A stretch of DNA of 64,000 bases from Deferribacter autotrophicus (GTDB lineage: Bacteria; Chrysiogenota; Deferribacteres; Deferribacterales; Deferribacteraceae): contig NZ_VFJB01000009.1 of assembly GCF_008362905.1 (NCBI RefSeq), positions 186,001 to 250,000 of the forward strand. Direction: 5' to 3'. Below the pieces are notes generated by a model. It saw only the letters and a list, made by a program, of their open reading frames with translations, searched no databases and was not told where the DNA came from. Numbering within the stretch: position 1 is the first letter of the stretch; each line of letters starts with the position of its first letter. The translations under genes and the position numbers were made by a program. This document shows positions 1 through 64,000 of this stretch, one piece after another.

Positions 1-159
1 CCCTTCTACACAACAAAAAATGATGGTACAGGTCTTGGCTTAACTATAACTCACAAAATTATCAAAGAACATGGTGGATCAATTATTATAGAAAACGACA
101 ATGGTGCTAAAATTACCATAGAGTTAGAGGTTTTAGAAAATGAAAATTCTACTAATTGA
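1..159 (+). CDS. Sensor histidine kinase, C-terminal end (partial)
   Basis: The window opens inside an open frame reading [20 protein letters not shown], the G1/G2 ATP-lid end of a HATPase_c kinase domain. It continues about 30 residues to a TGA at 157-159. The kinase would phosphorylate its partner regulator. Its stop overlaps the start of the downstream NtrC-type regulator by 20 bases, which suggests translational coupling and a cognate two-component pair. The sensor domain lies outside the window, so the signal is unknown. Confidence 0.9.
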
Positions 160-1474
160 AGATAATGTATCATTAGCCACTTTGATGAAAATGATGCTTG
201 AAGATGCTGGTTATGATGTTGTTCATAAAGACGATGGGCTTGAAGGTTTAAAAACTTTTGAAAAAGATAAGTTTGACATCGTAATAACTGATATAAGGCT
301 ACCTGGAGTAGATGGATACACAATATTAGAAAATATTATCTCCAAAAATACAAATATCCCTATAATTATTATAACTGCTTATGGGAATATACCTGATGCT
401 GTTAAAGCTATTAAATCAGGAGCTTTTGATTACATAACTAAACCTTTTGATAATGAAGAATTCCTGATAACGGTTGAAAAAGCTGCAAAATATAAAATGC
501 TAAAAGATGAAAATTCAAATCTCAAAGAAATTTTAAAAAACTCATTTAATGTGGAAATAATAGGAAAAAGCAATGCTATGAAAAAGGTTTTGAATTTAGC
601 TGAAACCGTTGCACCCACAAATGCACCTGTACTGCTCGTTGGAGAGAGTGGTACTGGTAAGGAGTTGATAGCTAAAAAAATTCATTTGTTAAGCAGCAGA
701 GCTGACAAACCATTTATTGCAATTAACTGCGCAGCCATCCCAGAAAATTTATTCGAAAGTGAGCTCTTTGGTCATAAAAAAGGATCTTTTACTGGTGCCC
801 ATAAAGACAAAAAAGGTAAAATTGCTGAAGCAAACAAAGGGACAATTTTCCTTGATGAAATAGGGGAAATGCCTCTTAATATCCAAGCAAAAATTTTAAG
901 GTTTTTACAGGAAGGAGAAATTGAACCAGTTGGAGAGACCAAAGCTATTAAAGTAGATGTGAGAGTAATTGCTGCAACAAACAGAGACCTCAAATCTCTA
1001 GTAGATAAAGGAGATTTTAGAGAAGATTTATTTTACAGATTAAACGTCTTCCCAATAAACCTTCCACCATTAAGAGAAAGAAAAGAGGATATACCCGAAC
1101 TTATAAATTATTTTAAGACTAAATATGGATTTAAAAATACAAAGATTAGTGAAGAAACATTAAAAAAATTAAAAAATTATGACTGGCCTGGCAACATTAG
1201 AGAACTTGAAAATCTAATATATAGATTATGTATAATGGCTCAAAATGGAATTGTTACAGATGATTTACTCCCTCCTGAAATCGGAGACAATATAGCAAAA
1301 TGTTTCGATTTAAATCTGCCTGACGATAAACTTGATTTACAACAGTTAGAAAAAACATTGATTCTTAAAGCACTTAACAAGTTCAATGGGAATAAAAGTA
1401 AAACTGCTGATTATCTCTGTTTACCAAGGCATGTCTTATTATATCGACTTGAAAAATTCAATATCAAAGACTAA
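140..1474 (+). CDS. Sigma-54-dependent response regulator, NtrC/AtoC family
   Basis: The 444-residue protein has the classic three-part layout. A receiver domain (about 1-120) carries acidic residue D8 and phosphoacceptor D51 in TDIRLPG. An AAA+ sigma-54 activation domain (about 140-370) has Walker A GESGTGKE and the sigma-54-contacting loop in the form GSFTGA. A Fis-type helix-turn-helix ends the protein (about 400-444). It is predicted to bind upstream enhancer sites and drive ATP-dependent open-complex formation by sigma-54 polymerase. It sits directly behind a kinase. The twin 16-bp palindromes and the sigma-54-like site near 2.3 kb are possible targets; that link is inference. Confidence 0.95.
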
Positions 1475-1525
1475 CTTTTCGCAAAGATAAATAGAAATCT
1501 TAAGTCGATTTAAAACTTTAACCAA

Positions 1526-1942
1526 TTAGTTTATTTTAAACACCTTATACTCTAACTCTTTACTCTTATACACTTTTTTAAAAAATATAAAATATAAAAC
1601 AATAACTACAACTGTTGCTACTGGTGTCAGTATATTATCATTAGCACTCAGTGATGATGTTATAGCTGCAGTAAATAATGCCAAAAACACAGGAACGATG
1701 TAAATCATAAATATTGAGCTGTAAAAGCTATTCTTTTTCAAACCAACATTTACAGTCTCACCCTCTTTAAGATCTTCTAAACATTTTACCTCAATAAATG
1801 TATAATTATCCCCTGTAGAGCAACAGGACTGATTATCATCACAAGAACCACATGCTGAACTTCTCATTACTTTCAAAACTGCCTTCCCATCAGGCTTAAT
1901 TTTTATAACTCGAGCCTTATGCAAAACATATTTACTGCTCAT
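1526..1942 (-). CDS. RseC/MucC-type membrane protein (SoxR-reducing system RseC family)
   Basis: About 138 residues. The ATG at 1942 is chosen because AGGAGG lies just upstream; a longer in-frame start lacks a site. The N-terminal half has a cysteine cluster (ACGSCDDNQSCC) typical of RseC proteins, followed by two hydrophobic segments that should cross the membrane. Family members modulate sigma-E signalling, or belong to Rnf/Rsx-linked redox modules in anaerobes. Its start overlaps the end of a small upstream gene on the same strand, so the two form a short operon convergent with the response regulator. The specific role here is not determined by context. Confidence 0.8.
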   Translation of the reverse strand: MSSKYVLHKARVIKIKPDGKAVLKVMRSSACGSCDDNQSCCSTGDNYTFIEVKCLEDLKEGETVNVGLKKNSFYSSIFMIYIVPVFLALFTAAITSSLSANDNILTPVATVVVIVLYFIFFKKVYKSKELEYKVFKIN

Positions 1943-2081
1943 AATAACCTCCTTCAATAAAAATGTTGTCATTCTTCTCCTTTGCAACATTTAAAAGCTC
2001 TTTTTCTTTTTTATACAGTTTTAGTTGCATATAACCAATTAGTGTTAAAGTGAATATAGAAAACATCAATATCTTATCCAT
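1932..2081 (-). CDS. Small single-pass membrane protein (49 aa), unknown
   Basis: A short open frame starts at 2081 with GAGGAGG eight bases upstream. Its N-terminus is hydrophobic (ILMFSIFTLTLIGYM), followed by a charged, Lys/Glu-rich tail. It overlaps the start of the RseC-like gene by 11 bases, indicating coupled translation. I recognise no family. A small membrane partner of RseC is possible but is inference. Confidence 0.6.
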   Translation of the reverse strand: MDKILMFSIFTLTLIGYMQLKLYKKEKELLNVAKEKNDNIFIEGGYYEQ

Positions 2082-2227
2082 AAATTCCTCCTCAAATTTC
2101 TTGATTTTTAATTATTCAAAAATCATGCCAATATTAAAATTTCTCTCAAATATTACGAAAAATTTTTAAATTATAAGAAGTAATCAAACCCATCTGAATA
2201 AAACTAATTCAATTCAAAAAAAAGAAT

Positions 2228-2275
2228 TGTATAAAATTCTACAATAAAAATCGATCAACTGTAGAATATTCTACA
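2228..2275. promoter_or_regulatory. Two copies of a 16-bp palindrome (candidate enhancer sites)
   Basis: TGTAGAATATTCTACA at 2260-2275 is a perfect palindrome. TGTATAAAATTCTACA at 2228-2243 matches it at 14 of 16 positions. The centres are 32 bp apart, close to three helical turns, as expected for a dimeric activator binding tandem sites. They lie about 55-100 bp upstream of a sigma-54-like promoter, the usual position for NtrC-family enhancers. The binding protein is inferred, not shown. Confidence 0.6.
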
Positions 2276-2328
2276 TTTATTAATCGTCTCCAACTACAAT
2301 TTATTTATTTATCAAGAAATTAACATTC

Positions 2329-2344
2329 TGGCATCAAAATTGTT
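2329..2344 (+). promoter_or_regulatory. Sigma-54-like (-24/-12) promoter for the ccm operon
   Basis: TGGCATCAAAATTGTT aligns without gaps to the sigma-54 consensus TGGCACGNNNNTTGCW. The -24 GG is kept; the -12 GC is changed to GT and one flanking C is a T. It is 32 bases upstream of the ATG at 2376 and downstream of two palindromic sites. The -12 mismatch makes this a moderate call. Confidence 0.5.
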
Positions 2345-2375
2345 CATAGTTGGGAAAAACATTGGAGGTTTATTT

Positions 2376-3275
2376 ATGAAGACACCAAAAAACCTGTTTA
2401 AGAAATTTTTAATTTTAATTTTTCTATTTATCAGTGCAAGTGCATTTGCAGAAACAATGACAATGAAACAGCTATATTATTCTATATGGCCTGAGTATGA
2501 TAAGCCATCAGTTTTAGTCATCTATTCAGGAAAATTCATCAATGATACCGGCAAACCATTTAATGATGAACTCATTTATTATGCACCAAAAGGCGCAAAA
2601 ATTAATATGTTGTGCGAAACAGAAAACGGTATGCTCTGTCTGAGATATCTTGTAGAAGATATGGGTGATTATATTAAAATTACTTGGAAACCTTCAAGAA
2701 CAATAAATCCTGGAGAAGAATTCCCTGTAATGTTTGAATATTACATCGATTATTTAAACCTTAATAATAGCAATAGGAGCTTTAATCATCTTTTTAGAGC
2801 AGCTTTTCCTATTCAAAATATGACAGTTGAAGTTAAACAGCCTACAGATTCCACCCAATTTGAAATGATACCAAAACCACACTGGAACCAGTTAGATGGA
2901 GATTTTACAAATTACTATCTAAATCTTAAAGATATAAAAGAAAATGAAAAAATATCATTTAAAATAAGTTATGTAAGAAATTCTTCTGAACCTTCAATCA
3001 AAAATATCAAGCAAAGCAATTTAAATGAAACAAGCATTCCTACTGACAAAAAACTTATATTGATAATTATAGTATTTGCCGCCATATTAGGTTTTACTGT
3101 TGCATACATGCTCAAAGGTACTTCTTCCAAACAATCCAAAAACTCACCTAAACAAAAAGAAAATAATAAAAATCATAAACAAAGAGAAAAAGAAAAATTA
3201 AGAAAATTACTGTTAGATGGAAAAATCAGTGAAGAAACATACAAAGAATTACTTAAAGAATTAAACAACAAATAA
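2376..3275 (+). CDS. Membrane-anchored accessory protein of cytochrome c maturation operon
   Basis: 299 residues from the ATG at 2376, preceded by TTGGAGG; the upstream in-frame TTG lacks a site. It has a signal peptide (about 1-24, ending SASAFA), a roughly 180-residue beta-rich outer domain, one transmembrane helix near residues 226-246, then a very basic linker. It ends in a short helical hairpin, GKISEETYKELLKELN, resembling SHOCT tails. No enzyme motif is visible. As first gene of the run leading into ccmF and ccmH, it probably assists heme delivery or apocytochrome handling on the outer face of the membrane. That role is inferred from position only. Confidence 0.7.
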   Translation: MKTPKNLFKKFLILIFLFISASAFAETMTMKQLYYSIWPEYDKPSVLVIYSGKFINDTGKPFNDELIYYAPKGAKINMLCETENGMLCLRYLVEDMGDYIKITWKPSRTINPGEEFPVMFEYYIDYLNLNNSNRSFNHLFRAAFPIQNMTVEVKQPTDSTQFEMIPKPHWNQLDGDFTNYYLNLKDIKENEKISFKISYVRNSSEPSIKNIKQSNLNETSIPTDKKLILIIIVFAAILGFTVAYMLKGTSSKQSKNSPKQKENNKNHKQREKEKLRKLLLDGKISEETYKELLKELNNK

Positions 3276-3294
3276 CCTTTTGGAGGAAATACAA

Positions 3295-5262
3295 ATGACC
3301 TTTATTGGAACCAGTTCATTGGTAATAGCTTTGTTATTTTGCATTTACGCATTAATTTGCTTAGTGGTAGGGATAGAAAACAAAAATTCAAAACTTTTAT
3401 TAAGTGGTAGAGGAGCAACCTTATCGGTTGCTTTTCTATCAATAGTAGCTTCTTTAATACTAATTTACTTTTTAATTACAGGCAATTATCAAATAAAATA
3501 CGTCTATCAATATACAAACAAAGATTTACCCATTTTTTACAAATTTGCTGCTTTTTGGGCTGGAAACGCAGGCTCTTTGATGCTTTGGACGCTTCTTCTT
3601 ACAATATATACTGCTGTTATAGCATTCCCTTTAAAAAGAGTGTTTAATAAGTATTTGGCATACGCTGTCATAGTGTTATTGATGATAAACATCTTTTTCT
3701 TAAGTGTATTAATATTCATAACAAATCCTTTTGAACTCCTACCTGTAAAACCTGCAGATGGAAATGGATTAAATCCTTTATTGCAAAATCCAGGAATGGT
3801 TTTTCACCCTCTTACCTTGTATCTTGGATATGTCGGATTTACTGTACCATTCGCTTTTGCAATGTCAGCTCTGATAACCAAAAAGGTTGATGACTGGTGG
3901 ATTAAAACTACAAGAAGATGGACAGTTTGGGCATGGTTGTTTCTAAGCCTTGGCAATTTGTTTGGAGCACAGTGGGCTTATGTAGAATTAGGCTGGGGCG
4001 GCTACTGGGCATGGGACCCTGTAGAAAACTCCTCTTTTATGCCATGGTTGACTGCTACAGCTTTTGTACATTCCATCATAATTCAAGAAAGAAAAAATAT
4101 GCTGAAAATTTGGAATATGTTTTTGATCATCGCAACTTATTTGTTAACTATCTTCGGTACATTTTTAACAAGAAGTGGAGTATATGCATCAGTACATTCT
4201 TTTTCTGATTCATCTTTAGGCTCTGTATTTCTTAGCTATATAATATTGCTTGCAGCTTTATCTTTAGGATTAATATTTCACCGTTTAAAACTTTTAAAAG
4301 AGCAACGTTCTTTTGAATCGTATATTTCTAAAGAAAGTAGCTTCCTATTTAACAACCTGTTGCTTGTTGGCGGTGCATTTGCAGTTTTCTGGGGAACGAA
4401 CTTTCCTATTATTTCTGAAGCCATTCGTGGTGTAAAAGTTACTGTAAGTGTTCCATGGTACAATCAGGTAATGAGCCCCATACTTCTGGGAGTAATTTTA
4501 CTTATAGGAATATGCCCATTGATTGCTTGGCATAAATCATCTTATGAAAATTTTAAGAACAATTTTTTGATCCCCACAATACTAAGTATAATTTTTGCAG
4601 TAATAGGTTACTATTTTATCTTTTCTAAAAAACTTTACGCAACCATCGGATTCACAATATCATTTTTCGCATTGATCACAACTATACAAGAATTTGTTAA
4701 AGGTGTTAGAGTTAGAAGAAAAGTTGTTAATGAAGGATACCTTGTATCTCTATGGCGCTTAATTTCTAAAAACAGAAGAAGATATGGTGGCTATATAGTT
4801 CATATAGGCACAATTCTTATTGCTGTGGGTATCATTGGTTCAAATGCCTACAAAATTGAAAAAGAAGTAAGAGTAAAACTTGGTGATGAGATTGCAATAA
4901 ACGACTACACAATGAAGTACAAAGGGTTAGAAATGACCAAAGAAGGTAGTAATCAAATAGTCTTTGCAAAACTTAAAGTGAAAAAAAATGGAAAAAGTAT
5001 TGGCATTCTCAAGCCTGAGAAAGTGTTTTATAAAACATGGGACCAACCCTCAACAGAAGTAGCTATCTATTCTACATTGAAAGAAGACCTCTATGTAGCA
5101 CTTGCTGGCTGGATAAATAATGGCAAGTATGTTGACTTAATGATCCATATCAATCCATTAGTTATATGGATCTGGATTGGTGGATATATTTTAATAATCG
5201 GTTCAATTATAGCCTTGTGGCCTGGAAAAGGGGCCCAACTCAATCCAAAATATATTCTGTGA
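3295..5262 (+). CDS. ccmF: Cytochrome c-type biogenesis protein CcmF (heme lyase)
   Basis: 655 residues from the ATG at 3295, after TGGAGGAAAT. It is a polytopic membrane protein with the CcmF/CcmC WWD heme-handling motif (LGWGGYWAWDPVENSSFMPW, about residues 235-255), an LTRSGVYASVHSF segment and a C-terminal periplasmic domain closed by a final helix. CcmF transfers heme from CcmE to the CXXCH cysteines of apocytochromes, working with CcmH. Length and motif order match the CcmF/NrfE family. Five bases follow the end of the upstream accessory gene before its Shine-Dalgarno site, and ccmH begins ten bases after its stop, so this is clearly one operon. CcmA, B, C, E and G are not in the window. 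Confidence 0.95.
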   Translation: MTFIGTSSLVIALLFCIYALICLVVGIENKNSKLLLSGRGATLSVAFLSIVASLILIYFLITGNYQIKYVYQYTNKDLPIFYKFAAFWAGNAGSLMLWTLLLTIYTAVIAFPLKRVFNKYLAYAVIVLLMINIFFLSVLIFITNPFELLPVKPADGNGLNPLLQNPGMVFHPLTLYLGYVGFTVPFAFAMSALITKKVDDWWIKTTRRWTVWAWLFLSLGNLFGAQWAYVELGWGGYWAWDPVENSSFMPWLTATAFVHSIIIQERKNMLKIWNMFLIIATYLLTIFGTFLTRSGVYASVHSFSDSSLGSVFLSYIILLAALSLGLIFHRLKLLKEQRSFESYISKESSFLFNNLLLVGGAFAVFWGTNFPIISEAIRGVKVTVSVPWYNQVMSPILLGVILLIGICPLIAWHKSSYENFKNNFLIPTILSIIFAVIGYYFIFSKKLYATIGFTISFFALITTIQEFVKGVRVRRKVVNEGYLVSLWRLISKNRRRYGGYIVHIGTILIAVGIIGSNAYKIEKEVRVKLGDEIAINDYTMKYKGLEMTKEGSNQIVFAKLKVKKNGKSIGILKPEKVFYKTWDQPSTEVAIYSTLKEDLYVALAGWINNGKYVDLMIHINPLVIWIWIGGYILIIGSIIALWPGKGAQLNPKYIL

Positions 5263-5271
5263 GAGTGAATT

Positions 5272-5751
5272 ATGAAAAGAGTTAAGATTTTTCTTATTAT
5301 CATTACAATAATTATCAATGGTCAGCTTGCATTTGCTATAGACAATGGGTTTGATTACGCTCTTTTTAAAAAGATTGAAGCAAATCTTATGTGTACTGAT
5401 GGGTGTGGAATGTACTTGAAAGCCTGCTCGAATAACACTGCTGAAGAGATGAGAAAATTAATCAAAAAACTTTTAATTGAAGGGAAAAGTGAAAAAGATA
5501 TCTACGCTTACATGATAAATATTTATGGTGAAGAAGTCATGGCTGCTCCGCCTGTGAGTAGCTCATTTAACATTTTAGCTTGGGTAACCCCATTTTTAGG
5601 TTTATTAGCAGGAGCACTAATAATTTACATTGCCCTTGACAAATGGGTATTCAATAAACGTGCAAAAAAAGAACCCGACATAGAAATTGATGAAATTACC
5701 AAAGCTGAATTCGATCCACTTTTAGATGAAGAGATAAAAAAACATTTTTAA
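5272..5751 (+). CDS. ccmH: CcmH/CycL/NrfF-type cytochrome c maturation protein
   Basis: 159 residues with a signal peptide (about 1-23), a short periplasmic three-helix domain and a transmembrane helix (about 103-123). The redox motif is CTDGCGMYLKAC (about residues 40-51). The more familiar CcmH form is LRCxxCQ, so this protein keeps a paired-cysteine site but with CX3C spacing and a third cysteine eleven residues after the first. CcmH reduces or holds apocytochrome CXXCH cysteines for ligation by CcmF. It lies ten bases after ccmF in the same operon. The family call is secure; the consequence of the altered spacing is not known. Confidence 0.88.
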   Translation: MKRVKIFLIIITIIINGQLAFAIDNGFDYALFKKIEANLMCTDGCGMYLKACSNNTAEEMRKLIKKLLIEGKSEKDIYAYMINIYGEEVMAAPPVSSSFNILAWVTPFLGLLAGALIIYIALDKWVFNKRAKKEPDIEIDEITKAEFDPLLDEEIKKHF

Positions 5752-5764
5752 CAGGGAGGTATAA

Positions 5765-6130
5765 ATGATTTATTTAATAGCATTAATTATATTTTCAATA
5801 CCTATAATATTGGTGATAAAGCCTATAATAACAAATGAAGAACTTATTTTCATTAATATTGATAAAGAAGAAGATAGTATGTCATTAGATGAAAAAAAGA
5901 AATCAGTATTTACCACATTAGCTGAAATTGAGTTTGATTATAAAATGAACAAATTGTCCCCAAAAGATTACAAAAAGTTAAGTGATTATTACCGAAAAAA
6001 AGCTGCTTTAATATTAAAGGAAGAAGAACTAATGCAAGAGAATAATAATCAAACATTTTCATCAATTGATGATGAAATAGAGAAGGAAATCAGTAAATAT
6101 AAAAAACAAAAAATGGGGAGCCATAAATGA
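5765..6130 (+). CDS. CcmI-like N-terminal domain protein (121 aa)
   Basis: One N-terminal transmembrane helix (residues 2-20) is followed by a charged helical region containing TLAEIEFDYKMNKLSPKDY and KLSDYYRKKAALIL. This fits the helical region after the first membrane segment in CcmI/CycH proteins, where the motif is L-x-E-L-E-x-D-x-x-x-G-x-[LI]-S-x-x-[DE]-Y. The TPR part of full CcmI is absent. CcmI acts as an apocytochrome chaperone with CcmFH. GGGAGG precedes the start, and the stop overlaps the next gene by four bases. Confidence 0.65.
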   Translation: MIYLIALIIFSIPIILVIKPIITNEELIFINIDKEEDSMSLDEKKKSVFTTLAEIEFDYKMNKLSPKDYKKLSDYYRKKAALILKEEELMQENNNQTFSSIDDEIEKEISKYKKQKMGSHK

Positions 6131-7065
6131 AGTTAATAAAAGGTTTAGTTGTTGTTCTTTTTGTAATTTTTACTATGATCAACGGCTATACTTATAAAAT
6201 AGCTGATGTTGATAAAACTGTTAAGATTTCCGCACTTCATTTATACATTAATCCAATATCTGCAAATAGTGTATCTTTGACATATAGTTTATTTATAAAT
6301 TATCAGGGAAAGGAAAAAACTAATTCAAATGTAATTGAAATATCTATTCCCAAAAATGTTAGTAATTTTGAATTTCTCGCAGGTGTAAACAAACAAAACG
6401 TAAATTTCAATCAAAACAAGATGATAATTAAAGCAAACTTAAAACCCGGAGAAAACAATATCGTAATAAGGATGTTAAAACAAATAAATTTACCACATTT
6501 TATACTCCCTTTAAAAATCAATAAATTTACAGAAAATATCTACATCCTAACACCACCCAGTGGGATTAAAATAAAAGGTGAAGATTTATATGAAGGTAAA
6601 GAAGTTGAAATACAAAACAATAAGTTAAAATACTACTTTTATCCAAAGCTTTTTCCCAATATGGAATTAAGCTTGTTTGTCAATATAAAAAGTGAAACAA
6701 CATCGCAAATTATTGATTCATATCAACCCAAATTTCACAGTGCTGCACATGTAAGGTTCTGGCGTCAATCCCCATTTAGAGGAATCAACCCACATATTTT
6801 CTTAGCTATATTAACAATACTGCCAATATCACTATTCATTTATTTAAAATACAAAAAAAGAAAAAAAGCATCAAATGTTGAGGATATAAATGAACAATTG
6901 AAGCTTTTAAATTTAAGAAAAGAATCACTATTGGAAGAAATTGTAAATCTTGACGAAAAATTTGCCAATAATAAGATTGATGAGAAAACATACAAAGAAA
7001 TGAGAAGCAAAGCAAAAGAAAGGTTATCTAAAATACAGATGAATATTGAAAGGCTAAAGAATTGA
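6127..7065 (+). CDS. Membrane-anchored accessory protein with coiled-coil tail
   Basis: 312 residues that overlap the preceding CcmI-like gene by ATGA. Features are a signal peptide or anchor (1-20), a beta-rich outer domain (about 25-200), a transmembrane helix (about 221-239), and a cytoplasmic coiled coil with NKIDEKTYKEMRSKAKERL. The architecture copies the first protein of the operon (outer beta domain, one late membrane helix, SHOCT-like tail), although the sequences are not obviously alike. A role in cytochrome c maturation is inferred from the operon. No catalytic residues are recognised. Confidence 0.6.
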   Translation: MKLIKGLVVVLFVIFTMINGYTYKIADVDKTVKISALHLYINPISANSVSLTYSLFINYQGKEKTNSNVIEISIPKNVSNFEFLAGVNKQNVNFNQNKMIIKANLKPGENNIVIRMLKQINLPHFILPLKINKFTENIYILTPPSGIKIKGEDLYEGKEVEIQNNKLKYYFYPKLFPNMELSLFVNIKSETTSQIIDSYQPKFHSAAHVRFWRQSPFRGINPHIFLAILTILPISLFIYLKYKKRKKASNVEDINEQLKLLNLRKESLLEEIVNLDEKFANNKIDEKTYKEMRSKAKERLSKIQMNIERLKN

Positions 7066-7084
7066 GCCAAAAGGAAAAACTATT

Positions 7085-7600
7085 ATGAAAACTATTTCTG
7101 TTAGAAGAAAAGTTGGAATTGAAGATTTAATGTTTATTGGTGCCATAGCTATTTTTATTGCAATTTCCCTTACCAAAATTAATTACTTTCTAATCACAGG
7201 GAAAATACCAAATTATTTCTCAAATATGAAATTTAAGAATCTTGTTTATGGTGATAAAGCCATTGAGAAAATCTCTTTGTTATTTGGGAAATATAATATT
7301 CACAATAATGCTTATATTGCTGAATACGAATCCAAAAATGCAAAACTTACAGTAATATCTATGGAATTTAAAGATTTCAATCAGCTCATCAGTTTTGAAA
7401 AAACATTAACTGCCAAGCTTCACATAAGAAATATTAAATTAAACATCAATGATTCAATAAAATTTATTGAAAGAAAATTATCTGATGAAACCGAACTATT
7501 TTTTTATCTTTTTACTAAACAAAACAAGATATTTTTACTTATTTCAAATACTATCATAGACAACAAAAATCTCAAAGAAGCCTACAAAATATTTGAATAA
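7085..7600 (+). CDS. Membrane-anchored protein of unknown function
   Basis: 171 residues with one N-terminal transmembrane segment (about 16-36, LMFIGAIAIFIAISLT), followed by an outer domain of about 130 residues rich in Lys, Asn and aromatic residues. No family is recognised. It begins 19 bases after the preceding gene, and the next gene begins 13 bases after its stop, so it is part of the operon joining cytochrome c maturation to the DUF2318 and ABC genes. Confidence 0.55.
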   Translation: MKTISVRRKVGIEDLMFIGAIAIFIAISLTKINYFLITGKIPNYFSNMKFKNLVYGDKAIEKISLLFGKYNIHNNAYIAEYESKNAKLTVISMEFKDFNQLISFEKTLTAKLHIRNIKLNINDSIKFIERKLSDETELFFYLFTKQNKIFLLISNTIIDNKNLKEAYKIFE

Positions 7601-7613
7601 AAAGAGGTGTGTT

Positions 7614-8210
7614 ATGGATAAAAGAAACGAACTTAAAGAAAAATTGATGAAAGAAGAAGAAAGATACAAGGGACCAAACAAAGTAATAATATTTATGTTT
7701 ATTTTTATTGCAATTGTAGGTTTAGGTGCATTTGTGTTTAATGCTAAAAAAAACTCTATGCCAATAAAAAGATATACTGGTGGCAATTATAATATAGGCA
7801 AATCTATGAATTATAAAGGTAAAGAGATAAATATGACAGATATCTCATATCAAATAGAAAATAAGAAATTGGTTTTAGACTTAAATCAAGTTATAAATAA
7901 CAAAATAATTTATACTGTTTATCGTAATAAAAGTTCAAACAAAGAAGTACCTCTTGCTGCATATATAGCACCTTCTGGAAGACTTGTTGTAGTAATTGCA
8001 ATGTGTGAGCCTTGCCGTTCCCAAAGATTTAGAATTAGAAACAACATTCTTGTTTGCGAAACATGTGGTACAAGATGGTTTTTAAACGATTTAAGAGGTA
8101 TTTCTGGTGGTTGTGTAAAATATCCACCTGAAGAAATCCCTTATAAAATAATTAATGGAAAGATTTACATCGATCTAAATATCTTGGACAACTGGAGATT
8201 GAGAATTTAG
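7614..8210 (+). CDS. DUF2318 domain membrane-anchored protein
   Basis: 198 residues from the ATG at 7614, preceded by AAGAGGTG. There is one N-terminal transmembrane helix (about 23-43). The C-terminal domain has MCEPCRSQRF, then VCETCGTRW and GGCVKYPP, the two CXXC pairs plus extra cysteine typical of DUF2318, which likely bind metal or undergo redox change. In Campylobacter jejuni a DUF2318 protein sits with two FtsX-type permeases, an ATPase and thioredoxin-like proteins in the iron-uptake locus downstream of p19. The same order is found here without the FTR1-type permease or P19. A role in extracytoplasmic metal reduction or handling is inference. Confidence 0.82.
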   Translation: MDKRNELKEKLMKEEERYKGPNKVIIFMFIFIAIVGLGAFVFNAKKNSMPIKRYTGGNYNIGKSMNYKGKEINMTDISYQIENKKLVLDLNQVINNKIIYTVYRNKSSNKEVPLAAYIAPSGRLVVVIAMCEPCRSQRFRIRNNILVCETCGTRWFLNDLRGISGGCVKYPPEEIPYKIINGKIYIDLNILDNWRLRI

Positions 8211-8224
8211 TACGGAGTTATTTA

Positions 8225-9346
8225 ATGAGAAATGACCATATCGCCACAAAGAATTTAATTAGCAGGAGATATAAAACTGTTTATCTGATTTTAGGGATAT
8301 CTTTATCAATGGCTGTCATAGTTTGTCTGTATCTCTTAAATCGCTCAATGGAGGAAACTATAGCAAACAGTTTTGATGAGATAGGATCCAATATTGTTGT
8401 TACATTTAAGGAAAATCTCATAGGGAAAAAATCGCTAACAGTAAATGATATTATAAAAATCAACTCTATAAAAAACAGAAAAAATATAGCAGTTATCGCA
8501 CCAAAATTAATTGATAAACTTAAAGTAAAAAATATAGACCTTATAGCAGTAGGTGTTGATTTCCCAGCTGAAATTAATCTTAAAAAGAAATGGTGGATAT
8601 TAAAAGGAGACAAACCTTATAGAAGCAACGATCTACTTCTTGGTAGTTATGCAGCTAAAAAGTTATCTTTAAATGTTGGAGATAAATTAGATATTTACGG
8701 AAAAGAGTTTATTGTCCGCGCTATTTTAAATAAAACTGGTACTGATGATGACAATACTATTTTTGTAAACTTACTTACTTTACAGGAACTCTTAAATAAA
8801 GAAGGTGAACTTTCATTAATAGAGGTTGCCGCTTTCTGTTACACATGTCCAATTGAAAGTATCTCTTCTCAAATTAGTAAAAAACTACCTTATGCTGACG
8901 TAAAGATCATTTCAAGCATTTTAGAGCAAAGAAAACAGACTGTAGAAAAGTTTGAAGTGTTCTCAAGGGTCATTACAACTTTCACTTTTATTACAATGAT
9001 TATCTTTGTGTCTGTGGTTGTTTTCTCCAATATTATGGAAAGATTAAAAGAAATAGGGATTTTTAGAACTATCGGATTTAGAAAATCTGATATTGTCGAA
9101 ATTTTCTTTACTGAAGCAATAATTGTTGGATTTATTGGCGGCGCTATCGGATATTTAATTGGCTTTCTTCTTGCAAAAATTGCTGATCTGAAACTGTTTA
9201 CAGAGTTTAATCTTAACATTAATTTTAGTTTTATATTATTCGGAATAGTAATTATTGTTTCTGTTTTTATAGTAATAATATCTACTTTAATACCTGCTAT
9301 TAAGGCTGCTAACACAGATCCTATAAAAACATTAAATTTTACATAA
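8225..9346 (+). CDS. ABC transporter permease, FtsX/MacB type (first)
   Basis: 373 residues with an N-terminal transmembrane helix, a roughly 200-residue periplasmic domain (MacB_PCD-like, with GVDFPAE and a CYTCP segment) and three C-terminal helices around residues 245-370, including the GIFRTIGFRKSDI coupling loop. The layout is that of type VII ABC permeases (LolC/MacB/FtsX), which move or remodel extracytoplasmic substrates without transport through the membrane. It follows the DUF2318 gene by 14 bases and precedes the ATPase by 14. The CXXC in the periplasmic domain is unusual and could cooperate with the neighbouring thiol proteins. Confidence 0.85.
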   Translation: MRNDHIATKNLISRRYKTVYLILGISLSMAVIVCLYLLNRSMEETIANSFDEIGSNIVVTFKENLIGKKSLTVNDIIKINSIKNRKNIAVIAPKLIDKLKVKNIDLIAVGVDFPAEINLKKKWWILKGDKPYRSNDLLLGSYAAKKLSLNVGDKLDIYGKEFIVRAILNKTGTDDDNTIFVNLLTLQELLNKEGELSLIEVAAFCYTCPIESISSQISKKLPYADVKIISSILEQRKQTVEKFEVFSRVITTFTFITMIIFVSVVVFSNIMERLKEIGIFRTIGFRKSDIVEIFFTEAIIVGFIGGAIGYLIGFLLAKIADLKLFTEFNLNINFSFILFGIVIIVSVFIVIISTLIPAIKAANTDPIKTLNFT

Positions 9347-9360
9347 TATAGGAGTTTAAT

Positions 9361-10080
9361 ATGAGTTTTATTGAAGGAAAAGAGCTAGTGAAGATTTACA
9401 AAGGTTCAGACTATGAACATACCGCTTTAAAAGGAGTTAGTTTCAAAATTGATGCAGGAGATTTCGTTGCTATAGTTGGCCCATCCGGTTCAGGCAAAAG
9501 TACTCTGCTCAGTATCATTGGATCATTAAACCCTCCTACTTCAGGTGTGCTGAAAATTGATGATATTGATATTTACAAGCTCTCAAACGAGAAAAGAGCC
9601 GACTTCAGATCACATTATCTTGGTTTTGTATTCCAACAATATAATCTAATCTCATACCTCACAGCTATAGAAAATGTTATGTTACCTTTATCCATAAAAA
9701 AAATATCTCATTCAAAGCAGAGAGAAATGGCTCTTGCAGCCCTTGAGAAAGTTGGTCTGAGAGAAAAAGCTGGTAGAATGCCTTCAGAGCTTTCTGGTGG
9801 TGAACAACAGCGTGTAGCTATAGCAAGGGCTATAGTTCATGAACCACCTTTAATATTAGCTGATGAACCTACAGGTAATCTGGATACAAAAAACAGTGAA
9901 GAAATAATGAAAGTATTTTCAAGTTTAAACAAAGAGGGGTTAACTATTCTGTTTGTAACACACAATATTGAAAATTTAAGCTTTGCCCGAAAAGTAATTT
10001 ATATGAGAGATGGCTTGATTGAAAATATAGAATATTCAACAAATGTTGATATTGAATTTTGTGCTGTTTCAAGTTGTTGA
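9361..10080 (+). CDS. ABC transporter ATP-binding protein, LolD/MacB type
   Basis: 239 residues with Walker A GPSGSGKST (about 40-48), Q-loop FVFQQYN, signature LSGGEQQR, Walker B LILADEPTGNLD and the switch histidine in VTHN. This is the LolD-like ATPase subunit. Lying between two FtsX-type permeases, it probably powers a heterodimeric complex of both. Sequence past the H-loop is a little longer than usual (ends CAVSSC). Confidence 0.93.
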   Translation: MSFIEGKELVKIYKGSDYEHTALKGVSFKIDAGDFVAIVGPSGSGKSTLLSIIGSLNPPTSGVLKIDDIDIYKLSNEKRADFRSHYLGFVFQQYNLISYLTAIENVMLPLSIKKISHSKQREMALAALEKVGLREKAGRMPSELSGGEQQRVAIARAIVHEPPLILADEPTGNLDTKNSEEIMKVFSSLNKEGLTILFVTHNIENLSFARKVIYMRDGLIENIEYSTNVDIEFCAVSSC

Positions 10081-10118
10081 AGCAAAAAATACTTTGAAAA
10101 TTTAGCAAGAGGTGTTTT

Positions 10119-11279
10119 GTGAGTTTATTTGAAATAATTTTCAAAATGTGGATAAAGCAAAAATCAAGGCTATTTTTTCTAATACTTGCTGTTGTTATCC
10201 CCTCTTCTATAATTATCACCCTATATTGGGCAATAAATATTGTAAAAAATGATATCAGTTCCTACATAGAAAAAACAGGAGTAAAAATAGAAGTAAAACC
10301 TGTTGGAGATATCACCTTAAATTATAAAGGGTATAGCATTGGTGGAAATAGCGGTAAATTAAAGCTTTTTTCAACAAAAACTATTAATAGGTTAAATAAT
10401 TCAAAGTATAAGAACTTTTTTTTGAGTGTTATTCCAGAACTAACTTACAACTACATTTACAAAGGTAGCACTATTAAAATATATGGAATCGAATTAAATA
10501 AGATAAACAAAATGAATCTATCTGTTAAAGGAAAATTGCCAGACTCTGCAAACGAAATAATAATCGGGCACAAAATAGCAAACATAGAATCACTTAAAAT
10601 TGGCAATAAAATATTCTTAAAAGGAAAAGAATTTTTTATATCTGGAATCTTAAATACTTATGGAAATGTTTATGACAACTCAATAATAATGGATTTAATG
10701 TCAGCAAATACGTTAATTAATAAAAAAAACAGTATAAACAAAATCAAAATAAGATTGCCCTATTCTTTATTTGAAAAAAGGGTACATAAAGAAGTTTTAA
10801 ATGAGCTGAAGTCTTTACTTGGAAAAGGATATGATGTTTATCTTGTTAAAGATGATAACATTGTAAAGCTCAACAGCATCAAGAATATTGTATTCTTTTT
10901 GCATTTATTATCCATTATAATAATTGTTTTCAGTCTATTATCCATATCAAACTTTTTAATGAACTCTGTTAAACGTAGAACCAAGGAAATTGGAATTTTA
11001 AGATCTATTGGATACAAATCAAAGCATATAATTTACCTAATTCTTTCAGAAATTTTCTTGATCAGTACTATAGGAGTTTTTATTAGCTTTTTACTTAGTT
11101 CTTTTCTGACGTATTTTATTGTTGAATACTTCATTAGCAGTGATTTCCGTTTCGTTTTTGACTTAAAAGATATCGTGATTTTTATATTAGCTATAACCAC
11201 TGTATGTATCCTTTCAGGATTACTCCCTGCTAAAAAAGCAACTGAAACAGATCCAGCAGAGGCATTAAACTTTATATGA
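10119..11279 (+). CDS. ABC transporter permease, FtsX/MacB type (second)
   Basis: 386 residues from the GTG at 10119, with GAGGTG upstream. One N-terminal helix, a periplasmic domain (about 50-250) and three C-terminal helices follow, with the coupling motif GILRSIGYKSKHI. It is a paralogue of the permease at 8225 with the same topology and is expected to pair with it around the LolD-like ATPase. There is no CXXC in its periplasmic domain, so the two permeases are not equivalent. Confidence 0.84.
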   Translation: MSLFEIIFKMWIKQKSRLFFLILAVVIPSSIIITLYWAINIVKNDISSYIEKTGVKIEVKPVGDITLNYKGYSIGGNSGKLKLFSTKTINRLNNSKYKNFFLSVIPELTYNYIYKGSTIKIYGIELNKINKMNLSVKGKLPDSANEIIIGHKIANIESLKIGNKIFLKGKEFFISGILNTYGNVYDNSIIMDLMSANTLINKKNSINKIKIRLPYSLFEKRVHKEVLNELKSLLGKGYDVYLVKDDNIVKLNSIKNIVFFLHLLSIIIIVFSLLSISNFLMNSVKRRTKEIGILRSIGYKSKHIIYLILSEIFLISTIGVFISFLLSSFLTYFIVEYFISSDFRFVFDLKDIVIFILAITTVCILSGLLPAKKATETDPAEALNFI

Positions 11280-11366
11280 TATTTTTTTTTATATTTAATT
11301 ATCATATTTTCTATTGATATAATGATATAACTGCTTTTGCAGTTAAAAATAAAAAAGGAGGAGATC

Positions 11367-12203
11367 ATGAGGAAAATATTTTATGCACTATTAATTGTCA
11401 TTAGTATAGTCAGTTTTGCAGCTGCCAACTTAAAGGAAGATATTGCAAGCAATATCAAAAACAATCTAATAAGACAGGGGGCAAAAAATCCAAAAGTAAA
11501 AGTTACTATTCTCGAGAAAATTAAAGACACAAACATTTATTTTGTTAAAATAATAGCAACTGGTGATAACATAAAAAGACCAATAAATGCGTTTTTGCTA
11601 TCTGATGGAAAGTATCTTTATCCAGATGCAATCAACTTGATAAGCGGAGAAAAGATGTTAGAAACATTAAAGAGTAAATACAATATTGTGAAATTTACCA
11701 AAAAGGATCTCAAAAACTTTACTCTGATAGAAGGCAACAAAGATGCAAAAAACACTATAGTTATGATAACCGATTTTGAATGTCCATTTTGTAAAAAAGC
11801 ACACTTTTTAATAAAAGAACTTCTCAAAAATAAATCCAAAAAAAATTATGCTTTTTACATCCTTCACTATCCTTTAAAAAATATGCATAAAAAGGCTGAA
11901 CTTTTTTCAAAAATTCTTATAGCTGGAGCAAAGTTTGGATTGGATTTCAGGGATGAGCTTTATAACTTTAATAACAAATCACTTTCAGATAAAAAAATAC
12001 TAGAGATTTTTGCAAACAAAACAAAAGATCCCAAAAAATTTAAAAAAATAGCCCTTTCAAAAGAAACTTCTGAACAGATTAAAAGAAATATTGAAAAAGG
12101 AAATTCACTCGGTGTAAAAGGCACACCTGTAATTATAATTAACGGCAAAAGAATAGATGGTTTTAATCAAGAATTAATAAAAAAGTACATAAACGAAATA
12201 TAA
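11367..12203 (+). CDS. DsbC/DsbG-type thiol:disulfide interchange protein
   Basis: 278 residues from the ATG at 11367, after AAAGGAGGAG. A signal peptide (1-18, ending SFAAA) precedes an N-terminal dimerisation-like region and a thioredoxin-fold domain with active site CPFC (about residue 140, in FECPFCKKAH) and the cis-proline loop VKGTPVI. It is predicted to reduce or isomerise disulfides in the periplasm. Thioredoxin-like proteins are standard partners of the DUF2318/FtsX locus in Campylobacter, and cytochrome c maturation upstream also needs thiol reduction, so either could be its client. A stem-loop follows 28 bases after the stop. Confidence 0.88.
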   Translation: MRKIFYALLIVISIVSFAAANLKEDIASNIKNNLIRQGAKNPKVKVTILEKIKDTNIYFVKIIATGDNIKRPINAFLLSDGKYLYPDAINLISGEKMLETLKSKYNIVKFTKKDLKNFTLIEGNKDAKNTIVMITDFECPFCKKAHFLIKELLKNKSKKNYAFYILHYPLKNMHKKAELFSKILIAGAKFGLDFRDELYNFNNKSLSDKKILEIFANKTKDPKKFKKIALSKETSEQIKRNIEKGNSLGVKGTPVIIINGKRIDGFNQELIKKYINEI

Positions 12204-12230
12204 TTACAAATTAAATTTTAAAATTAAACA

Positions 12231-12256
12231 ATATAGAGGGGGCTCCCCCTCTATAT
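12231..12256 (+). terminator. Perfect 12-bp stem-loop ending the ccm/ABC operon
   Basis: ATATAGAGGGGG (12231-12242) and CCCCCTCTATAT (12245-12256) are exact inverted copies separated by two bases, so the innermost pairs must open to form the loop. It lies 28 bases after the DsbG-like stop. The downstream bases are AT-rich without a clean T run, so termination strength is uncertain. Confidence 0.65.
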
Positions 12257-12304
12257 AACTCAATAATTAGCTTCACATTAATAACCAAATATAGATCAAA
12301 GTTT

Positions 12305-12323
12305 TATCACTATATTGGTGATA
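12305..12323. promoter_or_regulatory. Inverted repeat TATCAC-N7-GTGATA upstream of sulfur operon
   Basis: TATCAC at 12305-12310 and GTGATA at 12318-12323 form 6-bp arms spaced by 7 bases. They are about 50-65 bp upstream of the -35 hexamer of the sulfur-assimilation promoter. Size and spacing fit a dimeric regulator site. The regulator is unknown. Confidence 0.4.
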
Positions 12324-12360
12324 TATCTATATTATTTACGTATTTTTTCCAAACAAATAT

Positions 12361-12399
12361 CATGATTTTTCTTGACATTTAAAAATTTTTACATATATT
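12361..12399 (+). promoter_or_regulatory. Sigma-70 promoter of the sulfate assimilation operon, with CATGATTTTT box
   Basis: TTGACA (12372-12377) and TATATT (12394-12399) are separated by 16 bases. The -10 end is only eight bases before the ATG at 12408, so the transcript should begin at or within a base or two of the start codon. One base upstream of the -35 lies CATGATTTTT (12361-12370). The identical ten bases also sit three bases upstream of the -35 of the rrf2 gene at 33.4 kb, suggesting common control. Confidence 0.65.
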
Positions 12400-12407
12400 T
12401 TTTCCAC

Positions 12408-12638
12408 ATGATAGTAGAAAAAAAATACAGATCTATAATTAAAACAATTTCATGGAGATTAACTGGAACAATTGACACAATCATTATATCTTTTCTGATT
12501 ACAGGTAATTTCTCAATGGCTTTTTCTATTGGCTCAATAGAAGTTATTACAAAAATGATATTATATTATTTACACGAAAGAGCATGGAGTAAAATAAACA
12601 TTGGAAGAAAAGTACTTAAAGAAGATTACCAAATTTAG
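12408..12638 (+). CDS. DUF2061 membrane protein linked to sulfur assimilation
   Basis: 76 residues reading KTISWRLTGTIDTIIISFL, the DUF2061 signature, with two hydrophobic segments and a KMILYYLHERAW ending. The ATG at 12408 is chosen because the family starts close to the RSxxKTxSWR motif; no Shine-Dalgarno site is present and the promoter implies a leaderless message. DUF2061 proteins are often next to cysH/cysDN, or fused to them. Their biochemical role is not established. The gene is first in the sulfate operon and is followed 11 bases later by cysH. Confidence 0.8.
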   Translation: MIVEKKYRSIIKTISWRLTGTIDTIIISFLITGNFSMAFSIGSIEVITKMILYYLHERAWSKINIGRKVLKEDYQI

Positions 12639-12649
12639 GAGAACATATT

Positions 12650-13357
12650 ATGCAAGGAATTTATGAAATTATAAAAAAACTAAAGCATGTTCACGATAAC
12701 GAAATATTAAATTTAATAGTAAATAACTATTCAAGTGTTTCAGCTTTCTCAACAAGTTTAGGTCCTGAAGATCAAGTAATAACACATATGTTATCGCAAT
12801 TGGATAAGGATAGAAATATTCATGTTTTTACCCTGGACACCGGAAGATTGTTTGAGGAGACATATAGGTTATTAGATGAAACACAAAAAGCATTGAATAT
12901 AGCTATAAAAGTGTACTTTCCTGATTTTAACCTTCTGGAAGATTTGGTTAATAACCACGGGATAAATCTTTTTTATGAGAGCGAAGAGCTTAGAAAAAAG
13001 TGTTGTTATGTCAGAAAAATTGAGCCGCTGAAGAGAGCTTTTAAAGACAAATTGATATGGATTACTGGACTTAGAAAAGAACAGTCGACTTATAGGAAAC
13101 AAATGGAGTTAATAGAATATGATGAAAATTTTAAAATTATCAAAGTAAATCCTCTTATCAACTGGGATAGAAAACAGATTTGGGATTACATAGTTTCGAA
13201 TAATGTTCCTTTTAATGAACTGCATAAAAAAGGTTTTCTGAGTATAGGTTGTGCACCATGTACAAGATCTGTACATCCAGGTGAAGATGAAAGAGCTGGA
13301 AGATGGTGGTGGGAATTAGAGTCCAAAAAAGAGTGTGGACTACATTTTAAGGAATAA
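12650..13357 (+). CDS. cysH: Adenylyl-sulfate (APS) reductase, [4Fe-4S] type
   Basis: 235 residues of the PAPS/APS reductase family. It has a PP-loop-like N-terminus (AFSTSLGPEDQVI), the cluster cysteines C118-C119 and C201-C204 (CC and GCAPC), the R-motif TRSVHPGEDERAGRWWW and the C-terminal ECGLH catalytic cysteine. Four cluster cysteines mark the APS-reducing form. This agrees with the locus, where CysD/CysN make APS and no APS kinase (CysC) is seen. Reaction: APS plus reduced thioredoxin to sulfite plus AMP. It is the second gene of the sulfate-to-homocysteine operon. Confidence 0.94.
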   Translation: MQGIYEIIKKLKHVHDNEILNLIVNNYSSVSAFSTSLGPEDQVITHMLSQLDKDRNIHVFTLDTGRLFEETYRLLDETQKALNIAIKVYFPDFNLLEDLVNNHGINLFYESEELRKKCCYVRKIEPLKRAFKDKLIWITGLRKEQSTYRKQMELIEYDENFKIIKVNPLINWDRKQIWDYIVSNNVPFNELHKKGFLSIGCAPCTRSVHPGEDERAGRWWWELESKKECGLHFKE

Positions 13358-13400
13358 TTTTTAGATTTTAAAATTTTAAACATCAAAATTGGAGGTAATT

Positions 13401-13613
13401 ATGAAATTAAAAGTGAATGGTGAAGAAGTAATTGTTAAAGAGGAAAAACTAACGGTTGCAGAATTATTGAAAATAAAGAAAGTGGAAGATCCTGATACAG
13501 TTGTAGTTCAACTTAATGGCGAATTCTTAGATAAAAGCAAATATAATAATACCTTACTTAAAGAAAAAGATGAAGTTGATTTCCTGTATTTTGTCGGTGG
13601 GGGGTTGATTTGA
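13401..13613 (+). CDS. hcyS: Sulfur carrier protein HcyS (ThiS/MoaD fold) with C-terminal extension
   Basis: 70 residues from the ATG at 13401, behind TTGGAGG. It is a ubiquitin-like beta-grasp protein (VAELLKIKKVEDPDTVVVQL, then EVDFLYFVGGGLI at the end). Carriers of this family must end in Gly-Gly to be adenylated; here two residues (Leu-Ile) follow the glycines, so a protease must trim it. The JAMM protease three genes downstream is the obvious candidate. In Wolinella succinogenes the equivalent HcyS-Ala is trimmed by HcyD, activated by HcyF and used as thiocarboxylate by MetY. The same set of genes here supports that assignment. Its stop overlaps the TTG start of metY. Confidence 0.88.
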   Translation: MKLKVNGEEVIVKEEKLTVAELLKIKKVEDPDTVVVQLNGEFLDKSKYNNTLLKEKDEVDFLYFVGGGLI

Positions 13614-14851
13614 AAGGGGTTACAACCAAAATTCTTCACACAAAATTACCAAAAAATGACCCACATGGTTCTATCCATATGCCTATATATGGTAATGTAT
13701 CTTTTGAATTTGAAACCTCTAAGGAATTAGCAGATGCATTTAATGGAAGGATAAACAAACACATTTATTCGCGTATATCCAATCCGACTGTAAGCTATTT
13801 CGAAAAAAGGATTAAAAGTATTACTGATGGGTTAGGTGTTTTAGCATTATCTTCAGGTATGGGAGCAATAGCAAATGTTATTTTAACACTTGTTGGAGCT
13901 GGTGATAATATAGTTTGTACAAAATACGTATTTGGCAATACATATTCATTGCTCAAATACACATTAAGCAAATACAATATTGAAACCAGATTTGTTGATC
14001 CACAAAATTATAAAGAAATTGAAGAGGCAATTGATGCTAAAACCAGATTGATTTTCTTAGAATCTATAACAAATCCACAACTTTATGTAACTGATTTCGA
14101 ACGAGTTGCGAAGATAGCTAAAAATTATAAAGTATTGTTAGTTGCTGATACAACTGCAACTCCACCTCCAATTTTTAGAGCAAAAGATTTTGGTATAGAT
14201 ATAGAAGTTATTTCTTCTACAAAATTTATATCTGGTGGGGCTACATCTGTTGGCGGTTTAATAATCGACTATGGCTCATATAAGTGGAGTAATAATCCTT
14301 ACTTATATGATGACTACAAAAAATTTGGCCCATATGCTTTTATATCAAAATTAAGAAATGAAGTGTTTAGAAATATCGGTGCTTGTTTATCACCTTATAA
14401 TGCTTATCTGCAAAGTTTAGGATTAGAAACAATTCAGCTTAGAGTTGAAAAAGCATGTAAAAATGCATTGGTTGTTGCAGAGTATTTGAATGGTATATCT
14501 AAAGTTAAAAATGTTAGATATCCAAGATTGAAAAACTATCCTGATTACACTCTAGCTAAAAAGTTTTTTCCAGATTATCAAGGTGCAATTCTGACCTTTG
14601 AATTATCGTCAGAAAAAGAATGTTTTGAGTTCATGGACAATTTGAAGATTATTAAAAAATCTACAAATATTCACGATAACAGGACGTTAATAATACATCC
14701 TGCATCAACAATATTCTGTGAATACCCGAAAAAGGAAAGAGAGCGTCTTGGTGTAACTGATTCAATGATTAGGCTTTCTGTGGGGATAGAAGATGTAGAG
14801 GATATATTAGAAGATTTAGATAATGCTTTAAAGGGTATTGGAGGTGATTAA
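13610..14851 (+). CDS. metY: O-acetylhomoserine sulfhydrylase-type PLP enzyme, thiocarboxylate-dependent
   Basis: 413 residues from a TTG at 13610 overlapping the hcyS stop. It is a Cys/Met-metabolism PLP enzyme with SSGMGAIANV near residue 80, the Schiff-base lysine in SSTKFISGG (about residue 205) and the C-terminal IHPAST/RLSVGIEDVEDI block. MetY adds sulfur to O-acetylhomoserine to give homocysteine. In this cluster the sulfur donor is expected to be HcyS thiocarboxylate, giving an HcyS-homocysteine adduct cleaved by HcyD. A second metY at 33.9 kb is a pseudogene, so this copy probably carries the function in this window. Confidence 0.92.
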   Translation: MKGVTTKILHTKLPKNDPHGSIHMPIYGNVSFEFETSKELADAFNGRINKHIYSRISNPTVSYFEKRIKSITDGLGVLALSSGMGAIANVILTLVGAGDNIVCTKYVFGNTYSLLKYTLSKYNIETRFVDPQNYKEIEEAIDAKTRLIFLESITNPQLYVTDFERVAKIAKNYKVLLVADTTATPPPIFRAKDFGIDIEVISSTKFISGGATSVGGLIIDYGSYKWSNNPYLYDDYKKFGPYAFISKLRNEVFRNIGACLSPYNAYLQSLGLETIQLRVEKACKNALVVAEYLNGISKVKNVRYPRLKNYPDYTLAKKFFPDYQGAILTFELSSEKECFEFMDNLKIIKKSTNIHDNRTLIIHPASTIFCEYPKKERERLGVTDSMIRLSVGIEDVEDILEDLDNALKGIGGD

Positions 14852-15658
14852 ATGTTTAGTGAAAAAGATATAGAAAGATACAGTAGACATATAATTTTAC
14901 AGGAAATTGGCGTAGAAGGCCAAATGAAGATATGTAATGCAAAAGTTTTAATAATTGGTGCAGGTGGTTTAGGCTCACCCGTAGCACTCTATTTAGCTGC
15001 TGCAGGGGTAGGGACAATAGGAATAGCAGATATGGATAATGTTGATTTGTCCAACCTGCAAAGACAGGTAATCCATTTTACCGATGATATTGGTAAACCA
15101 AAAGTCCAATCGGCAGCTGAAAAAATTAAAAAGCTAAATCCAAATGTCAAAGTTGAGACTTATAATGAAAAAATTACCTCTGAAAATATACTTGATTTGG
15201 TTTCGAAATATGACTTTGTGGTTGATGGGACAGATAACTTTGCTTCAAAGTTTTTGATAAATGATGCGTGTGTATTTGCGAAAAAGCCATTTTCTCATGG
15301 AGGCATTTTAAGATTTATCGGTCAATCTATGACGATCATTCCTGGAGAGACTGCATGCTATAGATGCGTATTTAAATCTCCACCACCTCCTGGATCGGTA
15401 CCAACATGTGCTTCAGCTGGAATTTTGGGCGCCATAGCTGGTATGTTGGGGACAATCCAGGCGGCTGAGGTGCTGAAATACATTACAGGAGTTGGTTACT
15501 TGTTGACAAATAGGATTTTATATTTTGATGCAAAACTAATGGAATTTAGAAATATTGAAGTTAAAAAGAATGATAAATGCCCAATATGCGGAACAAATCC
15601 TGTAATACGCGAATTAAAGGATGAAGAAGAAATTGTTTGTGAGCTAAAAGTAAATTAG
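14852..15658 (+). CDS. hcyF: HcyF, ThiF/MoeB-type E1-like activating enzyme
   Basis: 268 residues. It starts with RYSRHIILQEIGVEGQ, followed by the ATP-binding loop GAGGLGSP (about 37-44) and the DVDNVDLSNLQRQ-type arginine/aspartate motif (here MDNVDLSNLQRQV). Two CXXC pairs (CYRC and CPIC) bind structural zinc, and PTCASAGILG holds the usual active-site cysteine. It adenylates the C-terminal glycine of the trimmed carrier so that sulfide can form the thiocarboxylate. It follows metY with no gap. ThiF or MoeB is the alternative name by sequence; the neighbours favour HcyF. Confidence 0.9.
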   Translation: MFSEKDIERYSRHIILQEIGVEGQMKICNAKVLIIGAGGLGSPVALYLAAAGVGTIGIADMDNVDLSNLQRQVIHFTDDIGKPKVQSAAEKIKKLNPNVKVETYNEKITSENILDLVSKYDFVVDGTDNFASKFLINDACVFAKKPFSHGGILRFIGQSMTIIPGETACYRCVFKSPPPPGSVPTCASAGILGAIAGMLGTIQAAEVLKYITGVGYLLTNRILYFDAKLMEFRNIEVKKNDKCPICGTNPVIRELKDEEEIVCELKVN

Positions 15659-15675
15659 AAAAAAAAGGTAAATCT

Positions 15676-16071
15676 ATGCTAAAAATAAAAAAAGAGATAG
15701 TGGAAGAGTTATTTGAATATGCTATAAGCGGACTGCCAAATGAAGTTTGTGGATATCTTGCTGGGAAAGGTGATGTAATTACAAATTATTATAAAATAAA
15801 AAATGAAGATCAAAGCCCAGAGCATTTTACTTTTAATGTTCAAGAGCAGTTTAACGCATTTAAGGATGCAAGAAACAGAGGGTTAGATATAATAGCCGTA
15901 TATCACTCGCATCCAAGTACTCCTGCAAGGCCTTCAGAAGAAGATATCAGGTTGGCACATGATCCGAATGTTTACTACTTTATTATTTCTTTAATGAATG
16001 GGCAGCGAGATTTGAAGTGTTTTGAGATAAAGGATGGAAAAGTAAAAAAAATAGAATATGAGGTGATATAA
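15676..16071 (+). CDS. hcyD: HcyD, JAMM/Mec-type zinc metalloprotease
   Basis: 131 residues with the complete JAMM motif: E23 (NEVCGYL), then H77-S-H79, S87 and D90 in HSHPSTPARPSEED. These residues bind zinc and activate water. The expected jobs are removal of the Leu-Ile tail from HcyS, and later release of homocysteine from its isopeptide-like link to the carrier. The gene lies 17 bases after hcyF, and its stop abuts the sulfite reductase start. Length is typical of the stand-alone prokaryotic Mec+/JAB1 family. Confidence 0.92.
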   Translation: MLKIKKEIVEELFEYAISGLPNEVCGYLAGKGDVITNYYKIKNEDQSPEHFTFNVQEQFNAFKDARNRGLDIIAVYHSHPSTPARPSEEDIRLAHDPNVYYFIISLMNGQRDLKCFEIKDGKVKKIEYEVI

Positions 16072-18399
16072 ATGTTGACATATACTTTACCGTATACAAT
16101 TTATGAAGATTTGGCAAAATATGAAAAAGCAGTAGATGATTTCCTGAAAGGGAGAATTGAGCCAGAAAAATTTAAAGGAATACGTGTTCCTTTTGGTATA
16201 TATGAGCAGAGAAAATCTGGAACATACATGGTAAGAATTAGATTATCAGGAGGGATCATTACTCCAAAACAGCTATATGTAATTGCAGAACTTGCAGACA
16301 AATATGGTTCTGAAAAGTTACATGTTACTACAAGACAAGATATTCAGATTCATGATGTTGTAATAGAAAATACAGTTTATATTTCTAAGGGACTTATTGA
16401 ATGTGGATTATCTTCAAAAGGTGGTGGTGGTAATACAGTTAGAAATATTGTGATGAGTGTTGATGCAGGAATTAACCCTTTGGAACCTTATGATATTACT
16501 CCAGTTGTTGTGGGTCTTACTAATGATTTGTTAAAAGAGGATGATTCATTTAATTTGCCGAGGAAGTTTAAAATAACTTTTTCCAATACTTATGAAGATT
16601 CTGCTTGTGCTACAATTTCTGATGTTGGGTTTATTGCCAGAATAAAAGAAGGTAAAAAAGGGTTTAAAGTTTATGTAGGTGGCGGACTTGGCAGAAAATC
16701 AAGGATAGCTGAACTTTTATATGATTTTATTACGATAAATGAGGTTTATCAGGTAGTAAATGGTGTGAAGTTACTTTTTTATAAATACGGAAATAGGAAG
16801 AATAGACATTCTGCTCGTTTGAGATTTTTATATAACAAACTTGGAAGAGAAGAATTTATAAAACTATTTGAAAGAGAAAAAGAAAAGTTTGAATTAAAGG
16901 ATTATGAAGCATTATATAAGGAAGAAAGAAACTTTTTAAATGATATTATTAATTTAAAACCTGAAGAACCTATAGATGAAGGGTTTGGTGAATGGAAACG
17001 TAATTATGTAAAAGAGCAAAAGCAAAAAGGATTTTATACAATAGAAATACCTTTAAAAAATGGTGATATAAGTACAGAAGATGCTAAAAAGCTGGCCAAA
17101 TTTTTAGAAAATTTTGGTGAAGATGTTATAAGGTTTTCAATAAATCAGAATATTCATTTGCGCAATATAAAAGGTGAATATTTACCCAATGTTTATAATA
17201 TTATCAAACAGCTTGATACAAATTCTGATAATCCACGTATAATTTCTGATATTATTGCATGTAAAGGTGCAGATACATGTCAGCTTGGCATTTGTAAGCC
17301 GAGAGGTGCAGTTTCCAAAATTTATGAATTAATTTCAGAGAATATAGAATTGTTTTCTGCTTTAGGTAGAATTCAGATAAATATTTCTGGTTGTCCAAAT
17401 TCTTGTGGTAAACACCTGATAGGTAACCTCGGATTTTTTGGTAAAGCAAAGCGTAACGATGGATATTTATATCCTGCGTATAATGTGCTTGTTGGTGGCA
17501 AAGTTGAAGATGGTGGTACTAAATTTGGCGAGAAAATTGGAGAAATTAGCGCTAAAAAAATGCCTTACTTTGTTATTGAAGTTTTAAAAGATTTTGCAGA
17601 ATCAGGGTTAGCAAGTTTTCAAGACTATTTAAATAAGTTTGGTGAAAGCCGAATTAGAGAAATTTTGAAAGATTTTGAATATGTTCCTTCATTTGAAGAA
17701 GATAACTCTTTTTATTATGATTGGAATTCTGATGAATTGTTCAATGTGAATGATATTGGACCGGGTGAATGTTCTGCAAGTATGTTTGATTTAGTAGAGT
17801 TGTATTTAGAACAGCTTGTAAAATATAAAAAGAAAGTAAAAGAAATTAATGGTAAAGACAAGTTAGATTTATTGAATGAAATGATTTTTAAGTCAGTTAA
17901 AATGTTACTACTGCTTAAAGGATATGATGCAGAATCTAATGAACAATTGATAAAGCTCTTTGATGAGCATTATTTTAAAACAGGGCTTGTCAGCACAAAA
18001 TATGAAAATATTGTAAGACTGCTTATTGATAATCAGTCTTTAACAACAGAGCGTGAAGATGAGATTTTGGAGTTTGTTGATACAGTGAAACGTTTTTATG
18101 ACGAGCTTGATGAAAGTTTAAATATTGTTACTGGAATTGATGAACCAAAAGAGAAGGATAAGGTGTCAGAACCTGAAATTAAGGTGTTTAAGGATTATCG
18201 AGGTGTATCATGTCCGTTGAATTTTGTGCGTATAAAAGTGGATTTAGCTGGAATGAAAAGCGGTGATTTACTTGAGGTATATCTGGATGATGGTGATCCA
18301 ATAGACAATGTTCCAAGATCCGTTGCTATGGAAGGACATGAGATTATAGAACAAAAGAGAATTGATAATTACTGGTCTGTCGTTATTAGGAAAAAGTAA
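16072..18399 (+). CDS. Sulfite reductase (siroheme, NirA-type) fused to helical and TusA domains
   Basis: 775 residues in three parts. Residues 1 to about 560 form a siroheme/[4Fe-4S] nitrite/sulfite reductase; cluster ligands are C397, C403, C441 and C445 (CKGADTC and GCPNSC), with the substrate-binding THTTRQDIQ-like segment (VTTRQDIQIHDV) near residue 85. Residues about 575-690 are all-helical and HEPN-like. Residues about 705-775 are a TusA-type domain with its cysteine in YRGVSCPLNF and the usual DDGDPI segment. It should reduce sulfite to sulfide. The TusA part suggests the sulfur is held as persulfide and handed on, perhaps to the HcyF-HcyS step; that is inference. The second proline of the TusA CPxP motif is Asn. 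Confidence 0.9.
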   Translation: MLTYTLPYTIYEDLAKYEKAVDDFLKGRIEPEKFKGIRVPFGIYEQRKSGTYMVRIRLSGGIITPKQLYVIAELADKYGSEKLHVTTRQDIQIHDVVIENTVYISKGLIECGLSSKGGGGNTVRNIVMSVDAGINPLEPYDITPVVVGLTNDLLKEDDSFNLPRKFKITFSNTYEDSACATISDVGFIARIKEGKKGFKVYVGGGLGRKSRIAELLYDFITINEVYQVVNGVKLLFYKYGNRKNRHSARLRFLYNKLGREEFIKLFEREKEKFELKDYEALYKEERNFLNDIINLKPEEPIDEGFGEWKRNYVKEQKQKGFYTIEIPLKNGDISTEDAKKLAKFLENFGEDVIRFSINQNIHLRNIKGEYLPNVYNIIKQLDTNSDNPRIISDIIACKGADTCQLGICKPRGAVSKIYELISENIELFSALGRIQINISGCPNSCGKHLIGNLGFFGKAKRNDGYLYPAYNVLVGGKVEDGGTKFGEKIGEISAKKMPYFVIEVLKDFAESGLASFQDYLNKFGESRIREILKDFEYVPSFEEDNSFYYDWNSDELFNVNDIGPGECSASMFDLVELYLEQLVKYKKKVKEINGKDKLDLLNEMIFKSVKMLLLLKGYDAESNEQLIKLFDEHYFKTGLVSTKYENIVRLLIDNQSLTTEREDEILEFVDTVKRFYDELDESLNIVTGIDEPKEKDKVSEPEIKVFKDYRGVSCPLNFVRIKVDLAGMKSGDLLEVYLDDGDPIDNVPRSVAMEGHEIIEQKRIDNYWSVVIRKK

Positions 18400-18411
18400 T
18401 TTAGTTAGATA

Positions 18412-18530
18412 GTGTGAGTGTGAAAGTAAAGGTGTAAGTGGTATGGTAGTGGTTAGTGGTGTGGTGATGAATGCAAACACCTTCACTTTCACTTACACCT
18501 ACATGAACCATGAACGTTGAACATTGAACT
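18412..18530. repeat. Short-repeat hairpins between sulfite reductase and cysD
   Basis: The 146-base gap holds two repeat structures. GTGAAAGTAAAGGTGT (18419-18434) pairs at 15 of 16 positions with the inverse of a segment at 18477-18492, and GGTGTAAGTG (18431-18440) pairs exactly with 18490-18499. After it, at 18503-18530, comes a run of ATGAACC/ATGAACG/TTGAACA units. This is the right-arm sequence of the hairpins found inside cysN, here without its left arm. No promoter is evident. Confidence 0.7.
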
Positions 18531-18545
18531 TTATGTGAGGTTGTT

Positions 18546-19457
18546 ATGATTACAGAAGAGAAGTTAACGCATTTAAAATTATTAGAATATGAAAGTATTC
18601 ATATCATCCGTGAAGCGGTTGCAGAGGCAGAAAACCCTGTAATGCTCTATTCTATAGGAAAAGATTCGTCAGTAATGTTACATCTGGCTATGAAGGCTTT
18701 TTATCCTGCAAAGCCACCTTTTCCATTGATGCATGTGGATACAACTTGGAAATTTAGAGATATGATAGATTTTAGAGATAAGAGAGCAAAAGAGTTGGGA
18801 TTAGAATTAATAGTGTATGTTAATGAGGAGGGGGTTCAAAGGGGGATTAACCCGTTTATACATGGTAGTAAGGTTCATACTGATATTATGAAAACAGAGG
18901 CTTTGAAAAAGGCTTTAAATAAGTATAAATTTGATGTGATTTTTGGTGGTGCAAGAAGGGATGAAGAAAAATCAAGAGCTAAAGAAAGGATATTTTCTTT
19001 TAGAGATAAAAATCACAGATGGGATCCTAAAAATCAGAGACCAGAACTCTGGAATGTATATAATTTGAAGAAAAATAAAGGGGAAAGCATACGGGTATTT
19101 CCATTGTCAAACTGGACAGAGCTTGATGTGTGGCTTTATATTTATCTTGAAAATATTCCTGTAGTGCCGCTTTATTTTGCAAAAGAGAGACCTGTGGTGG
19201 AGTATGAAGGTGCGCTGATTCTGGTAGATGATGATAGGATGCCAGAAGAATTAAGAAAGAAAGCACAAATGAAATGGGTGAGATTCAGGACATTGGGGTG
19301 TTATCCACTTACTGGGGCAGTAGAATCAAGAGCTACTACTTTGCCTGAAATTATACAAGAGATGCTCCTCACAAAATACTCAGAGCGTCAGGGAAGATTG
19401 ATAGATTTTGACCAGGTGGGGAGTATGGAAAGGAAAAAGATCGAAGGGTATTTTTGA
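18546..19457 (+). CDS. cysD: Sulfate adenylyltransferase subunit 2 (ATP sulfurylase small subunit)
   Basis: 303 residues of the PP-loop CysD family: [18 protein letters not shown] (about 35-52), [15 protein letters not shown], and a C-terminal [15 protein letters not shown] with the [10 protein letters not shown] motif. It works with CysN to form APS from sulfate and ATP, the GTPase driving the unfavourable step. The TGTGAGG site lies five to ten bases before the ATG. Coding sequence is uninterrupted, unlike cysN next to it. Confidence 0.95.
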
Positions 19458-19460
19458 GTA

Positions 19461-19543
19461 TTAAGTGCTAAGCGCTAAGTACTAAGCACTAAGATTTAAA
19501 ATTTAATTCTTTTTTCTTAATGCTTAACGCTTAACACTTAGTA
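19461..19543. repeat. TTAAGTG/CTAAGNN heptamer-repeat hairpin between cysD and cysN
   Basis: The left arm (19461-19493) is five 7-bp units of the form CTAAGNN. The right arm (19516-19543) is four units of the form CTTANNN, the inverse, separated by an AT-rich 22-base spacer. It occupies nearly the whole 102-base cysD-cysN gap and ends just before GGAGG. Its architecture equals that of the GTTCAAN hairpins in cysN, but the unit sequence is unrelated. Confidence 0.8.
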
Positions 19544-19559
19544 CTATTATGGAGGAGTA

Positions 19560-21221
19560 ATGAGTGAAGAAAAGTTGATAAAAGATGACATACTTGAGTA
19601 TTTGCATCAACACGAACAAAAGGAGCTTTTACGTTTTATCACCTGCGGTAGTGTTGATGATGGAAAGAGTACGCTTATAGGCCGCCTTCTTTATGAGACT
19701 AAGATGGTTTTTGAAGACCATCTTATGGCTTTGAAGGCAGAAGCTAAGTATAAAAGGACGGAAGACGAAATAGACTTTTCTCTCTTAGTAGATGGTTTGC
19801 AGGCAGAAAGAGAGCAAGGGATAACCATTGATGTAGCCTACAGGTATTTTTCGACAGAAAAGAGGAAATTCATTATTGCAGACACTCCTGGGCATGAACA
19901 ATATACGAGAAATATGGTAACAGGAGCATCAAACGCAGATGTGGCAGTAATTCTTATTGATGCGCGAAATGGTGTATTAACACAAACTAAGAGACACACG
20001 TTTATAGTAACCTTACTTGGTATTAAGCATATAATTGTGGCTATTAACAAAATGGATTTAGTAGGCTACAAGCAGGAAGTCTACGAGAAGATAAAGAGAG
20101 ATTATATTGAGATGATGAGGGGGATTGGGGAGACGATAGGGGAGATTGTTCAAAGTTCAAAGTTCAAGGTTCAAGGTTCTGATAACGTTGAACGTAGAAC
20201 ATTGAACGTTGAACTTACTTTTGTCCCCATTTCCGCTCTCAAAGGTGACAATGTTGTTAAAAAAAGTGAGAACATGTCCTGGTACAATGGCAAAACCTTA
20301 CTTGAATACCTAGATACAGTAGAAGTTCAAAGTTCAAAGTTCAAAGTTCAAAGTGATAAAGGAGTTCAAGGTTCTGATAACGTTAAACGTAGAACATTGA
20401 ACATTGAACAATTTAGATTTCCAGTTCAGTATGTCAATCGTCCGAATTTGGATTACAGGGGATATTGCGGCACAATAGTTTCTGGTAGTATCAAGGTGGA
20501 TGATGAGATCACGGTTTTACCATCTAGAGTAAAAACAAAAGTTAAAGCAATAGTACCACCAGCATATAAAGAAGTTCAAGGTTCAAGGTTCAACGTTCAA
20601 AGTGATAGAGAGGTTCAAAGTTCAAAGTTCAACGTTCAAGGTTCTGATAACGTAGAACATAGAACGTTGAACGTTGAACATACGAGCATAGCTCGTTCTC
20701 CGATGGCTGTTACATTACTCACAGAAGATGAAGTTGATATAAGTCGAGGAGATTTGATTGTAAAATCTAATGAGTTGCCTGAGATGAGTGATACTATTGA
20801 TGTGTTTATTGTGTGGATGGGTGAAGAGCCTTTGGTGGTAGATAAGACTTATGATGTGAAGAGAGCTACTTCTTATGTATCAGGATATGTTGATGAGATA
20901 TATTTTAAAATAAATGTTAATACATTAGAAAAGGAAAAAGACAATAAACTCCAGATGAATGAAATAGCTTATTGTAGGGTAGTGTTAAATACGGAAATTC
21001 CATTTGATAATTACTGGGAAAACAGACATACAGGTGGTATTATATTTATCGATAGAATTACAAATAATACTGTCGGCGCAGGCATGATTATCAAAGCTGC
21101 CTCCTATAAACAAAATACTTTATATAGTGAACCGAATAGAAAAAAATATACTGAATTCGAAATTGAACTAAACAAATTAATAAGAAAATATTTCCCTGAA
21201 TGGAATTGTAAAAAGATATAA
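19560..21221 (+). CDS. cysN: Sulfate adenylyltransferase subunit 1 (GTPase) with three in-frame repeat insertions
   Basis: 553 residues of the CysN GTPase: P-loop GSVDDGKSTL (about 31-40), switch II DTPGHEQY, NKMDLV, then the beta-barrel domains with FPVQYVNRPNLDYRGY and VDISRGDLIV. No APS kinase domain is fused. Three stretches (residues about 197-218, 256-284 and 339-374) are alien VQSSKF/GSDNV/RTLNVE sequence encoded by hairpin repeats. All lie in loops compared with E. coli CysN: before the last G-domain strand, at the G-domain to barrel linker, and in a domain 2 loop. Without them the length is about 465, normal for CysN. The frame stays open through all three, so the protein is probably functional with surface loops added. 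Confidence 0.93.
   Translation: MSEEKLIKDDILEYLHQHEQKELLRFITCGSVDDGKSTLIGRLLYETKMVFEDHLMALKAEAKYKRTEDEIDFSLLVDGLQAEREQGITIDVAYRYFSTEKRKFIIADTPGHEQYTRNMVTGASNADVAVILIDARNGVLTQTKRHTFIVTLLGIKHIIVAINKMDLVGYKQEVYEKIKRDYIEMMRGIGETIGEIVQSSKFKVQGSDNVERRTLNVELTFVPISALKGDNVVKKSENMSWYNGKTLLEYLDTVEVQSSKFKVQSDKGVQGSDNVKRRTLNIEQFRFPVQYVNRPNLDYRGYCGTIVSGSIKVDDEITVLPSRVKTKVKAIVPPAYKEVQGSRFNVQSDREVQSSKFNVQGSDNVEHRTLNVEHTSIARSPMAVTLLTEDEVDISRGDLIVKSNELPEMSDTIDVFIVWMGEEPLVVDKTYDVKRATSYVSGYVDEIYFKINVNTLEKEKDNKLQMNEIAYCRVVLNTEIPFDNYWENRHTGGIIFIDRITNNTVGAGMIIKAASYKQNTLYSEPNRKKYTEFEIELNKLIRKYFPEWNCKKI
20148..20214 (+). repeat. In-frame heptamer hairpin element 1 in cysN (67 bp)
   Basis: The left arm is GTTCAAA/GTTCAAA/GTTCAAG/GTTCAAG/GTTCT. 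The core GATAACGT and the right arm GTAGAAC/ATTGAAC/GTTGAAC follow. The arms pair except at the seventh base of each unit. It is read as V-Q-S-S-K-F-K, then G-S-D-N-V-E-R-R-T-L-N-V-E. In this frame a regular right arm would give TGA, but AGA replaces it, and the left arm has the matching GTTCT instead of GTTCA. Confidence 0.9.
20325..20409 (+). repeat. In-frame heptamer hairpin element 2 in cysN (85 bp)
   Basis: Four GTTCAAA units, a spacer AGTGATAAAGGA, GTTCAAG-GTTCT, the core GATAACGT, then TAAACGTAGAAC, ATTGAAC and ATTGAAC. It is the same family and orientation as element 1, read in the same phase, with AGA at the position that would be TGA. It lies at the junction between the GTPase and the first barrel. 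Confidence 0.9.
20574..20679 (+). repeat. In-frame heptamer hairpin element 3 in cysN (106 bp)
   Basis: Two left-arm blocks of GTTCAAN units are separated by AGTGATAGAGAG, followed by GTTCT, GATAACGT, AGAACATAGAAC, GTTGAAC and GTTGAAC. It is the longest of the three copies. Again AGA occupies the would-be TGA codon. Lengths 67, 85 and 106 are all one more than a multiple of three, which suggests one insertion geometry. Confidence 0.9.
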
Positions 21222-21518
21222 TGATAAAAAATAAGACAGCAAATTTTATGTGAAATTTCTATTCCATTTTAATCTACTACTTTTTCATTTACTGCTTAAA
21301 TCTTAAAAAACACCTCAAATATTTTATTCTTTTAAAACTTTGTAGTAGGATATAAAAATACCTATTAGTTAAAAGTTAATAAAAAAAAGTAATAGATAAC
21401 AGGAAGATAGAGATTTTATCAAAAACTAATTGTAGTATGATTAGTAAAAAATTATATTTTATTGTATTGTTAAAAAAGTTAAGGTATAATTATATAAAAA
21501 ATAGATCTATTTCAAATA
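21222..21518. other. AT-rich intergenic stretch without recognisable gene
   Basis: Between the cysN stop and the left end of the ISL3 remnant there are about 300 bases, very AT-rich, with no open frame of note on either strand. I looked for the missing 3' part of the exonuclease gene cut by the IS on its other side and did not find it, so that part seems to have been deleted. Confidence 0.6.
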
Positions 21519-22553
21519 GTGTGGGTAATGTGTATAGATATAATCAATAGATAAAGGAAATTATTCTAAAATTTCAGTGAGAAATCACTTGAAAGATGGA
21601 CAGGTTAACCTTAAATTTTTTGAAAAAAAACAACAACAAAAAACACAAAAGGAGGTTAACCATGTCCCTCAATGAAAAAATTATATCAACCTTTTTTAAA
21701 ATTCAAGTGTATAAATAGTAGATTTAGAGGAAGAGAATAACTCAATCGTATTATATTTAGAGCGTGTATCACCATCAATATGCAGAGAGTGCGGAAAAGT
21801 TCACAGCTGATATGATTCCAGAAAGCGAAAATTTTTTATTGGCAGCGTGAATGGTATGGGGGTATATGCTATAACTCGAATATATCGTTTGAGATGCCCA
21901 GTAACTAATAAAGTTCATACAGAGGTACATGGTATATGTTCTCCACGTCAATCATATTCGAAATTTGGAGGGGAATTAATAACAAGATATACAAAATATA
22001 TTGATAATAAAACGGCTTCTAGATTACTAGGAATACCTACGTCGATTTTATACAGGATAGATTACAACGAATTGAAAAAGAAGTTTTCTTTTTACAAGAC
22101 TGAGCGATTGAGTATAGGTGAGATATCATTTAAGCGAGGTCACAGATATGCGACTATATTGTTTGATTATGATCGCAATAAGGTGTTACGGGTTGAACGA
22201 GGCAGGAAAATTGATAATGCTAAGACCGCCTTGGAGCAAATAAACGATTGTAATTTAAAGGTAGTCACAGTGGATTTTTGGTTATCTTATGAAAAAGCAG
22301 TTAAGGAATTATTTCCCAGGGCAGATATAGTATATGATTATTTTCATCTGAGTAGGATATTAAATTGTAAGATAGAGGAGGAGCGGCGTGATATTTGCCT
22401 GTATCACTGTCCGAATGTCAGCGATACAGGCAACTTGAGGGTGTAAATAATGTGATTAAGACGTTAATCAAGCGAGCGTATGGTTATAGAAATTTTCAAT
22501 ACTTGAGGTTTAAGATATTACAAGTTTGTGGTGATTTGATGTGTTACCCACAC
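21519..22553 (+). mobile_element. Degenerate ISL3-family insertion sequence
   Basis: The left end reads GTGTGGGTAATGTGT and the right end TGTGTTACCCACAC. These are inverted copies, identical over ten bases (GTGTGGGTAA) with partial match beyond. They enclose a broken ISL3-type transposase. No flanking direct repeat is visible. The right end falls inside the exonuclease gene, so insertion, perhaps with deletion, removed its 3' part. Confidence 0.75.
21662..22545 (+). pseudogene. ISL3-family transposase, inactivated
   Basis: A start with AAGGAGGTTAACC at 21662 runs only 18 codons to TAG. The homology continues in another frame with the zinc-finger piece CRECGKVHS, then an in-frame TGA at 21808-21810 (probably once TGG). 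The frame from 21847 to 22446 carries the core, including VDFWLSYEKAVKELF and a YDYFHLSRILN segment of the DDE domain. The ending NNVIKTLIKRAYGYRNF is in yet another frame. At least two frameshifts and one nonsense codon show that it is dead. Confidence 0.85.
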
Positions 22554-22747
22554 GAAATGAAATAGAACCTAAAATCTGGGTGGAGTTTTACTGCACCGAT
22601 TTCTAATATTTTATCCCCATTTTCTGGATGAATACCAGTAGTTTCTATGTCAAAAACTACAAAAGTTAACATGTTTAAGGGGGTGTCAAGAATTTCTTTT
22701 ACTTCTGAGCTATAGTTCATGTTGGTAATTTTAGTTAATTGTGTCAA
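22554..22747 (-). pseudogene. DNA polymerase III epsilon-like 3'-5' exonuclease, N-terminal fragment
   Basis: About 64 native codons remain. They include FVVFDIETTGIHPENGDKIL, exonuclease motif I (D-x-E-T-T-G) of the DEDD superfamily, followed by EIGAVK. The frame then enters the ISL3 terminal repeat and stops. It lies nine bases after larE on the same strand, so it was probably the third gene of an mnmA-larE-exonuclease operon. Motifs II and III are missing, so the fragment cannot be active. Confidence 0.8.
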
Positions 22748-22756
22748 ATTGTCAAT

Positions 22757-23497
22757 TTAAGATTGGATAGTGATAATTGGTACATCAAAATATTTGTTTA
22801 TTTTCTCACGAATTATTTCTTTATCGTTCTTTGTCAATGAGATTTTGTTTTTGAATTCAACTTTAATTTTATTTTTAAGAACTCTGATTCTTATTGTAGG
22901 ATATCTGTATCTGAGGCTGTTTTCTGTAAGCTCTATTTTTCTCAATAGATCTAAAGTAATTTCTTGTTCCATTATTCTTGTTGCAGCACAAGATTCCACC
23001 GTGAAATGGACTCCTATTTTTTGAAGAAACGAGGTTTCTTCAGCCGCAAACTTTTTGCCGAAATTATTTTCAAGTAGTGGAGATCTGACACTGTATTCGT
23101 GTAATGCCTTCATCCCAGGACGGTAATCCTTTAAATCATCTGTATTTGTTCCGTCAAAAATTATATCAAGGCCGTATTTATCTTTTATCACTGTCAGTGT
23201 TTTTAAAACTTCTTTTTTACAGTAGTAACATTTGTCTTTAGGGTTTTTTAAAAACTCATGTGATTGATTTGTATAAAAAGGGATCCAAGGTACTTTAAAA
23301 TAATCAGCTATTCTTCTTGCATTTTCAATTTCATAGAGAAACACATTGAAATTAACACAGGTTGCGGCAAACACATTTTCTTTACCAAGAAATTCCACAG
23401 CAAGTTTTAGGACAGCGGCGCTATCTCTTCCACCGCTTAATGCAACTAAGCAGGAAGTGAAATTTTCAAAATACTTCTGCAATGAATCCTCCTCCAA
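22757..23497 (-). CDS. larE: LarE-family ATP-dependent sulfur transferase, three-cysteine type
   Basis: 246 residues with PP-loop SGGRDSA (about 20-26), the KCYYCKKEVL pair, DGTNTDDLKDYRPG and ESCAATRI. LarE activates and thiolates the nickel-pincer cofactor precursor or related substrates. In sacrificial LarE the single cysteine in the CxATRI position donates its sulfur. Here the CXXC pair plus that cysteine make three ligands, as in LarE homologues that bind a [4Fe-4S] cluster and work catalytically. LarB and LarC are not in this window. It overlaps the 3' end of mnmA by 32 bases. Confidence 0.82.
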   Translation of the reverse strand: MEEDSLQKYFENFTSCLVALSGGRDSAAVLKLAVEFLGKENVFAATCVNFNVFLYEIENARRIADYFKVPWIPFYTNQSHEFLKNPKDKCYYCKKEVLKTLTVIKDKYGLDIIFDGTNTDDLKDYRPGMKALHEYSVRSPLLENNFGKKFAAEETSFLQKIGVHFTVESCAATRIMEQEITLDLLRKIELTENSLRYRYPTIRIRVLKNKIKVEFKNKISLTKNDKEIIREKINKYFDVPIITIQS

Positions 23498-24497
23498 CTA
23501 CCCTATCATCAATGTAAATAGTTGCTATTTGGCCTGGTGTCGGTGCAAATTGTGGTTCGTCAAACAACAAGAAAGCTTTGCCATCTGGCTGAACTTCAAC
23601 CTGACAGGGAGCGGAATTCATTCTGTATCTGATTTTTGCTTTTGCTCTAAATAAGCGTTTGTTTTGATCAAGAAAATTGCAGTTTTCTAATTTAACACCT
23701 CTATAAAAAACCTCTTCTTTTTTCCCAAGATAGATATTACCAGAATCAGCATCTATTTTTTTGACATATAGGGATTCGTGATAGTTTAATTTTAACCCCC
23801 TTCTTTGACCGACAGTGTAGAACTCTATTCCGTCATGTTCTTTAATCTTTTTACCATTTAGAAGAAAATAGCCTTTTTTGAAACTATTTGCTTTTATTTT
23901 TTCCTTAAGAAAAGTCCTGTAATCTTTGCCCATCAAGAAGCAAACTTCTTGACTATCCTTTTTCTCTGCCACTGACAGTCCAATATTTTTGGCAAGTTTT
24001 CTAACCTCCTCTTTTGTAGTTTCACCGTGTGGAAAATATAACAGACTTACCTGAAACTCATCGAGAAGGCTGAGATAATATGACTGGTCTTTTTTAGGAT
24101 CAAAGGCTTTAGCTATGTACTTTTTACCATTGAATTCTACGACTCTTGCATAGTGCCCTGTAACAATCATTTCTGCATCATGCTTTTGCATTTCGTTAAA
24201 GAGAAAAGAAAATTTGGCGTTTTTGTTGCAAAAAGAACATGGGTTTGGTGTTTTACCTTTTCTGTATGTGTTTATGAAATATGAGATGACATCTTTAAAA
24301 TACTCTGAATAGTCAGCCATTTCCCATTTTATCTGAAGAAAATCTGCAACACGTTTAGCATCTGTAAGTAGTTTTTCCTGACCGTCAAACAGCTTCAAAG
24401 TTATACCTATTACTTCATAACCTTTTTCTTTCATTAAGTATGCTGCAACAGAGCTATCTACCCCACCACTCATGGCAACTATTACTTTCTTTTTCAT
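23466..24497 (-). CDS. mnmA: tRNA 2-thiouridine(34) synthase MnmA
   Basis: 343 residues. PP-loop MSGGVDSSVAAYLMKEKGYE sits at the N-terminus, the first catalytic cysteine is in PNPCSFCN, and GHYARV, KDQSYYLSLL and the second catalytic cysteine in SQEVCFL follow. The C-terminal beta-barrel is complete (ends IDDRVVGGGFI). It thiolates U34 of Lys, Glu and Gln tRNAs. Length and motif order are normal. It is transcribed divergently from the rsmB pseudogene across a 222-base AT-rich gap that should hold its promoter. Confidence 0.95.
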   Translation of the reverse strand: MKKKVIVAMSGGVDSSVAAYLMKEKGYEVIGITLKLFDGQEKLLTDAKRVADFLQIKWEMADYSEYFKDVISYFINTYRKGKTPNPCSFCNKNAKFSFLFNEMQKHDAEMIVTGHYARVVEFNGKKYIAKAFDPKKDQSYYLSLLDEFQVSLLYFPHGETTKEEVRKLAKNIGLSVAEKKDSQEVCFLMGKDYRTFLKEKIKANSFKKGYFLLNGKKIKEHDGIEFYTVGQRRGLKLNYHESLYVKKIDADSGNIYLGKKEEVFYRGVKLENCNFLDQNKRLFRAKAKIRYRMNSAPCQVEVQPDGKAFLLFDEPQFAPTPGQIATIYIDDRVVGGGFIAEVF

Positions 24498-24719
24498 TAT
24501 AACCTCACTTGTGTTTATAGTTTTTAAGCAAAATTTTGCAAAAAACTGTATGTAAAAATATTGATTTTATACAATTTTCTCATATGATTTTTAAAATTTT
24601 TGTTTAAAAGCTTAAAAAATTTTACAACAACCTATAAAAATGTTTATTGTTATATTTAAGCTAATATTTTAAAAAGTCAATAATAATTATTACAAAAATC
24701 ATCGGATAGGTGATATATA

Positions 24720-25860
24720 TTGAACGATGGATTGAAGAACGAAATAGGCATTCTTGTTGAAAATGTTGCTCGAAGCAGAACTGTTGCAAGAAGTGTATTG
24801 GATTCGTACCTAAGGGAAAAACAGTTTAATTCTTCACTAAGGAAGGAGGTTACTGACTATTTTTACAAATGTATAAGATTCTATGGATTGTACAAAAAAG
24901 AACTTAATTTTTTTGATTCTTATGATACTGAAGAGATTTTAGAAAAACAGGAAAATTGTCGAAAAAAGAACTGGTGGAAATATTTTCTTTTAATGCTGAT
25001 GTTGCAAAGATGATTGCAGAAAGTTTTGATGATTTAAATGTTTTTAAGTCATTTTTTAAGAGGGCTCCTTTGACAATAAGGACAAATCTTCTGAAAAACA
25101 GTAGAGAACTACTGTATAATAAACTGTCTCAAAAGGTTGATTTAACTTACACAGAAGTTAGCCCTTTTGGACTAAGATTAAAAGTAAGGATAAATGCCCG
25201 CCAATTTGATGAGTTTAAAAAAGGACTTTATGAAATTCAGGATGAAGCCAGTCAGCTAATTTCTCTGCTTATTATGGCAAAACCTGGTGATAAGGTGGTG
25301 GATTACTGTGCAGGCACAGGTGGTAAGAGCCTTGCCCTGATGTCTGTTATGCAAAATTCAATTAAGCTTGAATGCTACGATGTTGATAGAAACAAGTTGA
25401 GTATCCTGATGAGAAGGGCGAAAGTGTCTAATTGTGAAGTTAAGATAATAAAGAAGCCAAAGCTGAAATTTTATGACTGGGTGCTTATTGATGTGCCCTG
25501 CAGTGGGCTGGGAAGTATCCGCAGAGATGTGGATTTAAATTTGCGACTTGGACTTGATGCTGATAAAATAAGCACTTTGCTGCAAAAGCAGCGGATGATA
25601 ATGGATAATGCAGTCAAATTTGTGAGAAAAGGTGGGCATATTGTGTATGTGACATGTTCAATATTGAAAAGAGAAAATGAAGATCAGGTAGATTATTTCC
25701 TTGATAAGTATAAGAACTTAGAGTTGATTGATGTTAAGACTATTTTAGATATATTGTAGAGAAGCTTGATTTGGATGTTTTTTTTAAGACGACTCCTCTT
25801 AAATATGAAATGGATGGTTTCTTTGCTGCTGTGTTTAAAGTTTTGAAAATACGGCAATAA
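24720..25860 (+). pseudogene. rsmB: 16S rRNA m5C967 methyltransferase (RsmB-like), frameshifted
   Basis: The reading begins at a TTG (24720) with a NusB-like helical N-terminus (SRTVARSVLDSYLREK), then shifts frame near 24950 next to runs of A. The second frame covers IRTNLLK, the SAM motif VVDYCAGTGGKSLAL, IDVPCSGLGSIRRD (the PCxG active site) and VYVTCSI with the second cysteine. A second shift near 25755 moves the true C-terminus, ending FFAAVFKVL, into another frame. Two shifts indicate a pseudogene; A-run sequencing errors are the alternative. Confidence 0.8.
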
Positions 25861-26527
25861 GTAAAGGGCTTGTATATTTAGAGTATTTGTTTTTAGAGTA
25901 ATCTCCAAAAAACTGGAGATAACAGTTATTAAGGCTATCTGCTACAGTAGTAAAATTTTCGTAGAATATTGGAGTAAGTTGAGTTTCCTGTATGTAGGTT
26001 TCTTTATTTTCTTTGATTGTTAAGACAGTTTTGAAAATGATTGATTCTGTGCTTGATAATGTATAGTATCTTTTAAATATGAGATTTTCGGTTTCAATGG
26101 TAGAAAGCTCTGTGATTTTTTCTTTGAAAATTCTATCGTAATTCATTATTTGTATAATCAGCTTCCCTTTGCTTTCAAGAAGGTTTAATGAATCTCTGAT
26201 AACTTTTGCGGCTTCAAGCTTGTTGTTTACATGCACAAGAGTGTTGCCTATTATGTAGATTGTGCCGAAAATCTGTTTTCTTAAAGGTAACATTTTCATG
26301 TCGGCTATTGATACGTTTTTAGTGATAAAAGAGAAGTGTTTGGTGTATTCGATACCGAAGGCTTTGTAGCCGTTGTCAATCAATGCCTTGGTGTAATATC
26401 CTGTTGCGCAACCGATATCCAGTATAGTTTTATTCTTATCTGCAAAATCGGTGAGAAAGTCGAATATTTCTTCTTCAAATGGGAATATTTCATTGTAATG
26501 TTTGGCTAATTCTTTGTAAAACTCTAT
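25835..26527 (-). CDS. SAM-dependent class I methyltransferase, start codon apparently lost
   Basis: The open frame reads EFYKELAKHYNEIFPFEEE, then ILDIGCATGYYTKAL (SAM motif I) and a C-terminal half with TIYIIGNTLVHVNN and GKLIIQIMNYDR. Related proteins start M-x-F-Y-K-E-L, and here the codon at that place (26527-26525) is ATA; the first ordinary start in frame is a TTG at 26383, after motif I. Either ATA is used inefficiently or the gene is dead. Its 3' end overlaps the rsmB remnant convergently by 26 bases. Substrate unknown. Confidence 0.65.
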   Translation of the reverse strand: MEFYKELAKHYNEIFPFEEEIFDFLTDFADKNKTILDIGCATGYYTKALIDNGYKAFGIEYTKHFSFITKNVSIADMKMLPLRKQIFGTIYIIGNTLVHVNNKLEAAKVIRDSLNLLESKGKLIIQIMNYDRIFKEKITELSTIETENLIFKRYYTLSSTESIIFKTVLTIKENKETYIQETQLTPIFYENFTTVADSLNNCYLQFFGDYSKNKYSKYTSPLLIAVFSKL

Positions 26528-26674
26528 ATTTTAAAATTATCACGAAAACATTAAAAACTCAATTGTAATGTTTGCAAAAAAATGGGATGATGCCATGTGT
26601 CACATTTCTTGACATAAGTAGCGCAAGTAGGATAAAATGAATTTATGCTCAGTTAAAATTAAAAGAGGTTATAT

Positions 26675-26989
26675 ATGTCTAATAAGTATCAAGCGTACTA
26701 TCCAAAAAGAAGGGGTTTAAAGAAGTTATCGTTAAAATATTCTTTTTCGTGATGGGCAGAGCGTTTCAGGTGATATCAAAATATGAAGATAGGATAAAAG
26801 AGGAAATTTCAGCTTGGCCTGATGGTTATTGTGTGATGATGAGGGTTAAGCCAGATGGGTTTGCTTTGTTTTACAAAAGAAAAGAGGAGTTTTGAGATTT
26901 AAAAACAAAGTTGAAGGTAACCCAAACTTGATAGTGAATTTTAAAAACGTTGAAGCTGCATTTTTGGTTTTGACTGCGAGACTTACCTC
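26675..26989 (+). pseudogene. SCP2-like (sterol-carrier fold) protein, frameshifted and truncated
   Basis: An ATG at 26675 has AAAGAGG upstream. The product reads MSNKYQAYYPKRRGLKK, then needs a shift to continue FFFVMGRAFQVISKYEDRI and another to reach RFKNKVEGNPNLIVNFKNV and EAAFLVLTARL. The last two blocks resemble SCP2 lipid-binding domains. After TARLTS the similarity stops exactly where the IS256-type terminal repeat begins at 26990. Family call moderate; loss of function clear. Confidence 0.6.
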
Positions 26990-27047
26990 AAAAATTGTGT
27001 ATATCAAAGACCTCATCTTCCATCAAGTTAAATTTTAGTGAAAACAT

Positions 27048-27828
27048 TTATTTCAAATCATAGGCTTTACTTTTAAGGACAGGAATAGGCTTTGTTAACC
27101 AGCTATCATGAAGATTTATCAACTGAACAAAAAGATTAATTTCAATTGTTTTCATAGAACCAAAATAACCGCCAACATCATATCTCATACGTTCTAAGCC
27201 TGCATTTATGGATTCAACAATATTTGTAGTATACACATACTTGCGAATATCCTCAGGGTATTTTAAGAAATTTAAATAATTTTCTTTATATTTTTGCAGA
27301 TACTTAGCATAATCAGGCTTGTTTTTCTCTACAAGAGTCAATAACTGATCGTAAAGTTTACAACCTTCATCATAATCATAAGCCATTTTTATCTTCTTCC
27401 ACAGAGCAATAGCTTCTTTTGATACCTTTGGAGAGAGCTTATTCCTCAGATTCCTGGCAAAATGAACATAACAAAGTTGATGATCCGATAACGGGAAAAA
27501 CTTTTTCAATAGTTTGTCTAACCCTGAAAAATTATCAGTTACAAATACAAATACTTTACTCAAACCTCGATTTATCAAATCCTGAAATACCTCGCTCCAT
27601 AAACCTAAATTCTCATTACCCTTATGTACCCAGTAACCCAAAATATGCTTGTAACCATCCATATCTATTCCTACTGCTACAAATATGCTAATTTTTACCA
27701 TCTTGCCTTCTTCTCTCAATTCACAGTGATAAGCATCTATAAATACTGAAAACCAATCTGATTTCAGAGGACGAGTCTTAAAATAATCAAGCTTTTCGTA
27801 AATTAGCTCCTCTACCATTTCCAACGAA
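27048..27828 (-). pseudogene. IS256-family transposase, C-terminal part
   Basis: The frame holds the catalytic part of a mutator-type transposase: SDWFSVFIDAYHCEL (first Asp), VTDNFSGLDKLL (second Asp), DHQLCYVHFARNL and YTTNIVESINAGLERM (the C-terminal Glu region). It is separated from its N-terminus at 30195-30590 by IS21. The joined reading, SFSED followed by SLEMVEEL across the target site, would be in frame. Confidence 0.85.
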
Positions 27829-27885
27829 TCTTCGCTGTTAAAGTCAAGTAAAAATCCCCACCTTAGGGCCCTTAAAATTCCCCAG

Positions 27886-28632
27886 TTACCTTTTAGTATT
27901 TTTCATAGATTGTAAACTTTTGATTCTATAGCTTTCACCATTGATTCTAAAAATATGAGCATGATGTACGAGTCTATCTATGATAGCAGAAGCTAAAACA
28001 ACATCACCAAATATATTACCCCACTCTTCGAAAGGCCTATTAGTAGTGATAATTATAGAATTATTTTCATATCTATGTCTGATTATTTCAAAAAATTCAT
28101 CAACATGGTTTAAAGGTATTTTCTTAAAACCAACCTCATCAATTATCAGTAAATCCACACTTAAAAACTGTTTTAATACACTAAAATAACTACCATCTCC
28201 TTTCGATGATACTAATTTTGATACCATGTCATTGGCGTGAATAAATAAAACCTTGTATCCTTTCTTTAAAGCCTCTAATCCTATGGCATTTGCAAGATGT
28301 GTTTTGCCAACTCCTGGATTACCCATGAATATTATATTCTTCTTTTCTTCTATAAATCTGCAACTACTTATATCAAGTATTTCTTGCTTATTCAGTTCAG
28401 GCTGATAAGTAAAATCATACATAGGTAATGTTTTGGATGAATCCAACTTAGATTTTGAAAATCTTCTCTTAAAAGAATTATTCTGTCTGTTCACTGACTC
28501 ATCATCAAGTAACAATTCAAGAAAATCCAGGTAACTCAAACTGTTTTCTATTGCATATTGATTTCGGCTTTCTAATGTCTTTGCCATTCCGGATAACTTA
28601 AAATTTGTTAGTTTTTTTAAAATATCTTGCAT
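27886..28632 (-). CDS. istB: IS21 helper ATPase IstB
   Basis: 248 residues of the DnaC/IstB AAA+ family: Walker A GNPGVGKTHLA (about 105), Walker B LLIIDEVGF, sensor region IIITTNRPFEEW. IstB forms oligomers on DNA and stimulates the IstA transposase and target choice. It starts 17 bases after istA, as in other IS21 elements, and is uninterrupted. Confidence 0.94.
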   Translation of the reverse strand: MQDILKKLTNFKLSGMAKTLESRNQYAIENSLSYLDFLELLLDDESVNRQNNSFKRRFSKSKLDSSKTLPMYDFTYQPELNKQEILDISSCRFIEEKKNIIFMGNPGVGKTHLANAIGLEALKKGYKVLFIHANDMVSKLVSSKGDGSYFSVLKQFLSVDLLIIDEVGFKKIPLNHVDEFFEIIRHRYENNSIIITTNRPFEEWGNIFGDVVLASAIIDRLVHHAHIFRINGESYRIKSLQSMKNTKR

Positions 28633-28649
28633 TTATACCCTCCCCCTCA

Positions 28650-30089
28650 TCAATTAACTAATAAATCATATTTACTTAAATCATTCGAAAAACCACCACA
28701 GTTAACCGATTCTTTAGATGACGCATCTTTTTGAGTATATAAACCAGTTTCACATATCCTCTTTACTGACAAATAACTAATGGAATTAAACTCATTTGCT
28801 CTCTTACATGCCAATTCCACTGTATCTTTATCATAACTCTTCATCAAATTAAAAATTCCTTGCATCATACGGTGATAATGATGGGGCTTTTCTTCCTTTA
28901 ACCTGTTATAAAATTCAAAGGTGTTTGTACCTATCTCAAGCGATTTTGCTTCATAATCTACAGATTTTAATTTCGGATTATGAGATTCTTTTGTTATGAA
29001 TTCTCCTACTGATTTAGATATATTGTGAATTGCTATCTCTTCATATTTATCATTGTAAATTTTTAATATATTACCATTGCTGCGAATACTTACTTTGTTG
29101 CCTATGTAATTGTAGGGTACTGAGTAGTAATTATATCTGTAAGTAATGTGACCATAGCGGTTTACTATTCTTTCCGATATGTCATAAACCTCGTATCTCT
29201 GAGATGGTAAAGGCTGCAATTTACTTTTCTCCTTATCTACAAATTGTTCAAAAGGAATTTTTCTTGTCGTGCCATGTATTTTCTTGTTACATACATTGTC
29301 TTGCCACTTTCGTAGAAGACCTTTGACTTTATAATAATCTTTTTCTTGAATTGATTTGAAAAAATTATTCTTCACATATTTAATTCCGCTTTCCACTTTC
29401 CCTTTCTCCTGGGGATATCTCACCTTACAAGCAAATGGACTGCTACCGTAATATTCAAGCATTGCAGCATACTCTTTCTGTATTACAGGTTCATAAAAAT
29501 TTGCTTTCAATACTCCAGATTTTAAATTGTCTATCTTGATTACTCTAGGAATTCCTCCAAAATATTCAAATGCATTAATGTGGCATCTTAAAAATGTTTC
29601 TACGTCCTGACTCCTAACTATTTCATAATATTTATATCTGCTATGAGATAGCACCATGCAAAATATCCAGCTCTTTACTTTTTTACCTTTTTCGCTATCA
29701 TAAAGATAACCTATGTAACCGAAGTCCACTTGGGCTTCTTCGCCTGGTGGGGAAATTAATGGGACATAAATTCCATCCGGGCCTTTTAATTTCCTAACAT
29801 ACTTTTTCACACAACTGTAGCTTACGGATAAACCATGATCACTTATTAGTTTCTGATGGATTAATACTGCTGTTAAACCTTCTGAGAGGTATTCGATTAT
29901 TTCTTCTTTGTAAGCCTCTAAAACACTTACTCTTGAAAATTTGGGTGTTTCTACTTTACCGTCTTTCACTTTGTCCCTTATCTTTCTCACTGTCTTCCTG
30001 TCGATCCCTAATTCCCTGGCTATTTGGGAAATATTTTTGCCTTGCGACAACAATGTCTTTACTGTGTAATACATTTCTACCCCCAGCAT
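28650..30089 (-). CDS. istA: IS21 transposase IstA
   Basis: 479 residues. An N-terminal helix-turn-helix (GKNISQIARELGIDRKTVRK, about 15-34) precedes a DDE/RNase H core with EAQVDFGYIG (first Asp), IKIDNLKSGV (second Asp) and PQEKGKVESGIKYVK (Glu), and a C-terminal barrel with YSVPYNYIG. Length is typical. The frame is intact and lies inside clear element ends, so it may still be active with IstB. Confidence 0.94.
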   Translation of the reverse strand: MLGVEMYYTVKTLLSQGKNISQIARELGIDRKTVRKIRDKVKDGKVETPKFSRVSVLEAYKEEIIEYLSEGLTAVLIHQKLISDHGLSVSYSCVKKYVRKLKGPDGIYVPLISPPGEEAQVDFGYIGYLYDSEKGKKVKSWIFCMVLSHSRYKYYEIVRSQDVETFLRCHINAFEYFGGIPRVIKIDNLKSGVLKANFYEPVIQKEYAAMLEYYGSSPFACKVRYPQEKGKVESGIKYVKNNFFKSIQEKDYYKVKGLLRKWQDNVCNKKIHGTTRKIPFEQFVDKEKSKLQPLPSQRYEVYDISERIVNRYGHITYRYNYYSVPYNYIGNKVSIRSNGNILKIYNDKYEEIAIHNISKSVGEFITKESHNPKLKSVDYEAKSLEIGTNTFEFYNRLKEEKPHHYHRMMQGIFNLMKSYDKDTVELACKRANEFNSISYLSVKRICETGLYTQKDASSKESVNCGGFSNDLSKYDLLVN

Positions 30090-30194
30090 TTTATTTCCTC
30101 CAACCTGTGTATTTGTTGGAGGATGTTAACATACACAGGTGGGGATTTTTAAGGGCCTTTTACTGGGGAATTATTGTACCTTTAACATCTTCGC

Positions 30195-30590
30195 TAAATG
30201 ATAAACCCAGTTTACGGACCGTTCTTGATATCTTGGATTTTGTATAGCCATTGGTTAGCATTGCAAGTAGAAGCTCTTCATATTCTTTGTCCACTCTCTT
30301 CCAATGAGTAGGAAGTAACGAAGGACGAAATGTATTACCAAATCTAACTCGGGGAACTTTTATATCAAGTTCCCCGTATTTTATGTTTAGTTTGCGATTA
30401 TAAAATCCGTTTGCCAAATCAAAAGGATTCTTCTTCAAATACTCTTCTCGTTCTTTAGCCATAACGTAATTCAACAATTCTTCAAAAAGATAGCAATATT
30501 AGGCTTATTCCCTTTTTCCAAGTATTCGTCTATTTTTGAAAAAAGTTCTTGCAGGTTGTTTTCAGATATTTCTCTCTTTCTCTTACTCAT
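30195..30590 (-). pseudogene. IS256-family transposase, N-terminal part
   Basis: It begins at ATG 30590 after GGAGGTTGTAC and reads MSKRKREISENNLQELF. At about 30483-30489 (C-TTT-TTG on the coding strand) the frame must move by -1 to continue EELLNYVMAKEREEYL, and then carries VPRVRFGNTFRPSLLP and LTNGYTKSKISRTVRKLGL up to the IS21 target site. The shift could be a one-base deletion or a programmed slip; programmed slipping is not usual for IS256. Confidence 0.78.
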
Positions 30591-30695
30591 TGTACAACCT
30601 CCAGAGTTTTTTACTTCTTTTTCTATCTCTACTATTCTTGTTAACTCAACTATTTTTTTCTCATACACAATTTTTCTCCCAATCCCCCATCATTA

Positions 30696-30950
30696 ATGAG
30701 ACCTTACATTTATACAACGAATTCATTAGAGAGATTTCATAAAGAGATTAAGAGGCGTAGTAAAGTTATAGGGTTTTTTAATGATAAGAAAGCGTTAGAG
30801 AAAGTAGTATTTTTAGTAATTTTGGAAATGAATGAGAGTTACAATCGTCGGAAAACAAAACATTGGGGATATTTTTTATCAGTATTACGAAAAAAACGAA
30901 AAGAAAAATATAGTAGATTACAGGAGGAAAAAAATCTTACACAAAATTAG
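30696..30950 (+). pseudogene. Second IS256-family transposase remnant (C-terminal end)
   Basis: The frame reads RPYIYTTNSLERFHKEIKRR and VIGFFNDKKALEKVVFLV, the C-terminal catalytic Glu region and tail of another mutator-type transposase. It differs from the copy at 27 kb and is on the opposite strand. Everything upstream of it is missing at the boundary with the first IS256 element, so it was truncated before or by that insertion. Confidence 0.8.
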
Positions 30951-30973
30951 TCAACTATAAATATTAAAGATTA

Positions 30974-32161
30974 TTAAGATAATCCAGGCATATGAAAAAC
31001 CTCTTTTTTTGTAAGCATGGCATAAAGTACACGCACAAGTTTGTTACACAGTGCAATCATAGCTTTTCTGTGTGGCATACCTTCCTCCTTCTTTTTCAAA
31101 TAATACGCTCTAAAATACTCATTAAACTTCATAACACCGCTTGCCATAAGATAAAGAATACGCCTAAGGGACTTGGATCCTTTTTTACTTATTCTGCCGT
31201 TACTATACATACTTCCGGATTGTTTAATAGCAGGATCTATCCCAGCATAGGCGGCAAGTTTACCTCTGTTGGCAAATCTGTTTATACCTTTAATTTCTGC
31301 AAGAAAATGGGCAGCGGTAATATCATTAATTCCTTTGATAGAAGTAATAATCTCCATATCATCTTTCTTGGAAGATTTTATTCTATCAATAAATTCCTTC
31401 GTAATATTATTAAGTCGACTATTAAGAAATATGAGCATTTCAACATTTTCTTTGATGACAGTAGCCCAGATATCAGAGGAAATACCAATGGAGGATTTAG
31501 CAAGGGATATGAGCTTCTGAGGGGTAATATTTGACTTATGTGCAAACTTCAATTCATCAAAAATCTTTTGAAGATCATTTTCATTAGCATTCCTGATGAG
31601 TTCAGCTGTAGGCATATGTTTAAGGATATGCAAAATGGATTGAGTAAATACATTGGCATTTGCCACAAGTTCAGGAAATACTACAGTAAGATGCTGTTTA
31701 AGCTGAGTTTTAATTCTTGCAATTTACTGAGCAATATTTTCTTTCATCCTGGCAAGTGCGATAATATCATTGGACTCAGGAAGAACAAAATAATTGAAAT
31801 GTTCAATATTCTTAGCTATAAATTTAGCAATAATAACAGCATCAATTTTATCGGTTTTAGTTTTTCTGAGAGTAACTGATTGGGCAAATTTTTTAATGAG
31901 AGCTGGATTAATAAGACAGACATCTTTCTTTTTGGATACAAGGAATGCTAAGAGGTTAATGTGATAGCTGCCAGTAGATTCAAGAGCAATAACAGAGGAG
32001 TTATATTTTTTAATCAAATCATAGAAGCTGTTAAACCCCTCAATATCCATTTGAAATTCAGTTTCTTTAAGAAGCTCAAGCTTATTGTTAACAATAGCAA
32101 GGTTAAACTTATCTTTGGAAACATCTACCCCTATAAAGAAAGCAAATTTGTCATTTTTCAT
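30974..32161 (-). pseudogene. IS110-family transposase with one in-frame stop
   Basis: From ATG 32161 (GTGAGGTTTGAC upstream) the frame reads FFIGVDVSKDKFNLAIV (first DEDD Asp), IALESTGSYHINL, and RKTKTDKIDAVIIAKF, then a TAA at 31724-31726 after ENIAQ. The same frame goes on through IKGINDITAAHFLAEI and KLAAYAGIDPAIKQSGS (transposase_20 domain with its serine) to the end at 30974. One base change separates it from a full reading of about 395 residues. IS110 enzymes are guided by a bridge RNA encoded in the element's non-coding end. Confidence 0.87.
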
Positions 32162-32173
32162 GTCAAACCTCAC

Positions 32174-32370
32174 TTAAAATATTTTAGTCCCGAATCCAAA
32201 CTCCCGTTTGACAGTGGCTTGATAGCCAAATCAACCAATAGGGACTTTCGGGACGGGGGACAGACTAAATATGAAGCTTTTAAGCTTATTCCCACTGTAG
32301 TCCTCTGTCCCATTTTTAATTCATTACATAATATCATTTTCTTATACAACAAAAAAACGTAGGAGTTGCA
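32174..32370 (-). ncRNA. Candidate IS110 bridge-RNA region
   Basis: About 195 non-coding bases lie between the transposase start and the disrupted SHOCT gene, on the transposase strand, where IS110 elements keep their bridge RNA. Several short stems are visible: CAAACGGGAGTTTG (on the minus strand near 32201-32214), AAGCTTAAAAGCTT, and GGGAC/GTCCC pairings around 32190-32260. No guide pairing with the flanks was worked out. This is a candidate on position and structure only. Confidence 0.4.
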
Positions 32371-32596
32371 CTATGTCCAAATCACTTTTCATTTCTTCAA
32401 ACTCTTCTTTTGTGATTTCACCTTTTGCATATCTTTCTTTTAAAATTTCTAATGCTCTATCTCTTTTTTCTACTATGATATTTGATTTATCAAAAAGTTT
32501 AAATCCAACTGAAATGACCCATACCGCTAAGATTATGAAAATTGCCCAGAAAATTATTCCAAAAATCCCCATAAATCCAAAGCCGTATCTATGCAT
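32342..32596 (-). pseudogene. SHOCT-domain membrane protein, 3' end replaced by IS110
   Basis: 84 residues from ATG 32596 (GGAGGC upstream). One transmembrane helix (about 10-33, IFGIIFWAIFIILAVWV) is followed by a SHOCT tail, ERYAKGEITKEEFEEMKSDL. Native proteins end about here. The extra DIVQLLRFFVV comes from the IS110 end, so the gene has a foreign last ten or so codons but may still work. It follows the Gly-rich secreted protein gene on the same strand across a terminator. Confidence 0.7.
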
Positions 32597-32610
32597 AATA
32601 GCCTCCTTGA

Positions 32611-32643
32611 AAATTTAAAAAGGGGAGAGAATTCTCTCCCCTT
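32611..32643 (-). terminator. Rho-independent terminator of the Gly-rich protein gene
   Basis: AAGGGGAGAG (32620-32629) and CTCTCCCCTT (32634-32643) form a perfect 10-bp stem with an AATT loop. Read on the minus strand the stem is followed by TTTTTAAATTTT. It overlaps the stop of the gene ending at 32642. Confidence 0.88.
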
Positions 32644-33100
32644 AATCGTTATCATTTTCTTTATCGTAATTATCTGGAAATGGCCCCATTACTGCACCAA
32701 AAGGGTTTACATGAAATTCAAACCTGTTACCAGCCGCATCTACAACATCAACCTCATACATTGTACCCATAGGCATTCTAAATTTCTCTACTTCTTTGAT
32801 TTTGTACCCTTTAAAATTTTCTTTTAGAATTTTACTAACCAAATTTTTAGCTTCTTTTTCAGAAATTCCGTTTGCGTTTGCAAACCATTTTTGGCCGTAT
32901 CCCATGCAAAAGCCTGGGCCAAAATTTTGTTGGTATGGTACTGAGTTGTAACCTCTGTTTTGAAATTGTGGTCCCATCATTCCCATTCCGTATCCTTGCT
33001 GATAACCGCCCCACATACCTCTTGCAAAACCTGGGCCGTGAGCGAATGCAAGTGTTGCTCCGAAAATTATTAGACCTGCTAAAAGTAATAACCTTTTCAT
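32642..33100 (-). CDS. Secreted Gly/Met/Tyr-rich protein with PepSY-like C-terminus
   Basis: 152 residues from ATG 33100 (GGAGGTAGCC upstream). A signal peptide (1-20, ending TLAFA) is followed by a low-complexity region rich in Gly, Gln, Tyr and Met (GMWGGYQQGYGMGMMG, about 27-45). The C-terminal domain, from about 80 on (ISEKEAKNLVSKILKENF, then MYEVDVVDAAGNRFEFHV), has the helix-plus-strands pattern of PepSY-like domains. Such proteins are common next to SHOCT proteins in anaerobic Gram-negatives. A metal- or envelope-related role is guesswork. Confidence 0.7.
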   Translation of the reverse strand: MKRLLLLAGLIIFGATLAFAHGPGFARGMWGGYQQGYGMGMMGPQFQNRGYNSVPYQQNFGPGFCMGYGQKWFANANGISEKEAKNLVSKILKENFKGYKIKEVEKFRMPMGTMYEVDVVDAAGNRFEFHVNPFGAVMGPFPDNYDKENDND

Positions 33101-33368
33101 GGCTACCTCCTTATGTTTTTGATTTGTTGCACCTATGGTAATGCATAATGGATGCCAGAATGCCAAAATTTTTAATTTACTGATAAATAATAGATATTTC
33201 TTAAGGTGTATTTAAAATGTGTGTAGACTTTACACATGATTAGGTAATTTATACACACTTAGTCAGTATGGATTAGAAGACTATAAACATTGTATAATTT
33301 TATCATGACTATAATACTGATCTCTTTTTATCTGGTACTAAAGTATCCGTTTTGTTTTTTATAAAACA

Positions 33369-33426
33369 TAAAAATCATAAAGAGCATGATTTTTATATTG
33401 ACAAGTGATATGATTTTAATTATTAT
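33369..33426 (+). promoter_or_regulatory. Promoter of rrf2 with adjoining 10-bp inverted repeat
   Basis: TTGACA (33398-33403), 17 bases, then TATTAT (33421-33426). Just upstream, TAAAAATCAT (33369-33378) and ATGATTTTTA (33386-33395) form a perfect inverted repeat with a 7-base centre. Its right half includes CATGATTTTT (33385-33394), also found before the -35 of the sulfate operon. The palindrome fits a dimeric regulator such as the Rrf2 protein encoded next. Confidence 0.75.
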
Positions 33427-33446
33427 TTTTGTGAAAGGAGTTTTGT

Positions 33447-33869
33447 ATGAATGCAACATCAAAGACTATTTATGCTATAATTGCCTTGATTGAGTTAGCG
33501 AGGCAAAAAAATGAATTATTAAAAGGAGCAACTATTGCTAAGAAATATGGAATTCCTCGTAGATTTCTCGAGCTCACCCTTTCAGAGTTAAAGATTCACG
33601 GCCTTGTTGACTCAAAAAAAGGAGCTCATGGTGGATTTCTCTTAGTAAAACAACCTGAAGAAATCTCTCTTTATGAAATAATTAATATAACGGAAAGAGA
33701 CTTAGTTATATTTGATTGCAGGAAGTTTATAAACAAAGATGGTTGTGATATGTTAAGAATTTTTGATGAATTGAACGAAGAGATTCTTTCCATATTAAAA
33801 AAAGTTACGCTGAGAGATATTTTGAATAAAGCAGATAAAATTTACAAAAATTTAAATTTTATAATTTAG
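33447..33869 (+). CDS. Rrf2-family transcriptional regulator (possible sulfur regulator)
   Basis: 140 residues. The N-terminal winged helix reads TSKTIYAIIALIELAR and GATIAKKYGIPRRFLELTLSEL; the wing is KKGAHGGFLL. Two cysteines lie in the region where IscR has three (FDCRKFINKDGCDML), so an iron-sulfur cluster of the usual IscR type is doubtful. It heads an operon with broken metY and cysK genes, so a CymR-like role in cysteine/methionine control is likely by context. It has a strong promoter and GAAAGGAG site. It may also act on the sulfate operon promoter through the shared box. Confidence 0.82.
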   Translation: MNATSKTIYAIIALIELARQKNELLKGATIAKKYGIPRRFLELTLSELKIHGLVDSKKGAHGGFLLVKQPEEISLYEIINITERDLVIFDCRKFINKDGCDMLRIFDELNEEILSILKKVTLRDILNKADKIYKNLNFII

Positions 33870-33885
33870 GTTGAAGGAGAATAAA

Positions 33886-35173
33886 ATGAAAAAGGTTGAA
33901 AGTTTACTACTGCATCATGGTTATACGCCTGATAATACTGGAGCAAGAGCAGTTCCTATTTATCAGACTACGTAATATGTTTTTAAAAATACCAAACATG
34001 CTGCAAATCTTTTTGCATTGAAGGAATTTGGAAACATTTATACAAGGCTTATGAATCCAACTCAGGAGGTACTTGAACAACGACTTGCAGCACTACATAA
34101 AGGGACAACCGCTCTTGCAGTATCTTCTGGTCAAGCAGCTATAAGCTACTCGATACTAAATATTACAGAGTTAGGAGATAATATAGTATCGAGTTCATAT
34201 TTGTATGGAGGAACATCTAACCTTTTTAATTACACTTTGAAAAAACTTGGAAGAAAAGTGAGGTTTGTAGATTCATCTGATCCTGAGAATTTTAAGAAAG
34301 CCGCCGATGAAAATACAAAAGCCTTTTACTTGGAAAGTATAGGAAATCCAAAGAATAATGTAAATGATTTTGAAAAAAATAGCTGAATATGCTCATGAAT
34401 TAGGCATACCTTTGATAGTAGATAACACGGTTGCTCCTTATATTTTCAATCCTTTTGAATATGGCGCTGATATTGTTGTTTATTCTTTGACGAAATTTAT
34501 AACAGGAAACGGTACAAGTATTGGTGGAGCCATCATAGAAAAAGGTGATTTCAATTGGGAAAATGGGAAATTTCCTGAATTTACGAATCCTGATGAATCT
34601 TACCACGGTTTAATATACTGGGATGCCTTTGGAAATCATGATAAAGCTGTGGTTAAGGGTATTTCTTTTGTTATCAAGATACGATTACAACTTTTGAGAG
34701 ATATAGGTGCATATATAAGTCCATTTAATGCGTTTATGATAATTGAAGGGTTAGAGACTTTACCTTTGAGAATGAAGAAACATTGTGAGAATGCACTTGA
34801 AGTTGCAAAATTTTTGGAAACCCACCCCAAAGTTAGCTGGGTAAATTATCCTGGACTTGAGAATCATGAAGATTATGAGAATGCAAAGAGGTATTTAAAA
34901 AGTAATTTTGGTGCAATCATAGGGTTTGGTATAAAAGGAGGATATGAGGCAGGAGTTAAATTCATAAATTCTGTAAAAATGATATCACATCTTGCAAACA
35001 TAGGGGATGCAAGAACTCTTGTAATACATCCTGCAAGTACTACTCACCAACAATTAACTTCTGAGCAGAGATTGGCTACAGGTGTTACGGATGATTTTAT
35101 CAGATTGTCTGTTGGGATTGAAAATATTGAAGATATAATAGAGGATTTAGATCAAGCATTATCAAAAGTTTGA
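33886..35173 (+). pseudogene. Second O-acetylhomoserine sulfhydrylase (MetY/MetZ type), inactivated
   Basis: It starts MKKVESLLLHHGYTP, reads VPIYQTT, then hits TAA at codon 30 (33973-33975; normally Ser, QTTSYVF). The frame resumes [19 protein letters not shown] and runs to about 34370, where one extra A in a run of seven shifts it. Restoring it gives [16 protein letters not shown], the PLP lysine in [12 protein letters not shown] and the [13 protein letters not shown] ending. Two separate lesions make this a pseudogene. It would have used free sulfide, unlike the HcyS-linked copy at 13.6 kb. Confidence 0.9.
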
Positions 35174-35186
35174 AAGGAGTAGTGTG

Positions 35187-35276
35187 ATGAAATACTTTGA
35201 TAAATACTTTTTTACTATTGGTAATACCCCGCTTGTTGAACTAAAGAAAGTAAATGTTAATTTTAGTTTAAGGTGA
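35187..35276 (+). pseudogene. cysK: Cysteine synthase (CysK), N-terminal fragment cut by the prophage
   Basis: ATG 35187, with AAAGGAG upstream, gives 29 codons including FFTIGNTPLVELKKVNVN, the start of an O-acetylserine sulfhydrylase. The similarity ends near 35266 and a TGA follows at 35274. The next recognisable sequence is the Mu-like prophage. The rest of cysK should lie beyond the other prophage end, outside the window. Confidence 0.82.
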
Positions 35277-35434
35277 GGTAGGGTAGTGTTTGGCGCACAT
35301 TATGGAACTGGTTGGAAATAAAAGGTTTTATTTGTTTTTGGTTGCCTAAGGTAAGTTGGAGTTTTTGGTGGAAGTTTTGTTTTTTTGGTGTGTTTTACAG
35401 TGTAAAGTGAGGCAAGTTTAAATCCTTTGAAAAG

Positions 35435-35454
35435 TTTTATAAAGTTTTATAAAG
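35435..35454. repeat. Tandem TTTTATAAAG pair
   Basis: TTTTATAAAG is repeated directly at 35435-35444 and 35445-35454, followed by G. A near copy (CTTTATAAAG twice, then GGG) lies at 51976-51995 before the tape-measure gene. It overlaps the 3' end of the minus-strand membrane gene. Function unknown. Confidence 0.5.
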
Positions 35455-35881
35455 GTTCTTTTGTTGGCTCTTTTTCTTTTATTTTGTCTAAGATTACGAG
35501 TTTGTAGATTTCTATTACCAGTTCTTCAGTTGATTTTATTTTAGGTGACAGTTTTTCAAGTTTTTTAAAAAAATAAGAAATAGGCACGCCAGGAATTAGA
35601 GATAGAATAAAAAATAAAAAGATTAGCTTTGTTGCGTTTGATATTATGGCAGTAATAAGAAACGTTGTAAAACCTAGAAGAGGTATTAATAATAAAAAGA
35701 TTTTATTTATGATATGTTCTTTTTCTTTTCTGAGTGATGTTTTGTGTTTTTCTATTTTTTCAAATAGATCGTTTATGTTATTAGTGTTTTTGATTATGCT
35801 AAACAAAGGGTCATGAGTGATTATGTTGTTGTTCCCAATTATAAAGTTTTTGCCTTTTATAAAATTATTGCTGTTTTCCAT
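35447..35881 (-). CDS. Two-helix membrane protein next to the repressor
   Basis: 144 residues. The N-terminus, NNFIKGKNFIIGNNNII, repeats a motif found in the repressor encoded just upstream. A charged helix and two transmembrane helices (about 60-80 and 86-106) follow, with a basic tail. It begins two bases after the repressor stop and is expressed with it in the lysogen. A superinfection-exclusion or signalling role is plausible from position; no family is recognised. Confidence 0.6.
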   Translation of the reverse strand: MENSNNFIKGKNFIIGNNNIITHDPLFSIIKNTNNINDLFEKIEKHKTSLRKEKEHIINKIFLLLIPLLGFTTFLITAIISNATKLIFLFFILSLIPGVPISYFFKKLEKLSPKIKSTEELVIEIYKLVILDKIKEKEPTKEPL

Positions 35882-35883
35882 TT

Positions 35884-36312
35884 TTAATCCTCCTTTAATT
35901 CGGTTTCAAGCGCTTCTGCTTTTATTTTATGATAAAAATATTGCTGTTTTTTCTTTGGTAGTTTCCTGAAAGATTCTATTAGGTCTTTTTCGATATCCGT
36001 TATCTCTTTTTCACGGAACCCTGTATTATTGCTGCCTATTATAAAATTACTACCATTTATTATGTTTCCAGAATTAATATTTTTTGAATCGTTTGTACGA
36101 AACATCTCACCTTCACCTGTGAGGAGCCAGTCAGGATTTATTCCATACGAATATGCGATAGACATAATTATTGGTTTATCTGGAGAATGTTCACCTCTTT
36201 CAATCTTGCTTAGATGTCCTTGCGAAATACCTATTGTTGCAGCAAATTCTTTTTGAGAAACATTTAAATCTTTTCTTATTTGTTTAATTCTTTTGCATAT
36301 TTCAATATTCAT
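35884..36312 (-). CDS. Phage repressor, XRE/Cro-CI helix-turn-helix
   Basis: 142 residues. An N-terminal HTH (about 8-62: LNVSQKEFAATIGISQGHLS, KIERGEHSPDKP, NPDWLLTGEG) is followed by a Ser/Asn-rich linker with SGNIINGSNFIIGSNN and a helical C-terminus (EKDLIESFRKLPKKKQQYF). There is no LexA-type peptidase domain. It is divergent from the Ner-like gene across 48 bases holding an operator, as in Mu. It should hold the early promoter off in the lysogen. Confidence 0.88.
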   Translation of the reverse strand: MNIEICKRIKQIRKDLNVSQKEFAATIGISQGHLSKIERGEHSPDKPIIMSIAYSYGINPDWLLTGEGEMFRTNDSKNINSGNIINGSNFIIGSNNTGFREKEITDIEKDLIESFRKLPKKKQQYFYHKIKAEALETELKED

Positions 36313-36325
36313 AACAAATTTTCCC

Positions 36326-36354
36326 TTGACAAAAATATTCGTATCGAATAATAC
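36326..36354 (+). promoter_or_regulatory. Early promoter with operator TATTCG-TAT-CGAATA
   Basis: TTGACA (36326-36331), 17 bases, TAATAC (36349-36354): near-consensus. The palindrome TATTCG/CGAATA (36336-36350, 3-base centre) lies in the spacer and touches the -10, an ideal repressor site. The start codon at 36361 is seven bases past the -10, so the message should start at the A of ATG. Confidence 0.82.
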
Positions 36355-36360
36355 TTAAAT

Positions 36361-36618
36361 ATGAGAGCTAACAAATTACCTTTTATTGACAAAAAAAATT
36401 ATATTAAAGCTCTTTTGGTTGCAAAAGGCATTAAACTCACAGATATTGCAAAAGAGCTTAATGTTGCCCTTCCTACGGTTTCCCAAGTCATTTCTGGCAA
36501 GAAAACCTCCTTTCGTATTCAAAAAGCTATTTCTGAAGCCCTGAGCGTCCCCTACGAGGATCTCTGGGGCGATACATATAGAATAGTTAAAACTGAGGGA
36601 AAAAGCAATGTCAAATAA
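36361..36618 (+). CDS. Ner-like / small XRE regulator, leaderless
   Basis: 85 residues with a Cro-type HTH (IKLTDIAKELNVALPTVSQV, about 24-43, then SGKKTSFRIQKAISEAL). It is the first gene of the plus-strand early operon, opposite the repressor, the position of Mu ner, which shuts off early and repressor transcription. No Shine-Dalgarno site precedes it and the promoter implies translation of a leaderless message. Its end overlaps the next gene by 11 bases. Confidence 0.82.
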   Translation: MRANKLPFIDKKNYIKALLVAKGIKLTDIAKELNVALPTVSQVISGKKTSFRIQKAISEALSVPYEDLWGDTYRIVKTEGKSNVK

Positions 36619-37012
36619 GGGGAAATGTTTGACTTCTGGCTCTGGTGTGGAGTGCGGCAAGTTTAAGATTTCTCAAAGATTTAGAGAGGCGCTATCTGAA
36701 GCTGTCAGGGGTTCGAAGTATTCCAGAGAGGAGATTGTGAGTCTTTTACATGGCCTAACCGGTCATAAAATTACAAAACAGTTTTTTGATCAGATGACAG
36801 CTCCAAGCAAAATAAACCACAGGTTTCCTGCTGAACTCTTGCCTGCGTTTTGCTTTATTACCGGCAACATAGAGCCTCTTAAAATTCTTATTGAAGCAAT
36901 CGGTTTTGAGATGGTGGATGAGGAAGAAAGTAAAGAGCTGAATCTATTAAGGCTTATGAAAGAAAAAGAGAGGATTGAGAAGGAAATAGAGAAACTAAAA
37001 GGTGGCAAATGA
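36608..37012 (+). CDS. Conserved-looking early phage protein (134 aa), unknown
   Basis: ATG 36608 overlaps the ner-like gene; the stop overlaps the muA-like start by four bases. It reads FKISQRFREALSEAVRGSKY and REEIVSLLHGLTGHKITKQF, a helical region with phage HTH-like spacing, then a C-terminal coiled coil rich in Lys and Glu (KEKERIEKEIEKLKGG). Proteins of this kind sit before the transposase in several Mu-like phages; I do not know a function. DNA binding together with the transposase is possible. Confidence 0.6.
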   Translation: MSNKGKCLTSGSGVECGKFKISQRFREALSEAVRGSKYSREEIVSLLHGLTGHKITKQFFDQMTAPSKINHRFPAELLPAFCFITGNIEPLKILIEAIGFEMVDEEESKELNLLRLMKEKERIEKEIEKLKGGK

Positions 37013-39657
37013 AACTAACGGCGAAAGAGATAGCGGAAATACTTGGTGTTTCAAGAGTGGCTATAATCAAAAGGGCCAAAAAAGAGAATTGGCTTTACGT
37101 TGAAGAGGCCAACCCTAATGGTGGTAAGCCAATTAAGTATTTTATTGCAGAATCTTTACCTGATGAAATTCGCACAAAATTAGTTGGCAATGTAACCGCT
37201 CAATGTAACCACAATGTAACCGAATGTAACCACAATGTAACCACGCAACTGTCTGAAGATAAAGAAGAAAATAAAGCCGAAAAAATTAACAATGTAACCT
37301 TAAATGTAACCTGTGAAATTGGTTCACATTTAGAAAATACTGATAATAAAAGTAAAATTGAAAAAGGTTCCTTAGTAACCCCTCGACTAAGGAACCAAAA
37401 CTGGGGTTACAAAGGAACTAAGGAACCTAAAAATTGCCCGACTAAGGAACTTCCAAAAGATGAAATTTGGATCTCAATTTCGGAAGCGTCAAACCTCATC
37501 GGGATTTCTGAGCGTGGTGTTAGGAAGAGTTGTGACAAAGGAAAGTATAAATTTATTTATACACCATCAAACAAAGGTCGTGGCGGCAAAACCTATAAAG
37601 TGGCTCTTTCTTCTTTGCCGGCAGAAGCTCAGGTGAAATGGGTGTTAGATAATAATGAGAAAGCAAAAGGATTGGATGCAGCAATCACTGACAAGCTTTC
37701 TCCTATGGCTATTTTGGAGATTGAGAAAATGAAAAACGTTATTTCTGTTGGCAGTACCAAACTTAACGACAAAGAGAAAGAAGAGCTTGGGTTGATCCTA
37801 AAGATGATTGATGAAGCTAAAAGAGCGCCTATCGGCATAAGCAAAAGAAAGCATATAGAAAACGTGGCAAGAAAATATAAGAAAGGCAGAAGCACTCTAG
37901 AGAGGTATATAAAGATTTTCAACAACAGCGGAATTGCTGGACTGAAGAAACTTGTGAGCAGAAAACGTGAAAAGAGTTTGTATGCGTGGGATGTGGAAGC
38001 GATCGAATTTTTGAAAGGTGTGTATTTACGAGGTATACGAGCCGGCAACAAGATAAGTAAAGAGAAGGCTTATGATGCTGTTGTAGCCGAAGCTAAAAAA
38101 AGAGGCTGGAAAGTTGGCTCAGTCTCTTCTGCATATCAATATCTAAACGACATCAATCACCTTTTGATAAAATATGCAAAAGGTGGAAGGCAAGCTCTGG
38201 ATAACTTTTTCTATATTGCAAGAGATTATAGTGATCTTGAGCCGTTTCAGATTGTTGTGGGGGACCAGCATCAATTTGATTTTTGGGTTAGAGATATTGA
38301 AACAGACGAAATTTTCCGGCCGATGGGATACTTTTTTGTGGATGCCAGGACAAGGCTTGTTTACGGCTTTGCTCTGAGTGGTAGAAAGTACAGCTCTTAC
38401 ACGATCGGGCTTGCTTTAAGGATGGGGTTAGTAACATTTGGTTTTTTCAAATCGATTTACACTGATAACGGCAAACCTGAAATCAGTAAATATATAAGCA
38501 GTATTACAAAAGATATTACCAGTTTTGGTGCCGAGAGTAAGGATTTTGCTGAGCTTTATAAGACTAATGATGGGCACTGGGTTATAGAGGATGAAAACGG
38601 CGAAATTATAGCTGCAGCTACAGATGTAGAAGATTATCGTAGAAAGGCAAGGGCCTATAATGCGAAAGCTAAACTCATTGAGAGGTTTTTTAGAACATTT
38701 GAAGATTTGCTGGTGTATCTTGGTGTACCTGGCAGAGTTGTGAATAAAAATGACAGCTCTGAAAATAGGCGCGAGAGCGAAAAGAGACTAGCTGAACAAA
38801 TAGATAAGGAAAATGTGCTTACTTATGAAGAGTTTGCCTTAAGGGTGTTTGATGCTGTCAAGATTTATAATAACAGAAAACACGAGTCTCTGAAAAAATC
38901 TCCACTTGAGCAGCTTGCATACTGCATCAAGCATGAAGGGTTTACGGTTGTGCTGCCTGAAAGTATTGAAGAGATCGATAAGGTATTTTTTGTAAGAGCT
39001 AAAAGGAAGGTACATAGAGGCAGAGTGCAAATCAACAATATTTTATATGAAGCAAACGCCGAGCTTAGGGATGGTGATCTTACCGCCGGTCTCTGGCATT
39101 TACCAGATAAAACTGAAGTGGAAATTAGATACAACCCGTTTGATGCGTCTATTGCTTATGCGATCTTACCCGACGGATCTGAGCGTGAGCTAAAACCTAT
39201 AACTTATGGCAGTATGATAGACAAAGAGCTCACTAAATCGTTGATTGAAAGAAAGCGTTCATTGATGAGTGCCGTTACAGAAAAATATAAAGAATATATT
39301 AAAGGTGTTCCTGAGGTTCTTAAATATTCTAAGATTAAGACAGTTAAAAAGAAATCTAAAAAAGCACAGGATTCCTGTGAAAATCTTACAAACGAAGAGA
39401 TTTTAAAGAGAATCAAAGAGCACAAAGAGGAGAGCAATAAAGTCAAGCCTATCAAGCTTATGAGGAGCAAAATAATCACATCGAGCGTTGATAAATATGA
39501 AGATATTTTAATTAGAGAGCTGATGGGCGAGTTTTTGAGTAGTGCTGATCTGGATTTTAAGCGTAGGTATGAGGCGCAACTGAGTGATGAGGAGAAGAAG
39601 TATTGGGAAGCGTGGAGAAAAATACATGGGGCAAAAAGTAGTTATGGAGGTGTGTAA
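37009..39657 (+). CDS. MuA-type DDE transposase
   Basis: 882 residues, larger than Mu A (663). Two Mu-type winged-helix domains lie at about 1-65 (TAKEIAEILGVSRVAIIKRA) and 148-210 (SISEASNLIGISERGVRK), each ending in a K-Y-x3-SLPxE block, joined by a low-complexity linker with repeated NVT. The catalytic core has D419 (GDQHQFD), D486 (YTDNGKPE) and E558 (AKLIERFF). The D-D spacing of 67 equals that of Mu A. A C-terminal barrel and basic tail follow. It carries out replicative transposition with MuB. Confidence 0.93.
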   Translation: MKLTAKEIAEILGVSRVAIIKRAKKENWLYVEEANPNGGKPIKYFIAESLPDEIRTKLVGNVTAQCNHNVTECNHNVTTQLSEDKEENKAEKINNVTLNVTCEIGSHLENTDNKSKIEKGSLVTPRLRNQNWGYKGTKEPKNCPTKELPKDEIWISISEASNLIGISERGVRKSCDKGKYKFIYTPSNKGRGGKTYKVALSSLPAEAQVKWVLDNNEKAKGLDAAITDKLSPMAILEIEKMKNVISVGSTKLNDKEKEELGLILKMIDEAKRAPIGISKRKHIENVARKYKKGRSTLERYIKIFNNSGIAGLKKLVSRKREKSLYAWDVEAIEFLKGVYLRGIRAGNKISKEKAYDAVVAEAKKRGWKVGSVSSAYQYLNDINHLLIKYAKGGRQALDNFFYIARDYSDLEPFQIVVGDQHQFDFWVRDIETDEIFRPMGYFFVDARTRLVYGFALSGRKYSSYTIGLALRMGLVTFGFFKSIYTDNGKPEISKYISSITKDITSFGAESKDFAELYKTNDGHWVIEDENGEIIAAATDVEDYRRKARAYNAKAKLIERFFRTFEDLLVYLGVPGRVVNKNDSSENRRESEKRLAEQIDKENVLTYEEFALRVFDAVKIYNNRKHESLKKSPLEQLAYCIKHEGFTVVLPESIEEIDKVFFVRAKRKVHRGRVQINNILYEANAELRDGDLTAGLWHLPDKTEVEIRYNPFDASIAYAILPDGSERELKPITYGSMIDKELTKSLIERKRSLMSAVTEKYKEYIKGVPEVLKYSKIKTVKKKSKKAQDSCENLTNEEILKRIKEHKEESNKVKPIKLMRSKIITSSVDKYEDILIRELMGEFLSSADLDFKRRYEAQLSDEEKKYWEAWRKIHGAKSSYGGV
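37189..37396 (+). repeat. ATGTAACC repeats and hairpin inside the transposase gene
   Basis: AATGTAACC occurs five times at 37189-37242 and twice more by 37312; one inverse GGTTACA lies near 37405. Then GGTTCCTTAG (37366-37375) and CTAAGGAACC (37387-37396) form a perfect 10-bp inverted repeat, and AAGGAAC recurs twice more downstream. The repeats encode the linker between the two DNA-binding domains. Whether they are protein-binding sites or a repeat expansion cannot be told from the sequence. Confidence 0.75.
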
Positions 39658-40538
39658 TGACAAAGTTGGCGCAAGTAATGGATAGGTTTGGGTTGACTGT
39701 GGCCGACGTAGCAAAAATAACAGGCCACAGCCAACCAACCATTTCCCAGTTAAAAGCTGGGAATTATAACGGAAAAAATGGCAAAGAGCAAGAGGTTTTA
39801 AACATTTTAGCTGAAAGTGGGTATATGCTTGAGCCTAAAAAAATTGTGGTACGCAGTGATGTGTTTATCACTACAAAAAATGTGAAAAGGTTTAACGAGC
39901 TTTGCGATGAGATGTTTAGCGAGGAAGCTGATTTAACATCAAGTATCGGCGTTGTGATCGGCAGAGCTGGCAGAGGTAAAACAAAGGCAGCAAGGCATTA
40001 TTGCATCAATAAGCCTGAAGCTGTGTATGTCCAGTTTTTAGACGGTTTTAGTCTGGTGGATGTGGCAAGGGAGATTGCATATGAATTGGGTGGTGTGAGG
40101 CCAAGAGGTTTTCGGGCGTGTCTTGATGTGATTGAAGAGTCAACTATTGCTTATAGGAAGATCGCTATAATCGATGAAGCCGACAAAATGCCTAAAAAAT
40201 ACTTTGAAATGATAAGAGGTTTAAATGAGCGCTGCAATATGCCAATTGTGTTGGTTGGTGAAGAGAGCTTGAAGAGGATTCTTGATTCAGAAAGAAGATT
40301 GAAAAGTAGGACAAGAAGGGTTGTGGCGTTTGAGCCTATAAGTGTTGAGGATGTTTTTGTTTATTATGAAAAAGCGCTTGGGCTTTCTCTAGATGTTAGT
40401 ATCGTCAAAAAACTTCACAAAAAAGCAAGCGGAGATTTTCGTTTTGTGGTGAGAGATGCCATCAATATTGCAAGGATAATAAATATCAACGGATTGACGG
40501 AAGTGGATGAAAAAGTATTGAGGGCGCTGAATGGCTAA
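39657..40538 (+). CDS. MuB-type AAA+ ATPase
   Basis: 293 residues. The N-terminal HTH (about 11-45: TVADVAKITGHSQPTISQLK) is as in Mu B, and the AAA+ domain has Walker A GRAGRGKTKAARHY (about 100-113) and Walker B KIAIIDEADKMP (about 167-178). MuB binds target DNA as filaments and activates the transposase. The start overlaps the transposase stop by one base. The next gene overlaps by eight. Confidence 0.93.
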   Translation: MTKLAQVMDRFGLTVADVAKITGHSQPTISQLKAGNYNGKNGKEQEVLNILAESGYMLEPKKIVVRSDVFITTKNVKRFNELCDEMFSEEADLTSSIGVVIGRAGRGKTKAARHYCINKPEAVYVQFLDGFSLVDVAREIAYELGGVRPRGFRACLDVIEESTIAYRKIAIIDEADKMPKKYFEMIRGLNERCNMPIVLVGEESLKRILDSERRLKSRTRRVVAFEPISVEDVFVYYEKALGLSLDVSIVKKLHKKASGDFRFVVRDAINIARIININGLTEVDEKVLRALNG

Positions 40539-40986
40539 AGGATCGGCAAAGAAAGTGAGAAACTTTTTCGTGAAATATAAGCGCTTTTTTTACGATAATA
40601 GGCGCATAGCTGAGCTTTTAGGGTTAGATGTTAGCGACGTTAGATATACCATAAGAGATTTTTTGAAGCGTGGAGAATTAGAGGTTAAAGACGGTATGCT
40701 TGTTTATGTGGAACGTGAGCGAAGGGACTTTCTGTTGGATAAAGTGTGGAGAGCGTGGCGATATTGCCCCGTATGGACTATTTCGGAGATTGCAGCTTTA
40801 ACTCATGCTTCTAGAGAGACAGTCGGCTCTTATGTAAAACTGTATCGGAAAGCAGGATATGTGGAGAAGGTCGGGCGCAAGAAAATAAATGGTGTGATAT
40901 GCAATCTATATAGGTTGAAGAATAGGAAGATAAGGGAGCGTCCGCAGATTTTAAATCAGCGGAAGTTGAAAGGAGTGAAGCAATGA
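40531..40986 (+). CDS. Winged-helix DNA-binding protein (two HTH units)
   Basis: 151 residues with two HTH-like regions: RIAELLGLDVSDVRYTIRDF near 28-47 and WTISEIAALTHASRETVGSY near 83-102, the second followed by a wing (GRKKINGVICNLYRL). It overlaps both neighbours by a few bases in the early operon. No named family is assigned. A regulator or replication accessory is likely. Confidence 0.65.
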   Translation: MAKGSAKKVRNFFVKYKRFFYDNRRIAELLGLDVSDVRYTIRDFLKRGELEVKDGMLVYVERERRDFLLDKVWRAWRYCPVWTISEIAALTHASRETVGSYVKLYRKAGYVEKVGRKKINGVICNLYRLKNRKIRERPQILNQRKLKGVKQ

Positions 40987-41489
40987 AGGTTTTAAAAGGG
41001 AGAGATGGGATAAGTGAAAACGAGCTTCGCAGAAAGATGATTGCAAAAGTGCATATAGCCAAAAAAGAAGCAAAGATTTGTAAGCTTTGCGGGAATGTGC
41101 ATTTTGCTGAATTGTGCACAAAGTGCGGTTCGATTTACAATCGTGAAATGACAGATTTTGATTATAGAACGTTTTTGCTTTATGCGAGCGGGAAAACAAG
41201 TTGTAAAAATATGGACATTTTTGAACTTTCTGAAGTGCTAAGATTTTTTAAGCTTGCCGGATTTCAGGGTGCGAAAAAGATGAATTTTGAAGAGGCTGGC
41301 AGGGAAGTTAAGAAGAAAATGCTTAAGAAGCTCAAAGCTGAGGCTGAAAGGAAGCTTGGAGCAGGCTGGCAAAACAGAGTAAACAGATTTTGTCAGGAGC
41401 GAATAGGAGTATCCGCTCTTGAGTTTTGCGATATAGAGCAGCTTAGGCAGGTGTGGGCATTTTTAAGAAGAGCTTCTAAGGGGGTGTGA
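40983..41489 (+). CDS. GemA/gp16-family regulator (DUF1018) with inserted zinc ribbon
   Basis: 168 residues. The N-terminal KVHIAKKEAK, then DFDYRTFLLYASGKTSCKNM and ELSEVLRFFKLAGFQGA, and the C-terminal RKLGAGWQNRVNRFCQER to AFLRRAS follow the gp16/GemA pattern. In Mu, GemA affects host gene expression and DNA topology. Between the first helix and the DYR block sits CKLCGNVHFAELCTKCG, a four-cysteine ribbon not normally present. ATGA overlap with the preceding gene. Confidence 0.78.
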   Translation: MKVLKGRDGISENELRRKMIAKVHIAKKEAKICKLCGNVHFAELCTKCGSIYNREMTDFDYRTFLLYASGKTSCKNMDIFELSEVLRFFKLAGFQGAKKMNFEEAGREVKKKMLKKLKAEAERKLGAGWQNRVNRFCQERIGVSALEFCDIEQLRQVWAFLRRASKGV

Positions 41490-41491
41490 AG

Positions 41492-41761
41492 ATGAAATTC
41501 AGTAAAGCGTTTATGAAGAAATGGATGGAGTATTTCGGATACGAGCCTTATGAAGAGGAGATAAAAAAGATGATTGAAGATTCTATTGTAGTACAACGGT
41601 TTAAGGTTATTAGAAAGCGAGATGGCAGTGTGTTTAAAATTGCGCAAATTTACTGGAACACTAATGAGAATATCCTGTTTAAAATGGATGAGGATACAAA
41701 GACTTTAATTACGTTTGCAGCAGATAAAAAGATGTATGGAGAGAGTTATGCAAGGGTATAG
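41492..41761 (+). CDS. Small early phage protein, unknown (89 aa)
   Basis: ATG 41492 chosen because AAGGGGGTG is six bases upstream; the GTG two codons earlier overlaps the site. The sequence is acidic and helical at first (KKWMEYFGYEPYEEEIKKMI) with a beta-like C-terminal half (VFKIAQIYWNTNENILFKM). No family recognised. Its last four codons overlap the following zinc-ribbon gene. Confidence 0.55.
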   Translation: MKFSKAFMKKWMEYFGYEPYEEEIKKMIEDSIVVQRFKVIRKRDGSVFKIAQIYWNTNENILFKMDEDTKTLITFAADKKMYGESYARV

Positions 41762-41864
41762 CAATATTCCCGGAGCTTGCTGCCCTGTTTGTGGAGCAAG
41801 GCTCGCATTTCAGGAAGGCTGTGCCATTTGTCTGATATGCGGCTGGAGTGCGTGCGGAGGCTGA
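41748..41864 (+). CDS. 38-residue zinc-ribbon protein
   Basis: A short frame reading CCPVCGARLAF and CAICLICGWSACGG, eight cysteines in 38 residues. The CPVC...CLIC...C pattern is a rubredoxin-like ribbon, as at the C-termini of some reductases. It starts within the preceding gene, after GGAGAG, and ends one base before the next small gene. Coding status rests on the cysteine pattern and tight packing. Confidence 0.6.
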   Translation: MQGYSNIPGACCPVCGARLAFQEGCAICLICGWSACGG

Positions 41865-41865
41865 T

Positions 41866-41955
41866 ATGTTGTGGATTTTAGGCACATATCTAAGCGGTGT
41901 GGCTCTTGGCGTGATCCTCACGCTTATTGTGTTGTGGATTTTAATTACAAAATAG
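41866..41955 (+). CDS. 29-residue single-helix membrane peptide
   Basis: ATG 41866 to TAG 41953-41955: MLWILGTYLSGVALG followed by VILTLIVLWILITK, almost wholly one transmembrane helix. The preceding TGCGGAGGCTGAT gives a good ribosome site. It lies between two tightly spaced early genes. Function unknown; small phage membrane peptides often act in exclusion or host take-over. Confidence 0.5.
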   Translation: MLWILGTYLSGVALGVILTLIVLWILITK

Positions 41956-41965
41956 GGAGTAAAAA

Positions 41966-42229
41966 ATGGATATGCACAACGAATACAATGTTTATCTTTT
42001 AGAAAATAAAAGTAGCGAAGCAGTCCTGAAGACAATGAATGATTGCGCCAAAAAGTGCGATACATTTGACGATTTTATGTTAGAGATTCATAATGTTTTA
42101 GCAGATGAATACTTATCAGTTGTGCTGGACTCTCTTTTTTCAGCTGGATTTATCGATTTTGAAAGTTTTTATACTTTTGTGAAGTCAGGTTTAAAACTCG
42201 AAAATAAGGGGGCTAAATGTCTGATGTAA
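41966..42229 (+). CDS. Small early phage protein, unknown (87 aa)
   Basis: ATG 41966 follows AGGGAGTAAAA. Acidic, helical protein with YLLENKSSEAVLKTMNDCAK and FDDFMLEIHNVLADEYLS. No signal peptide, no recognised domain. It overlaps the next start by 13 bases, indicating coupling within the early operon. Confidence 0.55.
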   Translation: MDMHNEYNVYLLENKSSEAVLKTMNDCAKKCDTFDDFMLEIHNVLADEYLSVVLDSLFSAGFIDFESFYTFVKSGLKLENKGAKCLM

Positions 42230-42588
42230 AATACAGGGTCATGACTGTGCTTTCAAAACATATAGGCAAACATAACGCAATTAGTATGGTTGAACTTTAT
42301 AAACATGTTTTTAGTGAAGAGCCTGAGAGTAAAGTTAATGGAACAAGGAAAATTAGGAAAGTTATAGAGATGATGAGGCGAGAGGGAGTGCCGATTTGTG
42401 CAACTCAAGAGAAAGATGGCTCCGGGTATTATCTGGCTGCTGCTGGTAGTGAGCTGGAGGATTATTGCAAAAGGCTAAGAAGAAGAGCCCTGAAACTTCT
42501 GGCGATGGAGTCGAAACTTAGAAAAATAACTTTACCAAAGTTAATCCATGATATCTCAATAAATATTGATGGCACGGAGGTAAAATAA
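42217..42588 (+). CDS. Winged-helix-like early phage protein (123 aa)
   Basis: The N-terminal half resembles a winged helix (YRVMTVLSKHIGKHNAISMV, then NGTRKIRKVIEMMRREGVPI) with a hairpin CATQEKDGSGYYLA, followed by basic helices (YCKRLRRRALKLLAMES). Similar small proteins occur before gam in Mu-like phages. DNA binding is likely; target unknown. Confidence 0.6.
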   Translation: MSDVKYRVMTVLSKHIGKHNAISMVELYKHVFSEEPESKVNGTRKIRKVIEMMRREGVPICATQEKDGSGYYLAAAGSELEDYCKRLRRRALKLLAMESKLRKITLPKLIHDISINIDGTEVK

Positions 42589-43061
42589 TGCAAATGTTAA
42601 AAGAAAAAAACAGCGAAGTGCTGGCGGAGATTGATAGTAAGCTGGCAAAAATTAGAGAGTTGAAAATACAGGCTGAAACGATCAAGGCTGAATCTGATAA
42701 CGAGATGAAGAAAATTAAGGCAAAGTACAGCAAAAAGCTTCAGGTTGTGAAATCTGAAATAGACAGGCTGGATAAGGAAATTAAGGGATTAATGAAGAGG
42801 AAAAGAGCAGAAATATTTGCTGGTGGTGATACTGCGGAGCTTCAGAACGGAAAATTATATTTTATGGTGAGGCAAGTTGTCAGAAAAGCGAGAAACGTCA
42901 CTGTGTCTCTACTGAAAAGTCTTGGATATGCTGACGGAATCCGCATAGAGGAGTATGTTGACTGGTCAAAAATTGAGAAGTGGCCTGATGAAAGGCTTGC
43001 TGCGATCGGAACTGAGAGAATGGAAAAAGAGGAGTTTAAATATGAGCTGTATTCTAAATGA
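42588..43061 (+). CDS. gam: Host-nuclease inhibitor protein Gam (Mu type)
   Basis: 157 residues after ACGGAGGTAAAATA. A long coiled coil (about 5-75) and a C-terminal part with KLYFMVRQVVRKARNVTV, and DWSKIEKWPDE match Mu Gam, which binds DNA ends as a Ku-like dimer and protects linear phage DNA from host exonuclease. The position after the transposition genes is the same as in Mu. Confidence 0.82.
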   Translation: MQMLKEKNSEVLAEIDSKLAKIRELKIQAETIKAESDNEMKKIKAKYSKKLQVVKSEIDRLDKEIKGLMKRKRAEIFAGGDTAELQNGKLYFMVRQVVRKARNVTVSLLKSLGYADGIRIEEYVDWSKIEKWPDERLAAIGTERMEKEEFKYELYSK

Positions 43062-43299
43062 ATTATCTTTTGATGAGAGGCTGGTTAGAATCATGAAAGA
43101 AGTTGGGAAAAAAGATGAAACTCTCGCAAATATTATTATTCAAGAATTAATTGTCAATCCTGTATTGGGAGAAAAGCTTTATGAAATGTTTAAAAGAGGA
43201 GAAAGTAAAGAACAAATTATTGCAGAAAAAGATAATTATTTAAGTAGGTTCTACAATAAAAAGTCTTACAATAGCTATAAGCTACATGCAACTTTTTAG
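43042..43299 (+). CDS. Small early phage protein, unknown (85 aa)
   Basis: ATG 43042 is chosen for the AAGAGGAG site; it overlaps the gam end by 20 bases. The product (LSFDERLVRIMKEVGKKDET, then ANIIIQELIVNPVLGEKLYE) is helical. It is the last gene before a terminator, so it ends the early operon. No family recognised. Confidence 0.55.
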   Translation: MSCILNELSFDERLVRIMKEVGKKDETLANIIIQELIVNPVLGEKLYEMFKRGESKEQIIAEKDNYLSRFYNKKSYNSYKLHATF

Positions 43300-43302
43300 G
43301 AG

Positions 43303-43328
43303 ATCGGGCAATTAAGCCCGATTTTTTA
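43303..43328 (+). terminator. Rho-independent terminator of the phage early operon
   Basis: ATCGGGC (43303-43309), loop AATTAA, GCCCGAT (43316-43322), then TTTTT. The stop of the preceding gene is at 43299. It separates the early genes from a second small-gene group. Confidence 0.9.
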
Positions 43329-43349
43329 AAAGGTTGTATGGAGGGACTT

Positions 43350-43559
43350 ATGGATAAGAAGAGCTATATTTTTAATGTTTGCATAAGCTGTAAAGAGCCT
43401 GATCTTTTTGCTTTAAGAAAACTTAATGGTCACGAATATGTAATTATCTGCAGTAATATAAGTTGCCCATATGAAATAAAGATAAGAAATACTATAATGG
43501 AGGAGCATGAAGTTGACGCATTACAGCAGTACAATTTGGATGTGAGGGTGGGAATATGA
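43350..43559 (+). CDS. Small cysteine-containing phage protein (69 aa)
   Basis: ATG 43350 follows TGGAGGGAC. CISCKEPDLFAL and CSNISCPYEIKI supply four cysteines that could bind zinc. It overlaps the next gene by four bases. No family recognised; a small zinc-ribbon adaptor is possible. Confidence 0.55.
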   Translation: MDKKSYIFNVCISCKEPDLFALRKLNGHEYVIICSNISCPYEIKIRNTIMEEHEVDALQQYNLDVRVGI

Positions 43560-44071
43560 GGCTTGTTTGCCCAAGTTGTGGAGCTATGCATAGTATTGAA
43601 GCTTTTATAAATGATGAGCAAGCAAGAAAGTTTTTAAGTGTGATTGTATCATTAAATTCTTCTTTGCAAAAAAACGTACTTAATTATCTAACGTATTTTA
43701 GGCCAGAATCAGGCAAAGGCTTAAGATGGTCAAAGGCCGTAAGGTTATTAGAAGAACTCAAAAGCCTGATAGAAGCTGAATATGTTGAATGGGACAGGAA
43801 GAAGCCGATAAAAAACGACACTTGCTACTGGATAAACGCTCTAGATAAAATGATAGACTCTCCACCAAAAAGACTCCCTCTTAAAAATCACAACTACCTG
43901 CGGGTGATAGTTTACGAAATAGCCGAAGAGGAAGATAAGAGGCTTGAAGAAGAGAGAGAAAGGATGAGGCGTAGCGGTTGGAACAGGATTGAGGAGGAAG
44001 AGAAAAACATGCCCACCTCTGAGCAGGTTAAAAAACTAATCAATAGTGCTTTGAAAAGGAGGAGGTTGTGA
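43556..44071 (+). CDS. Phage protein with N-terminal CXXC (171 aa)
   Basis: It begins MRLVCPSCGAMHSIEAF, a half zinc ribbon, then a helical domain (ARKFLSVIVSLNSSLQKNVL, RPESGKGLRWSKAVRLLEEL) and a highly charged Glu/Arg coiled coil before the C-terminus. Proteins of similar pattern occur in Mu-like phages before the late region. DNA-related function is possible but unproven. ATGA-type overlaps on both sides. Confidence 0.6.
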   Translation: MRLVCPSCGAMHSIEAFINDEQARKFLSVIVSLNSSLQKNVLNYLTYFRPESGKGLRWSKAVRLLEELKSLIEAEYVEWDRKKPIKNDTCYWINALDKMIDSPPKRLPLKNHNYLRVIVYEIAEEEDKRLEEERERMRRSGWNRIEEEEKNMPTSEQVKKLINSALKRRRL

Positions 44072-44370
44072 AGTTTTATTCTGTGGAAGAAGTGGCAGAG
44101 CTTTTTGGCATAAGTAGAATGAGTGTATATCGCTATATCGATGAAGGGAAGCTCAGAGCTGTAAAACTAAGAGGCGAAAAGATGGGAAGGGTTAAGGTTT
44201 CGTATGATGCTCTGGTGGAGTACATCAGGGAGAATACGACAACGGAGATGATTTTTAAAATGAAGCGTAAGAGTGAGGAGATAAAAAGACTTTTGGGTGA
44301 GTGCGAAAAGAAACAATGCAATTGTGCCGTGAAAGATAGGTTGAGGATCATCTATGATGCGCTGAGGTGA
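44068..44370 (+). CDS. MerR/excisionase-type HTH protein
   Basis: 100 residues from GTG 44068 (AAGGAGGAGGTT upstream). YSVEEVAELFGISRMSVYRY and IDEGKLRAVKLRGEKMGRVK form the helix-turn-helix and wing of the excisionase/DNA-binding 17 family. The C-terminus is helical with a CNC cysteine pair. In a transposing phage true excision is not needed, so a regulatory role is more likely, for example middle or late control. Not proven. Confidence 0.75.
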   Translation: MKFYSVEEVAELFGISRMSVYRYIDEGKLRAVKLRGEKMGRVKVSYDALVEYIRENTTTEMIFKMKRKSEEIKRLLGECEKKQCNCAVKDRLRIIYDALR

Positions 44371-44392
44371 AGATAGTGAAAGGAGAGATGAA

Positions 44393-44485
44393 ATGGCAGA
44401 TTTTTTAGCTTCTATTTTAAAGAGAGAATTAGCAAAAAGACAAAAACAGTTAGTTAAAGTCACTAACGTAGTTCTAATTCTCTGA
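44393..44485 (+). CDS. Possible 30-residue peptide
   Basis: ATG 44393 with AAGGAGAG six to twelve bases upstream gives MADFLASILKRELAKRQKQ and a short hydrophobic end. It overlaps the end of the minus-strand gene by 23 bases. Only the ribosome site and amphipathic pattern support it. Confidence 0.35.
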   Translation: MADFLASILKRELAKRQKQLVKVTNVVLIL

Positions 44486-45050
44486 ATATCTCAGCAAAGC
44501 GGTTTGCTGAAATGGTGAAAACTTCTTTTAGTTCTGAAAGTTTATCCGATAACGACTTTGATACATAAGCAATATTTTCAATATTTTTATTTGTGATAGA
44601 CGCTTGCATGTCTGCTCTTAATCTTTTAATTTCTTGAACCAGTTGATGGATAGACTGGAAAAGTTCGTCGTCTTTGATATTAGAGTCAATATAGATACTG
44701 TCTATTTTCAATGTATTTTCTTTAATGTTATTTAAAAATACTTGAATAATCCAAAAGTTCTCATTAGTAGGGTTTTGTGTGTTTATAAATGTTATAATTT
44801 CGTGAATTTTGTCGGCAAAAGCTGCTGCTATTTCTATTTTTGGTATGATTTCAATATAGAATTTGATTATTTTTTCGGATTTTGATAACTCTCGCAAAAC
44901 TTTTTTAAAATCTTTTTCCAAATCATCAAGCTTGTTTTTTTTGTTTAATCTGATAGTTGATTTAAGTTCTTTTATTAGATCGTATAATAATTTTAATGTA
45001 GTGATTGTATTGTTAAATGTTGTTATTACAGAGTTAATCTCTCCGCTCAT
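44463..45050 (-). CDS. Cargo gene 3: helical protein of unknown function (195 aa)
   Basis: Almost fully helical and coiled-coil-like: TTFNNTITTLKLLYDLIKEL near the start, DDLEKDFKKVLRELSKSEKI in the middle and QLVQEIKRLRADMQ later. A hydrophobic patch (YIEIIPKIEIAAAFADKI) is too polar for a clear membrane span. It is last of a three-gene minus-strand block in a phage otherwise read on the plus strand. No family recognised. Confidence 0.65.
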   Translation of the reverse strand: MSGEINSVITTFNNTITTLKLLYDLIKELKSTIRLNKKNKLDDLEKDFKKVLRELSKSEKIIKFYIEIIPKIEIAAAFADKIHEIITFINTQNPTNENFWIIQVFLNNIKENTLKIDSIYIDSNIKDDELFQSIHQLVQEIKRLRADMQASITNKNIENIAYVSKSLSDKLSELKEVFTISANRFAEIFRELELR

Positions 45051-45059
45051 ATTTAAGCA

Positions 45060-45521
45060 CTATTTATATTTTTGTATAACACTTAATGATTTATATTGGC
45101 GAGCTGCAAATTGCCAATAAACATAGACTTGCTTCAATGTGTTTGCAAACTGGATATCTTTGTGTTTGTATAGCTCAATTAGATTTGCAGCAAATTCACT
45201 TAATTCTTTGGATTTTTTTGCAGCCAGATCATATTTATCAGCAGCAACATATTTGTTAATCTGTTCGCTTTTGTTGGTGATTACAGCCAGAATTTCATCT
45301 TTGTTGTGTATATCTACTTTTTCAATAGATTGTTTTTTGATTATCTGTTTTTTAACAGGTTCCTTTAACGAATCATTTAATACAGATTCGTTTTGCAAGT
45401 CAGGTAATGAAGTAAAAGAATCTGTAGCAAAATAATCTTTTGATTCTAATTCAGTATAATTGAAAGTAAAACTTTCTGTTTTTTTATCACTCGTTTGATA
45501 AGGGGCTATCGTTGTTTTCAT
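45060..45521 (-). CDS. Cargo gene 2: disordered plus helical protein of unknown function (153 aa)
   Basis: ATG 45521 is preferred because CTGGAG precedes it; a longer in-frame start is less likely. Residues 1 to about 70 are Ser/Thr/Lys-rich and look disordered; residues about 70-153 are helical (NKYVAADKYDLAAKKSKELS and WQFAARQYKSL). It overlaps cargo gene 1 by 35 bases and is followed by gene 3 after nine bases. No family recognised. Confidence 0.62.
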   Translation of the reverse strand: MKTTIAPYQTSDKKTESFTFNYTELESKDYFATDSFTSLPDLQNESVLNDSLKEPVKKQIIKKQSIEKVDIHNKDEILAVITNKSEQINKYVAADKYDLAAKKSKELSEFAANLIELYKHKDIQFANTLKQVYVYWQFAARQYKSLSVIQKYK

Positions 45522-46251
45522 TACTATTCTCCAGAGTATTAGTAATAATTTTATCGGCAATTCTATAATTTTCTAAAATAATTTCCTTCGGTTTTATTGT
45601 AATAAAGGGATATGGATCGTCATTGTGAAATTTCCAGAAAAAATCGATATCGAATAAAAAACCTTCGCTTAGTTTGATTTTTTCTACTGGAGATTCGAAA
45701 AATTTAGAATGATCTTTTTCACTACCCGGTCCAAAACTTAAATTTACCGATGGCTCTTTTTGAAAGGTCGATAATTGAGGAAGTTTAGCAGATTCGAGAC
45801 GAAAAAGAAAATCGGTCTCGTCTTTATATTGTAAATTTGATTTGAAAATGTTAGCTAAAGAAAAAAACCTTGTTAATAATTTTTCGTAGTTTTCAATTTC
45901 TTCTACACTAAAAATAAATCTGCAGCCTATTCTGCTTGTATTATTTTTAAATTTGTATTTATACCAATCGATGCCCTTTTTTAAAAGGGCAAAGACATTG
46001 CTGTAGTGGTTTTCAATATCAACATTAGTATCTTCAATCGCAAAAGCTATATAGCCTGTTCCAAAAAGTATTTTAACGAATGGTTCGTTGTTTAAAATTT
46101 CTATTGGTTCAATTTTATCTATCAGCCTGATGCCATTAAATCCATATTCATTAAAAGCCATGTTAAAAATATGGGATTTATTGTCTAAAATATTAAAATT
46201 TCTTCTTATTAAGTCAATTTTAAAAATAATTTTTTTAAGATACAAAACCAT
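45487..46251 (-). CDS. Cargo gene 1: 254-residue protein of unknown function
   Basis: An alpha/beta-looking protein with FGTGYIAFAIEDTNVDIE, a segment SRIGCRFIFSVEEIENYEKL that faintly recalls TIGR04255-type proteins, and an aromatic C-terminal part (DIDFFWKFHNDDPYPFITIK). The similarity is too weak to name it. It is the promoter-proximal gene of the minus-strand block and has its own promoter. Expression from the lysogen, and a defence, exclusion or fitness role, are inferred from position and orientation. Confidence 0.62.
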   Translation of the reverse strand: MVLYLKKIIFKIDLIRRNFNILDNKSHIFNMAFNEYGFNGIRLIDKIEPIEILNNEPFVKILFGTGYIAFAIEDTNVDIENHYSNVFALLKKGIDWYKYKFKNNTSRIGCRFIFSVEEIENYEKLLTRFFSLANIFKSNLQYKDETDFLFRLESAKLPQLSTFQKEPSVNLSFGPGSEKDHSKFFESPVEKIKLSEGFLFDIDFFWKFHNDDPYPFITIKPKEIILENYRIADKIITNTLENSNENNDSPLSNE

Positions 46252-46278
46252 TTTTTACTGTCCACTTTTTATCGCTCG

Positions 46279-46307
46279 TTTATAATATAAAAATTTACAT
46301 CTGGCAA
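46279..46307 (-). promoter_or_regulatory. Promoter of the minus-strand cargo operon
   Basis: On the minus strand, TTGCCA (46307-46302), a 17-base spacer and TATAAA (46284-46279) form a good sigma-70 site 28 bases upstream of the ATG at 46251. An independent housekeeping promoter would let the cargo be made in the lysogen while phage genes are silent. Confidence 0.65.
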
Positions 46308-46325
46308 TACTGCATTCTCCTTTTT

Positions 46326-46339
46326 CACATCCTTATTGG
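46326..46339 (+). promoter_or_regulatory. Late-operon motif copy A: CACATCCTTATTGG
   Basis: First of three near-identical 14-mers (consensus CACAYCYTTATTGG) in intergenic DNA before late gene blocks. This one is 53 bases upstream of the protease/scaffold gene; a weak -10-like TAGCAT lies at 46365. It corresponds in position to Mu promoter P(I). Confidence 0.65.
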
Positions 46340-46391
46340 TAACCGACTCTCCAAAAATGTATTTTAGCATAAAACCGTGCGAGGTGCAATT

Positions 46392-47312
46392 GTGCCAAAA
46401 GATATGGAGCTTCTATATTCTCGGGATTTAAGCAATTTTGAAGAAGATGAGAATTATGTTTATGTCGACGCTGTGGTGCTTGTGCCCGGCACCATCAAGA
46501 GAAATTATGGCGATCTGATAATAGAAGCTGACGAGCTTAAAAGATCAGCAGAAGGCCTGAAAGGCAAACCTGTTTTAATCGAACATCAAAATGATGTCAA
46601 TTCTGTGGTGGGTCAGGTAATTGAAAGTTTTTTTGATGATGATACTGTTCAGTTAAAAGCAAAGCTTAAAATCCTGAAAAAAGGCAACGACAAGCTAATT
46701 CAGCTTATTAAAGACAAAATCGTTACCAAACTTTCCGCTGGATTCAGGCGAACATTAGAGCAGGTGAAAGCCGGCATGTATCGTGCCAAAGATATCGAGT
46801 TTCAAGAGGTATCTATCGTTTTAAATTCAGCTGTGGATCAAGCGACTATTTTGAAAAAGGAGGTAATAGATATGCCAGATATTGAATCTTTGACGAAAGA
46901 AAAGACACTTCTTGAAAAGGAAGTGGAAACATTAAAGAGACAACTTGTCGCGAGAGAAGAGAAAATCGAAGAACTTACCGAAAAACTCTCTGTGCTTGAA
47001 AAGGAAATCGAGGCGTTAAAAGGAATGGCAGAAATCGGCAAAAAGTATGAAGAGAGCTTGATAAAGGACGCAGAAAAGTTCGTTAAAGTGGTGGAAGGTG
47101 ACGACTCTCCTATTCTCTCACTTATCGGCAAAGCTGAAATAGATGAACTTCAGGCAATCGCCAGGAAATATGAAGCGCTTGCAAGAGAAAAACTAAAAAA
47201 TACGGCTAAAGGTACTGATGATGATACTGAAAAGGATGAATTAAATCTTGATGAAGCAAGCTATGAAGATTTGAAAAAATATGAAGAAAAACTTTTGATA
47301 GGAGGTAATTAA
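46392..47312 (+). CDS. Prohead protease / scaffold fusion protein
   Basis: About 306 residues from GTG 46392, chosen because GCGAGGTG lies upstream. The N-terminal half (about 10-160) is a phage prohead protease with KGKPVLIEHQNDVNSVVGQV (catalytic His region) and KLSAGFRR (catalytic Ser). It is followed by a scaffold part, a long coiled coil (LEKEVETLKRQLVAREEK) and an acidic tail. An internal ATG at 46872 after AAGGAGG could make the scaffold alone, as in Mu I/Z. It processes and shapes the prohead. Confidence 0.85.
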   Translation: MPKDMELLYSRDLSNFEEDENYVYVDAVVLVPGTIKRNYGDLIIEADELKRSAEGLKGKPVLIEHQNDVNSVVGQVIESFFDDDTVQLKAKLKILKKGNDKLIQLIKDKIVTKLSAGFRRTLEQVKAGMYRAKDIEFQEVSIVLNSAVDQATILKKEVIDMPDIESLTKEKTLLEKEVETLKRQLVAREEKIEELTEKLSVLEKEIEALKGMAEIGKKYEESLIKDAEKFVKVVEGDDSPILSLIGKAEIDELQAIARKYEALAREKLKNTAKGTDDDTEKDELNLDEASYEDLKKYEEKLLIGGN

Positions 47313-48208
47313 TGCCAACAGTAACAGGAACAACTAATCCTGAGTTATTTCCTGCTTTTTACGATAAAAAGCTGCTCAGTTATGTAAAGGCAAACCTTGT
47401 AACACTTCAGTTTGCTCAAAGACGTTCTTTGAAAAAAAATTCTGGAAGGCAAATCACTTTTACAAGATTTGAGCCTCTTCCAGCAAACACTACGCCAATA
47501 ACATTCCAGCCTACACCTTCAACCGGCAAAGCTATAGCTACTCAGCAGATCACTGCAACTGTTGATGAATATGGCGACTACATTGATTTGGATGAATTTA
47601 CAGACATTACAAGCTATGTGCCTTTGCTTAGTGAGACTACAGATCTGCTCGCATATCAAGCAAGACTCACTCTTGATACTCTTTGTATGAATGAAATTGC
47701 AAATGGCACAAATGTGCTTTATGCCGGAGGAAAAGCAAGCGCAGACGCACTGTTAAGCACTGATGTGCTTACAAAGGATGATATTAGAAAAGCTGTGAAT
47801 ATCTTGAAGAATGCGAATATTCCACCTATGCCTGATGGTTTTTACGTGTGTCTCATACATCCTGATAAGCTTGACAATCTGTTCACTTCTTCTGAGCTCA
47901 TTCAGCTTTCTGTGGCAAGTAAGGACAGTTTTGAAAAGGGTGTTGTAGCAAGATTTGGCGGGGTAAAATTTATTGACACAACTCTGATGCCTACATTTAT
48001 CAACGCTGCAGCAACGCCTATCACAGTTTATAAGACGGTAATCTTTGGCCAAAACGCATACGGCATTGTGGATATTGACGGTCAAAGCGTGACTATGACT
48101 TACACCAATCTTGATAAATTAAACAGAGTGAAAACGGTGGGATGGAAGGCTTATTTTGTGGCAAAAAGACTTTATGAAGATGCATTAATTAGAATTGAAA
48201 GTGCTTAG
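47312..48208 (+). CDS. Major capsid protein, N4-gp56 / HK97-like family
   Basis: 298 residues after GGAGGTAATTA. It reads LVTLQFAQRRSLKKNSGRQI, TATVDEYGDYIDLDEFTDIT and CLIHPDKLDNLF, with GVKFIDTTLMP, the pattern of N4-gp56-type coat proteins, which have the HK97 fold. This is not the Mu T-type coat, so the head module differs from Mu. It follows the protease/scaffold gene directly, as expected for a head operon. Confidence 0.85.
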   Translation: MPTVTGTTNPELFPAFYDKKLLSYVKANLVTLQFAQRRSLKKNSGRQITFTRFEPLPANTTPITFQPTPSTGKAIATQQITATVDEYGDYIDLDEFTDITSYVPLLSETTDLLAYQARLTLDTLCMNEIANGTNVLYAGGKASADALLSTDVLTKDDIRKAVNILKNANIPPMPDGFYVCLIHPDKLDNLFTSSELIQLSVASKDSFEKGVVARFGGVKFIDTTLMPTFINAAATPITVYKTVIFGQNAYGIVDIDGQSVTMTYTNLDKLNRVKTVGWKAYFVAKRLYEDALIRIESA

Positions 48209-48218
48209 GAGGTGAATA

Positions 48219-48464
48219 ATGGCTAAGGACAAACCAATAGAAAATAATGTTGCCAAAGATGCTTCCCCTGAAAACAATGCTCCTAAAAATAATGCCGCTA
48301 CCGGCGGTAATGGTAAAGCTAAAAAAAATTTGAAAATATTTGTAAAGCAGGATGTGTCAGTAAAGATTAATGGTGAAAAAATTAAATTCAAGAAAGGGCA
48401 GCAATCCGTCAGCAAAGGTATAGCTGATATCCTTATAAACGCAGGCTATGCAGATGAGATATGA
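48219..48464 (+). CDS. Small head-associated protein (81 aa)
   Basis: After GGAGGTGAATA. The N-terminal 40 residues are Asn/Ala/Lys-rich and disordered; the C-terminal 40 form a small domain (KNLKIFVKQDVSVKINGEKI, then KGIADILINAGYADE), as in short proteins that follow capsid genes (head decoration or DUF7210-like). Role inferred from position. Confidence 0.6.
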   Translation: MAKDKPIENNVAKDASPENNAPKNNAATGGNGKAKKNLKIFVKQDVSVKINGEKIKFKKGQQSVSKGIADILINAGYADEI

Positions 48465-48760
48465 TTACTTATGATGAGTTTGTAAACTACTTTAACTTTT
48501 ATCAGAATGATATTCCTGAATCGGACTTTAATAGATGCTTGAACGTGGCTGTTAGCCGCTTCAAGCGTTTTTTTTCTATCGACAGTATCCCTGTCCCCTT
48601 GAGTGATGAGGAGAGAGAGCTTTTGCTGCATTTGGCGCTAATTGAAGTGGCTAAGCAGTTCAACTATCTGACTGGCGAGGGGAAAGGGATGTTGTCGATA
48701 AACAAGATTGCAGAGCATGTGGAGAGGCTTGTATGGCTTATCAAAGACCAGAAGACCTAA
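48461..48760 (+). CDS. Head-tail connector-type protein (99 aa)
   Basis: Helical protein (DEFVNYFNFYQNDIPESDFN, then ERELLLHLALIEVAKQFNYL) of the size and place of Mu gp36 / gp6-type connectors. It overlaps the previous stop by four bases and the next start by 28. Confidence 0.65.
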   Translation: MITYDEFVNYFNFYQNDIPESDFNRCLNVAVSRFKRFFSIDSIPVPLSDEERELLLHLALIEVAKQFNYLTGEGKGMLSINKIAEHVERLVWLIKDQKT

Positions 48761-49149
48761 TAAGAGCCATTTTTGATGACCTTGTAGATGTGAAAAGAAA
48801 GGCAATCTTGCAAGCGGCAGAGCGGGCAAGAAGTGAAGTGCTAGAAATTTTTAAGACTGAAGGCAGATCGCATGATGTGAGATGGCAGGATTTGAATGAA
48901 GGCTACCTTCGCGCTAAAATAAAACAAGGCTTTTCAGAAAAAAAACTTCATAAAACCACAACATTAAAGCAGTCGATAAGCACGGCGCACAAAGGCGACT
49001 TTGCCATTGTGGGCACGCCAGTGTTCTACGGGTTATTTCATGAGGAGGGGACAAACAAAATACCAGCAAGGCCGTTTATGAAACCTGCTTTTGAATCTAT
49101 GCAGGCAAAGACTGAGAAAATAGTTGCTGCAATATTGAGGGAAAGCTGA
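48733..49149 (+). CDS. Virion morphogenesis / HK97 gp10-like tail completion protein
   Basis: 138 residues. Helical start, then HKGDFAIVGTPVFYGLFHEE and GTNKIPARPFMKPAFE, the block typical of phage virion morphogenesis (gpG-like) and HK97 gp10 proteins, which join tail to head. The start lies 28 bases inside the preceding connector gene. Confidence 0.8.
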   Translation: MAYQRPEDLIRAIFDDLVDVKRKAILQAAERARSEVLEIFKTEGRSHDVRWQDLNEGYLRAKIKQGFSEKKLHKTTTLKQSISTAHKGDFAIVGTPVFYGLFHEEGTNKIPARPFMKPAFESMQAKTEKIVAAILRES

Positions 49150-49556
49150 TGTTTTCTGATATAGATAATGCGATTGTTCAAAAGCTGAAAGAAGTGTTTT
49201 TTGGAACACCCCTTGAAAACAATATTTTTCCGGTAATTTTTAGAGACGACCTTAGAAACAGACCTTTACGGTTTCCCGCTGTGAGGGTGGTGTTTTTAGG
49301 TATGAATCAGACTGAAGATTTGAGCGTGCCGAATACCGAAATTGTTTCAAGACTCAATTACGGCGTATTCTATTATTTTCGCAGTTTTAAAGAAAAAGAT
49401 GGAGCTAACATTTATCCTGATTTGCTCAAAATTGTTGACAGTTTGAAAAATCTGCAAACAGCAAGAGGGGTTTTGCAAGCAGAAAGCTGCCAGCTTGTGG
49501 CAAATGACGGATATTACGCCTATATGTGCGAATTTAGCATAGAGACAGTAATTTAG
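49149..49556 (+). CDS. Tail terminator-type protein (Mu gp37-like)
   Basis: 135 residues with PVIFRDDLRNRPLRFPAVRV and a C-terminal beta part, SLKNLQTARGVLQAESCQL followed by YYAYMCEFSIETV. It is the size and place of Mu gp37/DUF1834 proteins, which cap the tail tube. Start overlaps the preceding stop by one base. Confidence 0.6.
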   Translation: MFSDIDNAIVQKLKEVFFGTPLENNIFPVIFRDDLRNRPLRFPAVRVVFLGMNQTEDLSVPNTEIVSRLNYGVFYYFRSFKEKDGANIYPDLLKIVDSLKNLQTARGVLQAESCQLVANDGYYAYMCEFSIETVI

Positions 49557-49569
49557 TGGAGGTGAAATT

Positions 49570-49875
49570 ATGGCCAAAAAGGCTCAAGTTGAAAGTAGGG
49601 AAATTACAGCAGAAATCCTTAAAGAAGAAAAAAGAGAGGTTGATAGGCTGATATATGTGGGGCCTAACATTACAGAACTACTTCTTGTTTTTGGTAAAAC
49701 TTACGAAAAGGTTCCTGTTATCCCTGAAGAGTTTAAAGATTTAAATCTTAAGAGGTTTTTCGTAAAAATATCTGAATATCCGAAAAGGAAAACTGAGCTT
49801 GCAAAAGATGCTGAGAAAGTTTTGAGACAATACAGGACGATTTTAAAGGAAAAGAGCAAGGGAGGTAATAAATGA
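49570..49875 (+). CDS. Small phage tail protein, unknown (101 aa)
   Basis: After TGGAGGTGAAATT. Basic, with a central stretch VPVIPEEFKDLNLKRFFVKI. It lies just before the sheath gene, where Mu has gp38 (DUF2635); similarity is only suggestive. Overlaps the sheath start by four bases. Confidence 0.55.
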   Translation: MAKKAQVESREITAEILKEEKREVDRLIYVGPNITELLLVFGKTYEKVPVIPEEFKDLNLKRFFVKISEYPKRKTELAKDAEKVLRQYRTILKEKSKGGNK

Positions 49876-51014
49876 GTTATTTTGCAGGCGTAAGAACTTT
49901 TGATATTCCCACAAGCCTTGTGCCGCCTGTGAGGGTGAATAATCCTGTGGTGGCTTTTGGTACAAGTCTAAACAACCCGATAGGGCCCAAGCTGATATTT
50001 AGCTTTGACGAGTATGAACAGGTTTTTGGATATGATGGCGATTATACAAAGCATACGCTTGATGAAGTGGCTGATGTGGCATTTAAGCTTTACAAAGTGA
50101 CGCCGGTTGTTTTTGTGAGTATTGGAGCAGATGCAACAGACACGGTCAATATCACATCTACAACAGTTATAGATGCCATAAATGCCAATTTAGACAACAT
50201 ATTTTTTCTTTTTAGAGAAGTGCCTGGCACATTAATTGCTCCGGGATTTTCAAAAGATCCATCTGTGGCTATTGCAATGGCTGCAGCTATGGAAACAGTT
50301 TCAACACTTTTTAAAGGTATGGCAATTGCTGACATTCCTGATACTATTGCTTACGCAGATGTACCGAATTATAAGACAATCAACAACTTAGTTGACGATA
50401 ATCTTATTCTCACCTATCCTGCCGTAACATTTGAAGGTAAAGCACATAACCTATCAACTCATCTTGCTTTCCAGCAGGCATTTATTGATGGCAAGAACGA
50501 AGGGATCCCTTATCAGGTAGCATCAAATCAGAGGTTGCTGATAGATGGGTGTTCTCAAGTGTTAACTCTAACTGCAGCAAATTTTCTAAGAGGTAATGGT
50601 GTTGTGACCGTTCTCAATTTTATTGGCGGCTTTACTTCGTGGGGCGACAGGACAAGTGTTTATCCTGGCAATACAGACCCTGTTGAATGTCAAATCCCTA
50701 TCCGTAGAATGTTTAATTATCTCAACGAGGTTCTCGTCAGAACATACTGGCAAAAAGTTGACGTGCCGCTGAATATGAGAGTGCTTAAGACAATCAGAGA
50801 TAGCGTAAACACAATGCTTGACGGCTGGACTGCAAGAGAAATTATTAACGGCGGCAGATGTGAAATTCTCGAATCTGAAAATCCTACAACTGACCTGATA
50901 GATGGTATCGCAAGACTTCATATTTATTGGGCACCACCTGGAGCATTGAGAGAGATCGATTTTTACAAAGAGTATGATGTGAACTACATTCAAAGTATTG
51001 TAGGACAGCTTTAA
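49872..51014 (+). CDS. Contractile tail sheath protein
   Basis: 380 residues of the P2 FI / Mu L sheath family: RTFDIPTSLVPPVRVNNPVV at the start, a central domain, then LNFIGGFTSWGDRTSVYPG, IPIRRMFNYLNEVLVRTYW and a C-terminal INGGRCEILESENPTTDLI. It forms the contractile tube that drives injection. Preceded by GGGAGGTAATAA. Confidence 0.94.
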   Translation: MSYFAGVRTFDIPTSLVPPVRVNNPVVAFGTSLNNPIGPKLIFSFDEYEQVFGYDGDYTKHTLDEVADVAFKLYKVTPVVFVSIGADATDTVNITSTTVIDAINANLDNIFFLFREVPGTLIAPGFSKDPSVAIAMAAAMETVSTLFKGMAIADIPDTIAYADVPNYKTINNLVDDNLILTYPAVTFEGKAHNLSTHLAFQQAFIDGKNEGIPYQVASNQRLLIDGCSQVLTLTAANFLRGNGVVTVLNFIGGFTSWGDRTSVYPGNTDPVECQIPIRRMFNYLNEVLVRTYWQKVDVPLNMRVLKTIRDSVNTMLDGWTAREIINGGRCEILESENPTTDLIDGIARLHIYWAPPGALREIDFYKEYDVNYIQSIVGQL

Positions 51015-51025
51015 GGAGGTTTTAG

Positions 51026-51541
51026 ATGGAAAAGCCTGTAAAATTAGCAAACGCTACTGTATATAAAGATAATTCTGAGATAGTTGGTATTGCTGATGCG
51101 GAACTGCCAAAGGTGGAGTTTGATGCTGAGGCTTTAAAGGGGCTTGGTGTTGCTGGGGAGATTGAGATGCCAAATCCAGCCAGTATAAAGCCGATGGCAT
51201 GCAAGCTTAAATTTAATACAGTTACACCTGCTTTTGCGTCTCTCACAGCACCAACGGCTCATACAATCTCAATTCTTGGCAGCATGCAATGGCACAATCC
51301 TGATGATAAAACTGCAAGGTATGTCCAAGTAAGGGCATTCATAATCGGCTGGCCAAAGTCTTCTTCAAGCGGGAAGGGTGAGCAAGGTAAAACTATGGAT
51401 GCGGAAATTGAGTTTTCTGTGCAGGTTTATAAGCTTGAGATTGACGGCACGGTTTATTATGAGATAGACCCTGAAAACTTCAAACTGATGATTGATGGCA
51501 CTGACTACCTTGCCGATGTCAGAGCAAATCTTGGCAAATAG
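51026..51541 (+). CDS. Tail tube protein (P2 FII type)
   Basis: 171 residues after AAGGAGGTTTTAG. VKLANATVYKDNSEIVGIAD, LPKVEFDAEALKGLGVAGEI and KMDAEIEFSVQVYKLEIDG-type strands (here KTMDAEIEFSVQVYKLEIDG) are typical of the P2 FII tube. It lies 11 bases after the sheath gene, the standard order. Confidence 0.93.
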   Translation: MEKPVKLANATVYKDNSEIVGIADAELPKVEFDAEALKGLGVAGEIEMPNPASIKPMACKLKFNTVTPAFASLTAPTAHTISILGSMQWHNPDDKTARYVQVRAFIIGWPKSSSSGKGEQGKTMDAEIEFSVQVYKLEIDGTVYYEIDPENFKLMIDGTDYLADVRANLGK

Positions 51542-51551
51542 GGGGTAATTG

Positions 51552-51785
51552 ATGGATAAAGAGTATAAGCTGAAATACCCTGTGGGTGATGTCAAGAGTG
51601 TTAAGATGAGAAGGCCTAAAGTGAAAGATTTGATAGATTTACAACAGCTTGATATTGATGAGGCAGAAAGAGAGCTTTTACTATTTGAAAAATTAACAGG
51701 TGTACCGAAAGACATTTTAAAAGAGATGGATATGTATGATTACGCTCGCATTCAGGAGATGTATGCGGGTTTTTTGAAGGGGTAA
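51552..51785 (+). CDS. Tail assembly chaperone, short form (gpE-like)
   Basis: 77 residues from ATG 51552 (GGGGG upstream). It reads MRRPKVKDLIDLQQLDID and ends RIQEMYAGFLKG, matching P2 E / Mu gp41-type chaperones that coat the tape measure. A slippery T-TTT-TTG at its end allows a longer product. Confidence 0.85.
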   Translation: MDKEYKLKYPVGDVKSVKMRRPKVKDLIDLQQLDIDEAERELLLFEKLTGVPKDILKEMDMYDYARIQEMYAGFLKG

Positions 51786-51940
51786 GCGATATATGGAGTG
51801 CAGTGAGGAAGGTTGCATTCGTCTTCAAGTTTCCGCCATCAGAGATAAAAGAACTTACTCTGAATGAACTTGAAATATGGCGGGGCGCAGCCGATGAAAT
51901 TATGGCCGATATTGCGAGTTTTTCGGGAGGGGATACATAG
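51552..51940 (+). CDS. Tail assembly chaperone, -1 frameshift form (E+E')
   Basis: At T-TTT-TTG (within GGGTTTTTTGAAGG near 51768-51776) a -1 slip continues the short form as FFEGVSDIWSAVRKVAFVFK, then PPSEIKELTLNELEIWRGAA, ending SFSGGDT at 51938-51940. The downstream part has the hydrophobic-PPS-E-L-x-W pattern of P2 E'. The same heptamer is used in P2. No start codon with ribosome site fits the second frame alone. The frameshift ratio sets the amount of long chaperone needed for tail length control. Confidence 0.85.
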
Positions 51941-51950
51941 ATGTATCCCC
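51929..51950 (+). terminator. Stem-loop at the E' stop codon
   Basis: GGGGATACAT (51929-51938) and ATGTATCCCC (51941-51950) form a perfect 10-bp stem around the last bases of the stop codon, followed by only three T. It may attenuate transcription before the tape-measure gene or protect the mRNA end. Confidence 0.55.
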
Positions 51951-51975
51951 TTTCGTAAAACTTGCACGAAAGACA

Positions 51976-51995
51976 CTTTATAAAGCTTTATAAAG
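51976..51995. repeat. Tandem CTTTATAAAG pair
   Basis: Two direct copies of the palindrome CTTTATAAAG abut each other about 10 bases before the tape-measure TTG. A close relative, TTTTATAAAG twice, lies at 35435-35454 near the prophage left end. Function unknown. Confidence 0.55.
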
Positions 51996-52005
51996 GGGTG
52001 TTTGA

Positions 52006-54324
52006 TTGAAGCAGTATGTTCTTGGGATAAAGATTGGCGCAGCGTTTGACTCCACTTTTAAGCCCACATTGAACCGTGCAAAAGAGTCTTTAAGATCGCT
52101 TAATAAGCTTACAGATTTGAAACTGCGTCTTGACTCTAAAATTAAAGATGCGAGAAAGAAGTTTTCTGAATCCGTGTCAAGCTGGAGAAGTGTGGCGGGT
52201 ACTGCTCTAACCGTAAGCATGCCTGTCAAAATTGGTGCGGATTTTGAATTTCAGATGACCCGAGTGGGGGCGCTTTTAAATGTAACTGGAGACAAATTTG
52301 AGGCCTTAGAAAAGAAGGCGATGCAGCTTGGCTCTACCACAATGTATTCTTCAAGTCAGGTTGGGCAGGCTATGGAATATCTGGCGATGGCCGGTTTTTC
52401 TACAAACCAGATTTTACAGACGGTTGGCCCTACTCTCAACCTTGCTACAGTAGGCAATATTGAGCTTGGCAGAGCTGCTGACATAAGCTCTGATATTTTA
52501 TCTGGTTTTGGTTTGAAGGCAAAAGATCTTACACGTGTTGTGGATGTGATGTCAAAAACTATTTCCACGTCAAACTCATCTGTGGAGTCTCTTGGCGAGG
52601 CGATGAAGTATGTGGCGCCAGTTGCAAAATCTCTCGGAGTCTCCATTGAAGAGACCTCTGCGATGCTTGGGCTCCTTCATAATGTTGGTATCAAGGGAAG
52701 TATGGCAGGGACTACTTTAAGGGCAATGATGTCAAGATTGTCTGCTCCTACAGGTGCGGCAGCAAAAGCTCTGCAAAGACTCGGAGTTCAGACAACAGAT
52801 GCTTATGGCAAAATGAGACCTATGCAGGAGATTTTGAAAGATATAGGTGAAAGATTGGAGCTTTTGCCTGAGGCAAAAAGGATGGAGTTTGTAAAAGCCA
52901 TATTTGGCGAAGAACCGGCAGCTGGAGCTATAGAGCTCATTGTGCAGGCAAAAACAGGTGGGCTTGGTAAATATATCGATGAGGTTGAAAACGCTTCCGG
53001 TTCTGCATCAAAGATGGTTGGCAGGATGAATGATACAGTCGTGGCCAGGTTTAAGGCTGTGGCAAGTGCTCTGGAAGGAATGTTTTTGACGATTTATAAG
53101 CCTATTGAGCCTCTTGTGAAATTTGGGCTTGATGTGCTTGTGGGCGGTATTAGAGCGCTTACTTCAGTCTTAAAAGTGGTCTCTCCAGTTTTATCTCCGA
53201 TAGTGTTTACTCTCGGTATGTTTTATGTGGCTAGCAAGCTTGCAGCTATAGGGATGGCTTTGATGAGGCTTCAGGCACTGCTTGGTGCAAAAAGTTTGCT
53301 TACTTTTGGTATTAGGATACCATTTTTAAGCTCTGGCATGATGATGCTTGGTAAATCTTCGCTGTTTGCAGGAATTTCTTTTGGTAAACTGTTTGGGATT
53401 TTGCGGGCTGGAGCAGCTACGCTTCTTGCTAACCCTATTTTCCTGGTAGGTGCTGCTGTAGCTACGGGAGCTTATCTTGCAATAAAAAACTGGAGCAAAG
53501 TGAAAGAGTTTTTTAAGAGTATCGGTCAGACTATGAAAAACGTGTTTGTGTCGCTAGGGGGTGCTATAAAAAAGGTGTTTAAAATTTTCTTAATGGCAAC
53601 CCCAATAGGTGCAGCTTATTTTGCAATAAAGAATTGGAAAAAAGTTAAAGAGTTTTTTAAGGGCTTTGGGGTTTCAGTTAAGAACATTTTCGCATCTATT
53701 GGTAATGCAATAAAAAATGTTTTCAAGTCGGTTGTTAATGTTGTCTTGACTCCGTTTAAACTCATCGGCAAAGCTTTTAATCTTGTCAAAAAGCCTTTTG
53801 GCTGGATTAAGGGATTGTTTGGAGGAGAAGAACAGGAAGCTGCGGCTGATAGAGTATCTAAATCTTTAAGCACTCGAGAGAAAGATGGCACATTAAAAAT
53901 AATTGAAAAAAATAATGCGATAAAACAGACGGAGAAAGTGCTGCAAAAGGAAAAAGATAAAACCTTTATCGGCAAGATTATCGAAAAGTTTTTTCATACA
54001 GAAAAGAAAACCGAAAAAGAGAGTGTTAAAACAGTTTTGGAGCACAAAGCTATAAAAGAAACAGATAGAGTATTGCGTAAAGATTCGTTTGTGGCCACTA
54101 AGAGCGAGAAAAAAGATACTACAAAAGAGTTAAAAGAATTTAAAGAAAATAAAATCAGAGATACTGGCATAACAATAAACTCTATCAATATTAATATAAA
54201 TTCTGACAGACCAGTAGAAGTTATAAAAAAAGAAGCCCCTCAGATAAAAACTGAGGTTAAAAGGATAATTTTTGAAGTTTTTGATGATTTGAAAAGAAAA
54301 CAAGCGCTGGCGTATAATAAATGA
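52006..54324 (+). CDS. Tail tape measure protein
   Basis: 772 residues from TTG 52006 (AGGGGTG upstream). The N-terminal TP901-type core (about 60-330) has STTMYSSSQVGQAMEYLAMA and GIKGSMAGTTLRAMMSRLSA. A hydrophobic central region (about 375-510) with several membrane-like helices follows, and a Lys/Glu-rich coiled C-terminus. It sets tail length and forms the channel core. A repeated WxKVKEFFK segment (NWSKVKEFFKS, NWKKVKEFFKG) is spaced about 45 residues apart. Confidence 0.93.
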   Translation: MKQYVLGIKIGAAFDSTFKPTLNRAKESLRSLNKLTDLKLRLDSKIKDARKKFSESVSSWRSVAGTALTVSMPVKIGADFEFQMTRVGALLNVTGDKFEALEKKAMQLGSTTMYSSSQVGQAMEYLAMAGFSTNQILQTVGPTLNLATVGNIELGRAADISSDILSGFGLKAKDLTRVVDVMSKTISTSNSSVESLGEAMKYVAPVAKSLGVSIEETSAMLGLLHNVGIKGSMAGTTLRAMMSRLSAPTGAAAKALQRLGVQTTDAYGKMRPMQEILKDIGERLELLPEAKRMEFVKAIFGEEPAAGAIELIVQAKTGGLGKYIDEVENASGSASKMVGRMNDTVVARFKAVASALEGMFLTIYKPIEPLVKFGLDVLVGGIRALTSVLKVVSPVLSPIVFTLGMFYVASKLAAIGMALMRLQALLGAKSLLTFGIRIPFLSSGMMMLGKSSLFAGISFGKLFGILRAGAATLLANPIFLVGAAVATGAYLAIKNWSKVKEFFKSIGQTMKNVFVSLGGAIKKVFKIFLMATPIGAAYFAIKNWKKVKEFFKGFGVSVKNIFASIGNAIKNVFKSVVNVVLTPFKLIGKAFNLVKKPFGWIKGLFGGEEQEAAADRVSKSLSTREKDGTLKIIEKNNAIKQTEKVLQKEKDKTFIGKIIEKFFHTEKKTEKESVKTVLEHKAIKETDRVLRKDSFVATKSEKKDTTKELKEFKENKIRDTGITINSINININSDRPVEVIKKEAPQIKTEVKRIIFEVFDDLKRKQALAYNK

Positions 54325-54527
54325 TAGTACATAAGACAAAATACGGTGAGACTTTTGATATTTTGGCGAAAAGATATTACGGGGATGAAAAGTTGATGCA
54401 TTATATTCTTGAAGCAAACCCTGAGCTTAGAGATAAAATATTTTTTGATGGGAACTTTGATGTGTTTATTCCTGATCTTCCTGAAGATGTAAAAATCGAA
54501 GAGGTTACAGCTCCGTGGAAAAGGTAA
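54321..54527 (+). CDS. Tail protein X (LysM-like)
   Basis: 68 residues: KTKYGETFDILAKRYYGDEK, then YILEANPELRD and FIPDLPED, the LysM-type pattern of P2 gpX, which joins baseplate hub parts. Overlaps the tape-measure stop by four bases and the next start by 13. Confidence 0.9.
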   Translation: MIVHKTKYGETFDILAKRYYGDEKLMHYILEANPELRDKIFFDGNFDVFIPDLPEDVKIEEVTAPWKR

Positions 54528-55510
54528 GAAAACCGCTGTTTGTCCTTATATATGAGGGCAAAGATATCACAAAAGACATCTCAGAAATATTTGATTCAAT
54601 AAGTTATACTGATTATCTATCTGGGATGTCTGATGAGATCAGCATATCGCTTGAGAATAGAGATGGGAGATGGTTTAAATCATGGATGCCCCAGAAGGCG
54701 GATAGGTTGAAGCTTTATCTTGGATATGAAAGCAGTAAACTGCTTAATTGCGGCATTTTTATAATTGATGAGATTTCTTATGGCGGTTTTCCTGATAAAA
54801 TCGATTTGAAAGGTTCTTCTTTTCCTTATGAGTCACCCAATCTACATAAAACAAAGAAACGCAGAACTTTTGAAAACACAACATTAAACAGTATCGTAAG
54901 TGGTATAGCAAAAGAAAACAGTTTGCAGCCGTTTGTAAAAATAGAGCCCGATGTAGATATCAAGCGTATTGATCAATTTGATGAGACTGATGCAACATTT
55001 CTGACCAGGATTGCTGAGGATTACGGCTATTTTATAAAATTTGCCGAAGAAAAGCTTATTTTCTCGAAATTTAAAAATTTGGAGGATGAACCAGCTTCTT
55101 TCACCATTAAGAAAGATGAGATTGTATCTTACATGGTTAAAGATACGATACATACCTTATATAAAGAAGCGATAGTGGAATACTTTGACCACAAAGAGCA
55201 AAAACTAAAAACCTACACCTTTCATGATCCCAATATCAAATGGGGTGAAACTCTAAAAATAAACGAGTCTGTCGATAATCTTGTGCAAGCTCAAGAAAAG
55301 GCAAAAGCTGCGCTTCGGGCAAGAAATATGCTGAGCGCAAAAGTTACACTTGAGCTGATGGGAGATACAAGACTTGTGGCAGGTTTGACTGTAAATATTG
55401 AAGGGTTTGGTAATTATGACGGCAAGTATATTATCAGTTCAAGCACACACACATTAGACAGTTCAGGATACATTACTTCAGTGGAGCTTAAAAAATGCTT
55501 GAGTTATTAA
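54515..55510 (+). CDS. Baseplate hub protein, late control gene D family
   Basis: 331 residues from GTG 54515 (GAAGAGGTTAC upstream). An N-terminal beta domain (ISYTDYLSGMSDEISISLEN, GDRW-like GRWFKSW), IDQFDETDATFLTRIAEDYG in the middle and a C-terminal barrel identify the P2 D / T4 gp27-like hub. It anchors the spike and contacts the tape measure. Overlaps gpV by 16 bases. Confidence 0.9.
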   Translation: MEKVRKPLFVLIYEGKDITKDISEIFDSISYTDYLSGMSDEISISLENRDGRWFKSWMPQKADRLKLYLGYESSKLLNCGIFIIDEISYGGFPDKIDLKGSSFPYESPNLHKTKKRRTFENTTLNSIVSGIAKENSLQPFVKIEPDVDIKRIDQFDETDATFLTRIAEDYGYFIKFAEEKLIFSKFKNLEDEPASFTIKKDEIVSYMVKDTIHTLYKEAIVEYFDHKEQKLKTYTFHDPNIKWGETLKINESVDNLVQAQEKAKAALRARNMLSAKVTLELMGDTRLVAGLTVNIEGFGNYDGKYIISSSTHTLDSSGYITSVELKKCLSY

Positions 55511-56136
55511 AAGAGCTTGAATTTCGTATTAGAAAACTTGAGATAATACAAAACTCTATCGTAAGATTAGGTAAAGTGACAAACAGGTATCCTGACAAAA
55601 ACAGGGTGCGAGTAGAATTTCAGGGCAATGATAAGATTGTTTCTTATGAATTAGAAGTTTTGCATCCAAAAACAAAGGATGATAAGTTTTATTTTATGCC
55701 GGATATTGACGAATATGTACTCTGCGTATTTCTACCTTATGCACCAAGTACCGGCTTTGTGGTGGGAGCATATTACGATAAAAACTACACTCCGCCTGTT
55801 AGCAACAATGATGAATTTTATGTAAAGTTTTCAGATGGTACCGAGATCTTTTACGATAGAAAACAGCATCTGTTGAAAGCAACAGTAAAAGGCGATATTG
55901 ATATTACTGCTGTCTCATCACATTTTACAACAATCACAACTCATGACGGAGACATTACAATCAACGGTAATGTGGTGATTAACGGCAATCTTCAGACAAA
56001 CGGGAACATTCAGGCAAGTCAGCAAATCAGAGATTTAGATGGTGTAAGCGGGTCATTAAGCGATTTAAGAAAAGTATATAATGAGCATACTCACCAGAAC
56101 GGCGACGCGTCGAAACCTCCAGTTCAGCAGGTGTAA
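55495..56136 (+). CDS. Baseplate spike protein V
   Basis: 213 residues. GKVTNRYPDKNRVRVEF begins the OB-fold (about 23-95), followed by a triple-beta-helix part with repeating DITA/DITINGNVVINGNLQTNG and an apex DASKPP. This is the P2 V / Mu gp45 membrane-piercing spike. The apical His-x-His (EHTHQNG) could hold the iron ion usual in such spikes. Confidence 0.9.
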   Translation: MLELLKELEFRIRKLEIIQNSIVRLGKVTNRYPDKNRVRVEFQGNDKIVSYELEVLHPKTKDDKFYFMPDIDEYVLCVFLPYAPSTGFVVGAYYDKNYTPPVSNNDEFYVKFSDGTEIFYDRKQHLLKATVKGDIDITAVSSHFTTITTHDGDITINGNVVINGNLQTNGNIQASQQIRDLDGVSGSLSDLRKVYNEHTHQNGDASKPPVQQV

Positions 56137-56139
56137 GTT

Positions 56140-56517
56140 ATGGTGTGGGGTTCGCTTGGAAGTATCATTTTTGAAGTTCATAAGACGCCTAATAAAGGCA
56201 GTTTTATCAGAAAACACAGGTTTGATTATGCAAGAATAACCACTTTCCAAAAACCAAAGGTTCAGTATTTACGGGAGAACCTTGAGGAAATAGAGTTTGA
56301 AATGAGATTTTATTTTTATTCAGGTATAGACCCTTTGATGGAATCTAAAAAGCTGCTTGATGAAGCAAGAAAAAAAGAGCCTTTGACCTTGATGGTGGGC
56401 GATAATGTTATAGGGCGATTTGTGATTGAGGAGGTCGAGGAAACTTACAAAATAACAGACAATAAGGGTAATTTGATAGATATGGGCGTAAAAGTGAGAT
56501 TGCTGGAGTATGTATAA
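56140..56517 (+). CDS. Phage tail protein U-like
   Basis: 125 residues: GSLGSIIFEVHKTPNKGSF, HRFDYARI and MRFYFYSGIDPLMESKKLLD, ending GVKVRLLEY, matching P2 gpU-type tail proteins. In P2 U is a tail terminator or minor tail protein. Starts three bases after gpV and abuts the next gene. Confidence 0.82.
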   Translation: MVWGSLGSIIFEVHKTPNKGSFIRKHRFDYARITTFQKPKVQYLRENLEEIEFEMRFYFYSGIDPLMESKKLLDEARKKEPLTLMVGDNVIGRFVIEEVEETYKITDNKGNLIDMGVKVRLLEYV

Positions 56518-56834
56518 TGGTGGTTGAGTTGACAAACGAATCTGCTCCAATCAGTTTTGGTGTAAGTGGCATTGACGAAATAGCGCAAAATGTCAGAATG
56601 ATTTTAAACACGAGAAAAGGCTCTGTGCCGCTTGATAGAGATTTTGGTCTTAGTTGGAGTGTAGTAGATTTGCCAAACACCCGTTTTTTGCAAAAATTAA
56701 AAATGGAAGTGGTGCAACAGGTTGAAAAGTATGAGCCAAGAGTAAAAGTGCGTGAAGTGTCCATTTATCCTGATGAATTGGTCTTAGATGGTGTTTGTAA
56801 AATTAAATTAAAAATAGAGGTTATTTCCCTTTAA
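56517..56834 (+). CDS. Baseplate wedge protein W (gp25-like)
   Basis: 105 residues: ISFGVSGIDEIAQNVRMIL, NTRKGSVPLDRDFGLSW and KYEPRVKVREVSI are hallmarks of P2 W / T4 gp25. In P2 and Mu the next gene is J; here J comes 6 kb later, after lysis and packaging genes. Confidence 0.92.
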   Translation: MVVELTNESAPISFGVSGIDEIAQNVRMILNTRKGSVPLDRDFGLSWSVVDLPNTRFLQKLKMEVVQQVEKYEPRVKVREVSIYPDELVLDGVCKIKLKIEVISL

Positions 56835-56845
56835 CAGTCTCCGGT

Positions 56846-56874
56846 CACATCTTTATTGGAACACCAGCCAATAA
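56846..56874 (+). promoter_or_regulatory. Late-operon motif copy B, with dyad TTATTGG-N8-CCAATAA
   Basis: CACATCTTTATTGG at 56846-56859 is the second copy of the 14-mer, 53 bases upstream of the endolysin gene. Here its TTATTGG half is followed, after eight bases, by the exact inverse CCAATAA (56868-56874), suggesting binding by a dimer. It corresponds in position to Mu P(lys). Confidence 0.65.
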
Positions 56875-56912
56875 CTCATTATCTTTTTTACTAAACCTGC
56901 AAGGAGTGCACT

Positions 56913-57281
56913 ATGCAGCTTGAACACTTTAGTCTTGATGAGTTCAAATGTAAGCATTGCGGAAAAGTTCTGATGAAAGAAGAATTTTTAAGTATGCTTG
57001 ATAAAGCAAGAGATCTAGCTGACGTGCCTTTTGTGATTACAAGCGGCTATAGATGCGAGAAGCACAACAGAAATGTTGGTGGCACACCAAATTCATCTCA
57101 TATAAAAGGCTATGCTGCTGATATTGCGACTAGAAACAGTGCCGATAGATTCAAGATTGTTTTTGGACTCATCATGGCCGGTTTTAGAAGAATTGGGATT
57201 GGGGAAGATTTTGTTCATGTTGACAATGATCCTGAAAAACCATCAGGAGTAGTCTGGACTTACTATAAGAAAAAGAAGTGA
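56913..57281 (+). CDS. Endolysin, peptidase M15 family
   Basis: 122 residues after AAGGAGTGCA. FKCKHCGKVL at the start, then TSGYRCEKHNRNVGGTPNSS, HIKGYAADI (the zinc-binding SxHxxGxAxD) and EDFVHVDND (the second His) are those of M15A peptidases. It cuts the stem peptide of peptidoglycan for lysis. First gene of the lysis block. Confidence 0.9.
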   Translation: MQLEHFSLDEFKCKHCGKVLMKEEFLSMLDKARDLADVPFVITSGYRCEKHNRNVGGTPNSSHIKGYAADIATRNSADRFKIVFGLIMAGFRRIGIGEDFVHVDNDPEKPSGVVWTYYKKKK

Positions 57282-57289
57282 GGTGAGAA

Positions 57290-57724
57290 ATGCCCATATT
57301 AGCTACACTTTTACCTGCTGCTATATCTGCAGTGAAAGGATTGTTGAAAGAGAAGTCTCCTGAACTTGCTAATGCTGTGGAAAAGATAATCGAAACACCG
57401 GAAGCCAAATTGAAATTAGAAGAGCTTGCAATAGAAAAACTCAAGCTTGAACAAAATATAGAAAAATGGGAGCTTGAAGATAGACAAAGTGCAAGGGAGC
57501 TTGCAAAAGTTGATATGGCAAGCGACTCATGGCTGTCGAAAAACGTAAGACCGTTAATACTTATATTTTTAACAGGAATGTTTGTGGTGGCGTTCTTTAT
57601 GTCTTCTCAAAATAAATATGAAATGGAAATGATAAACACCTTTAAAAGCCTGTTAGCATGGGTTTACACTTTTTATTTCGGTGGCCGTAGCGTCGAAAAA
57701 GTTATTAAAATCCTTAAAGGATAA
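57290..57724 (+). CDS. Holin-like membrane protein (3TM-holin type)
   Basis: 144 residues after GAGGTGAGAA. An amphipathic helical first half is followed by NVRPLILIFLTGMFVVAFFM and LLAWVYTFYFGGRSVEKVIK. The VRP...F-GGRS-x-EK pattern is that of 3TM-type phage holins. Position after the endolysin supports a role in timing membrane opening. Confidence 0.75.
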   Translation: MPILATLLPAAISAVKGLLKEKSPELANAVEKIIETPEAKLKLEELAIEKLKLEQNIEKWELEDRQSARELAKVDMASDSWLSKNVRPLILIFLTGMFVVAFFMSSQNKYEMEMINTFKSLLAWVYTFYFGGRSVEKVIKILKG

Positions 57725-57728
57725 CTAA

Positions 57729-58040
57729 ATGGAAATAAAGATTCTTGAATTGCTAACAGGCGGAGGATACATGGCAGTAGGTGCTTTTTTGCTCTACATG
57801 TTCTTAAGGCTTGATAGAAGCATACAATCAATGACGAAAGAGATAAAGGAGATTAAACAGAACTATGTCTCTAAAGATACATGTGTTTCCAAAGATATAA
57901 CAAAAAGGGTAAATGAGCTTGAAAAGGAGACTTTAAAACGGAGTGAGTTTTATAGAGATTTTTCTGGTTGGCGAGCAGAGATAAATAGAGTTGAAGACAA
58001 AGTAGATCAGCTAAAAGATTTAATAATTTCAAGAGGTTAG
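57729..58040 (+). CDS. Membrane protein with coiled coil, possible spanin or lysis partner
   Basis: 103 residues with one N-terminal helix (GGYMAVGAFLLYMFLRL), a Lys/Glu coiled coil (SMTKEIKEIKQNY) and a second helical part. It resembles the Rz/i-spanin plan or DUF2730 proteins of Mu-like phages. It lies between holin and packaging genes. Function inferred. Confidence 0.6.
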   Translation: MEIKILELLTGGGYMAVGAFLLYMFLRLDRSIQSMTKEIKEIKQNYVSKDTCVSKDITKRVNELEKETLKRSEFYRDFSGWRAEINRVEDKVDQLKDLIISRG

Positions 58041-58043
58041 CTT

Positions 58044-58331
58044 ATGACTTCTAAGACTTTAAGAGGGCAATTACTTGATTTTCTTTACAAGGTTTATCCT
58101 GAAGAAACAGAGGAGATAACTATCATCTCTGTCTTTTATCAGTATTTTAGGGAATCTCAAATCAAAAAAAGCCTTCAATATCTCGTAGATAAAGGCTATA
58201 TCGAATCAAAAAATATTCCTCATCCTGTACATAAGAGAAAAACTATAAAACTATACAAAATACGTCCAGCCGGAGTTGATCTTATAGAGGGCAATTTTCA
58301 CGATGAAACAATATTGATAGAGGAAGAATAA
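58044..58331 (+). CDS. Mu gp26-like small winged-helix protein
   Basis: 95 residues: SKTLRGQLLDFLYKVYPEET, FRESQIKKSLQYLVDKGYIE and RKTIKLYKIRPAGVDLIEGN form a winged helix. It occupies the place of Mu gp26, just before the small terminase gene. Role in packaging is inferred from order. Confidence 0.7.
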   Translation: MTSKTLRGQLLDFLYKVYPEETEEITIISVFYQYFRESQIKKSLQYLVDKGYIESKNIPHPVHKRKTIKLYKIRPAGVDLIEGNFHDETILIEEE

Positions 58332-58828
58332 TGCCACCTCGCAGTAAAGCTAAAATGTATGACCTTGTACAGCGTATTGTTTATATGTATGATACCGAGA
58401 AGAAGGGCGTGCGTGAAATTGAAAGCATTTTGAGAAGCGAAGGTTTTGATATTTCAAAATCTTCAATACACCGCACCATAAAAAGCTATGCTGAGCTTGC
58501 AGAAGAATATAAAAAAACCGCAGAAGAGACAAAAGCTTTGATTGAAGAACTTAGAAAAACTCCTGCCTCATACACAATGGAAGCTATTTTGACAATGCTG
58601 ACAAATAAGATCTTCCAGTTTGTTAGAAGTATTGAAAATATGGAGTTTGATGAGCCAGATAAGCTGGTGATGGCAATGAACAGGCTCGCATCTTCAATTG
58701 AGAAAATTCAAAGATACAGAGAAGAGTTAGAATCTAAGGTAAAAAAGATTGAAGCTGAAGCTGAAAAGAGAAATATTGATAAAGAATTTATAAATATACT
58801 GAAGAATGAACTCTACGGGATTTCCTAA
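58331..58828 (+). CDS. Small terminase subunit, DUF3486 (Mu gp27-like)
   Basis: 165 residues. The N-terminal HTH (GVREIESILRSEGFDISKSS, then IHRTIKSYAELA) is followed by a helical oligomerisation region. It recognises the phage end and recruits the large terminase. Overlaps neighbours by one and 23 bases. Confidence 0.85.
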   Translation: MPPRSKAKMYDLVQRIVYMYDTEKKGVREIESILRSEGFDISKSSIHRTIKSYAELAEEYKKTAEETKALIEELRKTPASYTMEAILTMLTNKIFQFVRSIENMEFDEPDKLVMAMNRLASSIEKIQRYREELESKVKKIEAEAEKRNIDKEFINILKNELYGIS

Positions 58829-60140
58829 AAATGGCATTCTGTTGCCTTATCAAAAATATGCGTTTGAAAAGCTCAACGCTCACAAATACTCAGTATTGCT
58901 CTGGAGTAGGCAGACCGGCAAAAGTTTTCTCATCTCCTTATGGGCAGTTTTAAGAGCCCTTGAGCTCAAAAACCACACAATTTTAATAATTTCGCCTACC
59001 GAAAGACAGTCAAAAAACTTAATCGATAAGGTTAAAACACATGTCCAGGCTTTTAAAATTGCTGGCGCACAGGTTAATGAAAAGATGTTTGACGATTTGA
59101 AAATAAACCAGCTTGAGGTGGTGCTGCCTAATGGAAGCAGGATAATTGGCTTGCCTGCGAACCCTGATGGCGTGAGAGGTTTTTCTGGTGATGTTATTTT
59201 AGAAGAGGCTGCATTTTTTAAAGATGGTAGAGCTGTTCTTCAGGCTATATTCCCGACAATTACCAGGAAGAAAGAATATAAGCTGATTGCTATCTCAACA
59301 CCTCGTGGCAAAAACGATATCTTTTATCATTTATGGAATATTGCAGGAGAAGATCCGTTTTATTTCAGGATGAAACTGACAATTTTTGATGCAGCCTGTC
59401 AGGGGCTTGATGTTGATATTGAGGCGCTCAGGCGCGGGTGTCCTGATGAGGATACCTGGAAGACGGAATATTTATGTGAATTTGCTGATGAAAATGAAAC
59501 TTTGCTGAGCTATGAGCTGATACAGTCCTGCGAATCAGATTGCAAGATAAGTGATGTAAGAGAACTAAAAGGCGATATCTTTTTGGGTATAGATGTGGGA
59601 AGAAGAAAAGATTTAACTGTTATCAGTATCGTAGAGATGCTCGGTGAAATTCTATATTTGAGACATCTTGAAATCTTAAAGAAAGTACCATTTGAAGAAC
59701 AGTTCAATATTATAGATCATTACGCCCACTATGCCAGAAGGCTGGCCATAGATGAAACCGGTATCGGCATGATGCTTGCTGAGCAGCTTCAAAAGAGATG
59801 GGGCGAGATGAAGGTGCTGCCGGTTTATTTTACCCAGCGAACAAAAGAAGAGCTTGCAAGCAGACTAAAATCTGTCTTTGAAGACAGGAAAATACGCATT
59901 TTCCCTGAAAGAGATTTGAGAGAAGATTTACATTCTATCAAAAAAGAAATTACCCCTTCTGGTAATATCAAATTAAGTGCTGACAGTACCGATCTGGGGC
60001 ACGCAGACAGATTTTGGGCACTCGCATTAGCGGTAAAAGCAAGCGGTGTTGATGATAATAGTGTCTATGTAACGCCTGTTTTTGGTAACTCAAAACTTTC
60101 AAGAGGTGAAAAGAGATGGGATTCTTACAGGATATTTTAA
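58806..60140 (+). CDS. Large terminase subunit (Mu gp28-like)
   Basis: 444 residues. Walker A-type SRQTGKSFLISLW (about 36-48), Walker B VILEEAAFF, coupling motif IAISTPRGKND, and the RuvC-like nuclease with FLGIDVGRRKDLTV and LAIDETGIGMMLAEQ. It powers headful packaging and cuts DNA. Complete in length. Its last 25 bases overlap the portal gene. Confidence 0.93.
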   Translation: MNSTGFPKNGILLPYQKYAFEKLNAHKYSVLLWSRQTGKSFLISLWAVLRALELKNHTILIISPTERQSKNLIDKVKTHVQAFKIAGAQVNEKMFDDLKINQLEVVLPNGSRIIGLPANPDGVRGFSGDVILEEAAFFKDGRAVLQAIFPTITRKKEYKLIAISTPRGKNDIFYHLWNIAGEDPFYFRMKLTIFDAACQGLDVDIEALRRGCPDEDTWKTEYLCEFADENETLLSYELIQSCESDCKISDVRELKGDIFLGIDVGRRKDLTVISIVEMLGEILYLRHLEILKKVPFEEQFNIIDHYAHYARRLAIDETGIGMMLAEQLQKRWGEMKVLPVYFTQRTKEELASRLKSVFEDRKIRIFPERDLREDLHSIKKEITPSGNIKLSADSTDLGHADRFWALALAVKASGVDDNSVYVTPVFGNSKLSRGEKRWDSYRIF

Positions 60141-61327
60141 ATAAAATCAGTAAAAAAGACGCAAAAAGAACATCTATTGAGCCAATTTCTGTATATTTGC
60201 CAAAAACAAGCAGCGTAGAATCAAAGCTTATACAACCACGATTTCCTTATGAATACCTTCTTGATTTAGAGCGTCTAATTATGACTAATCCTGATCTTGC
60301 ACATGCGCATCAGGTATTTTTAGACCTTGCAAATACAGACATAAAAATAAAGGCTGACGATAAAGTCAGAGAGGCTGTTTTAAGCTTTTTTGATGAGTTG
60401 CAAATTAAAAAACTAAAAACGCAGCTGTTTAATCAAATAATCCTTTATGGTGCGATTTCGGTTGAATGGATTATTAAAGAGGATTTGTCAGGCATTAGAG
60501 ATGTTAAAAGGGTGCCTGTCTGGACAATACGGTTTGTTTACAACGAAGAAGAAGATAAATTTGAGCCCTATCAACATTTACCGCCAAAACAACCAATAAA
60601 ACTCAACGAGTATACTTACCAATATATTCCGCTACTTACTCTTGATGGCTCTCCTTATGGTATTCCACCTTTTATATCAGTTTTCACTATTTCAGGTATC
60701 CAAGATGAGCTTTTTGACGAAATAGCAAATATGGCGGCAAAAACAGGAATGATAGGGTTTGTGGATATTGAGGTCAAACCGCCACAAAAGGTGGCAGGTG
60801 AAACCGATACGGAATATTACAAAAGAATCAGAAGGTGGCTTTCTGAGGAAGCAGCAGCGATTCAGGAGATGATTCAAAAAGGGCTTGTGCTGCATACCGA
60901 TGCGTCAAAGGTCAATTTTAAAGAGATCCCATCTTCAAGCATAGGCAAAGACATTACGGAGCTTATAGAGCAATGGGTGGTTTCAAGCGCAAAAATGCAA
61001 CCCTCGCTTTTGGGTAGAACTACCGGCTCCACCGAGACCTGGGCATATATTGCTTATGAACAGTTTGTAAGACAGCTCAGGAATATTCAACAGGCAGTAG
61101 AAGAGTGTCTGAGTTATGGTGTAAAGTTACATTTGCTTTTAAATGGAATAAGTGATGATGTGGAAATCGAATTTACAAAACCACCAGTTCTTTCCCCGGA
61201 AAAGGATGCAAACGCTCAAAAATTGAGAGCAGAAAAGCTAAAAGCTCTGGTAGAGGCTGAAATTATAACAAAGGATGAGGCAAGGCGTGAACTTGGCCTT
61301 GACCCTGATGAGGTGAGCGTAGAGTGA
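60116..61327 (+). CDS. Portal protein, DUF935 (Mu gp29-like)
   Basis: 403 residues after AAGAGGTGAAAAG. LILYGAISVEWI-like (IILYGAISVEWIIKE), GIPPFISVFTISG and QPSLLGRTTGSTETWAYIA, then a C-terminal EIITKDEARRELGL, are typical of DUF935 portals. It forms the ring through which DNA enters the head. Confidence 0.92.
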   Translation: MGFLQDILNKISKKDAKRTSIEPISVYLPKTSSVESKLIQPRFPYEYLLDLERLIMTNPDLAHAHQVFLDLANTDIKIKADDKVREAVLSFFDELQIKKLKTQLFNQIILYGAISVEWIIKEDLSGIRDVKRVPVWTIRFVYNEEEDKFEPYQHLPPKQPIKLNEYTYQYIPLLTLDGSPYGIPPFISVFTISGIQDELFDEIANMAAKTGMIGFVDIEVKPPQKVAGETDTEYYKRIRRWLSEEAAAIQEMIQKGLVLHTDASKVNFKEIPSSSIGKDITELIEQWVVSSAKMQPSLLGRTTGSTETWAYIAYEQFVRQLRNIQQAVEECLSYGVKLHLLLNGISDDVEIEFTKPPVLSPEKDANAQKLRAEKLKALVEAEIITKDEARRELGLDPDEVSVE

Positions 61328-62610
61328 GCTACGACCGCACTTTAAGAGAACTTGTTAAAGTCTTTACACGCTTTTTTAATGAAAAAAAAGATGAAGCTTT
61401 AAGAGAAGTTTTGCGTTTTTATAAAAATTTTGTTGTTTTTGATGAACTTGCTAAGTATCTGCTATATAAAATTGAAGAAAAGACAGCTCTTGATGACAAA
61501 ACAAAAGGTGAGTTGCTTAAAGTATTTCAGAAATTTTATGAAAAAGAGAAAAAAGATAAGTCAAAATCTCTTGATATAGGATATAGTTTTAGACAACCTG
61601 ACGAGCAAACGATTACGTTTATAAATAGCTTAAATGACTATTATCTTGGAAGGTTTTTTCATGCAGATTCCAGAGTAAAAAAAGAGGCATTGTCCTGGAT
61701 GAATAAATATTATCTAAAAAGCGGCAATCCTATTGGTAAAGGCCAGAAAGGGATAGTTGAATTTTTGACTAAATTTGGTGATTATTTATCAGAAAAAAGC
61801 GAGTTAAAGGCAAGACAGATAATTGATACCACAATGAATACAGTGCGAAATTTTGCGCATATCAACTCTTTTGTCGAGGCAGGTGTTGAGCGGTTTAGAT
61901 GGGATGCTACAAATGACAGACTAACCTGCCTCGCCTGCCGCAGTATGGATGGCAGGATCATTGAGACAAAGGCGGCAAAAGAACAGGTTGATATGGTGAT
62001 AAACTCAAGGCCTGAAGATTTGCCAAACATCAGGCCAATCATAACAGATTATTATAAAGGTAAAACTTCTGATTTTCCTTTAAAGACACCGCCCATGCAT
62101 CCTCTTTGCAGGTGCACCGTAGCGGCAGAGTTTGAGAGTGCTCCTGTAAAATATGAAGTCATCAGGCCTAATGGTGTGTCGTTCACTTCAGAACAGTTTG
62201 AGCTTGAAGAAATGTTTAGCAATCTTTCAAACGATGAAATTCATAATAAAGTAAAAGCGCATCTTGGTGATGTGTGGGCAAGACCACCTGCTGAGCCTAA
62301 GAAAAAACATCTTGATAGTATGCTTGGTAAATATATAACTAAAAAATTTGAAAAACATGTGATTCTTCAAAAGGAATTTCCTAATATTCAAACTATTGAA
62401 GAATATGAGCGACTGGCTTATAATATTATAAAGAACCCACAAAGGGTATATGTGGAAATAGGGAATGATAATAAGTATTATTTCGCATTTTTTGATAAAG
62501 ATATAATGGTAATAACATCTGATGATAATATGTCGATCAGTAGTATGTATAAAATTAAGGATGAAAAATGGCTGAAAAAAGCGAGAAAAGCGATTATCAA
62601 GATTTATTAG
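61324..62610 (+). CDS. MuF-type head morphogenesis protein with C-terminal toxin-like domain
   Basis: 428 residues from GTG 61324. The MuF/SPP1 gp7 domain spans about 150-290: DTTMNTVRNFAHINSF, DRLTCLACRSMDG and PPMHPLCRC. The remaining 140 residues are extra: a linker, then HVILQKEFPNIQTIEEYERL and PQRVYVEIGNDNKYYFAFF, the pattern of PBECR-like nuclease domains attached to MuF in temperate phages. The domain type is a moderate call. Phages of this sort carry polymorphic effector domains here, often with an immunity gene next door; a candidate follows. Confidence 0.82.
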   Translation: MSYDRTLRELVKVFTRFFNEKKDEALREVLRFYKNFVVFDELAKYLLYKIEEKTALDDKTKGELLKVFQKFYEKEKKDKSKSLDIGYSFRQPDEQTITFINSLNDYYLGRFFHADSRVKKEALSWMNKYYLKSGNPIGKGQKGIVEFLTKFGDYLSEKSELKARQIIDTTMNTVRNFAHINSFVEAGVERFRWDATNDRLTCLACRSMDGRIIETKAAKEQVDMVINSRPEDLPNIRPIITDYYKGKTSDFPLKTPPMHPLCRCTVAAEFESAPVKYEVIRPNGVSFTSEQFELEEMFSNLSNDEIHNKVKAHLGDVWARPPAEPKKKHLDSMLGKYITKKFEKHVILQKEFPNIQTIEEYERLAYNIIKNPQRVYVEIGNDNKYYFAFFDKDIMVITSDDNMSISSMYKIKDEKWLKKARKAIIKIY

Positions 62611-62933
62611 AAGAACTTGACGCATATTTGAGCTGGCCAGAAGGTAGCCCTGCAGTGTATAATTACTATGAAAGCTACATTGCCCTTGAAACAAGAGATG
62701 AATTGTCAAAATATAGGCTAACTGATGAATTGATAGAACTTGATAAGCAAATAATTAGAGGCTTGAAAAAATACACGGCAGAGGTTAATAGAAAATATGT
62801 TGATGATGATCCTTTAGAAAAATGGTGGTGGCATTTAGATAAAATACAGAATGGCACTTACCCCCCAGAACTTTTACCTGATTATCTCCAGGTAGAATAC
62901 TTTAAACTTCATCCTCATCTAAAAAGGCCTTAG
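62568..62933 (+). CDS. Candidate immunity protein for the MuF toxin domain
   Basis: 121 residues, acidic and helical (DYQDLLEELDAYLSWPEGSP, then PLEKWWWHLDKIQNGTYPPE). It overlaps the MuF gene by 43 bases and stands alone between MuF and the next late promoter motif. No Mu gene corresponds to it. Acidic charge and coupling fit an antitoxin of a basic nuclease domain; the function is inference. Confidence 0.55.
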   Translation: MAEKSEKSDYQDLLEELDAYLSWPEGSPAVYNYYESYIALETRDELSKYRLTDELIELDKQIIRGLKKYTAEVNRKYVDDDPLEKWWWHLDKIQNGTYPPELLPDYLQVEYFKLHPHLKRP

Positions 62934-62941
62934 GTCTTTTC

Positions 62942-62955
62942 ACACCTTTATTGGA
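62942..62955 (+). promoter_or_regulatory. Late-operon motif copy C: CACACCTTTATTGG
   Basis: Third copy of the 14-mer, in the 53-base gap before the baseplate J gene and 31 bases upstream of its ATG. It differs from copy B at one base. Its position corresponds to Mu P(P), before the distal tail genes. Confidence 0.65.
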
Positions 62956-62986
62956 AAATCAGATGCTAACAAAATAGTTTAGTGAC

Positions 62987-64000
62987 ATGGATTTTGTGAA
63001 TGTCGATACATCCAAAATTGAAGCGGAGATTTTGCAGGCTTATGAGACTATTTCGGGCAAAAAGCTTTATCCGGCTGATCCTGTCCGTCTTATTCTTGAG
63101 ACAGTCGCTTATGTGGTAGCTATTCTAAAAAACGATATCAACTATACCGGCAAACAAAACCTTCTTGCATACGCAAAAGGAGAGTATTTAGATAAGCTTG
63201 GAGAGCTTCTTGGAGTAAAAAGAACTGGAGCTACAAACGCAATCACGACTCTAAGGTTTTTCGTAAGCGAACCCCTTGCTTTTGATGTTCTAATACCTCA
63301 GGGCACAAGGGTTACTCCTGACAATAAAATCTTTTTTGAAACAATGGAAGAAGCAAAGATTATAGCAGGTCAACTTAGCGTTGATGTGCAGGCAAAATGC
63401 CAGACTGCTGGCGCGGTAGGTAATGGCTTTTTGCCAGGGCAGATAAACCAAATTGTCGATATTATTCCTTATGTCGATTCCGTTCAGAATGTTTCAGTCA
63501 GCTATGGAGGTTCTAATATCGAGAGCGATGAACACTTGAGAGAGCGAATACGTCTTGCCCCTGAAAGCTTTTCAAATGCAGGAAGCAAAGGGGCATACAT
63601 TTTTCATACAAAATCAGCCCATTCTGAAATCGAAGATGTATCTGTTCTCAGCCCTTCTGCAGGAGTGGTAAAAATAGTATTTTTAATGAAAGATGGTGCG
63701 CTGCCAAATTCTGACCTGATTCAGATTGTCCAAAACTATTTAAACAGCGAAACCGTTCGCCCTTTAACTGATCAGGTGATCGTTGAAGCTCCAATTGTCG
63801 TTAGTTATAATATAGATTTGACATATTATATTCATAAAGATTTTTCTACTCTTGTACCAATTATAAAATCGCAGGTTGAGCAGGCGGTAAATGACTTCAT
63901 TGCTTATCAGAAGACCAAAATCGGCCGTGATATTTTGCCAGAAGAGTTGATTGGAAGACTCAAACAGATAGACGGTGTTTATCGCATTCAGCTAAAGTCA
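62987..64000 (+). CDS. Baseplate J-like protein (partial at window end)
   Basis: ATG 62987 opens a frame of 338 codons that runs off the window. LAYAKGEYLDKLGELLGVKR, TTLRFFVSEPLAFDVLIPQG and ESDEHLRERIRLAPESFSNA are signature blocks of P2 J / Mu gp47. It builds the baseplate wedge. No clear Shine-Dalgarno site precedes it. Further tail-fibre genes are expected outside the window. Confidence 0.93.
   Translation, partial: MDFVNVDTSKIEAEILQAYETISGKKLYPADPVRLILETVAYVVAILKNDINYTGKQNLLAYAKGEYLDKLGELLGVKRTGATNAITTLRFFVSEPLAFDVLIPQGTRVTPDNKIFFETMEEAKIIAGQLSVDVQAKCQTAGAVGNGFLPGQINQIVDIIPYVDSVQNVSVSYGGSNIESDEHLRERIRLAPESFSNAGSKGAYIFHTKSAHSEIEDVSVLSPSAGVVKIVFLMKDGALPNSDLIQIVQNYLNSETVRPLTDQVIVEAPIVVSYNIDLTYYIHKDFSTLVPIIKSQVEQAVNDFIAYQKTKIGRDILPEELIGRLKQIDGVYRIQLKS

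Follow-up and report, generated by a model that had tools for sequence, protein, structure and literature searches.

The window analysed here is a stretch of 64,000 nucleotides of the Deferribacter autotrophicus genome (contig NZ_VFJB01000009.1, positions 186,001 to 250,000), and the coordinates of the following genes refer to it:

12372-12638, DUF2061 membrane protein gene, 11 bases upstream of cysH
12650..13357, + strand, CysH of the APS-reductase type (TIGR02055, 249.9 bits, cut-off 235.3; CCxxRK and ECGLH present)
13401..13613, + strand, HcyS-like ThiS-family carrier ending in GGGLI (PF02597, 48.5 bits)
13610..14851, + strand, MetY-like PLP enzyme (PF01053, E 1.6e-107)
14852..15658, + strand, HcyF-like E1 adenylyltransferase (PF00899, E 4.8e-87; cysteine motif PTCASAG from residue 184)
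15676..16071, + strand, HcyD-like JAMM protease (PF14464, E 1.2e-21; complete motif HSHPSTPARPSEED)
16072-18399, + strand, open frame of 775 aa, the fused reductase described below
18546..19457, + strand, CysD, ATP sulfurylase subunit (TIGR02039, above cut-off)
19560..21221, + strand, CysN, ATP sulfurylase GTPase subunit with repeat inserts (TIGR02034, above cut-off)

From the DUF2061 gene, which may be part of the operon, to the reductase, the successive gaps are 11, 31, −4, 0, 17, and 0 bases, while cysD and cysN lie downstream of the reductase after gaps of 146 and 102 bases. In the listed HcyS-like frame, codon 5 is an ATG. The gene set of the HcyS pathway was found in one operon: a carrier with extra residues after Gly-Gly, an E1, a JAMM protease, MetY, and Sir. 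The CysN frame (553 aa) contains three in-frame inserts of GTTCAAA-type heptamer repeats (SSKFKVQ...TLNVE peptides), and the rest of it is a normal ATP sulfurylase subunit.

An earlier note, made from the letters of the sequence, had described positions 16072-18399 as a single 775-residue frame. This description holds: the frame is open, it carries Pfam domains, and it has relatives. A chance frame or artefact was ruled out by about 120 relatives together with a confident structural model, and we read the frame as a genuine protein. The AlphaFold model of the full protein, built from 60 aligned sequences, reached a mean pLDDT of 89.6 and a pTM of 0.83. Three parts follow one another in the protein: residues 12-529 are a siroheme sulfite reductase, residues 570-680 a helical domain of HEPN fold, and residues 701-775 a TusA-type domain; coherently, the two NIR_SIR_ferr and two NIR_SIR matches are followed by a TusA match at 708-774. 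Its features are:

16072..17661, + strand, siroheme sulfite reductase core, residues 1-530, NirA-like (Pfam NIR_SIR and NIR_SIR_ferr, two matches each)
16564..16572, + strand, Lys165-x-Lys167, sulfite-type lysine pair, from the alignment (Lys167 in 73/73)
17260..17406, + strand, siroheme/4Fe-4S cysteines 397, 403, 441, and 445 (invariant in 73/73 full-length relatives)
17758..17778, + strand, GxGECSA loop, residues 563-569, with invariant Glu566-Cys567 (both in 73/73)
17779..18111, + strand, HEPN-fold helical domain, residues 570-680 (modelled alone, pLDDT 85.7)
18133..18168, + strand, flexible tether, residues 688-699 (pLDDT below 50)
18172..18396, + strand, TusA-type domain, residues 701-775, CPxN variant with Cys714 (PF01206)

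Relatives were collected in one scan of genome contigs, using patterns that lie in the tail and contain no cysteine; this design ensures that every kept relative has some or all of the tail. The scan returned 122 tail relatives, 80 of which were kept, from Campylobacterota, Omnitrophota, Bacteroidota, Pseudomonadota, Verrucomicrobiota, Chlorobiota, Spirochaetota, Clostridium, and others. In 81 of 89 loci, a single frame encodes both reductase and TusA, and the removal of 8 partial ones left 73 full-length relatives; this set takes in the D. autotrophicus locus itself (L001) and two loci (L039 and L060) that, having equal lengths and scores, were taken as copies of L004 and L005. Sixty-one of the 73 were under 90% identity, and 60 of these entered the alignment (A3), L081 being left out. 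Three loci with broken frames (L058, L077, and L083) were not counted. The reductases of L004 and L005, which belong to the phylum of D. autotrophicus, branch inside the Campylobacterota group, and this placement suggests horizontal transfer of the cluster.

The sulfite reductase core is well defined. Residues 12-529 of the model superpose on Mycobacterium tuberculosis NirA (1zj8) with Z 37.4 and rmsd 2.7 over 475 aligned residues. The siroheme-cluster cysteines reported by the earlier note are all present, at the four positions listed above, and they place the protein in the NIR_SIR superfamily together with the Lys-x-Lys pair, which is of the sulfite type and not of the nitrite type (Lys-x-Asn): LPRKFK aligns with the LPRKYK/LPRKFK of NirA and maize SiR, where plant nitrite reductases have LPRKWN. 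A nitrite reductase identity was ruled out on the basis of Lys167 and of the operon content. The core is presumably fed by ferredoxin. None of the named NCBIfam equivalogs (CysI, Sir, NirA) scored over its curated cut-off for the fused reductase: the best, PRK09567, reached 240.5 bits versus 523, CysI 122 versus 756.55, and sir 115.2 versus 731.5. Searches of the D. autotrophicus genome found no second NIR_SIR protein and no match to PF04358 (DsrC), for which the search control matched only in E. coli. The fused reductase is thus the only family candidate for assimilatory sulfite reduction in this genome.

At the other end of the protein, the PF01206 match (residues 708-774) has an E-value of 1.1e-17 and a score of 64.1 bits, with a cut-off of 28.6, and residues 701-775 superpose on YeeD (8k1r) with Z 12.8 and on E. 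coli TusA (3lvj) with Z 12.5. The TusA-type domain with a conserved cysteine, as first proposed, is thus borne out by the Pfam score and by Cys714, found in 73/73 relatives. Two aspects had escaped the earlier note: the wide occurrence of the fusion, and the motif. The usual TusA motif is CPxP, whereas C714-P715-x-N717 is present in all 73 full-length relatives. Score and fold are those of TusA and the motif is not, so we do not claim the domain as an orthologue of E. coli TusA.

The region between the two domains was examined at the level of fold. Modelled alone, the helical domain matches 2hsb with Z 11.1 (rmsd 2.9, 109 aligned residues) and HepT with Z 9.7; rows 1-27 of the structure matches are mostly HEPN or related nucleotidyltransferase helical domains, and the first rows outside them have Z of about 7 or less. 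Residues 570-680 of the full-length model also match a HEPN protein. A Foldseek search with the helical domain had no match reaching E 0.001 (2hsb stood at E 0.11). A HEPN assignment by sequence was rejected, with PF05168 below cut-off (E 0.059-0.094) in one of 53 members. In the lack of a significant sequence match, the HEPN fold is visible from the predicted structure and not from sequence alone; the HEPN-like stretch first noticed here is therefore right as to fold and lacks a significant match at the sequence level. HEPN ribonucleases carry an R-x4-6-H motif. This motif is absent from the D. autotrophicus protein, which led us to reject an RNase reading, and the pattern matches in 6/53 relatives at scattered positions.

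The helical domain had also been proposed as a dock for HcyF or for the electron donor. An essential docking role is not borne out by L081, a relative from Omnitrophota in which the domain is missing, cleanly and in frame, while both cysteines discussed below are kept, in motifs of the Cys567 and Cys714 types that start 19 residues apart. L081 is one MAG, in which an assembly fault is possible; judging from this one relative, the domain looks dispensable.

The protein has nine cysteines. Six are invariant across the 73 full-length relatives, namely the four that bind the cluster, Cys714 of the TusA motif, and Cys567 of the GxGECSA loop. Beyond the cluster ligands, these last two are the only invariant cysteines, and both are kept at identities down to 28%. 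Cys567 does not appear in the earlier note. Glu566 and Cys567 are also present in 66/66 sequences of the tree set, and across the 170 residues 531-700 (60 rows) only Asp550, Glu566, and Cys567 are invariant. The poorly modelled parts of the tail region are residues 561-570, around the GxGECSA loop (pLDDT 62, a low model confidence), and the tether 688-699. These low-confidence segments would suit moving arms, a notion to which a low-confidence loop lends weak support.

The mechanism first put forward for this protein, in which sulfide made at the siroheme is caught as a persulfide on the TusA cysteine, is unbalanced: sulfur at −2 cannot by itself persulfidate a thiol, and from sulfide, without sulfur at the S0 level, no Cys-SSH forms from Cys-SH unless an oxidant takes part. 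Two balanced schemes can be written. In the first, the core would carry out a four-electron reduction and the resulting S0 would be captured by Cys567/Cys714, as DsrC does for DsrAB. In the second, sulfide would attack a pre-formed Cys567-Cys714 disulfide, for which the invariant Cys567 would be the obvious partner. The first is favoured because, in a 2026 paper, S0 is given as the direct product of four assimilatory enzymes, one of them ferredoxin-dependent (PMC13188885); that report is recent and comes from one group.

On balance, we lean towards an assimilatory sulfite reductase with its own sulfur relay, running from siroheme through Cys567/Cys714 to HcyS on HcyF. Sulfite would be reduced on the siroheme-4Fe-4S core, and after four electrons the sulfur, by then most likely at the S0 level, would be taken up by Cys567 on its mobile loop and by Cys714 on the tethered TusA domain. 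The Cys714-persulfide would then visit HcyF and give its sulfur, with reduction, to the adenylated C-terminus of HcyS. The resulting HcyS thiocarboxylate would yield homocysteine via MetY and HcyD. The architecture, the two invariant extra cysteines, and the operon are read from the sequences, as is the loss of the tail, described below, in a clade whose sampled members lack HcyD; the S0 level, the role of Cys567, and the direct hand-off to HcyS are inferred.

The position of the invariant Glu566-Cys567 pair beside the core, in an operon with a JAMM protease and an E1, would also agree with a different chemistry, in which Cys567 is an E2-like acyl acceptor: HcyF would pass HcyS to it, in a thioester or acyl disulfide linkage, and the sulfide made at the siroheme would then release the thiocarboxylate. 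We regard this as very improbable, given that domain searches of the protein gave no E2 match and that Cys714 of the TusA domain would be left without a role.

Then, we considered the genomic setting of the fusion. Among the 55 fused loci with at least 3 kb of upstream sequence, an E1 was near in 51, a JAMM gene in 45, and an HcyS-like carrier in 43. At one locus (L013, 5772-7205), an HcyS-like carrier and MetY share one 478-codon frame, a possible carrier-enzyme fusion. Six Mariprofundus-type loci (L084-L089) are without an HcyS-like gene and have just upstream genes for another, CysO-like ThiS-family carrier, which ends in AIAGG plus 1-2 residues, for a CysM-like enzyme, and for a threonine synthase-like protein; an E1 is present with the fusion here too. 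At L087, the frame after the reductase-TusA gene gives radical SAM-like and sulfate-symporter matches. The CysO/CysM/Mec+ system of M. tuberculosis is a cysteine pathway in which a carrier thiocarboxylate is used by a PLP enzyme. The Mariprofundus-type loci resemble it in their CysO-like and CysM-like genes; the fused family differs from it in that the TusA relay is carried by the sulfite reductase itself. Taken with the HcyS-type loci, this setting indicates that the common partner of the fusion is an E1 together with a ubiquitin-like carrier, irrespective of the amino acid produced.

The presence of the tail was compared with that of HcyD. Within the phylum of D. autotrophicus (50 genomes), the full fusion was found in 4 genomes and HcyD in the same 4, while the other 7 genomes with a match had no HcyD. 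A draw of 249 Campylobacterota genomes gave 97 with a match, of which 49 were searched for HcyD: all 17 with the fused form, all 6 with a truncated form, 24 with a plain reductase, and two with TusA alone. HcyD was found in 16/17, 0/6, 1/24 (a weak match, E 1.4e-10), and 0/2 of these, respectively. The truncated reductases end (...GIGEEN) where Cys567 would stand or shortly before it, and retain all siroheme residues checked. In a tree of the reductase cores, obtained by a quick search without bootstrap, they group as a single clade within the fused Campylobacterota, next to G309. Five of the six truncated loci lie at contig ends and offer hardly any upstream sequence or none, so that the absence of HcyD comes from the search of the whole genomes and is as good as their completeness. 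No HcyD turned up in two genomes that retain the fusion (G309 and L074), and G309 is also without an adjoining E1. The simplest history would be that the HcyS machinery was lost first and the tail second, the reductase being retained.

Some plain forms need a separate reading. Asn stands at position 167 in 5 of the 18 plain rows of the tree, so some plain forms are nitrite reductases. Four plain reductases (L006-L009) are placed inside the fused group, on a long branch and weakly supported, and may represent a further tail loss or a sister origin. At L003 (genome G017; 1513-3213, − strand), from a species that shares its genus code with L002, the reductase breaks off around residue 564, and the end of TusA comes after it in a different frame: the deletion removes both cysteines and the core stays. 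Since the join is out of frame and an N gap lies upstream, an assembly fault is possible, and this case was not counted as a loss.

The sulfur-relay reading of the earlier note is supported in one part, as the tail follows the distribution of the HcyS/HcyF/HcyD machinery and not that of sulfite reduction as such, and needs correcting in the other, the persulfide from sulfide. Such tracking is expected if the TusA domain delivers sulfur to an E1-activated carrier. Co-occurrence of tail and HcyD could also reflect operon inheritance and not mechanism. Considering the invariant Cys714 and Cys567, the tail loss where HcyD is absent, and the CysO-like setting of the Mariprofundus-type loci, the tail probably serves E1-activated carriers and not sulfite reduction itself.

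Another possibility is that TusA takes its sulfur elsewhere (a cysteine desulfurase or thiosulfate) and supplies more than one carrier, among them MoaD of molybdenum cofactor synthesis, the fusion to the reductase being a convenience. The D. autotrophicus genome encodes one close HcyF-type E1, a second E1 at 35% identity, and four ThiS-family carriers, so that the E1 may be shared; moreover, at two loci (L123, 8719-9755, and L124, 9795-10828) a CPxN-type TusA gene adjoins an HcyF-like E1, and these two genomes gave no sulfite reductase match and no HcyD. There, TusA is perhaps the sulfur donor for another carrier such as MoaD. As a general account of the fused family we consider this improbable: tail and HcyD occur together in the sampled genomes, the tail being lost where HcyD is absent, and the GxGEC cysteine beside the core would have no role.

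The pathway itself, which serves to make methionine, is already known, and the fusion is widespread and part of it. Krishnamoorthy and Begley reportedly described, in 2011, a homocysteine route through an HcyS thiocarboxylate in Wolinella succinogenes; its genes (HcyS/HcyF/HcyD/MetY/Sir) are the same set as in the D. autotrophicus operon. In their account, free bisulfide from Sir is said to be the nucleophile that attacks the HcyS adenylate, which differs from the relay proposed here for the fused reductase, and we know of no role given in it to the TusA tail or to Cys567. One of our relatives, in a genome that we tentatively take to be that of W. succinogenes DSM 1740, is a fused reductase of 764 residues adjoining a carrier that ends in GGGA, an E1, JAMM, CysN, CysD, and CysH. 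If this identity is right, the Wolinella Sir is itself a fusion.

Carried over to the fused family, that account would have the core release sulfide, which attacks the HcyS adenylate directly, while the tail docks the enzyme near HcyF, giving a high local sulfide concentration, or regulates it. The truncated relatives speak for it to some extent, as with their siroheme residues in place the core probably works without the tail. We nevertheless judge it rather unlikely: for docking alone there would be no need to retain a redox-competent cysteine, whereas both Cys714 and Cys567 are invariant, and the helical domain, which would be the better dock, is the part missing in L081, where both cysteines stay.

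An operon class that matches this gene set, 4e, was described by Iyer, Burroughs and Aravind in 2006 (Table 1; PMC1779556). According to the accessible part of that paper, SirA is always present in class 4e, with a predicted rhodanese-like role, and a ThiS-sulfite reductase fusion is named for two species; the same part speaks of a SirA protein and does not describe the reductase-HEPN-TusA fusion or the GxGEC cysteine (PMC1779556). The open-licence literature that we searched, mostly as titles and abstracts, held no recognisable description of the fusion. New here are the invariant cysteine pair, the co-loss of the tail with HcyD, the apparently dispensable HEPN domain, and the second, cysteine-type setting.

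A functional likeness can be drawn with DsrAB-DsrC, in which, according to the 2026 paper, a siroheme reductase works with the carrier DsrC, which takes S0 as a persulfide or trisulfide (PMC13188885). The fused reductase likewise joins a siroheme reductase with a sulfur carrier, and the likeness is one of working only: the D. autotrophicus enzyme is assimilatory and a single chain, its carrier has the TusA fold, and the absence of a PF04358 match in its genome likewise speaks against DsrC family membership. For DsrC itself, that paper states that nothing so far points to a part in assimilation (PMC13188885). Tentatively, and with clearly less conviction than for the relay as such, the fused enzyme could be the assimilatory single-chain counterpart of DsrAB-DsrC, in which reduction would halt at S0, and this S0, caught by Cys567/Cys714 as a persulfide or trisulfide, would pass to E1-activated carriers and on to homocysteine or cysteine, never becoming free sulfide.

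A dispute has recently arisen over whether assimilatory sulfite reductases set sulfide free or pass S0 on (PMC13188885). The question is directly testable in the fused family, which offers two cysteines to mutate and natural relatives without the tail or without the HEPN domain as controls. If the Wolinella identity is right, a cultured model organism with already studied pathway enzymes is at hand. The fused family would represent a sulfite reductase with a built-in carrier, wired to a protein-thiocarboxylate pathway.

Follow-up and report, generated by a model that had tools for sequence, protein, structure and literature searches.

Layout of the operon

Within the window, by which we mean the whole 64,000-nucleotide stretch of Deferribacter autotrophicus DNA analyzed here, three open reading frames (ORFs) form a compact operon on the minus strand (44463-46251) inside a Mu-like prophage, which was identified by profile matches to phage gene families (Table 1). 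The initial annotation had described products of 254, 153, and 195 residues, an overlap between genes 1 and 2, and a nine-base gap between genes 2 and 3, and the sequence agrees in each point: the overlap is 35 nt, the gap 9 nt, and gene 2 would reach 166 aa if translation began at an upstream TTG instead of the ATG. When the trio interval was randomized 1000 times with a first-order Markov model, no ORF was longer than 166 aa, and the third-longest ORF of a randomized sequence reached 81 aa at most. Since the real ORFs (254, 195, and 153 or 166 aa) are far longer than these, they are very probably real coding sequence.

A -35-like box (TTGCCA) and a -10-like box (TATAAA), spaced by 17 nt, lie upstream of gene 1, with the TATAAA box 27 nt ahead of its start codon. 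Both boxes are present as initially read; their proposed role as the operon's own promoter is plausible rather than firm, because promoter-like boxes are frequent in this AT-rich stretch (23 sites in the region around the trio, against 13.4 expected by chance). A ribosome-binding sequence (GGAG) precedes the gene 2 ATG by 7 nt, while no good one was found 5' of genes 1 and 3, and no good terminator was found 3' of gene 3. In a single-sequence structure model of low confidence (mean pLDDT 45), the gene 1 product appears as a mixed alpha/beta protein. Judged from sequence, the gene 2 product probably combines a polar N-terminal half with a helical C-terminal half, and the gene 3 product is probably all-helical; the latter is soluble, with no membrane-like stretch in its hydropathy windows.

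Table 1. Coordinates of the operon, of the surrounding prophage features, and of the TIGR04255 loci used for comparison (window positions unless a locus is named)
Feature	Position	Strand	Remark
Gene 3	44463-45050	-	195 aa; orphan; ORF read from sequence
Gene 2	45060-45521	-	153 aa from ATG; 166 aa with upstream TTG start; orphan; ORF read from sequence
Gene 1	45487-46251	-	254 aa; orphan; ORF read from sequence
-10-like box TATAAA	46279-46284	-	17 nt from -35-like box; consensus match only
-35-like box TTGCCA	46302-46307	-	consensus match only
Left-end AT-rich stretch	33000-36500		27-34% G+C
MuA-type transposase A	37009-39657	+	
MuB (transposition protein B)	39657-40538	+	
Gam-like protein	42588-43061	+	
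HTH_17/excisionase-like gene	44068-44370	+	flanks trio, convergent
Head maturation protease/scaffold	46377-47312	+	flanks trio, divergent; phrog_617, phrog_2229; marks the cargo slot
Major head protein	47312-48208	+	
Terminase, portal, and minor head genes	58331-62610		
bAvd, reverse transcriptase, FGE-like cluster	L126:2428-5211		window-equivalent 66428-69211, just past the window
TIGR04255 loci	L007-L041, L071-L124		
TIGR04255 locus, example	L083:3007-4682		
TIGR04255 locus, example	L093:3133-4633		
TIGR04255 locus, example	L041:1423-2928		
TIGR04255 locus, example	L073:1090-2786		

Prophage context and the slot before the head protease gene

The trio had been placed between the early and late regions of the prophage and described as cargo read against its neighbors, and both statements are borne out. 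All neighboring phage genes, from the transposase through Gam to the HTH gene on one side and the head genes on the other, lie on the plus strand, opposite to the trio. Farther along the plus strand follow genes for tail sheath, tape measure, tail, and baseplate proteins, an endolysin (M15 peptidase), a holin-like protein, terminase subunits, a portal, and a minor head protein. Because the transposition, packaging, head, tail, baseplate, and lysis genes are thus located elsewhere in the prophage, the trio can be regarded as accessory. Its base composition also deviates: the G+C content is 28.2%, compared to 38.7% and 38.3% in the prophage flanks, this drop of about 10 points is restricted to the trio, and third codon positions are lower in G+C than those of the neighboring phage genes. 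Dispensable genes of deviating composition amid conserved phage genes are one mark of a moron, and this describes the trio. We found neither flanking repeats marking an insertion sequence around it nor, in the collections searched, a close relative of this Mu-like phage.

The location is more telling than initially claimed, when it was called a usual one for cargo. The head protease gene has the trio immediately on its 5' side, and comparison with the genomes of D3112 and DMS3, two Mu-like phages of Pseudomonas, revealed that both keep anti-CRISPR cargo in this very slot (AcrF2 in D3112; a type I-E anti-CRISPR gene with an HTH gene in DMS3). A comparative study of these phages named the slot accessory region G (RGP G) and reported low G+C content as a mark of their accessory genes and of the anti-CRISPR region (PMC4378225). 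The trio resembles region G in its position in a Mu-like phage, in forming a low-G+C island, and in consisting of genes without wider homologues. That it represents accessory cargo of a Mu-like prophage in a known slot is therefore well supported. A looser parallel is offered by the defence hotspots of P2-like phages and P4 satellites (PMC9122126), where accessory modules, often without an annotated domain and in some cases proven to be anti-phage, likewise sit at one set position in a temperate element, although the phage type and site differ and, judging by the profile libraries, no component family is common to both.

Given the occupants of this slot in D3112 and DMS3, the trio might be counter-defence cargo (an anti-CRISPR or other anti-restriction function) that serves infection and not the defence of the lysogen. 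The resemblance to region G ends at the genes themselves: there, small acr genes are paired with an HTH or another small partner on the late strand, whereas the trio comprises three larger proteins of unrelated sequence, on the opposite strand and with no HTH partner. Apart from the slot, an anti-CRISPR locus is recognized by an HTH (Aca-type) regulator within the operon, and none of the four profile libraries gave an HTH match in genes 1-3. The host genome, which is 99.9% complete, yielded no Cas1 gene, though the phage could meet CRISPR elsewhere. We consider a counter-defence role unlikely.

Searches for relatives and the TIGR04255 family

Consistent with the initial impression that the products belong to no recognized family, none of the three had a significant match in the Pfam, NCBIfam, PHROGs, and PADLOC profile libraries, where the sub-threshold matches were of the composition type only (for gene 3, weak and of the coiled-coil type), and anti-phage component profiles of PADLOC-DB gave no match even at an E-value of 10. 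No credible relative of gene 1 was detected in phages, plasmids, viral contigs, PDB sequences, or 385 genomes, in which weak matches were judged to be due to chance, nor in whole-genome contigs in a search sensitive to close relatives only. The same held for gene 2 (plasmids, viral contigs, phages, and 50 genomes) and gene 3 (phages, plasmids, viral contigs, and 329 genomes). The single gene 3 match at E = 1e-3 in those 329 genomes fell in a histidine kinase region and was not accepted as a relative, and phrog_16760, which matched gene 1 with an E-value of 0.01, was found in none of the genomes searched. The one congeneric genome searched contained none of the three genes, and no conserved neighborhood of the trio or tie to defence genes was found in other genomes by scans that detect close relatives only. 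Homologues among ordinary structural or replication genes, named beforehand as the outcome that would speak against cargo, were looked for by these profile and sequence searches and did not appear.

One lead pointed to NCBIfam family TIGR04255, and it was attractive because genes of this family usually head two- to three-gene operons. Under this explanation, the trio would be a divergent module of that type, with gene 1 as the TIGR04255 protein, gene 2 as a variable middle gene, and gene 3 as an exchangeable toxin-like effector acting in toxin-antitoxin or abortive infection. In gene 1, RIGCRFI is followed by LFDIDFF, the same order as that of the family motifs RIGLRYIN and LDLDYF, a correspondence spotted by eye and after the fact, and the predicted strand and helix order of its C-terminal two thirds is roughly compatible. 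Gene order and sizes also agree: in TIGR04255-headed three-gene operons, a first gene of about 250 aa overlaps the second and is followed by a small third gene, and such operons are, like the trio, accessory genes of temperate phages (e.g., SNW-1, VW-6S, and Dobby). The sequence tests, however, spoke against membership. Gene 1 had no NCBIfam match to TIGR04255; its score was equaled by 38 of 914 shuffled gene 1 sequences with a 32-member profile and by 209 of 2000 with a 79-member profile; and in global profile alignment it reached a Z of 2.0, compared to 16-37 for seven held-out divergent members. Multiple alignments did not hold the motifs stably in register, and genes 2 and 3 bore no resemblance to the second and third genes of these operons. 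We therefore did not file gene 1 in TIGR04255, and a divergent module of this type appears improbable as an account of the trio. Structure comparison was uninformative because the gene 1 model is of low confidence: its fold-search lists, too poor for interpretation, differ from those of a confidently modeled TIGR04255 member (pLDDT 93). The predicted family fold is two-lobed, and the modeled member is a long protein built on an antiparallel sheet together with two long helices. The best matches of that member were to TBP-, phosphagen-kinase-, and AdoMet-decarboxylase-type folds (Z up to 8.9), a likeness which may be a mere common arrangement.

The TIGR04255 operons are of interest in their own right. 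The family was present in 42 of 385 genomes from a broad sample, or about one in nine, and 71 of 79 loci had an adjacent small second gene (-40 to +15 nt) and 58 a third gene. Classified by simple motifs, this third gene was HEPN-like in 33 cases, PIN-like in 7, and of a "CDL/SQSCD" family in several, with the HEPN share biased because about half of the loci were retrieved with one subfamily as query. A Pfam check of third genes placed one HEPN slightly below the cut-off and two PIN well above it. Such modules are carried as temperate phage cargo by Sulfurimonas phage SNW-1 (L071), Pseudomonas phage VW-6S (L072), and the P2-like phage Dobby (L073), in which the module adjoins the portal and terminase genes. 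No mention of TIGR04255 or its operon arrangement was found in the literature searched. From their gene content, these operons with an exchangeable HEPN, PIN, or other third gene look like a modular system, of toxin type or for defence, that has yet to be described, and this by-product of the analysis may matter more than the trio.

Possible role of the trio in the lysogen

Beyond accessory cargo in a known slot, every step of interpretation is inference, and we propose the following with corresponding caution. The compact operon implies that the three genes are expressed jointly, and their orientation against all neighbors suggests independence from the lytic program and activity in the lysogen. 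What a prophage would most likely gain by carrying this kind of operon is a lysogen protected from other phages. We thus tentatively favor, at somewhat less than an even chance, a moron operon expressed in the lysogen from its own promoter, whose products act jointly in phage conflict (superinfection or anti-phage immunity). The Mu-like prophage would have acquired the trio as a moron operon and kept it 5' of the head protease gene, where its transcription would run counter to that of the phage genes. Its three products might then act together against other phages, with the mixed alpha/beta product of gene 1 recognizing a cue of infection, the gene 2 product, with its flexible N-terminus and helical part, serving as a linker that couples gene 1 to gene 3, and the helical, soluble gene 3 product acting as an effector whose target would be either the cell or the phage that enters it. 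A more specific proposal is possible and more doubtful: the trio would be a hitherto undescribed anti-phage system of three proteins, none of them from a known family, that a prophage carries as cargo in a bacterial lineage of which few members have been sampled. Counting against a conflict role in general, the cargo of D3112 and DMS3 is encoded on the strand of the head genes and the trio on the opposite one.

The absence of relatives is as expected for fast-evolving conflict cargo, and it would equally fit a trait unrelated to phages. Lysogenic-conversion or metabolic cargo apart from phage conflict, or functionless decaying DNA, would accord with the finding that no homologue links the trio to conflict. 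Decay sits poorly with three intact ORFs far beyond chance length in AT-rich DNA, and metabolic cargo with the absence of any enzyme family match in Pfam and NCBIfam, such that we judge this explanation quite improbable. That the trio is a toxin-antitoxin or prophage-maintenance unit of two or three components, and plays no part against phages, is, in our estimate, less probable still: the compact operon with overlapping genes, a promoter-like sequence of its own, and a composition as if horizontally acquired would suit such a unit, while three genes, no toxin or antitoxin family match in Pfam and NCBIfam, and no HEPN-type R-x4-6-H motif seen by eye in gene 3 argue against it. Should the trio protect the lysogen, as in the reading we favor, it would constitute a defence system whose three proteins each belong to an unknown family, and its defined cargo slot, on the 5' side of a head protease gene of the Mu type, could be mined in further prophages of this kind.

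The prophage itself shows further features. Its terminase, portal, and minor head genes come after the baseplate and lysis genes, whereas D3112 has them before the protease gene, and the late region is thus rearranged relative to that phage. At the left end lies a further AT-rich stretch with a minus-strand repressor-like gene. Just past the window and 3' of the tail genes lies a cluster encoding a bAvd protein, a reverse transcriptase, and a candidate target that resembles formylglycine-generating enzyme (FGE); this cluster probably represents a diversity-generating retroelement that belongs to the same prophage.
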